Source: Owenia fusiformis
Lineage: Eukaryota; Annelida; Polychaeta; Sabellida; Oweniidae
Assembly (NCBI GenBank): GCA_903813345.2
Contig: CAIIXF020000005.1
Location: 34,785,375 to 34,849,374 of the forward strand
Direction of reading: 5' to 3'
Length of the DNA stretch: 64,000 bases
Part shown: positions 1 to 64,000 of the stretch, piece after piece
Layout: each line of letters begins with the position of its first letter
Numbering within the stretch: position 1 is the first letter of the stretch
Translations under genes and position numbers: made by a program
Notes under the pieces: model-generated
What the model saw: the letters and a program-made list of their open reading frames with translations, nothing else
Told to the model about the DNA's origin: nothing
Databases searched by the model: none

Positions 1-645
1 TATTTTCTACACAAAATTACTTGGAGAAAATTGTCGTCTATCAATTTTCCGTTTTAATAAAAAACTTTGACATTCTTTAGAAATGGATTTTTTTATTTTA
101 ATTTAACGAATGAGATGATGCTACTATTAAAACATCGAATTCTTGCATAATACTATGTGTTATGACTATAACCTTTATGAACGTGTACTACATTTTTGAC
201 CCAACCTGTATTATCCAAGAGCCTCGAGCTTCATGTAAAAGACATATGATATAGGGCCGATGAACTCAAAATACATGTAAGTGTTGTATTTCAATTCACC
301 TAACGTTCCACCTTTCCATACCTTCATTATTATACATCATTATGAAAGTATCATTGCAAACTTTAAAACCTTCAAAGAGGTATTGATTATATAAAATAGT
401 TGATATCATTGGAACATTTTCGTCGAACATCGTCGAACAACGCGATATTAAAAGACATCCATTGCAGAGATGTAGTAAAGTAATGCAGCGGATATTCAAT
501 CATTTTGGATGATTCCAGATGTTTGGTTAATCTCTTAATTGGTGTTGATTGTTACATATTGTCTTTCATGTCTCTGATTTAATGCATTAATACACTGTTT
601 TTTCTCAATATCTATTTGCCCTGTAAGTACCTATATATCTATATA
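1..645. other. No gene seen
   Basis: AT-rich sequence. The minus frame 296-499 has no splice context or recognisable motif. Confidence 0.5.
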
Positions 646-773
646 CGAGGGTTGATTTAAAGGTTCTGCACAGTTTGCTCTAAAAATCTTAATGTTTTAT
701 GAATATTGTTCATATTGGGCCTTAACAACCCCATATATAGTAGTTTGACTTCAAACTTTTGGATCAACCCTCG
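646..773. mobile_element. 128-bp mariner-type MITE
   Basis: The ends are CGAGGGTTGAT and ATCAACCCTCG, flanked by TA on both sides. This is the TIR and TA target-site pattern of mariner/Tc1 nonautonomous elements. There is no coding content. Confidence 0.65.
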
Positions 774-1050
774 TATTTTGTTTTATTATTTGTTTCATAC
801 ATTTTATTATCTTATAACATTATCCTTTTTTCTTTTTTTCAATGCATCTTTCTTACACAACCATCATACATAATATGCATACAGATCCATATACATTAGG
901 CATTTGATAATATCATTACACTCATATTTAACAATTATACGTTGGAACCTTTTTGAGATCATCTCCATTAAAAAGATTTAATTTGACTAAGTTTACAAGG
1001 TTACCGTTTTGGAAATATAATACATGCAATACGATTATTTTTCAATCGTA

Positions 1051-1130
1051 TAGATCACACTACCCTACCACGTGACCACGTTTAAAAGGGAAACCGGGTA
1101 CAGCTAAGTTGCAAATGGAGGACGTGGGTT
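1051..1130 (+). promoter_or_regulatory. Predicted promoter: CACTACCCTACC overlapping a CACGTGAC E-box
   Basis: CACTACCCTACC at 1058-1069 runs straight into CACGTGAC (1069-1076), a USF/MITF-type E-box, with a second CCACG just after. An ATG with fair context (1115) lies 46 nt downstream, close to the 51-nt spacing at 62972. From it the frame is open for ten codons (M-E-D-V-G) and a possible donor gtgggt follows after three. No gene body was traced: the 6.6-kb element begins at 1687. Confidence 0.4.
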
Positions 1131-2019
1131 TAATTCCATATTTCTGAACGTAAAATACATTTTACATTTATTTCTAGTATTCTACCAGACATAGAATTGA
1201 TTCATCGAGCAGTTTGTAGAATATTGTTGGCAAAAAACCACTATAGGCAAAGATAGATAATAGTGGGCGCAGTGAAGCAAAACCCAATGCAATACACGAT
1301 GCATTTCAGTAAATCTATCAACGTACAGGGAGCATGTAAGTTTCCCTTCAAAAATGTTACATTGATATGTAACAAAAAACCCAGTTAACTGTTATTTAAA
1401 CTGCGTGTCATCATGTTATATGTGGATACGTTTTCCAGTATGTTATTCAACTGTATTTTTGTGAATTAATTGTTTTTCTAAAATCTTAAGATGCAAAAAA
1501 CGTCGTCCCAGAAATGTATCTTTACTTTGCCGTAAGGCATAACATATTGTGAAACATTTTTCCTCTTGTCACAAAGAGGATAATGTTTGTTTCGAGGTGT
1601 CTGGTGATGAGCGTTTAATGATTAAATGCAAAATCACTGGAGCAGATACCATCCAAAAACATCTGACATTCAACACGTCATCTAAGGGCTTATGGGCCAT
1701 GTAAACCAGCACAGAATATGCAAATTAGATAGATACATATATGTATATATACATATATCTATGTATGCCAGCACAGAATATGCAAATTAGATAGATACAT
1801 ACATTATTATATGTATTTATATATATGTATGATATATATACAAGCATGGAATATGTTAATTAGATAGACTAGATACATATATAGAATTACAGTAGATACA
1901 TAACAATTAATTTATTAGTTGGCAGAGAATATGTTAATTGAATAACAATAATTCATGATATCTATATATGCTTTAATTTATGAGATATGTGTGTATTGTA
2001 TACATGATATATATGTATG

Positions 2020-2575
2020 TATTTGTATATATCTTCTAAGCTGGTCCCCAGTCCCCAGTTCCCAGTTTGAGATATCTATATTGTTATATATAATATGTAT
2101 GTATTTGTATGTATCTTTTAAGAAGGTCCCCAGTCCCCAGTTCCCAGTTTGAGATATCTATATGCTATATATAATATGTATGTATGTATTTGTATGTATC
2201 TTCTAAGCTGGTCCCCAGTCCCCAGTTCCCAGTTTGAGATATTGCTATAGTATAATATGTATGTTTTTGTATGTATCTTTTAAGAAGGTCCCCAGTCCCC
2301 AATTCCCAGTTTGAGATATCTATATTGTTATATATAATATGTATGTATTTGTATGTATCTTGTAAGCTGGTCCCCAGTCCCCAGTTCCCAGTTTGAGATA
2401 TCTATATGCTATATATAATATGTATGTATTTGTATGTATCTTTTAAGAAGGTCCCCAGTCCCCAGTTCCCAGTTTGAGATATCTATGTTTGTGTATATAT
2501 GTATTTGTATCAACTATGTATCTTCTAAGCTGGTCCCCAGTCCCCAGTTCCCATTTCGAGATCTCTATGTTAAAG
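2020..2575 (+). repeat. ~82-bp minisatellite, left arm of the 6.6-kb element
   Basis: Seven units are recognisable by GGTCCCCAGTCCCCAG at 2043, 2125, 2210, 2287, 2369, 2450 and 2532. Each is followed by a TTTGAGATATCTATAT segment and a TATGTATGTATTTGTATG segment. Confidence 0.9.
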
Positions 2576-4018
2576 TATGCAAACTATTTTAAAGTAAATT
2601 TTAATCATTCAAGATTCATATTGATCCATTCTCTTTTATGAGTTGATAGCAATATACACTGAGGATGAATTCTATATAAAACTTCATTTAGATGTGATTT
2701 CTTCAAAATTTAAGACAGAGAATAGATTATGGCATCAACCAAAATGTTAGACCTTTTTCTACAACATGTGATATGATAATATGAGTCTATTCATGCAAGT
2801 ATTAAGGAAAATATGGCCGAAAATATACTGCCTGTTGCAGGGGTTCACTTTTTTGGACCACCCTGTATATTAACTTCTCTTATTGCGTGTTTAATGGTAT
2901 AGACTGGACTGGTGTAGGTGGAAGAGTCATCTAATAGTCATTAAGTTATCATCTTTACATAACACTTTAAAATCCAAGAACAGCCAGATTTTATTTAGGC
3001 AGAACTTCAATGTCTATCTGATATATAACAAAATATGTGAAAATTAGAAAGATTGACCTTTTTGTTATCCTAGTCACAAGTTTAACCTTTCCATATAGAC
3101 TGAAGAGTTGACATCCTGGATATTTAGGAGAACCTGAAAAGGATTGGTATTGATATGGTGAACTTTTTTAACACACTTTTCTCTTAAATCAGTCATCAAA
3201 AATTTCTAAAAATTACATATCATCAATTTAATGGTCATCTTTTGAATGGTAACAATATAATTTGAAAAAATGTATATACTTTTCTCTATATTGTTTTAGA
3301 AAACACATCAAACACTTCTTTTGCTTCTGGTATCATATGCTCAGAATGAAATGAAACATCTTTCCGAACCTGTTTTGAACAAAATGACAAATACACAACA
3401 TGTTTAGGTCTCTCAAAATTGTAATTGTACAAAGGAAATTTTGGTTGATTTTAAAAAAGTATCTTGTTGATGAAATAAAAGATTTATCTTGATTTTTATC
3501 TATTTTTGGTTTTTTTTAACTTTTTTTCTAATTTTGCTTCAATATATTGAAAAGGTAGAGAATTCATAATACATTGCAATACATTAGACTGAAAGCTTCT
3601 GAAATTGACTCTCTATTTAAATTCAGTATCAAGATAAGACATAAAATGATCCATCTTAAGTAGACACATATGTTTGGATAACTAACAGCTTATCAGCTTT
3701 ATAGTGCTTCATGTAACTGTATAATTCTTTTCCAATCTGGAGACAGATTATTTAAGTTATGTAAGTTATGGGTTTGTCTCATTACTGTAGTCTTGACTGG
3801 ATTAACTGTTTTCCTCTAGAAGATAGGTTTCAGGCTGATTCAATGTATAAATCAAAGACAATTTTAAAGAGTTCTTTAAAGTTACAGTTCTGTCAAGTCT
3901 GGAATAAAATTTCTATAATGAAATATGAAGTTTAAAATATCTACATTGGAATCACTTATATTTTTAGACATACTATGACCATTGCCGCTTACCATTTTTG
4001 ACCTATATACCTATCATA

Positions 4019-4151
4019 GGCGTAGCCAGGAGGGGGGGGGGGGCGATGACCAATAAAAATAAGAGCTTTAAAATGTATTTTGTTTGAAGCTTCTAGCTAA
4101 TAGCAAAAATTTGGCAATCGTGCCCCCCCCCCCTGGTCTGCTGGTTGCGCT
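4019..4151. mobile_element. Small inverted-repeat element with G/C homopolymer ends
   Basis: GCGTAGCCAGGAGG plus a G tract faces a C tract plus CTGGTCTGCTGGTTGCGC across about 100 bp. The ends are imperfect, so it is a weak MITE call. Confidence 0.35.
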
Positions 4152-4308
4152 AATGTCTTTTATTTCCACATATAGGGTAACTCAGTGAACTTAAATATAC
4201 AAGTTTAATGTTAAACGTTGCTCTAAAGTTTGTGTAACTGATATCTACCTGGTGTGCTCATGTGGCCAGTATTAGATCAGATAGAGAAAAAATATAACCT
4301 TCATTATG

Positions 4309-4938
4309 GTAGAGATTAAAAGGTGGATTGGATCGAGTGGATTGGATTCATGTAAAAGGTGGATTGGATTGGGAATCTTCAAAATATGGATTTTTTAGTT
4401 GATCTCCCTCTAAGCAATTACCTCCGGCCTAAAGTATTTTGTGATTACTTGGGTCCCTTTAAGGAATTGCCAAAGCAATGACAAATACATACTTCAATTA
4501 GTTGATAGATACTCTAAAGCATTTAACTGCTCTCCCTTGTAAATCAACATTAGTAAGACATAATAAACATAGATCGGTAGATAAAAGCTGTTATTCAAAT
4601 TGACGTGTGGGTGTTCCCAAGACATTCTGCCATGTTCTGTTTGAATTTAAAACAGATGATATGGATCTTCGACTTGAAAAGTCTGCCTTATGATTTGTGA
4701 AATGTCTAAACTTACCCTTGGAATGAATAAGATTGTGTATCAGTTCACCTTTCTAGTCTACCCAAGCAAAATGATATCATCTATTATTTGACTTTGTGGA
4801 AGTGAGAAGAGCATTAATCGTCTGATTGGAGATGAATATAATTTTTTTAAGGAAAATCCATATTTTGAAGAATCCCGATCCAATCCACCTTTTACATGAA
4901 TCCAATCCACTCGATCCATTCCACCTTTTAATCTTTAC
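4309..4938. mobile_element. 630-bp TIR element with 10-bp target duplication, nested in the 6.6-kb element
   Basis: Inverted termini of about 90 bp (GTAGAGATTAAAAGGTGG; the other end GTAAAGATTAAAAGGTGG) are flanked by an identical decamer cttcattatg at 4299-4308 and 4939-4948. Duplications of 9-11 bp are characteristic of Mutator-like elements. No transposase is present. Confidence 0.75.
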
Positions 4939-5681
4939 CTTCATTATGAACTAGCAGCTCAAACCCAAACAGAAGAATAAAAATCTGTACAAATTGATTG
5001 ATGCTGTATGCCAAAAAATAGGTTTTAAAATGCTCATAAATATTAGATAACTTAAACATACAATACAGTATACTGGAGTAATACTACTCAGGTAACATTT
5101 CGGTTATTTTACCTTGATATTTGAAGACAATTGTTAAATACATAAATATTAGATTTACAATTGTACTTTTTTGTTACAATGTTATTCACCTTTCCACAAA
5201 GTCAGCTCATGAATATTATAATGAGCTGCTTAGAAATCTGTGACGTCAATGAGAGAAACTTTTTCCCGCGATAAACAAATGCAATTGAGTTTACATGTAC
5301 ATCCTCGGTTGATTGCTGTAAGTTTTACCTCTTCAAATGTGCAAGTAATCAGTAAATTATTGACGGATTTTTATTGAACATCAAATTGGCATTTATTTAC
5401 GCCTTCTAAACGATTGAAATATTAAATTTCTGTTCATAATGAGTAAATAATTTGAAGAGAATTACTCCGGTCAGTTTTCAATCATGATAGGAACTGGATG
5501 TGAACAGGTGAAATTATCATAATCATTAGTTCACTAACATTATAACATGTATCTCATGCATATAAATAAATAGATAGACAATCTATTTTAAGTTAATCAA
5601 CTAAACGATTACTTCCTATTTATTTCTGCAAGTCATATCAGATCATAACTTGAAAATATTATACTTGAAAACATCAGGATA

Positions 5682-6580
5682 TATAGAGATTATCCTATAT
5701 GAGGTTCAGGATATTACGGCCCTCGGGCAGATATATAATATTGGCCAAGGGATAATCCAAATATCCTGAACCGACTATAGGATGATTTGTTTATCCCATA
5801 CCAATCACATTGTCCAATTGGCCAAAGTTCAGAAACTTTGCAACCAACCGTAGAATTATTTTAAAATGTCCAGTTTTGTATGCTTGTTTCTTTTCCTGTT
5901 CAAATCTTTGATTATTAATGGGGTATACTGCTCCTTCCCTTCTTTAAAGCATCAAACAGATCGCGATTGTCTGTGTTTTTCTCAATTGTGGTTTACAGTA
6001 TGCGAACGTTACAAAAAAGAACCAATACGGGAACAGCGATTATGATGTAGCGGGCAGATATACTATATCTGACCGCTCGGAGCGGGCTATATATGCCCGC
6101 TGATGAAAATATAAGTTTTTACAAACCGGCTTTATGTACCCGTAACACGTCCAAGTATGGGATAAAGAATTGATATCTTGGAGGAGCGTGACATATATAG
6201 AGATTATCCTATGTGATGTTCAGTACATTTATATTGGGTAAATATAATATATCTGTCCGAGGGCCGCAGCTAGGTCCAGAGGGAAAATATATTATATTGG
6301 CCAAGGATAATCCCAATATCCTGAACCAACTATAGGATAATATGTTTATCCCAAACCAATCTTGGTCATCTGGTCCACATTGTTCAATCGTGGAAATATT
6401 TTAGAATATTCATGTCAAGTTTTGTTTTCTTGGCCGTGGGCGGATTTTCCTGTTCTCTCAAATATTCCCAAATCTATTTTCTCGAATTTTTGATTGATTA
6501 AGTGGATGCTCCTTCCCTTTTTTAAACCTTCAAACAGATCCCGTAATATATACCTGTAACACATCCAAGTAAACATGTAT
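5682..6580 (+). repeat. Two tandem copies of a palindrome-rich dispersed repeat
   Basis: Copy a (5682-6175) and copy b (about 6190-6580) share the AGAGATTATCCTAT start, CCTCGGGCAGATATAT, CCTTCAAACAGATC-type and CGTAACACGTCCAAGTA segments. A third copy is inverted at 24336-24877. Internal palindromes such as GCGGGCAGATATAC and its inverse occur. There is no coding content. Confidence 0.7.
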
Positions 6581-7554
6581 ATATATTCCAATGTATATTT
6601 CCCGCTGCGTATCTCCCGATCCAAATATTCCCGGGAAAATGTTTTTTATTCAGTGTAGAAACAGTCAATTTGTAAAAGTATCTTGCTAAAGCAAAACTGT
6701 CAAAATAGATCCAGCAGACCGTAGAATTTTTCTTAACCAAAATGATGATGGATTTCTTGAAAATAATGAGAATGTGAACGCTTAATAAAAAAAACTGGAT
6801 ATGCAGGGTGTCCTGAAAACTTCACTTGTAAAACCTCACTTTTCAAAGGATTTAGTTATGTGATGATCAGTTTTGAATAATGATCACTGGGAAGATTTCA
6901 GAGAAAGAGCGTATATCATACAATGTTTATTGATGATATGTTGACATTGCTGATCATTATTGACATCGCTGATGGAGAATAAGTACCAAAAGGTAACGCT
7001 TTGTGCGAATGTTACTCATGGTGAATTTCTGATGGAATTTCTTACTATGACATAGTAACAGGATATTGTATGACCACTATCAAATAATTTAATCGAGTCG
7101 TTTTTAACTTCTCAATTTACATTTTTTGTTTACAATCACACGAGACATGTGAGCCCGGGTATGTAAGGCTGATCTGAGAAGTCTTAATAAACAATAGCTC
7201 TGTAAAAAAAATGATTAAATTAAATTACATTAGATTCGGAATGAAAGTGCCCCGTAAATATTTAGTGCATTGGGCAAATAGAATCCTTTTTATTGCATTT
7301 AATTCAGAGTATTCCTATGCTGGCTGTACTAATTCTTCAAAACTTTCAGGCATTGACATCATTGATTTGACTCATTTGCAACCAATCAGCACGCCGGAAA
7401 TTATCGATTTTCTTTACTTTGTGGAAAGGTGAATATTAATTTCATATTCTGTCAATGTTTAATACACGTACATATTAGATTTACAATTGTACTTTTTTGT
7501 TACGATGTTATATTCATTTCATATTCTGTCAATGTTTAATACAAATACCTACAT

Positions 7555-7925
7555 CTGGATATCTCAAACTGGGAACTGGGGACTGGGGACCAGCTTAGAA
7601 GATACATACATACATATAACATAGATATCTCAAAATGGGAACTGGGGACTGGGGACCAACTTATAAGATACATACAAATACATAAATAAACACAAACATA
7701 GATATCTCAAACTGGAAACTGGGGACTGGGGACCTTCTTAAAAAGATACATACAAATACATACATATTATATATAGCATATAAATATCTCAAACTGGGAA
7801 CTGGGGACTGGGGACCTTCTTAAAATATACATACAAATACATACATATTATATATAGCATATAGATATCTCAAACTGGGAACTGGGGACTGGGGACCAGC
7901 TAAGAAGATATATACAAATACATAC
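7555..7925 (-). repeat. ~82-bp minisatellite, right arm of the 6.6-kb element
   Basis: Five units of the 2020-2575 minisatellite lie in inverse orientation (CTGGGGACTGGGGACC). Arrays in the two arms differ in copy number, showing independent expansion or contraction. Confidence 0.9.
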
Positions 7926-8773
7926 ATATATAACATGTATACAATACACATATATCTCATAAATTAAAGCATATTCATAGATATCTCAATGTAAGATATT
8001 CATGAATTATTGTTATTTAATTAACATATGCTAACTAATAAATTAATTGTTCTGTATCTAGTTCTTTATATGTATCTAGTCTATCTAATTAACATATTCC
8101 ATGCTTGTATATATCATACATATATATGAATATATATAATGATGTATGTATCTATCTAATTTGCATATTCTGTGCTGGCATATAATATATATATGCATGA
8201 ATACATAGATATATGTATGTATACATATATGTATCTATCTAATTTGCATATTCTATGCTGGTTTACATGGCCCATAAGCCCATCTAAGACTACATCGATC
8301 TGGTATTAGTTTATTTTACAATAATAGAGAAATACGATGTCAAATCAGCGCTACAGCAAATCGTGAAGAACAAAATGCTCTCAAGTCGTGGCATAATGGT
8401 ATTTTGAACAAAATATTTTAAATGATCGGTTTTTGAGAAGGGTAGTGAATTAGACCATTCAAGGGGTTATATAAATCTACAAAATAATGTTTACTTTATT
8501 TGGATTAAATAACAATTGATGACACCTCAAAGCATCAACAGGCGGCCTTTTTAGCATTATTTTCGCTGTTGGCAACGTAAATGTACATGAGATCGGGACA
8601 TAGTATGTCTGTATAATCAGCTTACTTCCTCGCTCCCTGTACTATTGAGCAATTTACATTCCTTGTACCCTGTATTGATCAACTTTTGCAACTGTGTACC
8701 GTGTACTATGACATATCAAATATTTTAAAATTTAAAACGATATTATTTACATTCTTTCTTCAACTATCATATA

Positions 8774-11700
8774 ATAGTATAGTAGGAACAAGGGGTTCCC
8801 ATGCACCCATAAGGTGTGAATAAGTTACATACATTTTTGTAATCCCTAGGGTGTCTATTTAATGAATTCATTTGTTAACATTGCCAACTAATGTCCCATA
8901 GTACTTTTATGGCGGCATTCAGTTACCATGGTTACGCATCTTTAGACATCTTACCTTGGTATCTTAAATCATTTGTAGCTCTGTCATTATTTGGTCTATA
9001 GAAATGATATTGGTACCAAATAAAACCTCGTTAAATTTCCAATAAATTTCTGATATTCAATTATGCAAATTATCTAATTTGCATAAATTATGACGTCATC
9101 AATCTATTTTTGGTTCAGAATTTCCAACTATAGCAACGTATCTATTAGAACTGAGGCCGTATGGCAAAATTTTTGAAAGGTTTTGTCCTTTATTCTATTA
9201 GTAGAAGGTATAAACAACATGAAAGTGAAAACAGATTCAAAATTGAATCAGTATTACGAAAGTTATGTAACTTTCAAGGCAGCTATCGTGAATGTCATCA
9301 TTTGACAATAATATACATACGTCTTACCTTGGAGTCTTGAATCAATGTAGCTTCGCCATTATTTGGTCTATAGAGATGATATTGGTATCTGATTAAACCT
9401 TATTCAATTTACTATATGGTTACAATATCAAGTTATGCAAATTAGCTGATTTGCATTAATTGTGACGTCATCAATCCATTTTTTGTTCAGAATATCGTAG
9501 TATAGCAACATATCTATTAGAACTGAGGCCGTATGACAGAATGTGTGCATAGTTTTGTCCCTTATTTGATGAGTGGAAGATATAAGCAACATTAAAGAGA
9601 CAACAAATCTTCAAAATTGGATCAGAATTAACAAAATTATCCAGCTTTGGAGGCAGCTACTGTGAACGTCATTGTTTGACAATTATAAAAAGAATATTAA
9701 ATTAACAAAAAAAGTAACAACCATAGTTGTTTCAATCTTATTGAGTAAAAATGTGCATGTATTGAACTGAACTAATAAGTATGTGGAAAGGTTACATGCA
9801 TTTTGACTATCATTCACAGGGGTCAAAACGGTTATCTCGACCCTGTATATTAAAGATCCAATCTTATAATTTACCATGCACTTTCAATGATACATATAAA
9901 TAGTATACATATAGTCTGATTTTCATCATATTCTTCATATTCTTGATTCTTAAAGCATCTGAAGTATATAGCATGATTAGAAGTGAAGATGATTCATCAT
10001 ATGGTTTATGTAATAATTTTAACATTTCAGATGCTATGGTAACATCACTTGATAATGAGGTTTTTACATTTCACGTTCTTAATGAGTTAAAAGGAAGTTA
10101 TTCTCCCTTTGCTTTAGAGATAAATAGTCGCATGAATTTGTTTAAAATATTATAACTTAATCAATTTAACCCCCCCCTGACAGCCCCCATATTTGAAGAT
10201 TTTGGTGAAACCTGGCAAAATACATTAATTATTAGGTTCCAGAAGCCCCCAGAAGCTATATGATGGCCCCCAGTGGCCCCAAGAATCTATACAGGGGCCC
10301 CAAGTGGCCCCCAGAAGCTACACTGTGCTCCCAAGAAGCTATATGTTGGCCCCAGAAGCTGAATAGTGGCCCCCAGGAGCTATACGGTGGCTCCCAGAAG
10401 CTATACAGGAAACCCTGTGGCTCCCAGGAGCTATACGGTGGCGCCCAGAAGCTATACAGGGGCCCCCAGTGGCCCTAAAAAGCTATACGGTGGCCCCCAG
10501 AAGCCATACGGGGGCCCCCAGAAGCTATACTATGGCCCCCAGAAGCTATACAAGGGCCCCCAGAAACTATACTATGGTCTCCAGAAGCTATATGGTGGCC
10601 CCCAGTGGCCCTGGGAAGCTATATGATGGCCTCCAGAAGCTAATCAGTGGCCCCCAGGAGCTATACGGGGGCTCCCAGAAGCTATACAGGGGACCCCAGT
10701 GGCCCCAAGAAGCTAAACGATGGCCCCCAGAAGCTATACAGGAGCCCCAAAAAGCTACAGGATGGCCCCAATGGCTCCCAGAAGATGTGAAGGGCCCCTA
10801 GAAGCTATACGGTGGCCCTCATAGGCTATATGATGGCCCCAAGAAGCTAAATAGTGACCCTCAGGAGCTATATAGTGGTTCCCAGAAGCTACACAATGGC
10901 CCCCAGAATCGATATGGTGGCCCCCAATGGCTCCCAGAAGCTATAAAGGGCCCCCCAGTAACCCCTAGAAGCTATACGGTGGCCCCCAGTGGCCCCGAAA
11001 GCTATATAGTGGCCCCCAGAAGCTATACAGGGGCCCACAGTGGCTCCCAGAAGCTATACGATGGCCCCCAGAAGCTATGCAAGGGCCTGCAGAAACTGTA
11101 CTGTAGCCCCCAGAAGCTATACAGGGGCCCCCAGTGGCTCCCAGAAGCTATACGATGGCCCCCAGAAGTTATGCAAGGGCCCGCAGAAACTATACGGTAG
11201 CCCCCATAAGCTATACGATGGCCTCCAGAAGCTATACAGTGTCCCCCAATGGGCCACCATATAGCTTTGGGGGCCACCATATAGCTTCTAGGGGCTACTG
11301 GGGGCCCTGTATAGCTTCTGGGAGCCATTGGGGGCCATCATATAGATTCTGGGGGCCATTGTGTAGCTTCTGGGGGCTGCTGTATAGCTTCTGGGGGCCA
11401 TCGTATAGCTTCTTGGGGCCACTGGGGTTCCCTGTATAGCTTCTGGGTGCCACCGTATAGCTCCTGGGGGCCACTAATTAGCTTCTGGGGGCCATCATAT
11501 AGCTTCTGAGGGCCACCATATAGCTTCTGGAGACCACAGTATAGTTTCTGTGGGCCCTTGTATAGCTTCTGGGGGCCATCGTATACCTTCTGGGGGCCAC
11601 TTGGGGCCCCTGTATAGATTCTTGGGGCCACTGGGGGCCATCATATAGCTTCTGGGGGCTTCTGGAACCTAATAATTAATGTATTTTGCCAGGTTTCACC

Positions 11701-13125
11701 AAAATCTACAAATATGGGGGCTGTCAGGAGGGGGTTAAATTAAGTTATCATATTTTAAACAAATTCATGTGACTATTTATCTCTAAAGCAAAGGGAGAAT
11801 AACTTTCTTTTAACTCATTAAGAACGTGAAATGTAAAAACCTCATTATCAAGTGATGTTACCATAGCATCTGAAATGTTTAAATATTACATAAACCATAT
11901 GATGAATCATCTTCACTTCTAATCATGCTTTATACTTCAGATACTTTAAGAATCAAGAATATGAAGAATATGATGAAAATCAGACTATATGTATACTATT
12001 TATATGGATCATTGAAAGTGCATGGTAAATTATAAAATTGGATCTTTAATATACAGGGTCGAGATAACCGTTTTGACCCCTGTGAATGATAGTCAAAATA
12101 CATGTAACCTTTCCACATACTTATTAGTTCAGTTCAATACATGCACATTTTTACTCAATAAGATTGAAACAACTATGGTTGTTACTTTTTTTGTTAATTT
12201 AATATTCTTTTTATAATTGTCAAACAATGACGTTCACAGTAGCTGCCTCCAAAGCTGGATAATTTTGTTAATTCTGATCCAATTTTGAAGATTTGTTGTC
12301 TCTTTAATGTTGCTTATATCTTCCACTCATCAAATAAGGGACAAAACTATGCACACATTCTGTCATACGGCCTCAGTTCTAATAGATATGTTGCTATACT
12401 AGGATATTCTGAACCAAAAATGGATTGATGACGTCACAATTAATGCAAATTAGCTCATTTGCATAAATGAATATTGTAACCATATAGTAAATTTAATAAG
12501 GTTTAATCAGATACCAATATCATCTCTATAGACCAAATAATGGCGAAGCTACATTGATTCAAGACTCCAAGGTAAGACGTATGTATATTATTGTCAAATA
12601 ATGACATTCACGATAGCTGCCTCGAAAGTTCCATAACTTTCGTAATACTGATTCAATTTTGAATCTGTTTTCACTTTTATGTTGCTTATCCCTTCTACTA
12701 ATAGAATAAAGGACAAAACCTTTCAAAAATTTTGCCATACGCCCTCAGTTCTAATAGATACGTTGCTATAGTTGGAAATTCTCAACCAAAAATAGATTGA
12801 TGACGTCATAATTTATGCAAATTAGATAATTTGCATAATTGAATATCAGAAATTTATTGGAAATTTAACGAGGTTTAATTTGGTACCAATATCATTTCTA
12901 TAGACCAAATAATGACAGAGCTACAAATGATTTAAGATACCAAGGTAAGATGTCTAAAGATGCGTAACCATGGTAACTGAATGCCGCCATAAAAGTACTA
13001 TGGGACATTAGTTGGCAATGTTAACAAATGAATTCATTAAATAGACACCCTAGGGATTACAAAAATGTATGTAACTTATTCACACCTTATGGGTGCATGG
13101 GAACCCCTTGTTCCTACTATACTAT
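8774..13125. mobile_element. 4.35-kb giant foldback element
   Basis: Arms of about 1.46 kb (8774-10240 and 11670-13125) are near-identical inverted copies ending ATAGTATAGTAGGAACAAGG. Each arm contains a ~370-bp internal tandem duplication (8953-9690; mirrored 12230-12960). The loop is a GC-rich minisatellite. No transposase is present. The frames at 9683-9877 (-) and 12022-12216 (+) are the same arm sequence in mirror image, not genes. The structure resembles FB/TIR foldback transposons. Confidence 0.8.
10240..11670. repeat. GC-rich CCCCCAGAAGCTATA minisatellite that inverts at about 11262
   Basis: Units of roughly 18-20 bp (GGCCCCCAGAAGCTATAC and variants) run on the plus strand to about 11255, then in inverse orientation to 11670. 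GC content is far above the surroundings. All six frames stay partly open only because the unit lacks stops, so the many short frames here are artefacts. Confidence 0.9.
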
Positions 13126-13188
13126 AACTTGGAACATGGACTTCACTATCGCACCACTGAAGTTCAGCGAATAGCAATATTGACTCAC

Positions 13189-13300
13189 CCCGAGCACCAA
13201 ACGTATTAACCTTTTGACTAAGCAGTCGAAATACTCAAAAGCGACGTGGTTGAAAGCCAAAAAATTCGCGCATGCGCTATCGGGGTAGGGTAGTGTGATA
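13189..13300 (-). promoter_or_regulatory. Predicted minus-strand promoter with NRF1 site and untranslated first exon
   Basis: On the minus strand CACTACCCTACC (13295-13284) is followed by the palindromic NRF1 site GCGCATGCGC (13277-13268). About 80 nt of ATG-free sequence ends at a perfect donor (CTCGGG|gtgagtc, intron from 13188). This looks like promoter plus noncoding exon 1. The giant foldback begins 62 nt into the intron. No coding exon was identified further left. Confidence 0.45.
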
Positions 13301-13782
13301 GATGCTGGCAATATTTTAAAAGGTATACAGTAAAACAAAAAGTTCAATGCTATTGGTTTAACTATAACCCATCTCCAAGTTTCGCCGCCGAAACTTTCCA
13401 GTGTGCCATATAAGTTTGCAATATTTCGTTCGTCAATGATTTTATATTTTATGATTTCTTTTATTTGTATAAATGTTATTTTGGTGTTAATGAGTCTTGA
13501 TTTGTGTATTAAGCTTTTTATATACAATATGCAGAAATGAATTGCTTTTGAAGTGTGGTCGTGTTCTTGATCTAATTTCCTGACAATTATGTATTTAATT
13601 GTTACACCAATCAATATTGAAGAATTTTTATAACATTACCTATGTAACATTGCCATACCATGTTACATATAATAATATTTTATGTACATGTACACCTGGG
13701 TTCCTGAATGCAGCAATCGTGGATGGAAAATGATGAGGAAGTTTATTGCTTTTTCACATTATGAATAAATATTATCATGTAT

Positions 13783-13938
13783 TTGCGAATGCAACTAACG
13801 CCTGTCGGCCACCGGATTGACCTACTATTTTATGGGGTAACTCATTTAAATATGAATAGAACCTGCCAATTGCATTTCCATTCATATTTATATGAGTTTG
13901 TCACAAAATAATAGGTTAATCCGGTGTGCATTCGCGAC
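13783..13938. mobile_element. MITE copy A (CGAATGCAACTAACGCCTGT family)
   Basis: A palindromic ~155-bp element: GCGAATGCAACTAACGCC with CCGGATT at the left, AATCCGGTGTGCATTCGCG at the right, and mirrored ACTCATTTAAATATGAAT segments inside. A related copy lies at 55890-56005. Confidence 0.6.
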
Positions 13939-14496
13939 TACAAGGTAAGTGTCCATTACAAATTGATGTGATGTAGACATTGCATCCTCGACTCATTACG
14001 ATTTATATTTTAGTTCATATGATTGACAGTTTATTGAGAGGTCGCTGAAATCGAACCGTATGTAGACTACTCTGTCGTATCTGTAAATTCGTTAACCTCG
14101 CTGAAGTCGAACGTTTGAAAGATCTGTTATTCCGGGTCAGAGAGTTTACGGATGACTCTTCAAAGAAAAGAAAGTGTCTATTATCAATTCATGAACAATC
14201 CAATCACTCCTTGAACTTATATGAGATACTCATTCAAGCCAAATTCATTACACGGGATTGAGCTTGTACAACGGTTGTGGCTCGATTTGGACCTGTCGAT
14301 CGCGTTAAAAACATGAAAAGGTACGTAGATATTTTCTACATGTTCACGTGGGTGTTTTTAACTACAAAATAATATTAATCAGTATGATAATGACTGCTAT
14401 TGAGGAAGTGTAAAGTATCAATTTGTGAACAATCTCTGTCCGAACCTATATGCAACCTTAGTGTTGGAGTCTAGTGTTTCCCCTCCTTCTAAGTAG

Positions 14497-14575
14497 TAGT
14501 TCAACAAGTTAAACCCAATACCACGGCTTTCATTTATTAATCAGTGTTCTTGTTGCCGTGGTTGGGTTTAACTTC
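14497..14575. repeat. Palindrome around GTTAAACCCAATACCACGGC
   Basis: Inverted arms GTTAAACCCA...CCACGGC and GCCGTGG..TGGGTTTAAC enclose about 35 bp. Related GTTTAAC-type arms recur at 15509-15842, suggesting one small foldback family. Confidence 0.5.
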
Positions 14576-15508
14576 CATGCTATGCTTTCATTGGTTGCAA
14601 ATTCTCACTATCAGTTATTAGTAAAACGCGCATGTAATTCTATGCGCTGCCATAGGCCACTATTAGAACTTTTTGCATCATAGGCCGAATAGTAGTATGT
14701 ATCCAACAGACCGAATATAATATTCGGTCTGTTATGATTGATATATTTCCTGTGGAAATCGCGGTGATATTTTTTGCACATAAATTTCTCGTTTATTACA
14801 AGAATGTTCACCTTGAAAATTGGTGAATATGTTGAAAAGATGTTCATCTTAAACTAGAAGCAAAAATATTTGTATAAGGCGGGTACAAGTTGATATAAAA
14901 TAATGAAATGTTCAGACTCACCAAAACTTCAGGATGTGTTCATAAGTAGATCGCGAAATCAATGTCAAGGACGTTTGAGTTCACGAGATCCAAACGAGAT
15001 ATGCAAATTTCTGAACTTTGACAACGCATGACCATTTGATTACCTCGGCCTTCTTCATGAATATTTCCGCTCTATTTACTAGAAATGAAGAAAATTAATC
15101 GGTATAATGATAATAAATGACTAGATCTAATAAATTCCCGCACAAATGGAATTTATCAATACGCTTTCGTCATGTTGCTCCGTCCGCTCCACGTGTTATT
15201 TGTTTACAAATAGACTGACGTCACTGGCTAAATCTCGTTTATCGTGAGAATTGGCATTGCCAAAATGGCTTGACCTAATCAATGGCTTCGCTACAAGAAG
15301 CGTCTGTACATTTTATGAATATCTTCAGTGAGAGGACAATATACGAAAAAATAATATAAGTTCTTTATAAGGTAATCATTTTATCATTAAACAAACTTAT
15401 TTGTAACATTTATACAACACCACATTTTACAATAGCTGACTTACAGTCTGAATATTTATTCAGACGAAGGATACAGTCTAGGCCGAATAGGCACGGACGT
15501 TAAACCTA

Positions 15509-15842
15509 GGGCGGGCCACAAGATATGTCCGATAAGAAAGAAGGCCCAGACTAGGTTTAACTTGTTGAACTATCTAAGTAGGTGCCTAGTCCAACAACAT
15601 TAGACCTAGCCTGGCCCTCGTTTCTTATCTGACATGTCTTATGGCCCCGGTGTAAAAGACATTATGGTCCCCTGGGGATTATGGTCCCCTTTCCTTACGA
15701 CCCTTACTGGTCCTGATTCAGGCTGATTGTGTATAACTAATAAGGAAAATAATTGTAATTAGGTCACCATATAAATCAATAGAGAGTAGGACCAAAATTT
15801 GATAGGACCACCTACCCTTTTACACCGGCTAGGTCTAACCTC
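15509..15842. mobile_element. Palindromic element interrupted by a nested MITE (15647-15828)
   Basis: The outer arms (GTTAAACCTAGGGCGGGCCA and its diverged inverse ending CTAGGTCTAACC) are split by a 182-bp insert with perfect 12-bp ends CCGGTGTAAAAG and CTTTTACACCGG. This gives a clear order of insertion. Confidence 0.5.
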
Positions 15843-15856
15843 CATGATCATTTTGT

Positions 15857-16238
15857 GTTTGTGTAAAAAACCGGGTGACCGGGTAGTCGGGTGGCCGGGT
15901 ACTTTACGTTCCTTGTAGGGTTATCAAATTTCAAAGTTGCACATTTTGTAGACTACCCTTCAATATTTTACGTTATCATTTTACCAAGAACCTGTAAGAG
16001 ACTGAATTTCGGAAGTCAAAGGTAGTTACTTACAGTTTACACGTACGATGACTTTAGTTACTTGATTTATTGTCTGAGTGATTGACAGGATATCGAGGAT
16101 TGTTTTCTATGGTGGCTATTACTACTAGATATTTTAAAAACAAATCTGGAAGATTTATGTACGCGTAAATTGAAAAAATCCAATTCCCAACCCTGGTAGG
16201 AAGGTAGAGTACCCGGTCACCCGGTTTTTTACACAAAC
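15857..16238. mobile_element. 382-bp hAT-like MITE
   Basis: The ends are long inverted repeats starting GTTTGTGTAAAAAACCGGGT and containing GACCGGGTA. Flanking octamers are cattttgt (15849-15856) and ctttttgt (16239-16246), one mismatch apart, fitting an old 8-bp target duplication. The minus-strand frame inside is not a gene. Confidence 0.65.
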
Positions 16239-16264
16239 CTTTTTGTCTTTGATGCGTTAAGTTA

Positions 16265-17023
16265 AGGTGCTATGGAAGTTAACAGGAAATGACAAAACAA
16301 AAAATGTCAAAACCATGCTGGATTTTGAAATTTTTTTGAACCAAGATAACAGAGTTTTGTTTGGTCCTCCAGTCAATTTAATTAGTTCCACATATCATTT
16401 ACATGAGTGGGAACATAATGGAAATGGTTAGAATGACCATAAACATGATGAATTAACCTTTTCAGCCCTCTGAAAATGTGACTGAAAAATAGCTAAGAGT
16501 TGATGCTCAGGAAAGGTCACTGAACAAAATCCTTTGACTTTTTCAGAAAATGTGCCCAATATATTGCTCTAAATGATACAATTTAAAAAAATTTCATATC
16601 ATTCTTAGAAAAAGAAAAAAATGAAAAAAAACTGAATTTAAAATTGATCTATTTTCCTTTTAACTACAGCCATCATTGTTTCAGACGATTTTTTTAAATT
16701 TCAAAGATTGTATCATTTAAAGCGATATATTAGACACATTTTCTAAAAAAATCAAATGATTCTGTTCATTGACCTTTCCTGAGCACCTACTTTAAGCTAT
16801 TTTTCAGTCACATTTTCAGAGGGCTGAAAATGTTATTTCACCATGTTTATGGCCATTCTGACCATTTTCATTGTGTTCCTGGTCATGTAAATGATATGTG
16901 GAACTAGTAAACTGACTGGAGGTCCAAACAGAACTCTGTTATCTTGGTTCAAAAATTTTTCAAAATCCAGCATGGTTTTGACATTTTTTGTTTTGTCATT
17001 TCCTGTTAACTTCCATAGCACCT
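16265..17023. mobile_element. 759-bp near-perfect palindromic element
   Basis: Arms of about 375 bp begin AGGTGCTATGGAAGTTAACA and are mirrored almost throughout (axis about 16645). This is a foldback with essentially no loop. The short minus frame at 16833-17021 is arm sequence. Confidence 0.75.
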
Positions 17024-17685
17024 AAATCGTTTCGCAGGGATTTTTAGTACAATAAAGCATTGAATAATATGTACATGTATAGTAACTCCGGAAAATCAAG
17101 TATCATCAGTATTTTTTAACAAACTGGGACTTTTGATGTGAAAATCAATCATGATAGCAATATATGAGCAACGGTTTAGATTAAAACTGGGAAAAGCAGG
17201 CGGTCGCCGTCCGGGTCGCCGTCCTAGTCGCCGTATGCTTGACGCATGGCTAGTGTAACAATATGAAGGGTAACAGCCCGCTTCCCCTATAACCTTGCCA
17301 ATGTCCATATACGCTTCTGCTTTTTCAAATTTCGGATCACCTTTGGGATGGAGATAATATACATGTAGATTTGTTACTGGGGGGGGGGGGGGGGCACACA
17401 GAAACAGACATTCTGGAGAAATAAGGGTTAAAGGCTAGTCCAAGTGCAGACCCGTACCAAGCTTATGTCATGTTATGTGGGGGGGGGGGCTGAACCCCGA
17501 CAAGGGGGTTCACATTTATGATCAAGAAAGCAACGTCCGAGTTATTTGATATTCCTAACCACTTAAAGAGGTGAATGAGCAAAACTTCCGTTGATTTTTA
17601 ATTAATAAGTTCAATATAGACTCAATCCCGTTTTGCCATGATGATGCAATCAATGCAGCTGACGGGAAACCGACACTGTGTCCAG

Positions 17686-17737
17686 TGGCGGATCCAGGCC
17701 CCATGGGCCCCCCCCGGATCCGCCATAGGTGTCATCA
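17686..17737. repeat. Short hairpin TGGCGGATCC / GGATCCGCCA
   Basis: Inverted decamers with a C-rich loop (17696-17725). Such TGGCGGATCC hairpins are common MITE-end remnants in invertebrate genomes (recalled). No larger element is delimited. Confidence 0.4.
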
Positions 17738-17984
17738 AATGTCTCAATCCAGTAATACGCATTTATTTCCTCAAACTAAGATGAATATAACAGTTTCTTA
17801 AGAACAAAAACCGTAATCAGTTTTTATCAAGGGGGCTACTTTTCAAGAATCCAAGGGGGTTCACTTTTTAAAACTTTGGTCCTAAAAACCACTTGAAACT
17901 GCTCAAAATGGTGAAAAGTTTAAACTGTATGATTTTGGAAGATTTGTTGGTCGTTGAGGGGGTCGTTCGGGTGTACGCATCATT

Positions 17985-19080
17985 TCCGCGATCTGGGGGG
18001 GGGGAGAACTTCCGCGATCTGGGGGTGGAAGAACCCCCTCCCCAGATCCCCTTATACTCGCTCTGAAATTGGTCAGAATGCATCAAATTAAATTATGTTA
18101 AATTTTCGAAAGGAGGAGGGAAATTAGCGCAACAGATTTTGGACAGTCATATGTTTGATTTTGGCCATTTTCTGAGGATTTAAACAATTGCATATGTTAG
18201 GCCAATGCATTACCACCGGGAAAATCATTTCTAGAGATAATAAAATAATTTCGACTTTTAGACAGGGTAGATGCAAACAACCCACCCACGTGTTTTTTCT
18301 GAAATGTTTTCCTAATTTTCGACCCCTTCCATCCCTGCTTTTTTAATTTTTCTTGCATCAATATGTTGCATTTTCACACATAGTCAACCGCTTAAAAGGA
18401 ATAAGTGATTCCTTAGGGGATTTTAAAGATACCCATTATTGGTGACCAAACTTAGCTGAAAGCAATGATCTTTTCCTATGGAAAAATAACATGGGAAATA
18501 TTGTTTTCCACTTTATCTAAAAGGAATCATTTATTCCTTTTAAGGGATTAACTGTGTGTCAAAACACAACGTATTGATGCAAGAAAAATTAAAAAAGCAA
18601 GGATGGAAGGGGTTGAAAATCAGGAAAACATTTCAGAAAAAAACATGTGGGTGGGTTGTTTGCATCTACCCTGTCTCAAAGTCGAAATTATTTTCTCATC
18701 TGTAGAAGTGATTTTCCTGGAGGTAATGAATTCGCCTAACATATGCAACTGTTTAAATCCCCAGGAAATGGCCAAAATCAAACATATGACTGTCCAAAAT
18801 CTGTTGCGCTAACTTCCCTCCTCCTTTGCTAGGGGAGCACCCCCAGTTCTGGTCAGAATGCACTAAATGATGTTCAATTTTCGAAATTTTCTGGGGGGGG
18901 GGAGAACTCAAACCCCCTATTCTCGCTCTGAAATTGGTCAGAATGCATCAAATTAAATGATGTTAAATTTTCGAAATTTGCCAGGGGAGAACCTCCCAGA
19001 CCCCCATTTCTCGCCCGAAACTGGTGAGAATGCACCAAAGACGTTCTTCCCCCAGACCAGCCTCCAGATCCCCCTTTCTC
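17985..19080 (+). repeat. ~100-bp tandem repeat (four copies) split by a foldback
   Basis: Units contain CTCGCTCTGAAATTGGTCAG, AATGCATCAAATTAAATGAT and TTTTCGAAATTT, then a G-rich GGGGAGAAC stretch. Copies lie at about 17985-18110, 18828-18925, 18926-19000 and 19000-19080. The G tracts differ in length. Confidence 0.65.
18112..18824. mobile_element. ~710-bp palindromic element inserted into the 100-bp tandem array
   Basis: GGAGGAGGGAAATTAGCGCA and its mirror TGCGCTAACTTCCCTCCTCC bound arms that match to an axis near 18470. The host repeat reads CGAAATTTGCT when the element is removed, so the insertion point can be read directly. The plus frame at 18603-18812 is arm sequence. Confidence 0.7.
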
Positions 19081-21389
19081 GAGCTTGTTCGCTGGGGGGG
19101 GAGGGGGTACTGTCGGGAGTGGTTCGAGCCCTCCTTACAAAAAGCTGGCTACGGGCATGGACGCATCCCCCATGGGAAATTCCCTGTGGGTGCCAATGGG
19201 GTGCGCGTCTGAGGAGGGGCGTATATAGTCCACGAACATCCTAAAAATTCAGAAGTATCATATGATAAATTCGATTTTTATCCTCCTCTCTTATTTTCAA
19301 TTAGACTTGCTGATTGTTCGATCATTTAATTTATCTGAAGCCATTAGACAAAAAAAATGTTTCAATTTTTAGAATATTTTTTGGCTTATATCATTTAAAT
19401 ACACAATTTCTTAGAGTTAGATCCAATGGCTTCCCAAATCAGATTTCTATTTATCATTCCTCTCTTGAAACGGTCCGATTTAATTTAGTGTCGGGCCGAG
19501 GGCAAACCTTTGAATGATGAATATATGTAACCGTTGATATTTTGAACGTACATGTATCAAGTTTAGATTCAAGGTACAAAATAACCAGTTAAGTTTTTTT
19601 CCAAGAGGTAGATAGGTTTGAGGGAAAAGAGTACTGTATATTCAAAATCCGGATCAAAACAACATTATATTGTTATTTGTTGTCCAGTTCTTCGTATTAA
19701 TGCCGAATTATGCTGTTTGTTAGCAACATGATGTGGATTGATTTCTATATGGCAGGTTATTTTGATTTCAAAGGCCTATGGTAATATTGTTTTCATCAAA
19801 TTATAGCTATTTATCAGAGATATCTAATATGCGGAATTAAAAATAGTACTTCATAAAACCTAACGCAACTCCATAGACTGCATTCAAGGCCCGAAATCAA
19901 GATAAGTCCCTTGAATATCCTGTCTGTGAAGAACCAAAAACCGCAATCAAACAAGTATTATGTGGTCTAGATTAATGATCGAGGAAATCAATTCGTGGGA
20001 ATCATTATTATTGAGTTGATTGTATTTTTTGTTTACAAGAAAACCTTTCGTGCATATTGTACATTTAAGGCTTGCGCTAACCCGATATGTGAGTGTGTGG
20101 GGGTTTTGTTGACAGATCGCGATTTGGATCCCCGGGTTCGGATCATAAATTATTTTCACCAAGGCGCTTGCACACTCGTGTATCATTTGTCAGTCTGTAA
20201 AATATTCGTCATCTGTTATTAAAGTTCAATGCGTTTCTGAACCCCGCTATTTCATATCATAAAAAACTACACGTAATGTTGTTAGTCATTTAGGCCTATA
20301 TTTCGTAATTTATTCTTTGAGGTCTATCCGTTACACTTAATTTCTCAGTTTCTAAACGTTTCATTCAATTTTGCAATTAAGGAGATTGAAGACTACAATT
20401 AAAGTGTATTTTTTACCAATCTTTTAACTTTTTTAAAAGTTTTGGATTTTTGGGAGTAACGAGGTTCGGAGTAATAGCGTGTCGCTCCCCCTCCCGCCCC
20501 CACTCATTTTTATGTGTTAAACCTCATTTGATTTTTCATCAATTATCGTTAAATCACACTCTTTAATACATAAACAAATTCAAAATTATATATCTTGGAG
20601 AAATAAAATATATATTTCATAATGAAAATATTAATTTATGCAGTTGGTCAGTATTGAATATTAAGTTTCACAGTCTGAAACCTCAAGGGCGGGAAATTGG
20701 ATTAAATAAAACGAAATATAAATACTTAGTCACATCATATCAGTGCAAACAATTAACTCTGATATATATTTTTCTATGCGATATACACCTGATATTGATA
20801 TCTTTCCTCTGACAATGTGTTATCTCATGGTCCTTTGACATCATCAAACTTGTGATTAACCAAAAGAGACCAAAAAGATTGTAATACGCATCGGTAAGTC
20901 AACAAATCTAACCGTTAAATAAACAAACTTAGTTGTTCGTCTGCTGGTCAGAACTTGGTATCCGATTCGGATACCGACTTTCTGAGAATACTAATGATAT
21001 GTAGGATCACCAGCCGTGATACTTTTCATAAAACAGGCATCTAGTTAGAAAATTATTGCAATTTTGATTAATATCGTCATTCACAGTATAACCCGCCTAT
21101 GTTTATTCAAATATGCATTATTCATAAAATGTATAGACTAATATCATCTTTTCACTCTTGATTTGAATTGGTATCTTGTATCTAAAGTTGTCTTCATCTA
21201 TATTATTGGATTAACATGAGCCTATGTAACCTAAACGTATAAATACTAGTTGCCAGTCTACAACTTGAACATACAAAATGTAGCATATTCATTACACACT
21301 ATATTAATAGAACAAGGTAATCATGTCATACCAATAGTTAGATGGTTAACTTATATTAACACAAAAGAATAATACACGATAATTGAAAA

Positions 21390-21536
21390 AATAAACCTCG
21401 GTATTCGGGGCTAAAATCCAAGGATACCTGTACCATTACTCCAGTATACGCTGCAATACCATATCGGATACCTGTACCATTACTCAATAATAACCACAAC
21501 TACGACCATAATAACAAGGTCAATACCGAGTTTATT
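21390..21536. repeat. Small inverted-repeat element with internal direct repeats
   Basis: AATAAACCTCGGTATT faces AATACCGAGTTTATT. Inside, GGATACCTGTACCATTACTC is repeated twice. Confidence 0.45.
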
Positions 21537-22799
21537 GCAAGTTATTTTATACGATTTTGTCTTGTGTAAGTAGAAGTGAAAGCTACCCGCAAATGATATA
21601 TCCATTGCACGGAGCAGGTAATTTCCTTTGATATGACGAAACATATGAGTTAAAAATGAAATGTGAAGTCTTCTATGTTTTTATGAAAAATAGCATGCAC
21701 CGTCACAGCGGACAAATCTTTCGATACCAGCCTGTGACTCCATACATAAAATCAAAAATTGAAAGTTGGTCTCATTGATAGTATAATGAATTTAAGTTCT
21801 AATAACCGACCCCATCACCTGTTAACTTTTCCCAAATATTTCATTGGAGTAACTCACCACAAGATTGCATAGTCTTTACCATAAAAACACCATTTAACTA
21901 TTTCACATGTATGGTCAAACATGGTCATCCGACCTCCATACCAGCCCAAAGCTAGCCTATTAGGAATATCCTGAGATATTACACAGTCACACCTAAAAGA
22001 TACACCGTTGGACATATTAAATATATGTATATATATATCAAACTACATGCTATGATTTGTTCAATAGTAGTATATATGAAGGCAATGACTTATATTGAAA
22101 GAGATGAAAGTTATTTACCATTGTTTGAGAATTATATGGAGGCATGTAAGAATCGGCGAAATCATGTTATCGCAGTATAAATCAAATCCCGGAGTAGGGC
22201 ACAATTTTCTATTTTCAATGGGTATATTCAGAGTAATATACTTTTTAAAAACGTTTTGGAACCTTGTTCCACTATGCTCCATCAGGCTACCATGCGTGCA
22301 GAGTCTCATGAAGACGAAGATCTCTTTTAAGAAGTGAAGTCGAACAAATGCAAGGGGTTCCGACAGGCAAAAACGACCTCTGAAATGTAAAATTAAAATA
22401 TAAAACATTATTCATACACATTTTCACGATTAACCACTCAACCTTTCAAAATTAACTTTGAAAGCATAACATCACAGGCCTAAGGACATTCCAAATATAT
22501 GTGCAACAGTGTAGAAGTACAACTGTATGTAATAATTTAAAGTTACGCGAGGGCAATACGGCTGCTTTATTATGCTCTGAATGTGTCACACGATTCGGGT
22601 TGAATTCTGTGCCATTCTGATGTCGTGTCACACATTTTATCATTAAATGCCATCCTAAATGGTCTGTACTTAGTTACTGTTGACAGTTGCGTACCAATAA
22701 TAGTATAACACCAGTGATAAAGATGAACTCTGTCATTTAATAATTCAATAAACCAGACACTCCCGTACACTCATTCTTTTAACTAGCCATTCGACCATT

Positions 22800-22990
22800 C
22801 ACGGGACGACCACTCGTTCATTTATTCACTCATTCTTACTTCCACTCGAAAACTCACACAAAAATGTCACTCTTGCAAATATGTTTACTCACTCACTCAT
22901 ACTTATCCGACTATTTACTCACAAACACTCATCCAACAACCCGCTTTTACACACTCATTCAATTACTCACTGACACACACTCACATATTT
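22800..22990 (+). repeat. CACTCATTC-type low-complexity tract
   Basis: Degenerate repeats of ACTCACTCA/CACTCATT run through this stretch. The open frame across it (22864-23073) is compositional. Confidence 0.5.
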
Positions 22991-23917
22991 TTATAGATTC
23001 ACATGCCATTCGATTATCTTCAGGAAGTCAAATACGATTTAAATACACAAGTACAAAAATCAGGTTTCTATGACCAAAAGTCTAGCTAAACCTATTTTTC
23101 AGAATATGGAATGAACTATACCTGGATGGCGATTAAATAATTCAGAGGTTCCTGATTCTTGGAAAATAAATATTTTGAAGTAGCTTGTTTACCTGGAAAG
23201 TTATTCCTGTGAGACGACCCTGGTAGATTGCATGATGAATTCTAAAATTATTTCTCTTTTCTTGTGCCTTTTCTCTTTAATTCTCTTTATTCTATTCTTC
23301 TCTCACACTACTCTTATATGCTTTACCAGTCGTATGTATCGTGTCACATGTTGTTTTTCATATTCAGTTAATGTCATGTTATAATTTCACATAATATAGT
23401 GACGTTTTATAAATCGACTATCTATAGACTTTCTATTGCTGAAAATTTACCTGCTGATGGTCACGTAATTAAACATCTCGTAAATTCCTCGGCCTTTTAG
23501 CATCTTAATTTTTCAGCCTATTTTGCATTTGATCTATGATCCTATTTCTACGGTAGTAAAGTATATGACGAGATGATATAATACAAAGTTCATTAACCTT
23601 TGACCTTTTAGTCGATCCTAATGTATCTTGAGCAAGAGGAGGAGAGAAGTCATTGGCTATAGTTACACTCAAATCTGCGCACTTCGTTTAGAATTTCTAC
23701 AATTTATTATATAAGTACCACACGTTTTTTTGATTTCTTGATCAATATAAACATAATTTCTACATCTTTTCATTATCCTGATCTGAAATAACTGATATTT
23801 ATAAGTGGGTAATACCCCAGGAACGAAAATTACAAATACATATATTTGAAGCGTTTTTTTTTGTGGAACCTAATTACAATTATTTTCCCGAACTCCTATG
23901 CAATGTCTCGGTATAGA

Positions 23918-24288
23918 CACTGCGGCGGGCAGATTATGGAATCCCCAAAATTTGGGGAAGATAGTTCCCATTTTTCTCACAGATGTACATGTTTTTCACA
24001 CAACTTATAAAATATATGTTCTTTTATGTTCACCAATAATTATTTTGTCGAAATATTCCAAAATCAATGAAATATAAGAGGAAATCCCCGCGGAAGGAAT
24101 TCTGAGTAAAAGTTGTGTTGATAAAAGTTTACCGCACGTGTTGTTTATTAGTTAATACGCGCAATTCAACCAATGAAATTGTCTAAATTTTACAATCACG
24201 CGACCTGAGCATGGCACTAGAACCAATCACGTCAGTTGTTTATTACGATGTTACCATGCTTACGGTGAGATACCTGCCCGCCGCAGTG
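23918..24288. mobile_element. 371-bp TIR element
   Basis: The perfect 15-bp ends CACTGCGGCGGGCAG and CTGCCCGCCGCAGTG bound AT-rich sequence with no gene. It is immediately followed by the dispersed repeat at 24336. No target duplication could be confirmed. Confidence 0.55.
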
Positions 24289-24335
24289 ATATATCACTGC
24301 ACGGGAGTTCGTTATTTTCCGTTTACCTTTTTATC

Positions 24336-24877
24336 CCATACGTGGACGTGTTACGGGTACATAAAGCCGGTTTGTAAAAACTTATATTTTCATCAGCGGG
24401 CAGATATAGCTTTACGTCCCGCTCCGAGCGGGCAGATATAGTATATCTGCCCGCTACGTCATAATCGCTGTTCCCGTATTGGTTCTTTTTTGTAACGTTC
24501 GCATACTGACAATGGATAAAAACGCAGGCAATCGCGATCTGTTAGATGCTTTAAAAAGGGAAGGGGCAGTATGCCCCGTTAATAATCAAAGATTTGAATA
24601 GGAAAATCTGGCTACGGACAAGAATACAAAACTGGATATGAATATTTTAAAATAATTCCTCGGTTGGTTGCAAAGTTTCTGAACTTTGGCCTATTAAACA
24701 ATGTGATTGGTATGGGATAAACAGATCATCCTATAGTCGGTTCAGGATATTGGGATTATCCCTTGGCCAATATAATATATCTACCCTCGGGACCTACGGC
24801 CCTCGGGCAGATATATTATATTGGCCTCGGGATAATCCCAATATCCTGAACCTTATACAGGATAATCTCTATATACT
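24336..24877 (-). repeat. Third copy of the 5682-6580 dispersed repeat, inverted
   Basis: This reads as the reverse complement of 5682-6175, including ACGTGTTACGGGTACATAAA, ACGTTCGCATACTG and the GGATAATCCCAATATCCTGA end. Short frames here are repeat sequence, not genes. Confidence 0.75.
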
Positions 24878-25209
24878 TGATCGGTCAAATAAACACTGCA
24901 AATGGGAGAACGAATCCATAGATGACCATAATTCTACACGTCCACGTACAAGTTTAAAAAACGTGTAACTTAACCTACCTCCCTAATATTTGATTAATTC
25001 TGACGTCATTGTGAAAGAGGAGGAAACTCCCAGAGTTATGAGATGATCTTTTTCAAAATAGAGATGACACTACTGTTGATTTGTTTATCGAGACGTGACG
25101 TTCCGCAGCAAGCCCATCGTTCACTGGTTCAAAATTGAAATTTTGAAAAACAAGACTTTTTAAATACTTTATAAAGTATTCTACAAGTGATATTTATTTT
25201 GTGTAAAGA

Positions 25210-25275
25210 ATTCACGGTCTCTGATACTACCCAATGTAAATCGTTCCGGACTTGTTTTTCATAACCATTTGGACT
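25210..25275 (-). repeat. Coding-like segment duplicated in inverse orientation (copy 1)
   Basis: The minus strand encodes SPNGYEKQVRNDLHWVVSET. It is nearly identical at DNA level to 27778-27844 on the plus strand, with few substitutions (one changes His to Arg, another is silent). It may be two copies of a small exon or repeat fragment. Confidence 0.4.
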
Positions 25276-25947
25276 CATTTCGTAGGAGAATGAGATGAGA
25301 CATTCATCAGAATGGCTCAAAAAGGTAATATAATTCAATCGTTTAGAAAAATACATACACTAACTTCTACCTAAAACATTCTTTTTCATACCCACATATC
25401 TATTTTGGCGATCGTGCCATCATATTTCATATTTATCGGCATTAAATAACAAAAATCCCAGAAATATGCTCTAAATCTGCGTTAGTGTCATTTAACTATG
25501 TTTAAACAAAAAAATCATTCTATAAAGTGGAACAATATTCACTACATTAAAGATCGTGTTAATATTTTAACTATGTGTACCTTCAAATTTCCATAAATGA
25601 CGGTAATGTAAAAAGTGGAGTTAACGACTGCGAATGGTCCTTGTTCTGACACGGACTTGTCTTATAATCCCTAGGTGAACGACTGCGAATTGTACACAAC
25701 GTGATAAAAATAACGATTAGGAATTGTCTTGCAATGGTATTTATACGTTCCGTTGCTTGATGAATTGTCTATGCTTCTGGAATAATTGCACTTAGTATGA
25801 TTATGTTTGAGAGGAGTTTTTGTACTAAATATTCACACATTTTGTAATTTCAGTTCCCAGAAACAAGTGCCACGAATGTATTTTAAAAGTGCAAATAAAA
25901 ATATATTCTTTGAACTCTTCAAGAGGGACCATTCCTCCGATTTATTA

Positions 25948-26735
25948 TCCCATCGAACGAAGTTCGGAGGGATATAGGGAACGCCTCCGTCCGTCCGTCC
26001 GTCCGTCCGGGCAATAACTCAAATACCCTTGGCCCGATTTTGTTCATATTTTGTACACATATACCCTATGGGGGTAGAAATTCTGTTCGAAAGCCGATTT
26101 TCAAAATGGCCACTCATTTAAAAATGGCGGCCATTTTAGTGCCGATTTTACAGTAATTTAGGTGCAATATGTAAAACTGTAATAGCAATATGTTTTAAAT
26201 ATGAAAAAATTATATAGGACATTAATAAAGCTAGAAATGTAGATATTTAAGAAGCACATGGCAGCCATCTTGAAAAATGGCGGCCTTTACTCGTTATTTT
26301 ACGAAAAGTAGTGGAGCGATTTTCTTCATATTTGGTATGTGAATACTATAAGCATGGCACACTGTCTAATGACACTTTTGGTAGAAGGCGTCCATTTTGG
26401 AAAATGGCCGCTATTTTAACTTACATGTATTTTACTATAACTCGAAAAGTAGTGGAGCGATTTTGTTCATACTTGGTATGTGAATACTATAAGCATGGCA
26501 CACTGGCTAAAGACACTTTTGGTAGAAGGTAGCCATTTTCAAAATGGCCGCCATTTTAACGTATTTTACCATAACTCGAAAAATAGTGGAGCGATTTTGT
26601 TCATATTTGGTATGTGAGTAGTATAGGCATGGCACACTGTCTAATGACACTTTTGGTAGAAGGTGGCCATTTTGAAAATGGCTGTCATTTTTGCTATTTG
26701 TTTTTAAATATGCCAGCCATGGCTGTTCGATGGGA
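25948..26735. mobile_element. 788-bp TIR element with internal ~135-bp tandem repeats
   Basis: The ends are TCCCATCGAAC and GTTCGATGGGA. It includes CGAAGTTCGGAGGGATATAG, a (CCGT)n tract at about 25985-26008, and three or more ~135-bp units with GTAGTGGAGCGATTTTGTTC, GGCACACTG and AAAATGGCCGCCATTTT. Frames inside are repeat-derived. Confidence 0.6.
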
Positions 26736-26771
26736 TTTGCTACGCTTTGGCGTTGCTGTTGTCTAGTTCAG

Positions 26772-27024
26772 GCTTGACGTCCCTTTTCATGATAAAGGCA
26801 TATGGCGTTACAAAACACAGGATTATGGATTCCGGATGTGTGATAAATTAGGCTCAAAGCTGTCATTTGATTATGGTACCTCGATAAAGGAGGAAGAATA
26901 CGTTGAACCCAGTCCGCTTCAGAAGTGCATGCAATTCACAGAGAGAACAACGTTAACCCCTGTGAAAAGAGAGCTTAGCTTTTCATATGATGAAATCGAA
27001 GATGTAATAATATTTATTGATTAA
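26772..27024 (+). CDS. Possible terminal exon of an unrecognised gene
   Basis: After acceptor gttgctgttgtctagttcag the frame is open to TAA at 27022-27024, followed at once by AATAAA-like signals (27027-27040). The approximately 84-residue peptide has balanced composition (segments GIWRYKTQDYGFRMCDKL and YDEIEDVIIFID) unlike chance AT-rich translation. No family is recognised. The acceptor may derive from the adjacent 25948-26735 repeat, and no upstream exon was found, so this could be a captured or decayed exon. Confidence 0.32.
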
Positions 27025-27056
27025 AAATAAAAATAAAAACTAAATATATGCAAATT

Positions 27057-27215
27057 ACAGGGTGTCCGGAAAGTAAAGATGCAAACACTCTAATTTTAAG
27101 AGATTTAGGATTTTCGCAATGAAATTGCTACAGATTGTAGAGGAACATTACAATGTGTCTACCAAATCTCATCGCACATAGTCTAAACCTGTAATGATTC
27201 CCTAATTCAACCTTG
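27057..27215 (+). mobile_element. Solo end of the CAGGGTGTCCGGAAAGTAAA mariner-type family
   Basis: It shares about 150 bp with the left arm of the complete element at 57945-59038 (CAGGGTGTCCGGAAAGTAAA, then a GATGAAATTGCT-like segment). No matching right end follows. Confidence 0.6.
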
Positions 27216-27777
27216 ACAAGTATCTCGTTTTTTAATGATGATCATTTAGATAGTATCACTCAGACAACTTCTTCCACTGTCCTCATCCACTCTGATGATT
27301 TGTTGGAAATCTATAAAGTTTATGGAGCTGTTCCACAATTAAAGATGGTTCATTGTGTTCTACAAGTCAGAAACGTTCCAATAACAAGTCAACATCATTA
27401 ACTGGAATATTTAGGTCACGTCCAAATGGTTAAATCTAAAAAATATTCTTTCGACAATTGCTACTCATTTAAACCATTTTAAATCATGATTTTCGTTCAC
27501 AATGTGGCTACTTTCATTATGAATCGGTGTATTCATTGGATACAAGGCAGGCTGGTGATTATAAGGCAAAATAGGTAAAAACACGGGCAGAATCGCTCGC
27601 ATCCCGAAATAACAAGACTATAGCAAACGGTTCGTACAAAAAAGGTGTTTGCGGGTGTCTGAAGATAGGGTATATAGTATGGTAAGTTATCTAATTGTAT
27701 TATATTTACATAAAGTCAAGTGAAAGCAATTTCATAACCAGATTTACAAACCTACCTCTACTCTTTTCCATAAATCA

Positions 27778-27844
27778 AGTCCAAATGGTTATGAAAAACA
27801 AGTCCGGAACGATTTACGTTGGGTAGTATCGGAGACCGTGGAAT
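27778..27844 (+). repeat. Coding-like segment duplicated in inverse orientation (copy 2)
   Basis: This is the plus-strand counterpart of 25210-25275, reading SPNGYEKQVRNDLRWVVSET followed shortly by a stop. The copies are 2.5 kb apart in inverse orientation. The TIR element at 25948-26735 and a mariner fragment lie between them. Confidence 0.4.
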
Positions 27845-27849
27845 TGTAA

Positions 27850-29484
27850 TTCTAGAGGAGAATATAATTATTATGTGAATAGTATTCTTGTCATCTGTGT
27901 TGAGAACCTCTCGCTTGTTAAATCGAGCCAACTATAGACAATTTTATTCGAAATATAATATACACTGAAAATGTTTCTTATATCTTCAAACGTCAGTCCT
28001 CGTAAAATGAAGTAAGCGGAAGAGGACGTGAACTTTGAGTTGTGGGTTTTCTCCCCCTCTTGTTCACCGGTTATCCGGGATTTTCCCTCAATTCACGTGG
28101 TCTTAACATCCCGTGACTCCGATAGAATTTCATAGATTTCTTGAGATCTGAAGATGACCAATGGCACATGGTGTATAAGGGCCGGAGTTTCCACTGCTTT
28201 CGACACCTTACACGGTAGAATAGGATTTGGTTGCATACAAACAGAAAAAATTGCATTGTTATTGTGGGCGTGGAATATGGCGTATTTTATAAATCCAAGA
28301 ATCCGCGCCCAAAGGGTTTAATTAAGCATGAATAGGATCCTCTAGACTAACTCCATTCCAACGTTTAAGTGAGTAGGTACTTCTTATATGTATTGAATCT
28401 CGAAATAAACGTGTGAGTCCATGCCTTTGGGGAAATCACGATCTTCCACCATGTAAAGGATATTAGAAGCTTTAAAAAATTTGAAAGTATTATAGATTAT
28501 AATTGTTAGATTAAAACTACGACCCGGATTTACATCTTATTTTTTAAACTAGGTCACATGCCCAAAGTCCCCGTACATAAGTTCAGATTCGAATCTAGTG
28601 TCTAATATATAATATATAGAGGTAATTTTTACTAATTTACAATCAAAAACTTCTGTTCACGGTCATCAGGCAGTACCACCGGAGAGTTGCTAGTTTAAAA
28701 TATCACATTCATCTTCTATATACACACTAAGGAAGAGATATAAATATCAGAACGTAATACAATTTCAAACTGAAAAATCCCAAGGGCATGTAGCCTCCTA
28801 TCGTCGATAAGTCGCTCCAATTAAAAAAAACTATGTAAGTCCCCAATGCCTAAACTGCGTTTTGCAACAGGATCTTTTAAATATTACGAAAATATATATC
28901 CGCCTCACGTCAGGTAGTAATCCTCAAAAGGATAGGAGTTTATTTAAAAATAATGTATAAAAGTTGAAGAACTAAAATATGGTAACACAAATAAAAAAAC
29001 TGCGGATAGGAGCATTTCAACGTTTTCAAGTGCCAAATCAAAGTTTCCAATGAGAACACGTGAGTAATATTTATCAATTATTATAAAAAAGAATTTTATT
29101 ATTATTATTAGGTTTTCTATACCTTCACAGATCGTCTCAATTCTTTTAATCTGTTTTTGCTCGTCATTTATAATTGTTTTAAGAATCTCAAATTGTTCAT
29201 TCTTTATTCTGAAATATTTTATTCTGAACAGAACCCAGGCAAATTTTAAACTTTTTTATAAGATATAAAGGACGGTTCAGATTATACATTTAGAGAAGGT
29301 GGCAAAGCAGCATTTGTTTATTTATAAACATCACACATTTCTAATAATGGATATAAACAGTAATTATTAGCAAGTCGTGATCCTGATTAATGGCAATACA
29401 GCAATAGTGTTGAATGAATTCACACATTTCACATTGAGAATGTTTCAGCGGACATTATATAACAATGGAACTTTATCAATGCTT
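27850..29484. other. No gene seen upstream of the helical-cytokine-like gene
   Basis: AT-rich. The minus frame 28071-28256 has no supporting motif. Distal regulatory DNA of the downstream gene may lie here, but no element is identifiable by eye. Confidence 0.4.
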
Positions 29485-29590
29485 TTACAGTATAAAATGG
29501 TGTAAAAAGTGGTCACTTTTCACAATCGCTGTGCAATTGATACAAGCACTCATCCTGTGATAAAAATTTATGCAAATTTAAAAAACTATA
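29485..29590 (+). promoter_or_regulatory. TATA-box core promoter and short 5' UTR of the helical-cytokine-like gene
   Basis: A TATAAAA box lies at 29491-29497. A start about 30 nt downstream would give a 5' UTR of roughly 70 nt before the ATG at 29591. A TATA promoter fits an inducible secreted protein and contrasts with the TATA-less ETS/NRF1/E-box promoters elsewhere in the window. No clear NF-kB or STAT site was identified. Confidence 0.45.
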
Positions 29591-32500
29591 ATGAATATAA
29601 CGAAGATAGTGGGTAAGTCGTATATTTTTAGTACGCATGACAACGATTTCTTTAATTAATCCTACTTTATTTATACAATGTAAAATTGTTTTTAGAAATG
29701 AATTTGTTAAACGCAGAAATGTGGATGTTTTAATGAATAATGTAAAAATTGATAAAAGCTCTTGGTTGCGAGCTCATCATTGTACCAATGAAGATGTGCT
29801 CCGTATTTTACATTGGAAATCACTTCACAATATTTATCCTTGTAATTCGGTCCTGTTCAAGCTAAAAATTAAAAATTCTCCTTTATGTGATCATTGTGGA
29901 GTAAATGACACTATTGTACATCATTTTATTAAATGTAATAAAGTCAAAGATATTTGGAATAATTTCAATTTGACAGATGAACAAATTTTAGGTCTTCAAA
30001 CATGTTCAAATTATAAAGATGTTCTCATTGCCAGAAAACAATCCAAATTTTCAACTACCACAACTATTTAGGCAATATAAAAAGTGAGTTTCATAAACAA
30101 AATATATTAAATTTGTAGAAATGTATGTTTATTTTGTATGATTGATGTTAATGTATAATTGTAAGTTAATTTTAAAGGAAAATAAATGTTTAAAAAAAAT
30201 AAAATAATAATACATAAACAAGGCATTAACATGCAAAATGACACCACCTGTCATTTGTTACAGATGCCAAACACTGTCCATAAAAGGTATGAGGCTTACA
30301 GTATGTCATCTCTTCTGGTGATGACAACAATATGAAATGTATTATTCTTATTAAATGAATAAATGAACAAGAAAATAAAACAAAACAAAAAAAAAGTTAA
30401 ATCTTATCAAATCAATAAAATATTTTTTCATGCTCTAAGTTGAACATTTTTAATAAAGATAAAATGGAATGATATAACATTATTTTTGATTTAAGCCACA
30501 TTCTTAGAATATACCGTGGGGTGTAATCTGTCCCTATTAGAGAGTTTTGAGAATTTGGTTTTATTTTTATTTTTTATCATCAAAATATTACTTTTATGAC
30601 ATCGAAACTGCGAAACTGTTTTAAAAGTTTTCCCGGGAGAGAGCCGTTTGTTTTGATCACAAACTGCGCGCCATGCAACATGACAGCATACAATGCGAAG
30701 TATATCATGTTTTTCAACGTTACTTGTCATTATATGATACTAACAACGTTTTGAACATTTTAGTGGCACTAGAAATGCCCAATTTGGGCGATTATGCCGT
30801 GATTGTAATGAAATTTTATAAACAATTTTTGAAATAAATAGTATTCATGAAAAAATACTCATTTTCTGTCCAATTACTGTCCATAGCTTGGACTGGGGGT
30901 TGTGGGGATTATTTGGCATGAAAATCATTGCTTTTGGTACAATTTGACCGGATGATGTGGGAGTGTGGTTTTGCCAAAATTTATTCAATTTTGTTGGGTC
31001 ATGTTCAATGGATTTTCAGATCTAAGTCGCTTTCGAGATATAATGTTACCTTTCTTTCCCTATTATAGCGAATAATGATACCTAGGTTATCAAAAACCTT
31101 CGTCTAATATGCCATTGTAATTCGGCTTCATATTCCTCTATTTTGCTGTTTCTTTACAGCTTTTGGTCCTTTTCCTTTAGCACTTGTACTTAGATATTTA
31201 GGTTTATTTATAAGGAAACTAAGAAAACTACACGATGACAATTAGCTGGCTTTAATTGCTCTATATAAATGAACTCTTATAATAAGTATAACAATACCCA
31301 AGAGATGAAATCAAGGTGGATTTACATGAATAACAAAAAAGTCGATCACAAGAATAAGAATGGCAGACGTATTCAGAATAATTGGACAGTGGGAAGAACT
31401 GAAATAAATTAGTTCTCAATCACCGCGAATCAGAAGAATTAAGAATGATGCTGATGCTAATTCTAATGATATTAACAAACTAGAGCGTTTACGAAAATAT
31501 GAAATAGTTCCAACTAAAATTATGTGACCTTTTAAGTCGAAAAAATAATTCAGATCATTATTGACAAAAAGTTTGTAGTGGATCAAAATGGTTACTTTGT
31601 AAAATATATTTTCCAATTATTTAACTTACAATAAGATAAAGAATGAATAACTTTAATTAATAAAACATATATTGCCCTATAGACGTACAAGAACAACTAA
31701 AAGCTCGATGGTTATTCCTTAAAATTTACCTTTGTAGACGCTTTAGTACTGCTGTCCGTCACAATCTTCCTATTTGACAGAGCTTCGTGCATACCTTTGC
31801 GTCAAAGAAGAGAACAGCGTAGTGGTCGACGCGAAGCACGAAGCAACTCTTCCACAACAGAAAGAAGTCCATCCAGCCTACAAATATGGAATGGATGTAC
31901 TGGATCCAGCGGGTCTCTAAGACATAACTGGGGACCCCGGTCGCATGCGTTTGATGACACTATATTGCGCATCACACGCTACATTATTGCCAACATAACT
32001 GGGTTTCTTCAGACGTATGTAAGTATTTCGAAATGATTATTATTGCACTCCTAAAGATAAATTATTATGTTATTATATACATTTAGTTATATACCTTAGG
32101 GTGATGGTCAACACTATATTTAACTCCGTCTGTAAATGTTCGATTTCAGAAACAGCGATTCAATGACCATCTGCTCTCTACACATATCGGCCAGCAAAGC
32201 CACCCTGTTGTGGACGCCATCAACACCAAGCTGTTAGCTGTGAGAAATAATGCAACAAATGTTGATGTAAGAATATTTAAGTACAGTATCCATACTCAAT
32301 TCAGACGTGTAATGAATCAATTTCTTATGTTCATTTAGTCCAAAACGATTTTTTATTTTTGAATCAACCAACTCTGGTGAGTGCTGTATAAATTGATCAA
32401 ATATATTTCGGAAAGTTATTTTTAGTTAATATTTCAGAAATAAGGGGGGTGGAATACATGAATTACTTATTATTTTATTTTTGCAGCTGAACGGCTCTTT

Positions 32501-33083
32501 AATCACGATTCTTGAAGCTCTTCACCAATACAAAAGCTACATGAACCATACTTACCGTAACGAGTTTGCGCGAACATTAGGAGGCCGCACTAGCAGAAGG
32601 GGTGGTTCAAGGCAATGGCGCCACACAAGAAATAAGCGAATGGTGAGGAAACGCACATTACATCGTCAAATAAGCTCATTGCTTAATCGACACGTGACAT
32701 GGCTCATTTGCAAAGTGTCTCTTTTTGCACAGGTATGTGATATAACTAATTTACTAGATTTTTTGTCAGATAACTATTGCAGATTTTTTTTAAAAACCTA
32801 AAATATTTAGTTTGGCTTCGTCTCCGCAAGAGCTAAAAACGTCTAAGGGCCATCAAACAAATGAGACAAAATATGACTTTGTTCTTAGCACCAGGGTGTG
32901 GATTTGACTGAAGACGCTCTACGTGGTATCCTGGATATCGAACACAATACACAGTTGTCCCAGGCTCTAAATGATGCTTATACTTACATCATATTCAAGA
33001 AAGTGCACGAAGGACTCGGAATCATTATGCTTTTCTTCAGAGATACGATGGATAATCGACAAACAGCAGCTGATGGTGACTGA
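29591..33083 (+). CDS. Five-exon secreted four-helix protein, IL-6/G-CSF-type helical-cytokine-like
   Basis: Exons: 29591-29612, 31738-32018, 32150-32266, 32487-32732, 32895-33083 (TGA). Donors are gtaagt, gtaagt, gtaaga and gtatgt; acceptors are tttgtag, atttcag, tttgcag and caccag. The joined frame is open for 284 codons. Exon 1 adds MNITKIV and one base; exon 2 completes an Asp and continues with a hydrophobic run, giving a signal peptide of about 25 residues ending DRASC. An RQRR furin-like site follows at residues 29-32. Predicted amphipathic helices are about 78-105, 119-168, 196-222 and 243-276. An Arg/Gly-rich loop (about 172-196) contains RNKR. Sequons are at N44, N93, N135, N142 and N160; mature cysteines are C61 and C215. 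Intron phases are 1-0-0-0 and exon 3 is 117 nt; from memory human IL6 has the same phases and a 114-nt exon 3. Intron 1 holds a LINE fragment and a broken small ORF. The gene structure is well supported. The cytokine assignment is inference; another helical hormone or a novel secreted protein is possible. Confidence 0.72.
29637..30212 (+). mobile_element. 5'-truncated LINE (non-LTR retrotransposon) 3' end with zf-RVT-like domain
   Basis: The frame 29637-30071 encodes 144 residues of the C-terminal tail of a LINE reverse transcriptase. Features are an R(I/A)LHWKSLHNIYP-type segment (about 57-68), LFKLKIKN (73-80), and a zinc-binding CDHC at 84-87 with H95/H96 and C100, followed by KDIWNN. This layout (W..L....P....LF......P.C..C......H....C) is that of the zf-RVT domain at the end of many LINE ORF2 proteins. 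After the stop comes an A-rich tail (about 30176-30212), typical of target-primed insertion. The catalytic RT and endonuclease parts are missing. It lies in sense orientation inside intron 1 of the helical-cytokine-like gene. Confidence 0.75.
31360..31527 (+). pseudogene. Small broken ORF of unknown family within intron 1
   Basis: Reading from ATG 31360, codons run in one frame to TGA 31525-31527 with a single in-frame TAA at 31405. The peptide after the stop (SPRIRRIKNDADAN, then a KLERLRKYEIVP segment) looks protein-like. A related peptide, NPNILKIKDDADAK, is encoded at 36169-36285. The family is not recognised. It may be a decayed small gene or a transposon fragment. Confidence 0.25.
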
Positions 33084-36000
33084 TTAAACATCATTCCAAG
33101 TGACCTGCAATGAGATGGTCGTGAAGTGTTGAATATGTCGACAATGTCTCTGCATGTTGGAAGTTATTTACTTATAAAGATGTCATCTTACACTAATCTA
33201 AATTCTTTTGTCGATGTTATAAGTTCTAAGAGTGTAATGACATCTATCATAAGTAAACTAAAACAGAGAATAATCTCTCAGTTTATTTGTGTAAAGAAGA
33301 ATCCCCATTTTTCATGATTGACATAGTTCGCGCCAAATTGTCATCTTTGAATGCTCGAAAAACATGTATTGATTACATGGCTAACAGAAACAAAATGAAG
33401 GATGAAAACGGTTAGTTTCTGCCGTAATTTAGCAATATTATGATTTGAAATTCTTTATAGAAGTAAAGAGAAGTGTGAGGGATATGCTTATATTAATGAA
33501 AGCTTCCCATCGATGTGAAGTATTCAGAAAATAGATGATAGAAAAGTTTAACAAAACGAAAGGGCACATAAAGGCACACTATACTTAATTTAGAAGAAAA
33601 TGGACAAAATTATCATTGAAACGCGTACTCGCACACTTGTTTGATTTGCTTAACTTTTTGAACCAAGAAAAAATAACTCACATAGAAAAAATTATTTGAA
33701 GTTCAGAGATCATTAGATATGCATGCACATGTTAAACAAAGTGCATGTTTTAAATAACCATTGCTTTAAAAGATGGCGACACTTCTATAAAAATGAATGT
33801 ATCATGTAATACAAACAACTTTGCCATCTTTCAATGACATTGATAAAAACTTGATATATAAAGCTTGACAGAATATATTTTTTGATAATTTATTGTCAGC
33901 TTTGATGTGGTCCATTTGAGCTGTTGTTGGTGTCTTTGGAAGTCTTTATTTTGCCCAAAATGTTGGAAATTTCCAAAGTGGGCCTTTAATTATGGTCAGC
34001 GTTGAACTACAGTATTTCTCATCTCATTCTTTTATCTGAGGCTTATATGAGAAAAAGAATACGATGCATGATTTAAACTGACGTCTTTCAGCTTGTATAT
34101 CACACGGAGGCTGGCCTCTATTAATTTATGAATTATTTAAGGAATTAAGAACCTGATCAAATGCTTTGTTTGTGAAATATCATAAGTGAATTGTTGCTTC
34201 CTCAACCAAGACTGAAGAATGGAGTTTATATCAAGGCTGGCCTACAATCCACGAGTGATGTATTTTACGAACAAAACATTGAGTTCAATGCTTAAATCTT
34301 TCCACACATGACAAAACAGCTTTATAAAACGAAATTGGTTTCAACTGCAGGCAGGCAGGTAGAGATCGCTGTTCCAAAAGTGTACATTTTTAGAAAGATA
34401 ATAATGGTGTTCGGTGATGAGGGTTCATTTCCACTGAATCTAAGAATAGTCGTTCATCTAGTTTAAAAATATGGAATTACATTTTGTATCAATACTGTCT
34501 TCTGATTGGCTGAAATCTCATATAACTTGTTTGGCCATGTGTGAATATTATATCTGACTTTATACTGTAAATGCAATGTGTGAATAACTCCACAGATAGA
34601 AATATATTCTAATCATTAAATCTTTACCTATGTTCATAATACGTTTTCATTTTTTAAAATATTTTTTCAATTTAACATTTGTACTAAACGTCATTATATT
34701 TGCATTGCTGCAGTTGTGAATACTACATATCTCAGTAAATTAGAAACTTCAATGAGAATTTAGCATTACAGTTTGGACAAAAATAATTGAGTCATGGATT
34801 TGCTGAAGTGAGAATTTCTCATGTGAAAAGAATTTCTAAGAGCCCATACACACGGGTGTTAAGCCACGATGATACCATGAGCACATGCTTTGAGGATCCG
34901 CGTTGTTTGAACCTACCACCGAGCTCGCTTATACACCAAGCCCCGTTACACAGTCATGATACCGCCGAGCAAGCTCATTGTATCATCGGGTCTGCTTTAC
35001 CCCCGTGATACATCAGTGGACGAGTGTATACAAAATGTAAAATATTCAAATATTGGAAACTATGGGCTTTAGTAATTGGAAATAGTGATCGACTAATCAT
35101 TTGTTTATGGTTCAAACTGTACACGATCCTTCAGAATTTTCCTTCTTAAAATATTTCAGTGTGTGATAACCTGATTAAGTGAGCAACCGATGTCAAGTAA
35201 TCAATCAATGAAATAATTTTAAACTATGGAGTCGCTTCTTACCACTGTAGCGTTCAAATAGCAATATAATTATGTAATCCCCTGAGCACTAGGGATGCTA
35301 AGTTACATATTCTTGGGTATATGATAACCTCAAGTGCAGTTATGTATAGTCGATGTCATCAGAGATGGGTAAGTGACAAGATATATAAAAGAAGAAGAAC
35401 GTTCTTAGAAACCTGTTAATATTATTGAGGAAACTGACCTTGTTATCAGCATAAATCTAGAATCAGATTGGCATACCAGTTGTTATAATGAATTAAAGAC
35501 TTTCTAGTTGAATGCTTAAAAAATTCGATTCATTCATTTTGAGATGGTTCCTTATAGTAAATACCCCCAAATACGTTTATGCATATGAAGTGCTAGTTAG
35601 TGCAATAAACAATAACTCCCTCATTTGCATAGTTTTGCTTTTTGTTATTAATACTATGTTTGATTCTCATTCAAACGGCTGAAAATTAAGATATTGAATC
35701 ACAAATTCATTTGAGACAGAGACATTTCATCGGCAACATATTGCTATTTTATGTATTACATTTTTTATTGCAAATTACAGCAAAATACTCGTTTCTAATT
35801 CATTGAGATAAACTTTAGTAGACTATATATACTCCGTTGCTCTCTTTATATTGCTAACTTTATGATGACTTTTGGTTGTTTCGATTGTAATAAAAGTGCT
35901 CCAGAATCTAAATGAATAATTTTTCTAAATACTCACAGGAACATATCTCAACATCTTTGTTATTAACAACATCTTCAATTCTGATAAATCCATTAAAATA

Positions 36001-36968
36001 CACTGAAATATTTTAATTATTTCTGTCAAAATCATATTATTTTATTAAATCAAGTTTCCTTAAATCGTTTCTAACGAACGATCATTTTGTGTACTATATG
36101 TAAAAAAAGATTCAGATTTTTGTAAAATACATTACATACTCTGGTGATCCACATCTTCGACTTTCAAGATGGCTATAACACTGAAACTTTGTGAATATAT
36201 TAAGATTGGTAATCCAAATATCCTCAAGATCAAAGATGATGCCGACGCGAAGGTGTATAAATACACTATGCGCACGTTTGTGTAACATTTATAGAGAAAT
36301 GTATTATGACTGATTATCAACCAGGGACTGTGTAAGTAATGTAATAGTTGAACAAAGGTCAGACCGAAATATCTTAAAAGACGATACTTGCCGAACGGTT
36401 TCAATTAAACTTGTCAGAAATATGAATAACGAATGAATCTTTATGTTGCAACAAAGTTGATCGAACATAATAATGCCGAAAGGGGACACTTTTGGTAATT
36501 TGTACCAAGATTTGAATTTAAAACAATATTTGGAATGAAAATTTGTTCCAATGATTTGTTCTCATATATACACTCGCTTTTGTCAATTAGGATATTTTGA
36601 TACCATTAAGTTGAGATAAGGAACGTTTTAAAGATCAAAATCACATTTCCTTAAACACACCAAAATGAAAGAGCTATGAATGATGACTCCGTATTAGTAG
36701 TTTATCAAATTGTATTACATTCACTCGCAGAAATGCTTTTTCAAATACACACCTAATTTGAATATTTCACATTCGGAACACGGTTCAGTTATTCCCTATT
36801 TTACGACAGATAATAGTCCTCAAATGGTTATGTTGGCCTTGACCTAGATTAACTGAAATAGATCATCCCCTTAAATATCAAAAGTTTGCCGTTTTGTTCA
36901 CTCCCCTGCTAGCATATCTAAATCCATATTATGATGAAAAGGTCACTCAAATTATTAAATATTTAATA
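33084..36968. other. 3' UTR and unannotated sequence
   Basis: The 3' UTR of the helical-cytokine-like gene must start here, but no clear AATAAA was found close by. The rest is AT-rich without supported genes, apart from the ORF remnant at 36169. Confidence 0.4.
36169..36285 (+). pseudogene. Short ORF related to the broken ORF at 31360
   Basis: This 38-codon frame contains NPNILKIKDDADAK, matching 8 of 13-14 positions of the peptide at 31360-31527. The rest has diverged. The opposite strand is also open over this stretch, so coding status is doubtful. Confidence 0.18.
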
Positions 36969-36970
36969 TA

Positions 36971-38695
36971 TCGGGTGTCCCAAAAAATGAGACACTTTTT
37001 GACACCTATTTTCTTGGTATCTGATTTGCCAAATTCACTGAAAATTTCTACAAAGAAGCCTAAGAGTATCATCAGCAAATCATTCACTAAGAAATTCAAA
37101 ATAGCATGTCAAAAATTCCCATACCGGAGCTCTGCGATGAGACCTCTATAGTGTTTTTACCACCTATCAGGTGATAGCATCTGTCAATCGGTCAAAATAG
37201 CTTGTCTGTGTGTCCTGTCTAATAATTTGTTTCATTGTTCCCAAATATCCAAAATCCATTCATTCTCAAAATTCATTGGAAGTGATATTTTAAGAATAAA
37301 TACGGAAAAGTATTTTGCTTGGAAATGGATTAAAAAGTGACTTTTACATAGATATTGATTATTTTGACATACTGTCTTTAAATCAAAAATACACACAAAA
37401 TATGAGACTAGTCTCTTGCATATTCATAGCACTGGCAGAAAATACCCTAAAGTGCCCCAAGTAAAGTTTTCAAAGAATGTGGCTCATCTATTGCTCAGAT
37501 ATTACTTGTCAATTTGCGTCCAAATTTTTGGTACTGTAACAACCCTGGGTTGTTACTTTTTATATTTCATGCCCAATTTAATTATTTCATATATATCTGT
37601 TAATGTTTATTCTATTATTTCAATTTATTGTAAGGTTTAAAGGTCATTTAAACTTTTTATAACTTTTGAATTTGGTGCCAAAAACTTGAGCCTAGTTTAG
37701 ATTAGCCAATCAGAGCACGTCTTAGAAAAGCGTTTGGAGGCGCACATGGAGAATTTATGAGATTGTCTATTTTATATTGAGCGGATTATAATCGTCTTAA
37801 ATGTAGGACTTAAGGTCCTAAGATAGGATAGGATATGATTCTGTTAACAGTAAATGGCCTAGGATAAGATAAATCAAGTTAAATAGGGTAAGGAAGTTAG
37901 TATTGAACAGAGATAGACGGCTAAGTCAAGTGACCTAATTTCGCAAACTTTGAGATTCTACATCATTTCTTTTAGTTGCTATCGTTGATTCCAATCAGAT
38001 ATATGTTCAGAAATATGTCTCCTTTTTTTCTGTGAATATTACCAGCTTAGGGTAGCATACTAATTCTGCAAGGGTTTAGTTTAGATAGATATTCATAGCC
38101 ATGTGTGTACTTTTATCAGTTTGAACATTTGCCAAAAGGTGGCACTAGTGTTGTGGAGCATCTACATGTAGTAGTTGTGTGTTATATAAGGTCAGATTGG
38201 TAATAAGATTGAAAACTGTTTTGTTAGGTATTTACAGTATCTTGTTTGATATACCATCTGAAAGACCTTAGTTTCATTGTCAAAACTCATTGTACATATT
38301 TCATACTTACTAGTTGATTACGCAATATATATATTTTAATTCAAATCATATTTTATGTTATTATTGAGATCAGTGTGACAGTAAGTCCTCAGTAGAGCAG
38401 ATTAAAATTCATAACAACCAACACACTCCCTAGTCAAGGCCACATATACGCTACCACAGAAATTTCAAGTATATTTGTAACATCTCTTATTTTATGTAAC
38501 GTCAGGCTAGGCGAGTGTGACCCCCGGTTGTTACAGTACAAACGGAAGTTCTCATTGCGTTGCTCCGGTATGGGATCATTTGACATGCCATCTTGAATTT
38601 CTTAGTACTCACATAACATTTATCTGATCTTTTTCATATTTTTATATATACCTTGCTAACCTTGCTAACCCTTGGGCTACTTTTGGGACACCCGA
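36971..38695. mobile_element. 1.7-kb mariner-like inverted-repeat element
   Basis: TCGGGTGTCCCAAAA and TTTTGGGACACCCGA ends are flanked by TA. Arms of about 170 bp match (for example CCCATACCGGAGC and GCTCCGGTATGGG). The interior is taken up by a solo LTR. No transposase frame remains. Confidence 0.75.
37535..38535. mobile_element. 1.0-kb solo LTR nested in the mariner-like element
   Basis: It begins TGTAACAACC and ends GGTTGTTACA (TG...CA with inverted tips) and is flanked by the 4-bp duplication gtac on both sides. A TATATAAGG box at about 38184 could be the LTR promoter. This is the signature of a solo LTR left by LTR-LTR recombination. Confidence 0.7.
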
Positions 38696-38954
38696 TATAT
38701 ATAATTATTTGTCTTTTTTAAATAAAGTTGTTGATCAATCCATTTTTCTAAAACAGAATATCCAGGCACGTGGAAATTAAAATTAAATCAAGGGCATAGG
38801 ATATGATTTTGCTATTTAATAGATCTATAGAGGATTTCATTGCACTAAAAATGCACATTCATTTAATTTCAATTCCGGGACTAATTTTGACCTACTATAA
38901 AGTTATGCTGAAGTACACACAAAACACGGCTTAAACAATCAAGGTAGGATTTGC

Positions 38955-39870
38955 TTTATTTTATATTCGTCGATCATGAGATAAGAAATATGTTTGATTT
39001 AACACAAAGTTATTCAATGTACGACGCATCATTACTCCTGAGATATTCTTTCTTTTACAAATAAAAGTTTGACGAAATTCAAATGACAAAACAGATGCAT
39101 AGGAATATTTTTTGAGTGTAATGATTGATGGTTGACAGGCATATCTTTTAAACATGGAAGTTAAATAGATGATTGGCAATGCATGAGTTTCTCTCCAAAA
39201 ACATATATGTCGTTATAACTGGTCAAACGTGAAAGTTAGATTGATATTTGGCAGGCATGATTCTCTATTCTAAACATAGAATTTAGACAGCTTGTTGACA
39301 GGCGTCTCTCTCTCTCTCTCTCTCTCTTATACGCAGAAGTTAGATAGATGGTTGACAGGCGTCTCACCGTAGAAGTTAGATAAACGATTTGCATTCATGA
39401 GTCACTCTCCAAAACGTATATGTCGTTATGGCTGGCCAAATGTGAAAGTTAGATTGATAATTGGCAGGCTTGAGTCTCTATTCTAAACATAGCATTAAGA
39501 CAGCTTGTTGACAGGCGTCTCTCTCTCTCTCTCTCTTATACGCAGAAGTTTGATAGATGGTTGACAGGCGTCTCTCTTTAATACGTAGAATTTAGATAGA
39601 TGGTTGACAGGCATCTCTTTCAAACGAAGACGTTAGACAGATGATTGCCATGCATGACTTTCTCTCTAAAACATATACGTAGTTATGGCTGGCCAAGCGT
39701 GAAAGTTAGATTGATAATAGAATTTAGACAGCTTGTTGACAGGCGTCTCTCTCTTATACGCAGAAGTTAGATAGATGGTTGACAGGCGTCTCTCTTTAAT
39801 ACGTAGAATTTAGACAGGCGTCTCTCTTTTATACATGTACATAGAAGTTGGATACTTGTCGGCAGGCACG
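38955..39870 (+). repeat. Minisatellite with (TC)n runs
   Basis: Variant units of roughly 45-60 bp share GAAGTTAGATAGATGGTTGA, CAGGCGTCTC and long TC runs (39307-39328, 39519-39536). A larger ~200-bp higher-order period containing AACATATATGTCGTTATG-like segments is visible. Confidence 0.75.
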
Positions 39871-42800
39871 AATCACTCTTTTTAACACGGAAGTAACAAG
39901 GATGGAGTTAACAAGAGAAGGGTTAGGGCTCAATAGACGACCATGACGTCATATCGAATCTCTGTTGATCTATGGCCGACCACTAAGTTGCATCACGTTA
40001 TTCTTCACCATTCACCACCTGAAGCAAAAACACAGAAATGTCTCCATTGTTTACAATAATTTTATTCTTAAATTTTAAATTTTGATTGACCTTATTCTTG
40101 AACCCCACGTTGAGTAGAAAAATTAGTCATGCATGTCAAGGAATGTGAACTATAAATATATTGTTATCTCTTTGGCAGTGATACTAAAGAGAAGCCATCT
40201 GTGAACAATCATATCAGAATACATAAATCTTTAAGTTATACCCTATCGGCTTTATAGTCCTGCGAAATTACTCGTTAACTGGATATTGGGTAACTCGGGA
40301 GTCTTCTTATGATTCTAATAAATGACTTACTCTTATCCTAAAATGTTAGTTGTTGCATTGTTATACCAAGGAGGATTGGTCGCGCTAAATTTCGATTTTT
40401 AACAATGAAAATGTCACAATGTCGTTTAATTGTCTTACGGTTATAAAAGTACTTTTAAATATTCACCTTGCTTCAGTCTAGAAAAGCTATTTTTATCGAT
40501 TGCATTATATTTTCAAGTAAGCGAATCGAAGGATCCCTCAAATTAATTACTCATAAGACTGAATTACTAAATTGGCCGATTTGCCGATTATTCTCTTATT
40601 CAACAAGGCGTCGAATTGCATCATTTACAGTAACGCCCACATCGCTTGAAAGCTTCTCTATATTTTATCTGAAAGATTGCATCAACAGACTGACATTTCA
40701 AATGCATAGTTTTATCGTGCTCTCCGATGAACGCTGAAAACGACCACATCCCGTTTAATAATTTTCAGGACCGAATGTATAGGGCTTTTTGAGAAGTAAC
40801 TCAGTGTGATTTAGTTACACGTTTACCCCACCCTAAGCCCATTTAGGACAGGATGTAGGATTTTTGAGAACAAATTTGGATGAGCCTATGTTTAGCTTAT
40901 CACATTGAGCTGTATGTGTTCTGTTCACATACATATAAGTGCAATAAGTTAATTGTTATTTTATGTTATCTGGATAAACATGTACATATTTATACAGGGT
41001 GTCCCTATTTACACATTTGTATTCAGTATCTCTTTCTATTACTTTCTGTTTTTCAAACTCTCGCACATTGTATTATATACCATTAAATAAATCTGTCAAA
41101 TTTTTCTGGGCGTGTTTTTTTGCGCTCAATACACTAATCTTTGAAATTGGCCAAAATAATCATATAATTTCAAATCTTCAGTTTTTGAAAAATAGTTTGA
41201 ATGAAATTTTCATTATGCATTTGAAAAAATTGAATTCTTTTCTAGACTAAATTTTGATGACCATTCTCAAATATTGTTGACTATAGCTAGTGATTGTAAA
41301 AGGGAAATGGTCAGAGCAGCTCGATTATTGATAAAAACACTGTCCTGGCCTGTCCGAGATAATCATTTGACCAAAATAAATAGTTTATAAAAGACTTAAT
41401 GACGTAAAATTCAATCTGTATCCATGTTCAGTAACACTTATTTATTGCATTACGATGTCATGATTTAGAACTGCATTGTTCAATGCAATTTCAAACGAGT
41501 CGGTCTAATCAACAGCTCGCTTGACGAATGTAAAAAAGTAAATCGAGTTTTTTATACTTTTGGTTTAAAGAGGGACCTCAAGAGACTCAGTGAAAGGTGA
41601 CGCCATTATATGTGCTGTCCTTGGAGGATCATACATTATTGGTAAACAACTGCATACATTTTTATAGAATTATATTTTGTGCTACTCAAGAGTACCATTG
41701 TCCATGTTGCCATAGCAACCCTATCTCTACCATAATTAAACGATGTTCACCCAAGAGAAGGACCAACACATACATAGATTTTATTATATAAAAACATCAA
41801 AACCGTTCATTTCTTATTTTAGGTTTTACTAGCTTTTCAGGTCGATATTGTAAACCTTTTGTCGTAGTATCAAGCTTAATGACTCCATTTTCCGAAAACG
41901 ATTGGTTTATCAATTTTTACTTGCGGTAATCATCAAACGGTTGCCATTTAATTTCATTGTACTCTAAGGATAATGGTAACGGCCATTCTGGGTCTCTACT
42001 AGACAATTATCGTTCTTAGCAATATCCTCCCGAAATATAGTTACAATACTTTTGGTGTATCTCCAAATTACATCACTGAATACAAACCAATAAATCAAGT
42101 TGATCCCTAAATACTTTATCGAGGACATTCGGATGCTTCTTGTGTATATATAGTGCAGTGTTCTGCGTGAAAAGGGTCGATTGATGACGATTGTATATGA
42201 ACAAATTTCTGGAATGTAGCGTTTTGTAATCCCGAGCAAACTATTAAAGATATACTTGTGGCGGTACAGCAATTTAAAGACGCTTAGAATAGTCTACGTA
42301 AAAATTTAGGATGCAGTTAACTACAGTTGTAATAGTAATATTTGTAATGGCATACAGACCGTTATTTATAATGATTGTTATATTGACACACGTAGTTTTC
42401 ATATTGGATGTTTATTCATACCATATATTGCCACACTTACTTCAGTGTATTAACTTATTTTTCCAAATTCTCTATGTAATTATGACAAATTTGATATCAG
42501 AATTGTGCGTGTGCCCTTTTAGTGTTGTGCTGACCTGGTTAGGTTTGAAGCTGTTTAATGTTCAGACGTCTAAGGATATGTGGAGGTTACTTACCGGAAA
42601 GGACTGAATAAGGGTTTTATACCGAGTGTGAATGTGACGACATTTCCAGATTGACTAAAATATTGACCGAGATATCAAGCTAACATTAAATCATCGACAA
42701 TGGATTATAAGGGATGATTTAAATATCACATGATCCACATAATTGTCAATGTTTCATAAAACCTCTACTGGTAATAGTAAAAATCAACACTAAAGTAACT

Positions 42801-44242
42801 TTAATTTCGATAATATGTTATTCTTGTTCGATTTAATTTGCAGAATAGGAGCAGCTAAATGTTTCAATTATTTCGCTATAGCGAGTACATTGAACAAAAA
42901 AGTCAGATATTGGCATACGGTTACAACCAGAGTGAGTGTTTATTTTTTGTTAAAAGCAATTTAAAAAAGTTTTTTTAAGATTCAACTTTACAAGAAAATG
43001 AAATTTCTTAAACAGTGAAAATGAAACCTTTGAAATTATTCGGAAAAACAAATATTTTAGAAAAAAGTCAGAAAATAAAATACGGGGACGATCAGGTGAA
43101 TATATGTTGCATTCTCTTGGGTTATTCACCGGGGAATTATAGTGTCATGGTATTAATCGAAATCTTAAATGGTTTCGTCAGTTTAATAACGTTTTATTCT
43201 GGGGGCAACACGACTGCATGGGCGGTGATTGTTGCGAAGTTAAATAATGTAAAAGTTATCTGGATCAAACGGTCCTCAATGGAGATTTCCGATTGATCTA
43301 GAAATTTCAATTCCGTACAAGGTAAAGCAGTAGAAACAGATGACTAGATTTGGAAAGTTGAAGGGAAATGGAGTAGGACTCTAAGGCATGGAAGTAGTTT
43401 CTGTGATTTAAGAGATACTTCGCATTCAAGATTAAAGTTTTTATTCTCATCATGCCGTTCATGAGCGTTGCGATTAATCCGGCCTGAGTTAAGTGAATTT
43501 CACATTTTTAACATCTGTCTTATTGGTTTACGGCGAAGGAATACGCTCTTCTTAAATTACGAAGTTTACATTGTAGAATACTAATGACGTAGTTTTGATA
43601 TGTTTTGGAATTAAAGGAACACTGTCAAATTAAAAAGTAATACATCAAATACATCCATAAAATACTATTATTAGTCATCTATGGTACGACTCAGCTACTT
43701 TTAGAGTGCTAATACAAAACGCACCTCGTAATTCAGGGGACAATACACCGGTCAAATTGACACCATAGAAGGATAAATATATTAAATTAATATTCTCAAA
43801 AGGAAACGTTCATTAGTAAAACCATGTTCTATTGTCTCAACTCCAAAATTAATAAGATCTGACTTAAGAAATAAATACCGAGATTATGATTTATATATGA
43901 CCGAAGATTTTATCGATAATGCAACCAATGTCACAGTTCTAATTGTTCTAGTTATTGTGACATCACATATCATGTTAGAATTAAAATTAATACCTGATTT
44001 GAGAAGCGATATTATGATGGGATAATCAAAACTATTTATCAATTTTTTTAATAATAAGTGTTTAAATATTTTAAGAAATGAGTTCGGAAAGTGGTTCCTT
44101 AAATTAATTCTTGTGAGTACATATTCGGTAACTTAATTTTACCATAAAATATTCATGAACATCGAAAATAATTTTAAATATATGCTATAAGGAATTTCTG
44201 GAAATATCCTCGTAAAACATAACAAAGACGATGTATTATATA
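39871..44242. other. Unannotated AT-rich stretch
   Basis: Frames at 40468-40737, 41964-42272, 42311-42607 and 43015-43296 are hydrophobic or AT-driven with no recognisable motif. None is claimed as a gene. Confidence 0.4.
40998..41060 (+). mobile_element. Isolated mariner-type terminus
   Basis: TACAGGGTGTCCCTATTTAC starts at a TA. No matching inverted end was found nearby, so this is a fragment. The frames over it are not supported as genes. Confidence 0.35.
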
Positions 44243-44880
44243 CAGAGTGTCCACAAAGTATGGGGGCCCCTATGCAGACACATACACATGTGTCCATAGT
44301 TTGTGTCATATATCATTCTAAGCTCATCCAAAGTTACATTGATTTGCCAAGTATCATGGGTCAATTCACAAATGGGTAAAAGTTACAGGCATTTAAATAT
44401 TTAGTGTTTGGTCAAAATTTAAGTCAGTTTTACACCTGAGTAATAGTTAGTGTGTCTCCCTGGGCTATGTTTAACAGCAGCAATGCTTTCCATATATGAC
44501 CTTAAAAATGCTTCAAATAGGGATGTGGCATTTTGTAATCCTCATAAAACCTTTTTAAGGCATTTTAGAAGAATTTCCTTGGAGTATTTACCCTCAATGT
44601 CCTCTTTTTAGAACTCAATATCCATCAATAGCACCCATATTTTCGGTCACATTCAGGTCAGGGCTGTTGCCAAGATACTGAAATGAAATATAGTTATATT
44701 TTTGATCAAACACTAAGTTTTGAAATGACTTGTAACTTTTTACCATTTGTGAGTTGAACCATGATACTTGGCAAATCAATGTAACTTTGGATAAGCTTTA
44801 GAATGATAAATGACACATACTATGGACACATTTGTATATGTCTGCCTAGGGGGGGGGGGCAATACATTTGGGACACCCTG
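44243..44880. mobile_element. 638-bp mariner-like palindromic element
   Basis: CAGAGTGTCC and GGACACCCTG ends are flanked by TA. Arms of about 180 bp match, with shared AGTTACATTGATTTGCCAAG and TCAAACACTAAG-type segments. A G tract occurs near the right end. Confidence 0.75.
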
Positions 44881-45782
44881 TAGATACACCATTTCCATCT
44901 ATCAATCCTAGCGATATCTTAAATTATTGATACATTCGATCAACTACTAAAAGTGTTTTTTTTTTTTCAAAAATATACTTTACAATGTGTAAATGATAAA
45001 AATCTTGTAGGGCTGATAGGGTGAGCAAAAAGGATATATATTTGATTAAATATAGCTTATTATCTGTAAAATCTACTTTTTCACAGAGTACTGTTTCGCT
45101 TTTTAAACTATCAATAATTCAAACGAACAAATTTCCTTGCACTGACATCCCCGAGCATGCCTGGTAATCACTCATGTCATTAGTCCAGCATCAGTTGCAT
45201 GTTTTAGAAGTTTTTTGATACACCCTCTGTCCATATAGAAAAGTGATGATGTTTTAATTAACGAACTAGGATATGATGAATGAGATTCTAGTCGCACCTC
45301 TGAAATGTACTTTGCACTCATGAACCAAAGTAAGCTTAATGTGCCTGTCATATGGGGATTAATTATGGATAAAGCGTCCATTACTTGTGTGCCAACAAAC
45401 ACTACGAATAAAGAAACGCACTTAGCCCCTTGATTAATCAAATTACAACCGACATTGTTTCAACTTAAATCTGCACGCTTAAATATTCACTGGACGTCTT
45501 CGATGGTCTAAGGTATGCAAACTGTGGTCATATATTTGCTCTTCCATCTGTCCTTGCATCAAATGTGAAAATCAAATGTCGGAAAAACAAATATGACGAC
45601 TTTTAGAAAGCTCCATAAAGTAGGCGTCCTTAAAAGAGTGCTTGTTATTTTGGTAAGCTTAGCTTCAAGTTGATGCGTATCGTTTTGGTCAACTGTCAGT
45701 CGATGCGTGTTATTAACATTGCTTTAACACGCCATTAAATGGATAGTTCTGGTGGCTAATGTTAAAGAGGGGATGTACAAAC

Positions 45783-45851
45783 CTTTGTGTTCTTCACGAC
45801 AGGGAGAGACCTTCGCTTCCTCGTGGATAATGCATTTTGAATGTTCTGCAA
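45783..45851 (-). CDS. Possible downstream exon of the 48 kb minus-strand peptide gene
   Basis: The minus strand reads atttttatgttttag, then TTGCAG and 21 further codons, then donor gtttgt. Either AG (45851 or 45845 start) gives phase 0, and the end is phase 0, so it is frame-compatible with the exon at 47835-48173 about 2 kb upstream. The peptide NIQNALSTRKRRSLPVVKNTK carries a tetrabasic RKRR site, which fits a processed precursor. The exon is short and the donor is not ideal, so it could be chance. A terminal exon was not resolved. Candidate acceptors at about 45403 and 45359 give only short tails. Confidence 0.28.
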
Positions 45852-47724
45852 CTAAAACATAAAAATGAGTATAATTCATTTCAAATGCCACCTCCTACAC
45901 CTTCTAAACCAAGCTTACATTTTATCAAACAACGATGAGTAAATGATGATAAATTGCACTTTACGAGCAGATGCCGGCAAACAGCTAGGCTTGATGATGT
46001 GATGATGTATTTCGCAATATTTAATAAAAAGTCAACCGATGTAATAAGTTTCCAGTTCTTGCAATTTATATTAAGCACTTGATCAACACTTGATTTGTAA
46101 AAACGGTTGCGATGATGTATTATACAATATTTAATAATTTTGAGATTTTTTTTTTACAGACCTTAACTCATAATCAAAACTTGATTTGTAAAAGTTGTTG
46201 GGACGACAAGAAGCATTCTCTGAATACCAAGAGGTGATTTACATGTTTCATAACTAATTGGTCATCAAAGATTCATGCAAAATATGTTTTACATCTATCT
46301 TCATCATTTATTCTACAATCATCCATCTCTCCTCTTTGAATACATAACTCATTTGTAATTAATTCATAAATTATTGATTTCGATTTTCCCTCTTAAAATT
46401 ACCCATGTGTTATGAAGGTACTGAATGATGGACTCTAACAGTGTTTATTTGATAAAACAAGTGATAAACATTCCATTTGTAGATGAAACACTAGATCATA
46501 TTAAATGCATAATCTGATTAAGAAATGTTTCAGTGTGAAAACTGATTTGAAATTGCTTTCGAGTTAATGTGAAAAATAGCTGTATACTGCACAGTTTACA
46601 CTTACTAACTAGTTATGTCGAGCCAAATTAGGTAATTGTGTTAACAAATGTATAAATTAATCAAAGCTGAAAAATAGTTGTTAAAAGGATAAGGTTGGTA
46701 ATTAACACATTTTTGCAAATCGAGTTTTCTTTCCATTTCTCATTTATTCCATAAAAAATTCAAATAAAATGACAAATACAATAGATAAAGTACATGATGT
46801 AATGGCGGAGAATGTTAGATACCTTCAGTTGGGTTGGGGGGGGGGCGTTGTTTTGATTAATCTAAGATATCAAGAGCTTGCCAAATGAATGACTAACTAT
46901 TTCAATAACTTGTTCAATCTCGAATTTGATGAAATTTCTGCCTCCAAATAACGATTGAATTTTTTCATTTGATGCAGTAAAGAGGTTTTTAATACTTAGG
47001 TTGTTTGTTGTTCAGCACCACAAACACAAAACAGGTCGTTAACTCCCTATGCAAATAAATGTGCATTAAATAACAACATGTAGGATCTCCAAGGAATTCA
47101 GTCCAATAACCTGTTCAACAATATCTTCTAAGTGGCCTTTTCTTCACTTGGTCCCTTAAACAAACTACTCAACCAGGATGAAATTGATGAATGCTAGCCA
47201 AAAGAAGCTCCCAGAAATGCTAGGAGCCAATTTTGTTGAATTTTCAGGAAGCACTATGCGTGCAGTTCCATATTGTGTAAATACATCATTTGAGCACCTT
47301 GAATATCAATCAAAAAATCCAACGAGAGCTCTGATCCCATGTACCAGATTAAAAACAAATCAGCCTGCTTTTTACGTCCTCTATAGCCTTTGTTACAAAT
47401 CTATTTCAAACAAAAGCTTGGCAATTTTCTTACTGTAAAGTGAGCGAGTGTAGAATATGTCGTAAAAGGGGCAAGTTAATTTTATATATATATTTCTTAT
47501 CTATTTATTCACTTACCATGCGACAGAAAGAAGGAGATGCATATAATGATGATACTTACTGCTCAATTTGACTTAATTTTTGAACTGACCCCAATGACCA
47601 TAGAAAACAGTACAGGGTCATCAGAGCATCAAAAGTCAAAAGTTTTTGAACTTTTATGAACAAGGAAAAAAACAAAGATTCAGATATCAACAGGCTTTTC
47701 CACGCTATGAAATGAATACTTCCG

Positions 47725-47750
47725 GCTGCCAAAATTATGGAGGGGAGTGT
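47725..47750 (+). mobile_element. Isolated terminus of the 53598-54472 family
   Basis: TTATGGAGGGGAGTGTA matches the right end of the complete element at 53598-54472. No left end is visible. Confidence 0.5.
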
Positions 47751-47834
47751 ACAACTATAACACTACTTGTGGTCCATCAATAGAAAGGGGACAATTTCTA
47801 GAGATCATTAGTAACACCTGATGATCATACTCAC

Positions 47835-48173
47835 TTGATTTGAAAATTGTCTTCTTGATAAATCATTTCTTAGTTGAGAAACGGCATCTTCCCAGAAGGT
47901 TATGTGCTGCAGAATGTTTTTATTTTTAGACAATTTACGGGCCAATGACTCCACCGTACTAAGATCATTTGGCGAGATGCCCTCAGTCGCAACTGTCTCT
48001 TCTGCAAAGAACCCTGGGTCAAAGTCTCGTGCAGTTACGACATTGTCCTGGGTGCCTAGAGCGGCTAGAGTATCGAGAATATTGTTTGAGTTTTGGATAG
48101 CAGAACGTTTCTCCCCATCCGCTTTCGCCGTGCATCCCCACCACGGGCAAAACAATCTCTTTGGCGGAGCGTG
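47835..48173 (-). CDS. Internal exon of a probable secreted peptide precursor (C-P-W-W-G-C ring)
   Basis: On the minus strand a pyrimidine-rich acceptor (cttcatttttccag) precedes an open exon of 113 codons that ends at a consensus donor (gtgagtatg). Both ends are phase 0. The exon begins HAPPKR and continues LFCPWWGCTAKADGEKR: a short cysteine-bridgeable ring between two dibasic sites. An acidic, helix-prone spacer follows, with a second basic run (SRR) near the end. Dibasic sites plus a small cyclic motif plus acidic spacer is the usual layout of neuropeptide or hormone precursors. The four-residue ring has the spacing of urotensin II, but its FWK core is absent. No signal-peptide exon was found upstream within about 1 kb, so the first exon is missing or distant. 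A splice-flanked exon with codon-like sequence is well supported. The peptide-precursor role is inferred. Confidence 0.55.
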
Positions 48174-51100
48174 CTGGAAAAATGAAGAGATATAAGGTTT
48201 CGTTATACACGCATAAGTGATCAATCATTTTTAACCAAAGATGAGATGACATGCTAAAATGTTCTGGTATTTAGTTTTCTATAGTCTTATTGGATATTAT
48301 TTAAGTATTACTTTGGAGGTAAGCATTGTATACGTGAAATTCTAGTACCGTCAGTGTCTGGCATGACATACTTCACTGACCTACGAGCGGCATAGTAACT
48401 CGGTGAGTCAAAATAAAGTAACCCAAAGAAATGCAATTTAATAACAGTCATCCAGCATAGGTTTAAAATCATATTTGGCACAATTAGCAAGGAAATAGTA
48501 AAAGTAAATGCGAGATAAAGGAAGTAGCCAACAGGGATTAGAGGCAATACCGTAAGCACAGGGTTTCATTTAATTAACGGTGTTTCATTTGTACTTTCAC
48601 ATAATACCCAAATGCTTACAATTGGACCCTATAGAGGATTCAATCTGATGAAATGAAAAATCGAATTGGTCTCAACATTCTTTGTATTTCCAATCGTGCT
48701 TGGGAGATCAAACAAAGGTATAAGAACCATTGAATTGAACTTAACAAAAAAGGCTGCATGACAATTTAAAAATCCCTGTAGACAATTCTCAACAATAAAA
48801 CTCCAACGAAATTACTAGCATGAAACCATGTACTCTAGCGAAGGGATATAGTTCGTATCGCCCTAAACTCATATCTTCAGTGTGGTCCAGCGTTGTTGCT
48901 CCATCAGCTTGGGGAAATTAGCGAATGAGATATGAGCAGACTATCAAACGAGAACTCGAAAGTAGACCTGTTATTTATCAAAGACCACACTTTCTTTCAT
49001 GCGTGTCAATTAATCACAAAGAAGATCCCATTGTGGCGTGGCCGTGTCGATTATCTCCGACTGCAGGTGTATAATTTTCCCGGGCTTAAAATATATTCCG
49101 CTAAAAATGTCGTATGCTAAATCTCGTCTGCCGAATGCATACGTAAATTACTCTTGAATCTGATTGGATTGGCACATTATCAATTGCAATTATTTTTATA
49201 TAATGTTACGTATGCAAATCGTTTCTGCTCACACATTTTAGGGACCATGTGATTCCATGTTTTATTATCGCAGCTCTGAAATAGTAATGTGCCATTGTGT
49301 TTTTATAGCTGTCATTAAGAGAGCAACACCAGGACAACGCGACTAATAAGCCCTTTTCCTTTGGCTTATCTCTCCTAATTAATCATACTCTGTGTCCTAT
49401 TATGAAAATCTTTTATTCGATTCTGAAATTGTAACCAAATGAATTATGAAATTTGAGCTCAAGCAGATTGGCGTTGAAGTATGAAGTATTTTAATCATAA
49501 CTGAATATAGCTTGTCCTACAGTACGGATAATTATACATTAAGAGGATGATTTATCATAATGCGATTGTGAAATTAAAAAATATTGTAAACAGACGGTAA
49601 ATAAACAATTAAAAATTGCGCGGTTCGGAACGCTTAGCAAGTAACCTCAACTTTCTTGCAAATTTTAAAGCTGGCTACATTGGGTCCCCTTTGTTCTCCA
49701 GAAAACTTTAATTTATAGAAGGATTCTCTCAGCTATCATTCAAGAAATATTTGTGAGAATGGTTGTATTGACGGAAAATGTTACGAGTGAGATATTGAAT
49801 AATTTCGTTTGGGATTAATAGCAAAGAGGAAGAGATAAGCACCTGTGAAAGAATTTATTGAACGGCCCTCGTAGCTGTTGCCGCCAACACATTTCTATAC
49901 ACATATTTGTTCTTTGAATATTGGTCTTTGGCTTGCCTTCCAACTCTCTCTACTTATAGATAATTTCGTTAATTGCTACACTAGCAAACCTTGTTGACAA
50001 GTAGACCTGATGACGAATTGCATTAAAACGATACGGTCAATGTAACATTAACTTGGCTTTCCAACAAATTTTTGCTCTTGTTCATTTACCCAACCTATTT
50101 TGTTTTTAGCAAACGCAGGCATGTCGTGGGTTGATTTTATAATTGTTGGCCCCTGGTAAATCAAAATTACATTCTATCAAAATTGACAGCTTTTGATCGT
50201 ACTTTTGATGAAAATAGTGGCAGAAAATGATAATCAATATGAAATCAATACATTCATATAAAAGTTGCACATGACTCTACGGGAATGAATTACATTTTTC
50301 ACATAGCCCATTCCTCGCAAACAATTGAGTATTTTAATAGCTTTTGCACCAAAGAGCATCCTGAAAAGAAACAGTTCATTTCTGGCCTACCCGTCAGTTC
50401 CCCTCAAAGTTCCGCTCTTAAGTTGTACATAAGAGGGTAATGAAAAGACAAGAAGCCAATCTAGGTGAGACAATCACATCAAAATTCCACACATTTACAC
50501 AATTATTCTGGTAGGATCTTATTTGTGTGTTATTTCCAAGTTGGCAGTCATTTGGCTCGCTTTTGCCTCGCACTTTGTTATCTCTTTAATATAGTGCTAA
50601 TATAGTACATCAGGTGCACTAGTTATCACGGCGGATGTATATGTTAAAAGGATCAACCTTCGTTCAGGTCTGACACCCAGAAGTATAGCTCTTGGCAGAA
50701 CTTAGATTTATAGCCAACTTAAAGTCAACACGTCCCCAAACCAAAACAATATCGAGATAAAAAGCTTTATCTTGTTTTATATAATTTCTTTTGACTATTC
50801 ACTGACGCAATTCGCAGCAATTGAATAAACTTTGATATCCATAGCCTCCAGTAAAGTTGGATATCTTGCGGTCAATAACCAATTAATACTTAACATAATA
50901 CATCATATTCAAAGACTTCAAAAGCCCCAATACGAAGTTTGGGCCGGGATAACTCAAGTAACGTATCAACCTACTCAGCTATTGGTATTATTCATTACAT
51001 TTGGTGTGCCAATAAAATAAAATATTTATTAAGCCTATATTTGACAGACATGAAACCATTTTACATAGGGACGTGATGCAGTTGTGGAAACAGTTTGGTC

Positions 51101-51920
51101 GGTGTGTGAGGAACGATAACTCATCCCTCAAACAGGAGATATTTACGTTCAATTAGATTCAAACTGGCCTCGAGAGAGAAACGAAAACAGAAGCTACAAT
51201 CGAAATTAAATATTAACGCCTGATTTCTATTGACTTTTAGACCTATTATCAGTATTATTGATGTTTGATTGTCAACGTACCAATTAATTAACTATTTATT
51301 TGCATGATTTCTGTCCAAATAATTACCAACATGTTGAAGTGTGACGAATAAATCTAAATGAAAAAAGAGGGGGAGCTAGACTATTACCACCATCTTCCTT
51401 GTCAAATCATTCTTTTAAGCACTTGAACTCTGAGACATCCGTGACCAAATCATATTTATATATTCACACCACAGGACTAAATGTCACACTTTTACACCTT
51501 TCTTACATTAACCTTATATTTTCATTGGCCGAGGACGATATGCTTGAAAGGTTACAACAGAAACCAGCATTTAGATTGAAGTGAGACAATCAACAAAACT
51601 GAGAAATTGATAAGGTCTTTGCACAACCCTTTCGTCAATTGGCCTGTATAATGTATTCTAAACCGTCCATTTTCAAGCATTTTCATTTTGGGAAACTATA
51701 TTTTAGTTTATTCAGTTGCTTCATATCAGAAATTGGACTTAGTGAGCTCAAGATGGTTACAAATCGAAATTACAATTGGTTATATTGATTTTAACATGAA
51801 CGGACCCACGCAATGAGTGATTGACGCCCTTATCTTTGAAATGTCAACGGATACGTAACCCTGTGAGAATCTATGTACACAGTCAAGGCATCAATATAGT
51901 TTTCTTAACATTTCAATGTA
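48174..51920. other. Unannotated; may contain the first exon of the 48 kb minus-strand gene
   Basis: About 1 kb upstream on the minus strand was searched for a phase-0 signal-peptide exon without success. The plus frame 48932-49066 ends at a possible donor (CTGCAG|gtgtat) but has no other support. Confidence 0.35.
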
Positions 51921-52211
51921 CAAGGTGTTTCAAAACGACCGTCTCCAAAACGCAGCCAATTCTAGATAGCGTTTTTCTTTCATGTTTTGATCAAATCAAG
52001 CAAATTAATCCGTTTATAGTGATTTTAAAACGTAAATTTACAAAATATGTTCTCAATAAGCAATTATGCCAATATCTTTAATTGCAGCGAAGTCAAGTAT
52101 TGAACTTGGTTTATTATTCTTTATAAGTATATCAATATATATCATGGGTTATATCATGCGTTGTCTTTAATAGACTGTGGAGTGGGAGGTCGGTAATTCT
52201 GAAACCCCCTG
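51921..52211. mobile_element. 291-bp mariner-type MITE
   Basis: CAAGGTGTTTCAAAACGACC and the diverged inverse ending GGTTTC/GAAACCCCCTG are flanked by TA. About 19 of 26 terminal positions match. Confidence 0.5.
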
Positions 52212-52584
52212 TATTTATGCATGTATGTTCCATTCTCCAAGTCCAGTACTTTAAAAGTAAATATTTAATATTAAAATAAATATTTTCCGCTTCGTCATGC
52301 CTTGGGGTCGTTCTGTTTTCCTGAGAGAAAAGCTGTGTAGTTCTTATTACCACACCCCAGTGCAAATATATACAGGTTAAACAAACTAATTCATGTTTTT
52401 CATAGCAATCGATTCTGTTGACTTGTAAGTGCGTATTGTTCTTTTTATTTCCGCAACTAATGGTCAAATGCATAAGGTTTCTTAGAACTGAAAAGATACG
52501 ATTTGGATTACGGTAAACTGATGGGGATTGTTTTATGAGCTAAATCGTGTTCACTGCTGTTTACAATGAAATAGTATAAAGGCT

Positions 52585-53060
52585 TACATATGCCGATTGG
52601 GCGAAATCCCACTTGCCCCAACAAGTCCGATCCCGACCGATATTACCGGCATCACCGTCAGCTTCTAGTCCCGACGTGTCCTATCAAGTACCACGATGCC
52701 CCATGGAATCTCGTTAACTTTACCCCATCGAGTCCCATCGAGTCCCATCATGCCCCACGGGAAATGATGATTTAGTAAAAAAGGCTTCGATGCGGCCATT
52801 TTGATCTCAAGCGAGTCGACGTCACATGGTCAAAAGTCCCACAATGCCCCATGGAAAGAATGAACATGTTCGGCTTCGTAGGGCGTGGCCCCATATTGTC
52901 CCATCAAGTCCCATTGAACTTCATGGGGTAATTATAAAGTCTCACGGAGTTCAATGGAGTCATTTTGGGCAAAGCCTCATTTTTGCTTGTCCATGTATAA
53001 CTCGGCCAGAAGAATCTCAAAGTTATTAATAATAGGTCCTCCGTTGACAATGCCCCATTA
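52585..53060 (+). repeat. Degenerate CCCATCAAGTCCC / ATGCCCCATGG repeat tract
   Basis: GC-rich, locally repetitive sequence has many GTCCCATC(A/G)AGTCCCAT and ATGCCCCATGGA words. Open frames here are compositional. Confidence 0.5.
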
Positions 53061-53597
53061 TTTCTCTTTCAGCTGACATCACAAAAATTATGAAAATGAA
53101 AAATAAGAAATAGCGAAATATGAATGATTGTACACTTTTCCGGGCAAAGTCAAAGCAAAAATATGTCGGGTTGCATCGAACGCCTGCACGTTTGTCAGAT
53201 TGTGGGTTCCCTTCAACCCATTTTAAAACGCAAGCACTAGGAGGAAATTATGTATTTACATTTGTAAGACACGCACTATGGTGAATAACTCGTCATTTTT
53301 AAAATTCCAAGATGCAACGTTAACGCATCTGGAATAGTGTGAGATTATAGAGACTTGCAAATGGGAATATTTTCTATATGCGTCGCCTCCAATCGAGAGC
53401 TGATTCTTAACAGGATTTGATGACATTAGTGAATCTCTCTTACTGGCATTAACGACTATCTGGATCAATCTAGATATTTCGTATGACATGATCAACGTCT
53501 GGGCGTCTCTTGATTAAGGTAGGCAAAGTAAAATGAATAATCTTGATAATTGTTTTATGTTTGAAATATAGGCTTCTCATTGTATTCCTTTGACTTA

Positions 53598-54472
53598 CAC
53601 TCCCCTCCATAAGTTTGGCAACCTTTTTCCCCCATTGAACTACGTGTTAAAGCCTCTTTACCTTTGAATTTTTATTTACTTAACATGCGATGAAAATATT
53701 TATACTGTTAATGGAAACGTAATTTGACTTTAATTCCAATACCTCCAAATTTTCTCAATTTTTTTCCTCAATCACAATATGTCGAAAATTGATGATGAAT
53801 TTGATGAATTTTTGAAAATCGACATTCCCATGTTAACCAATGGGAAATGGTAGGTTTGCCGCAAGTCATATGACAGAATATCCATCCATCCGAATCCTTG
53901 CAAAAAATACGAGTTAGGCACGTAATTGAATTTGCTAACTTTATTTAACAAAAAATTGATATGTTTCTTCAGGTTCAACAAAGTTATAGGGCTTTAAAGT
54001 CAAAATTGTTTTTCAAAAAACCTCTCCCATTGAAATAACACAGGAGGCGAAAAATAATTTTCAAAAATGACTTTGAAGCGCTGTAACTTTAATATTCATC
54101 AAATAAACTAAACACTTAGTGTTCAAAAAAGTTAGACAATCCAATTTTCTATATGAAAATATTTTTTGCTGAATCTTTTACTGAAAAAATATCCTGATTT
54201 CTGATTTGCCCTGAACCCTCCATTTCCCATTGGATTACATGAGAATGACGATTTTCAAAAATTCATCAAATTTATCATCAATTTCCGACCTATTGTAATT
54301 GAGGAAAAAAATTGAGAAAATTTGGAGGTATTGGAAATAAAGTCAAGTTACGTTTCCATCAATATCATAAGTTATTTCATCGCCGGTTAAGTAAATAAAA
54401 ATTCAAACGTAAAGAGGCTTTAACACGTAGTTCAATGGAGAAAAAAGGTTGCCAAACTTATGGAGGGGAGTG
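53598..54472. mobile_element. 875-bp TA-flanked palindromic element
   Basis: CACTCCCCTCCATAAGTTTG and CAAACTTATGGAGGGGAGTG ends are flanked by TA. The arms match for several hundred bases (TTGAACTACGTGTTAAAGCC; ATTCATCAAATT). A Tc1/mariner-type nonautonomous foldback. Confidence 0.8.
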
Positions 54473-55623
54473 TATCTTTTCAAAATTGGAAAATGGTAAA
54501 CAGTTCCAATTTCTACGTAGACTAGGTGTAGTTTAATGAAAGTGTCCAGCGAACCCTTCTGATAAAGTCCACTCTCAATCAGATTATTGAGTATAAAATT
54601 GTGACAAAATTGTTTTTTCCAGGATTAAATGAAAGCATCAATATTCCTTACAAAAATATCTCTAATTTTTTACCCTCAGGGTCACTTAGTTACTGCGAAA
54701 TGCCAATGGGGGTTAAGCTACTGCAGGTTGCAATCAGTATAGTTTCTGGATGAAGATTGTTTTGGATTGATTTGGCTTTTTATTTGATTATCATTGTAAA
54801 ACCTGATATACGATATCCCCTAACACAAACAAATAGAAGTAATAAATTCATCTAATTCGCAATTGGGAACAATCAATTTTATTACAATTCTCGAGTGACA
54901 ATCTTTTATTATCTAAAATGTAAGATCCATGACTTAACACGTGCCTTTAATTTCCTCTGCAAATTGGTAGTCTATCTGTCGTTTCACACAAAACAACACG
55001 CGCTTGATATCTTACCACATGTCGGTGCATGTGATATCATATGCTCGATTGGAATTTGATCACTTTTGCCATTTGACCACGTTTTGTCTCACCGAATCGT
55101 TTGCATTATATATACATGTACCTTTGCTGACTGTAAGCTTGTGTCTTAGTACTTTGACTCATTTATTGGAACTCCCGTATTTCGATAAATCAGTTCACGG
55201 TACACTTCTTGAGATGAAAACGAAATAGCAGTGACTTTCACTACCGTCGTGGGCTCTTCTGCTGATATTTATGAAGATACCATGCGATGATATCCATTGG
55301 ACTGATTGTCGCATTAGTTTGAATGCCGATATACCAAAAGGCATTATACCGAATGAGGTTAAGACCTCCTCACACATGAAAAAAGCCCCTCCCCCTAGTC
55401 AACTTGCGTGTACTGGCGAATACGACTTGAGTCCTTCCCATTTTAACGCTGTACATCGTTGGGGTGTTCGTATGCGGAAGAACCCTTTCGGAAAGCTTCG
55501 GTCGACTTCGGAAGAATGCGCAAGGTAGCGTTATCCTTCTAAATCGCCAGAATTGATAATTTACCCATTTCGCACTTTGCTGTTGCGTTTGGTGGATTCG
55601 TTTACATATGTGGCCAAAATGCC

Positions 55624-55700
55624 GTAATACGTCACTTCCGCTGAAAAAAGTAGTTTTAAAAGATGAATGTCAAACAGCGTATTAATTTTGGCTTCATTTT
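55624..55700. promoter_or_regulatory. ETS-CRE composite promoter motif with possible short first exon
   Basis: ACGTCACTTCCG at 55629-55640 reads CGGAAGTGACGT on the minus strand, the known ETS/CREB composite found in bidirectional housekeeping promoters. More CGGAAG sites lie at about 55475 and 55514. On the plus strand an ATG at 55663 opens MNVKQRINFGFIF before a possible donor (gtaaattc). The gene is not identified in either direction. Confidence 0.3.
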
Positions 55701-55889
55701 TGTAAATTCCAATTTCTGGCGGCAGAGAGAGGAGGTAGTGTCGCAAGTATTATTTCAAAAAGTAGATGTTTGACCCCTATTTAGTTAGTCTCAAAATGCA
55801 CCTTTAGACATTGCTTTTGAACCTCAGATAGGGCAAAGGGGCCACATAAATCCATATCTCGAGATAAAAAGTTACCTGCTATTCCTTAG

Positions 55890-56005
55890 GTAACTCATTT
55901 AAATATGAATATTACCTGACACTCTTCCATTCATATTTAGATGAGTTGGTCATAAAATACTAAGTTAATCCGGTAGCCGACAGGCGTTAGTTGCATTCGC
56001 GAATA
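55890..56005. mobile_element. MITE copy B, inverted, related to 13783-13938
   Basis: It contains GGTAACTCATTTAAATATGA and ends TTAATCCGGTAGCCGACAGG then CGTTAGTTGCATTCGCGAAT. The opposite terminus is missing or diverged. Confidence 0.55.
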
Positions 56006-57944
56006 CATTTAAGCGATCGAGTAAAGTAAGTTTACTCGGCGGGTAATACGAATTGGGAGTTTTTTATTTTAAACCCTGTTTTCAGCTCGGTTTTCCTGAC
56101 GTTTTGAAATTTAAGACGCAAGAATTAGTAATTTAACTAAGGCTTTCATTTAATTGTAACAAATATTCGTGTTTCAACGATTTATCCCCAGCGTGGTACA
56201 AAAAAGTAAAAACATCTGGGAAAACGTAAAAATTGATCACTGCAAAGGTAATGTGTGCATAACATATAGCCTGTTGTATTTATTACATGTAGTGTAGAAC
56301 CCCATTGCTTGATAAATAGCAAAAAGATCTCCTACCTCAAAAGTGTATCACTTCAAAAAATTCAAAAAACACCTAACAGATTTTACCTTACCATGTGCCT
56401 ATTCATTTAGCGATTTATTTGTAAACTTTCCCATGAAAAAAATTCGAGAATTAATAAATTTTCCAGCAGATATCGTCTTCCTCTTCACATCACTCATTTT
56501 GTACAATTTACAGCCGTGAATGATGGAGTTAACAGAAATATTCCAATACTTTTAGTGTCCGATATAGGCTCTTAGGCCGAAATGTCAGCGGTCATTTTGT
56601 GTCTTTGAACGATAATCAATCCTTCTTTATGAATCCCACTGTTAAAAGATAATTAGTCTAATTTCATTAAAGATAATTAACATAGGCAAAAGGTCCATTT
56701 AAAATTACGATTTCTAAAATATATTAACAAAATGATCCCTTAGCACAGATTATTGTATTAAAACGTACGATGACTTTATTCCAATAGACATTTGATGGCC
56801 GATTCACACAAAGGAATCACGAGAGACGCTTCTTTTATCACATATGTTTGCACTTGATTTATCACAATAAGTTATCACACGTGACGACATAATATTTCAA
56901 TTTTTATTTTTACTCACTTGTCAAAATAATTAGATAATTGAATTTTCATTCTTTGGAGAAAAAATGGGGTCTTAACAAAAATTTGGTTATAAGATTTTGC
57001 ACAACTCTATTTTGACAGTACTTGTGAGTTAAGGCACATTGGTTCAATGTACGAATATAATGAATGTATACTTAACATTATCATTTGAATCACGTTTTAA
57101 TCACGGTACCACTACGCCGACAAGACCACTAGGCATACTAATCTAGTGTTTACTCCATTGTTTTAAGAGTTGTCTCGATTGTTGAAAGCTTAACAGATTT
57201 CGAAAGCTTTGATGAAACATTTAATCAGCAAATGCTAATTTGGCTTCTTGTTGCAAATGAAGCATCTTGCCTTCTAACTCATTTATCAAATAACAGCCAC
57301 TAAGGACATCTTTTGACACTGCACTACTAATCTTTACAGCGACAACTGTACATGGCGGCATGTAATGGAATATTTGCTCAATAAAAGATCATTAAAGTAA
57401 TTCTATAATTTAAAGGCTTGCATTAACAATGGATCTGACCGACGACACTGTTGTGAATGATGTCACACTGACTTTCTGAAATGGCATGCGCCTTTGAAGT
57501 TTTATTGAGCACGAAACACCTCTCAGGTGTAAAATGTATTGTTAAAGTCCCCATGTAAAGTTTGAAAATATGTTTTTTAATTCATATACTATTTGACATG
57601 ACTAAAAAAGTAATTTTTGAGATTTTTGAAAAAAAGATTTTTTGAAAAAAAGATTTTTTGAAAAAAGAGTTGTCAGCTTTTCATTTTTCAATTATTCACA
57701 TTTCCAGCCATTTTTTAAATAAAGCTGTTGTCCATCATCAAATATCTCAAATGCAAAGATTGACCAAAGGACACGGTATTTCAATAATGAAATGTCATCT
57801 AATGCGTCATTTCAATGTTTTAGCATATCAAAAATATTTTGCAACCTAAGTGACCTCATCAGGTCCATGTTAATCTTTTCTAAATAAGCTAAACTTCAAA
57901 AATAAACCATTGTTGATAGTCTAACCAGGTTAAAAGGATGAATA
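56006..57944. other. Unannotated AT-rich stretch
   Basis: It contains an A/T-run repeat of GAAAAAAAGATTTTTT at about 57627-57665. No gene is supported. Confidence 0.4.
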
Positions 57945-59038
57945 TGCAGGGTGTCCGGAAAGTAAAGATACAAATGCTCTCATTTTGAGAGATGTACCTG
58001 TTATGAGATGAAATTGCTCCAGAATGTAGAATGATATTATAGCAATATATCCTGCAATGGTCATGACTTTTAGTTTTAAAATGAAAAAGTTATGGTCGTT
58101 ATGGTAACGGGAGTCGAGGGTATGTGGAGCAACGTCACAAATGTGTTTTTATAAATCTCTTTCCTGCTCATAACATCTTGGCATTCTACCATCTATTCCC
58201 ATATTACATCAAATAATGTACTACAACAGTATAAGTATTAATACTGTAACATTATTTGATCTCTTTATATAACTACTATCATTGAATATTTAATATTTTC
58301 CCCATTATCTAAACATTTTTGGTGCATCTTGACCGGCGATTCAAAGACTTGACAAAATCATCGCTGTCCGTCTCTCAAATTGCTGATAACATTGACTTCC
58401 AGCTGAGACTCATTTTGTATGTTGAACTTCTTAAAAATATTGCTTTCAGATGGTCATTAGGTGGAAGTCAAGAAATGCCCTATCAGGTGAATATGGAGCA
58501 TTGTATAGAAAGGTTTAATGTCAAGACAATCCATTGTAAGAATTGTTTTTTTGCTTTGTGAATCAGTGTATTATAGAATTGCAATATTGACTTTCCAACT
58601 AATCCAGAGAATGTTTTTTCTAAGCACTTTTATGATATTTCTTTGATTATACTGGTTAGTGACATAAAATAGTTCTGATATGGAACGATGACATCATTAA
58701 ATAAAAGACAAAACTAAATAAAAGACAAAACTATGGCAGTAATAATCCAAACAACAAACAAAGCAAAACATTGATAGAAAATACAACAAAAATCACTGTT
58801 TCAGATGGTTGTATTTTAGCAATTTTTGATGTTTTAGTGATGTTCTGGAACTGCTCCACATACCTCTCACAGCCGTAACCATAACAACCGTAACTTGAAC
58901 ACGTTAAGACTATATGTGATGAAAGTTGTTAGATATATTGTAGTTATCTTTCTCTACAATCCGTAGCAGTTTCATTTCAAAAGACCTAAATCTCTTAAAA
59001 TAGGAGCATTTGTATCTTTACTTTCCGGACACCCTATA
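57945..59038. mobile_element. 1.1-kb mariner-like element, complete
   Basis: AGGGTGTCCGGAAAGTAAAG and its inverse (CTTTACTTTCCGGACACCCT) bound arms of about 190 bp, TA-flanked. The internal frame 58319-58561 shows no transposase motif. A solo end of the family lies at 27057. Confidence 0.7.
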
Positions 59039-61184
59039 TAATTATGTTTTAAATATTATTGTACCATCGATGTCTATGAGGACTAAAATTATGAAATGCA
59101 TTTTTTTCTCTGAATCATTTTCATGCATGGCTGAGTTCATTTTCTGCAAAAATCATGTGAGAATGAATGCTATATGCATTGGTGTGAATTAACGCTTAAT
59201 AAAATATACGTTGTAGTATGATCTCTAAAAGTTCGTTTTCAATAAATTCACGATTTTTCGGACAAAAAGTACTTCAAAAACCACCTTTTGCTTTTGAGGT
59301 TAAAAAAAGTTTCACATATCACACATTGGATAAGACTACAATATAAGGCAAAGTGGTTTAAACTGTACATGGGTGTGTTTAGACTAATCGGTCAAGTCAA
59401 GTAACTTAGTCAACATTCAATATTCGTATGTTCATCAGTATTTACTAAGAATGGTGCCATAATTGAAGTAAAGCTCTTGTTTATTATTTTCAATAAACCT
59501 ATCAGCAAACGTGTAAATGATAATTTTGATGTTCTGTTACATATTGGTGAAGCAATCTTGGGGAAATGGCCTAAATTTCTGATTTTCTACAGTGTCCCTG
59601 TATACCCCTACTTCAAAAGACGTATGTAAATTGTCATTTTTCATTATGAACCAACCATAAATGTATTTTTTCTTGTTTACATACAGAATGAACTTTCTGT
59701 TTTTGAATATTGCCAGATGGTACTGCATTTATTTGTTCATAATAGGGAGCAAACAAATGCGTGTCAATTTACACTGTAATATCCTACATACTTATATTTC
59801 AAGGGTAGTATTGAAGAATAATCAAGAAAATCCATGTTTTCAATTGGATTCATCCTTGTCAAAGAAGGTAAATGAGGATATGCGGTTTGAAAAACTAACA
59901 ACATGTTTCAATTTCTTACAATTCTTGGTTAAAACAAATAATTTGAAAGTTGTGATTTCGAATGTAATATCCTACTCAATGAAATTTGTTGATATTTGTG
60001 AATTTTTTCTTTCGGAATGCACATTGTTGGATCACAGAAACTTGCCTTGTTCGAGATGCACGAAAAGTGTATTGTTAATACTTGACGTCGTTCGGGTATT
60101 TGGATGTGTTTGACGTTTTCGTTAATCTCCTACCACTGTAACTTCCAACTTAATTTTTGGAAGCCAAATGTGATAGTCACAAATTGATATTTAAATCACA
60201 CGTTTATGCATACATCATGTGTGTACGCCTATGGTTTGGCCATTTATCTTAAGAGATAGGCCTATTGGCCGATATTTAGGTTTAGATTAGTACAAGACAT
60301 GTTTGTTTGCCGATTGTGCATCTTGTGATTATCATCATTTCACTATTCAAAGATGTACATGGGTTCCAACAATGCATTGGTGCGTTCCCAATATTCAGGG
60401 ATCACAGCGCAGCTCTGCCAACGATGCAGCTCACGTTTGCCTTTGGCTTCGGCTGCCAACGATGCAGCCCACGTTTGCTGCCAACGATGTAGCTTTCGTG
60501 TGCCTTCGGCTTCCGTTCAATGTGTTATTGGAGGAAGACTTGCATACTTGTACTCCCCGACCACAAGTACACATATGCAGTTGGTCGCTTCAATTCTCCT
60601 ATCTAGCTTGTACCCAAGACTTCGTCCATCATATCAAGCGACACGTCGCGGGATCACACAAGCTCTCAATCAAGTAATCCAATCAATCGATCCATCGTGA
60701 TCACACCCCGCCAATATCTGCAGCCTGGGATAGAATCCGAAATATTCTCCACATAACATTGTGAAAACTAAATATATAATACCTCAAATTAAGCAACATA
60801 GCATTATTAATGCATGGTTCGAAGATGGTGGCCTGATGTTTGAGCAGTTAGAGATGGCGCAAGCCTAAATCCCCCCCACCGGGGTATCTGCAGCCTGAAT
60901 TTTCAGAACCTATTATTTTGCCTTTCCCTAATGAATTATTACCTAAAAACACTACATTCGAACCTCTTTTGATGTATGAGGTACCCAAATGATTTTGGCA
61001 TCACAGGGCAATGAAACGAAGATTTACAAAAAAATTGTCTAAACTTGTTATGTTATGTACAGATACTTTTCAATGAGCACCAAAATTAAGAAACTTTTTT
61101 TTCGATCATTTCTATTGAGTCTTTGAATACTAAATTTTGACAAAAGTATCTCTGTAGGCCCTTATTGGGGTATGTTGTAGATAC
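59039..61184. other. Mostly unannotated stretch
   Basis: The 150-codon plus frame 59661-60113 is the longest nonrepeat frame here. It is AT-rich with no motif, so it may be a decayed coding segment or chance. Confidence 0.3.
60410..60500 (+). repeat. CCAACGATGCAGC short tandem repeat
   Basis: Three CCAACGATG(C/T)AGC units with (C)ACGTTTGC(C/T) spacers occur. They explain the overlapping open frames at 60303-60700. Confidence 0.5.
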
Positions 61185-62615
61185 ACCTCTCAAAATAACA
61201 TATTTGTGAAGAAAAACACAAATTTGAATTTCGTATCGTAGGCTACACATATCCCAATTAAAATCAACCCGAATCAATCACAATGCACATAATGATAATA
61301 TTCTTCCCTATTTATTGTTTATTCATGACTTATTATTTCAGCTGTAGTGCATTTAGAGATAGAAACGATGTAGACCATTTAACTATCTATAAAAATGTAA
61401 TATGTGTCTTTGTTTATCATTGTTCATATTGAGCAGCAGGTACCCCTTATTCTTAAAGGATTAGGGTTAGGCTTAGGGTTAGGTTTAGACTAGGGTTATA
61501 CTTAGGGTTAGAATTCGAGCGTAACATATCTGATTCTTGATGATTCACTTTAATGATCCAAACAGTTGGTTTAATGAAGTTCTTCACATTTGTAAAGAAA
61601 AAGACAAATTAAGTTATATTTTAGGCTACCGCTACCCCATTGAATTTCTCTTTAAAACAATCAGAACTTATGGTAATTATAATATTTTCTCCTTGTATTT
61701 TATTTACTTGTTAATTTATTCTTTTAACTGTAGTGCATTTAAAGATGGAAATGATGTAAACCATTTGACAGTTTGAATATAGATAAAAATGCAATTTACG
61801 TGACTTTCCTCATCAGTTTTCACTTGAGCAGCAGGTACCCCCATAGTTAGGGTTATGATTAGGGTTAGGTTTAGGGTTAGGTTTAGACTAGGGTTATACT
61901 TAGGGTTGGAATTCGAGCGTTACATATCTGATTCTTGATGATTCACTTTAATGATCCAAACAGTTGGTTTAATGAAGTTCTTCACATTTGTAAAGAAATA
62001 GACAAATTAAGTTATATTTTAGGCTACCGCTACCCCATTGAATTTCTCTTTAAAACAATATAATTTTTAACAATTATAATATTTTCTGCTTGTATTTTAT
62101 TTACTTGTTACTTTATTCTTTTATCTGTAGTGAATTTAAAAATGGAAATGAGGTAAACCATTTGAATATAGATAAAAATGCAATTTACGTGACTTTGCTC
62201 ATCTGTTTTTACTTGAGCAGCAGGTACCCCCATAATTAGGGTTATGATTAGGGTTGGGTTTAGGCCAGAATTATGCTTAGGGTCAGGATTCGAGTGTAAT
62301 CCTACTTATTCTTGAAGATTCCCCCGGATGAGCCACATGGTTGGTTTAATGAAGTTCTTAACATTTGTAAATAAAAACACAAATTAAATTGTATTTTAGG
62401 CAACAGCCACCCCATTGAAAATCAATATAAACCAATCATTTAATTTAATTATCACATTTTCCCCCTGTATTTTATTTATTTGTGGCTTTATTCTTTTAGC
62501 TGTAGTGCATTTAGAGATGGAAACGCTGTACCCTTTAAATACAATAAAAGTGCGTCTTGTGACTTTGCTTATTAGCTTTCACTTGAGCAGCAGGTACCCC
62601 AATACCCCAAGGTAC
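61185..62615 (+). repeat. ~390-bp satellite, four copies, with embedded TTAGGG-like repeats
   Basis: Copies are marked by GAGCAGCAGGTACCCC at 61431, 61826, 62215 and 62585. Each of the first three is followed by (T)TAGGGTTAGG-type stretches, then GATGATTCACTTTAATGATC, TTTTAGGCTACCGCTACCCC and CTGTAGTGCATTTA segments. Frames 61537-61776 and 62415-62714 lie inside the repeat. Confidence 0.85.
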
Positions 62616-62765
62616 CCTCATTGCAATATATATGGGAGCGGCATTCCATTATTTTTTGCTTTGTATTCAAATCGATTTAAATCAAATAATGAAATAATCA
62701 TAATTATTTTGTAAATCAAACTTAAAGTTGAGGTTTCAAAGTTTTAAACTTTCCTCATTTTAACT

Positions 62766-63033
62766 TTTGACCAATCAGAATTGACCCATGACAGGAAGTA
62801 GATTTTAGGTGTCACTACGGTAATTCATTGAAAATATTGGAAAAAATGATATATAACTTATTGTGTCTTGCTTCATTTTCTTGCTTCTAGATTCATTTAC
62901 ATTTCATTATATCACTTTTTTTCATTTTTCCAAAAAGTGACCGGTCTTGAAGGAGTTAAAAGTTTAAAAAACACTACCCTACCCGGAAGTGGTATTTAGA
63001 TATCTAATTTACTGGAGTGATATCTCAACCAAT
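62766..63033 (+). promoter_or_regulatory. Housekeeping promoter: CCAAT box, ETS sites and CACTACCCTACC motif
   Basis: A GACCAATCAG CCAAT box (about 62769), CAGGAAGT (about 62792), CACTACCCTACC (62972-62983) and an overlapping CCGGAAGTGG ETS/GABP site (62983-62992) precede the ATG at 63034. There is no TATA box. The spacing places transcription start at about 63000-63030. Confidence 0.6.
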
Positions 63034-63361
63034 ATGGCTGCAGTAGGAATATTTTTGAAAAAAGGTGAGCTATTTTCTATTTTGTTTATATCTGGTCATT
63101 AAATTAAGCCGTCTGGCAAATATTTAATACTTAGTTTAATGAAAAGTCTTGCTCAAATGAACAATTCTAGTGATTTATTATCAGAGGAAAAAATTCATCC
63201 TGTTTTTTTTATTTTTCAATTTCATTTCAAGTCAAGGCGTCAGATAGAGCTTGTCTATAGTTTCCTTTCTTCCCATAAGAACTTTTGTGCTACTGGATGA
63301 GTACAGATATCTTAGTAACTTTATGTTTCTTGTTACTGACACCATTGGAATTTCCGACTGG
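63034..63361 (+). CDS. First two coding exons of an unidentified housekeeping-type gene
   Basis: Exon 1 is 63034-63064: MAAVGIFLKK plus one base, ending at a strong donor gtgagc. Exon 2 is 63280-63361, after a pyrimidine-rich acceptor (tttcctttcttcccataag), and ends at gtaaag. The phase-1 join stays open and adds ELLCYWMSTDILVTLC then FLLLTPLEFPTG, so the N-terminus would be hydrophobic. The ATG context (caatATGGCTGC) resembles the YY1-type start motif of many nuclear genes for mitochondrial or ribosomal proteins. It sits 51 nt after an ETS promoter motif. The rest lies beyond or near the right edge and no third exon was assigned. The product is not recognised. Confidence 0.5.
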
Positions 63362-64000
63362 GTAAAGTCATTTTTTTCTATAATAATATCTCTCGTACAA
63401 TGTTACCTTATGAAACTCAGCTAAACACAACAGTGAATGCAAGAACATTCCTATTATTATTAGCACCACTCGGTGAAAATTAGATCGTCCATTTTTGCCA
63501 GTCACGTGCCTGATCACGTGTCTAGTTACTGTTTGATATGACTTGTGATGTGTCGCTCAACCAGGTCTTCAAAGAAAGTTATTAATTTATTAGAAAATTG
63601 TTTTTCGGATATCTGCTGCTGAATATAGAAATAAATATTCCAAGATAGTAATGTCAAATATTGTAGAGCTCCTGACTATTTGAAATCAACTTTATTCAAG
63701 ATATTACGCAAGGAAACTTCTTGATTTTATGAATCATAAAGACTTGAAATGATACAATACAATACAATATATATCCAACATTTTCACAGAAATGAACAAA
63801 GTATTATCTCCTCATATGAATCATAAGATTTATTTTGATTTGTTTTAATTTCTCCTTGAATTCTATAACATTTGTCCGAATCATATCTGTTATAAAATTA
63901 AAGTTCAAATATACCTCAGAATTGCTTATTGAATTAACCCAGAATTCAATTTGAAAAATAATTCTCTATCTCTAGATAAGAATCACTCCTTCCACATTGT

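Follow-up and report, generated by a model that had tools for sequence, protein, structure and literature searches.

A BLAST survey from 2026, which covered 18 phyla or subphyla of metazoans, records IL-6 family ligands in vertebrates only (PMC13203501). In the same account IL-6R-like receptors reach back to molluscs, and the question of what activates the invertebrate receptors is left open (PMC13203501). Close known systems outside the vertebrates are the Unpaired ligands of Drosophila, cited in that survey as invertebrate secreted ligands of the gp130-like receptor Domeless (PMC13203501), and the growth-hormone-like hormone of amphioxus, presented by its source as a non-vertebrate class I helical hormone with low identity in sequence to the other class I cytokines and with a class I receptor as its partner (PMC9010856). 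The candidate gene of the annelid Owenia fusiformis described here resembles the former in the role proposed for it, that of a secreted invertebrate ligand for a gp130-like receptor, and the latter, a chordate molecule that is growth-hormone-like by description, in its putative class I helical type outside the vertebrates. With vertebrate IL-6/G-CSF-type genes it shares five coding exons, intron phases of 1-0-0-0, a tiny first coding exon and an exon 3 of about 38-39 codons, as well as an arrangement in which helices B and C fall within a single exon and helix D within the last, these helices being putative in the candidate. It differs from them in having no detectable sequence family match, a longer N-terminal extension (an exon 2 of 94 codons), a basic loop, bearing an RxKR site, between putative helices B and C, and one cysteine pair outside the signal peptide.

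The candidate lies in a window of 64 kb, by which we mean the whole stretch of DNA that was analysed, and its features are as follows.

29491-29497, + strand: TATAAAA element, about 94 bases upstream of the start codon; possible core promoter
29591-29612, + strand: exon 1, 22 nt; the ATG and first 7 signal-peptide residues, ending in phase 1 at GTAAGT, a donor that agrees with the consensus at 7 of 9 positions
29613-31737, + strand: intron 1, phase 1, GC 0.289; contains a LINE remnant (zf-RVT, about 29700-30071)
31738-32018, + strand: exon 2, 281 nt; remainder of the signal peptide, an Arg/Ser-rich propeptide-like part and, at the exon end, putative helix A
32150-32266, + strand: exon 3, 117 nt, with phase-0 introns on both sides; putative A-B crossover loop
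32487-32732, + strand: exon 4, 246 nt; putative helices B and C with a basic loop between them
32889-33083, + strand: exon 5, 195 nt including the TGA stop; putative C-D loop and helix D

Joined across the coding span 29591-33083 (+), the five exons contain no stop or frame break, and all four introns are GT-AG, with phases 1-0-0-0. The exon chain described in an earlier note on this DNA is thus borne out in its coordinates, its introns and its open frame, as are the 22-nt first coding exon with its phase-1 GTAAGT donor and the three phase-0 introns that follow. The length of 284 residues given there is not, the spliced product having 286 residues, or 283 if an alternative exon 2 acceptor AG lying 9 bases further in (start 31747) is used. 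The TATA box of the same note is present at 29491, but with 21 copies of the heptamer TATAAAA along the + strand of the window it is weak promoter evidence. Downstream of the stop, neither AATAAA nor ATTAAA occurs in 33084-34600, the first one lying at 34615. Rarer poly(A) signal variants are present, for example TATAAA at 33173.

Composition sets exons 2-5 apart from their surroundings. GC content is 0.43-0.47 in exons 2-5, 0.32 in exon 1 and 0.27-0.32 in introns and flanks. When 25 kinase loci from this genome are taken for comparison, their coding parts have a mean GC of 0.426 and span 0.343-0.497, a range that includes the values for exons 2-5, and the locus ends average 0.341. A two-state GC segmentation, blind to splice sites but with rates (0.45 and 0.30) chosen after exon and intron GC had been seen, called 31737-32015, which is exon 2 with its edges within 1-3 bases, and 32483-33160, which corresponds to exons 4-5; exons 1 and 3 were not called. 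Ranked by per-codon score among 563 stop-free segments, exon 5 stands 5th, exon 3 12th, exon 4 66th and exon 2, whose score is neutral, 82nd. In each of exons 2-5 the chosen frame is the top scorer of the three, partly because the other frames contain stops, while exon 1, with its 7 codons, scores slightly higher in a different frame (1.0 vs -1.5 for the chosen frame). Within exon 2, in the propeptide-like stretch (31780-31917), another frame scores higher, yet stops bound that frame on either side. A search of the worm's own genome (498 Mb) returned a single copy of the gene and no paralogue. In this genome the annelid haemoglobin-linker family scores above its cut-off; a COX1 query drew no match.

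Read by eye from the joined exons 1 and 2, the product begins with a short N-region, a hydrophobic DALVLLSVTIFLF core and a RASC cleavage region, as expected from the claim of a signal peptide spread over the two exons, and would on this reading be secreted. It carries six N-glycosylation sequons, one of them inside the signal peptide, as well as basic, low-complexity stretches, and a scan for RxK/RR sites found RQRR at residues 29-32 (exon 2) and RNKR at 188-191, in the basic loop of exon 4. The only cysteines are Cys25, Cys61 and Cys215, with none in exon 5, so that the sole pair outside the signal peptide is Cys61 (exon 2) and Cys215 (putative helix C, exon 4). In LIF and oncostatin M a disulphide runs from the N-terminus to helix C, and a bond between Cys61, which precedes putative helix A, and Cys215 could be of this LIF/OSM type.

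Exons 4 and 5 are helical in single-sequence models of the separate exons, although lone-sequence structure models may over-predict helix. Folded alone, exon 4 gives a helix-loop-helix, with helices at residues 2-31 and 43-81 of 82 (pLDDT 72.5 in the best of five models, pTM 0.31), and exon 5 gives one helix, at 6-63 of 64, with a pLDDT of 80.5 in the best and 48 in the weakest of five models. The four amphipathic helices put forward previously are borne out in part, by the helicity of exons 4 and 5. Helix A is putative, and the hydrophobic moments exceed those of shuffled sequences by a narrow margin, 153, 123, 207 and 267 of 2000 shuffles reaching them.

Comparison with known cytokines by sequence yields little. 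No Pfam family matched the candidate protein at E<=10, the PDB sequence search found no related structure (only a SNARE at 1.4), and a scan of one viral contig gave no match. The IL6 profile found nothing in the genome, which shows little, since the controls were equally silent. Local alignment to human IL-6 gives z values that vary with the matrix (BLOSUM50 3.16, BLOSUM62 2.63, BLOSUM45 2.13, PAM250 1.38), and in the best of them the helices are for the most part paired out of register. The z near 3 was rejected as support, as the BLOSUM50 alignment places putative helix A on IL-6 helix B and putative helix B on helix D; with PAM250, helix B falls on helix B and then C on D. For CSF3, EPO, GH1, CLCF1, CNTF and LEP, z lies between -1.39 and 0.41.

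Exon lengths in codons are 6/64/38/49/55 in IL6 and 3/54/40/55/65 in GH1, and 7/94/39/82/64 in the candidate. Exon-matched scoring against IL6, GH1 and EPO gives marginal sum z values for the three comparisons (IL6 2.02, p 0.031; GH1 1.07, p 0.152; EPO -0.24, p 0.6), and known pairs score 2.83 (IL6-EPO), 1.61 (GH1-EPO) and -1.28 (IL6-GH1) by the same measure. The label of an IL-6/G-CSF-type gene, under which the locus was first noted, agrees with the long-chain class I plan in gene architecture but not in sequence, where a match is absent and the exon-matched scores are weak. There is no clear preference for this label over members that resemble growth hormone, erythropoietin or LIF/OSM.

The strongest support for a cytokine is indirect, and comes from other genes of the worm, which include those for a class I receptor and a STAT as well as an exon of JAK-type FERM character. 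Judged by its profile matches, the receptor gene, on the minus strand of C1, is of the gp130/LIFR type. Its D1, which is spread over two exons, has its best Pfam match in LIFR_D4 (6.2e-9, which recalls LIF/oncostatin M) and further matches in EpoR_lig-bind (6.6e-7) and IL6Ra-bind (2.7e-6), all three above the cut-off, and also gp130 (4.1e-6). The D2 exon, which was found by a looser motif scan, a first WSxWS-type scan having given no good D2, carries RCKPKQGLYWSEW, with YWSEWK at 39,113,059 on C1, on the strand of D1 and about 11 kb past it; fibronectin-type pieces lie further along the same strand. The D2 piece alone matched no Pfam family, D1 and D2 both also match the prolactin receptor, and we infer that the two are joined in one gene, which was traced in part. 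With gp130, LIFR and CRLF1 this receptor shares the C...CxW pattern of D1, the RCKP...YWSEW of D2 and the fibronectin-type pieces, but it has WSEWK, not WSxWS.

Across the genome, the IL6Ra-bind profile points to three places, none above the cut-off by that profile alone, and the EpoR_lig-bind profile to six, of which the place on C1 is again the best and none passes the cut-off with one exon alone. Sequences were inspected at three of the six. L005 holds nothing receptor-like, while L006 (C9) and L034 (C5) hold D1-like peptides below the cut-off, the one at L034 having no PDB match. STAT_bind is above the cut-off in the genome, as is FERM_F1 in the JAK-type FERM exon; Jak1_Phl reaches only E 0.06. 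Given a gp130/LIFR-type receptor in the genome, a ligand for it is to be expected. The presence of the receptor does not itself make the candidate that ligand.

How the locus is to be read depends in part on whether the exon chain is right. It is improbable that some exons are truly coding and the joined protein does not exist, whether through another exon 1, another frame in exon 2 or decay of the gene. The neutral score of exon 2, part of which does better in another frame, the lack of a standard poly(A) signal nearby and the difficulty of proving a 22-nt exon without RNA all speak for such an error; against it, the five exons are free of stops and frame breaks, composition edges coincide with splice sites in the case of exons 2 and 4, and the competing exon 2 frame is stop-closed at both ends. 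If the chain is correct, the product could be a real secreted helical worm protein of some other kind, such as an orphan effector, an egg-coat protein or an antimicrobial with a basic segment, its 1-0-0-0 pattern being coincidence. A phase-1 intron within a signal peptide is common, as is a series of phase-0 introns, and the missing family match and the basic, low-complexity stretches would suit such a protein; nonetheless we consider it rather unlikely, as exon lengths, phases and helix placement jointly fit the class I plan and the same genome holds a class I receptor without a known ligand.

Within the helical cytokines, a long-chain class I hormone that stands nearer to growth hormone/prolactin or to erythropoietin than to IL-6/G-CSF has a small probability, which is included in that of the explanation preferred below. 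The 39 and 64 codons of exons 3 and 5 are as near GH1 (40 and 65) as IL6 (38 and 55), the receptor's D1 and D2 both match the prolactin receptor, and a growth-hormone-like hormone is reported from amphioxus in the account cited above (PMC9010856). The lower exon-matched score to GH1 than to IL6 points the other way, as does exon 5, which is without cysteine where the C-terminal disulphides of the growth hormone family sit, though neither is decisive. That the product is a cytokine of class II, or a relative of the interferons, is very improbable. Genes of class II cytokines have phase-0 introns, whereas the first intron of the candidate is phase 1. In favour of this reading, an oyster interferon-like protein with a class II helical-cytokine structure has been reported (PMC9756803).

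The explanation that we hold, with some reserve, to be probable is a long-chain class I helical cytokine that is secreted and acts on a gp130/LIFR-type receptor, and the cytokine reading is plausible. The phases 1-0-0-0, the tiny exon 1 and the 39-codon exon 3 match the long-chain class I plan, as do the helix pair predicted for exon 4 and the helix predicted for exon 5. Under this explanation a genuine annelid gene would yield a secreted, glycosylated, all-helical protein that, once its signal peptide is removed, would fold as an up-up-down-down bundle, with helix A at the end of exon 2, the A-B loop in exon 3, helices B and C in exon 4 and helix D in exon 5. The mature cytokine would cross-link gp130/LIFR-type receptors of the same genome at the cell surface, and JAK-STAT signalling would then begin. 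It is possible, though we put it forward tentatively and below an even chance, that this is the first long-chain class I helical cytokine to be found in a spiralian (an animal of the annelid/mollusc type), the ligand of the worm's gp130/LIFR-type receptor, with an intron pattern handed down from a cytokine gene of the protostome-deuterostome ancestor, and that furin-like processing at RQRR and, within the B-C loop, at RNKR may give two chains bridged by Cys61-Cys215. A candidate ligand with a vertebrate-type gene plan, together with the parts of a gp130-type receptor, a JAK and a STAT, makes the question of how invertebrate receptors are activated directly testable. If the explanation is true, long-chain class I cytokines of this 1-0-0-0 gene plan would predate the split of protostomes and deuterostomes.

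The cytokine-like gene at 29591-33083 on the plus strand exists as the earlier note described it, with an open frame and four introns that are all GT-AG in phases 1-0-0-0; the claimed product of 284 residues is corrected by that frame to 286. Its exons contribute 7, 94, 39, 82, and 64 codons, respectively.

Exons of the candidate gene (joined exon model, positions in the window)
29591-29612, plus strand, exon 1
31738-32018, plus strand, exon 2
32150-32266, plus strand, exon 3
32487-32732, plus strand, exon 4
32889-33083, plus strand, exon 5

By eye, the candidate protein begins with a short N-region followed by a signal-peptide-like hydrophobic stretch. Sequons lie at residues 2 (inside the signal peptide), 44, 93, 135, 142, and 160, and cysteines at 25 (the likely signal-peptide end), 61, and 215. 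Two RxK/RR sites are present, at 29 and 188. Donors of introns 1-4 match the consensus at 7, 7, 6, and 8 of nine positions, and neither AATAAA nor ATTAAA occurs in 33084-34600 downstream. Intron 1 also holds what is left of a LINE, at 29700-30071 (+), including a zf-RVT zinc finger (5.6e-6, 27.4 bits versus a cut-off of 27.5).

Base composition and codon usage both bear on whether these exons are coding. Exons 2-5 have a GC content of 0.43-0.47 (exon 1, 0.32) and the introns and flanks 0.27-0.32; in 25 kinase loci, out of 144 kinase matches in the same genome, GC averages 0.426 in matched coding parts versus 0.341 at locus ends. Segmentation of the entire window by a two-state GC model that had no splice information, and whose rates were both picked after the exon and intron GC had been seen, marked 17 segments as GC-rich, covering 14.7% of the window. 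Two of them fall at the locus: 31737-32015, where exon 2 is predicted at 31738-32018, and 32483-33160, where the prediction has exons 4-5 at 32487-33083. Neither exon 1 nor exon 3 was called. When scored by codon usage learned from 3,424 kinase codons, exons 2-5 do best in the predicted frame of the three, aided by stops in the other two; in the seven codons of exon 1 a different frame scores slightly higher. In comparison with 563 stop-free segments from the rest of the window, a set that contains tandem repeats and perhaps genuine exons, exons 2, 3, 4, and 5 rank 82, 12, 66, and 5. Exon 2 is the weak link of the model because of its rank, and within it 31780-31917 scores higher in an alternative frame that stops close at either end. 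Taken as a whole, the gene is very probably real.

On whether the product is a helical cytokine, sequence searches are silent. The protein contains no Pfam family and has no related solved structure except a SNARE at E 1.4, and an IL6 profile found no match in the genome, the controls of that search being likewise silent. Four amphipathic helices had been proposed, A at the end of exon 2, B and C in exon 4, and D in exon 5. Folded alone, exon 4 gives helices at 2-31 and 43-81 separated by a loop (mean pLDDT 72.5, pTM 0.31) and exon 5 a helix at 6-63 (pLDDT 80.5, five models spanning 80.5 to 48.0); these predictions fit helices B, C, and D and carry no topology information. The hydrophobic moments of the four proposed helices are only marginally above shuffles, being reached by 153, 123, 207, and 267 of 2000. 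Local alignment with human IL-6 gave z 3.16 under BLOSUM50, with 27 of 3000 shuffles equally good, and 2.63, 2.13, and 1.38 under other matrices; PAM250 (z 1.38) alone places helix B on helix B, and then C on D. The IL-6 alignment was discounted as support, the BLOSUM50 version matching the wrong helices. Exon-register sums gave the candidate z 2.02 with IL6, 1.07 with GH1, and -0.24 with EPO, and the known pairs -1.28 (IL6-GH1), 2.83 (IL6-EPO), and 1.61 (GH1-EPO). At such distance sequence comparison is not decisive.

A companion receptor gene is encoded on contig C1 of the source genome, G000.

Class I receptor gene and its parts
G000:C1:39,089,500-39,125,200 (loci L035-L039), minus strand, class I receptor gene of gp130/LIFR type, with D1 split over two exons, a YWSEW-bearing D2, and fibronectin-type pieces
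C1 39,125,145-39,125,022, minus strand, first exon of receptor domain D1, AG/GT borders
C1 39,124,217-39,124,054, minus strand, second exon of D1, AG/GT borders
C1 ~39,100,300, minus strand, fibronectin-type piece, under cut-off
C1 ~39,092,900, minus strand, fibronectin-type piece, over cut-off
C1 ~39,091,700, minus strand, fibronectin-type piece, under cut-off

The two D1 exons join in frame into a class I receptor D1 domain that exceeds the Pfam cut-off for LIFR_D4 (36.4 bits), EpoR_lig-bind (29.9), and IL6Ra-bind (28.2), and whose best solved structures are gp130 (4.1e-6), CRLF1 (9.6e-6), and prolactin receptor (2e-5). About 11 kb beyond D1, the exon-like stretch YTIAIRCKPKQGLYWSEWKNS forms the end of D2 with a WSxWS-like motif; it has no Pfam match and modest matches to prolactin receptor (0.001), IL-31RA (0.0017), and gp130 (0.007). 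The domain order, with putative joins past D1, is that of gp130/LIFR. A STAT_bind domain on C1 and FERM_F1, a JAK-type domain, on C3 are both over cut-off. Thus, this worm is equipped to receive class I cytokine signals, and a ligand has to be expected, with the present protein as a candidate. Two further possible D1-like exons are found at C9:7364505-7364648 (-) (L006; LVPSYPKNLQCALVNATAVKCMWERP..., fn3 and IL6Ra-bind under cut-off) and C5:17430210-17430338 (-) (L034; ICFDKHSETGTCYWEGGKDRSGPG..., EpoR_lig-bind 2.4e-4, under cut-off), the latter matching no solved structure.

Searching the genome (498,259,871 bases, 525 contigs) with the candidate protein at E<=10 returned only exons of the candidate gene (4 matches, 2 candidates scored), a search that weak paralogues could escape. 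Haemoglobin-linker Eryth_link_C domains, presumably annelid-restricted, form a cluster over cut-off on C6; one of 14 control genomes matched, under cut-off, which makes an annelid source very likely. Within the window, a GC-rich exon-like ORF at 47808-48224 (-) contains KR-LFCPWWGC-TAKADGEKR, a neuropeptide-precursor-like Cx4C ring flanked by basic sites, reminiscent of somatostatin/urotensin. Pfam gave nothing over cut-off for it, a simple scan of 48200-60000 yielded no signal-peptide exon, and the papers searched contained no printed occurrence of CPWWGC. A long 21-bp minisatellite at 10236-11659 (GGCCCCCAGAAGCTATACG-like) has several open frames and so mimics coding sequence. Degenerate TTAGGG-like repeats at 61457-61907, resembling interstitial telomere sequence, sit inside a 398-bp tandem array (61330-62604), and related arrays of ~81-82 bp units (CCCCAGTCCCCAGTTCCCAGTTTGAGATATC and complement) lie in opposite orientation at 2007-2568 and 7559-7936, ~5 kb apart.

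A 2026 BLAST survey covering 18 metazoan phyla or subphyla reports IL-6 family ligands from vertebrates alone and traces IL6R to Mollusca (PMC13203501). IL-12-type receptors are suggested to have originated before or in the molluscan period (PMC12162339), and IL-6 does not occur in a review on immunity in annelids and bivalves (PMC9756803). A GH-like class I hormone is described from amphioxus (PMC9010856), so such ligands have some precedent beyond vertebrates and insects. Among the matches listed, from a library poor in subscription journals, titles and abstract openings revealed no class I helical cytokine from an annelid or mollusc.

The cytokine reading of the gene is plausible and is newly strengthened by the C1 receptor, its fold and subfamily label being putative. 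Descent from an ancestral long-chain class I gene is a tentative proposal, less likely than not. The working mechanism, somewhat more likely than not, is that the product would be secreted, fold as a four-helix ligand, and link gp130/LIFR-type receptors to JAK-STAT.
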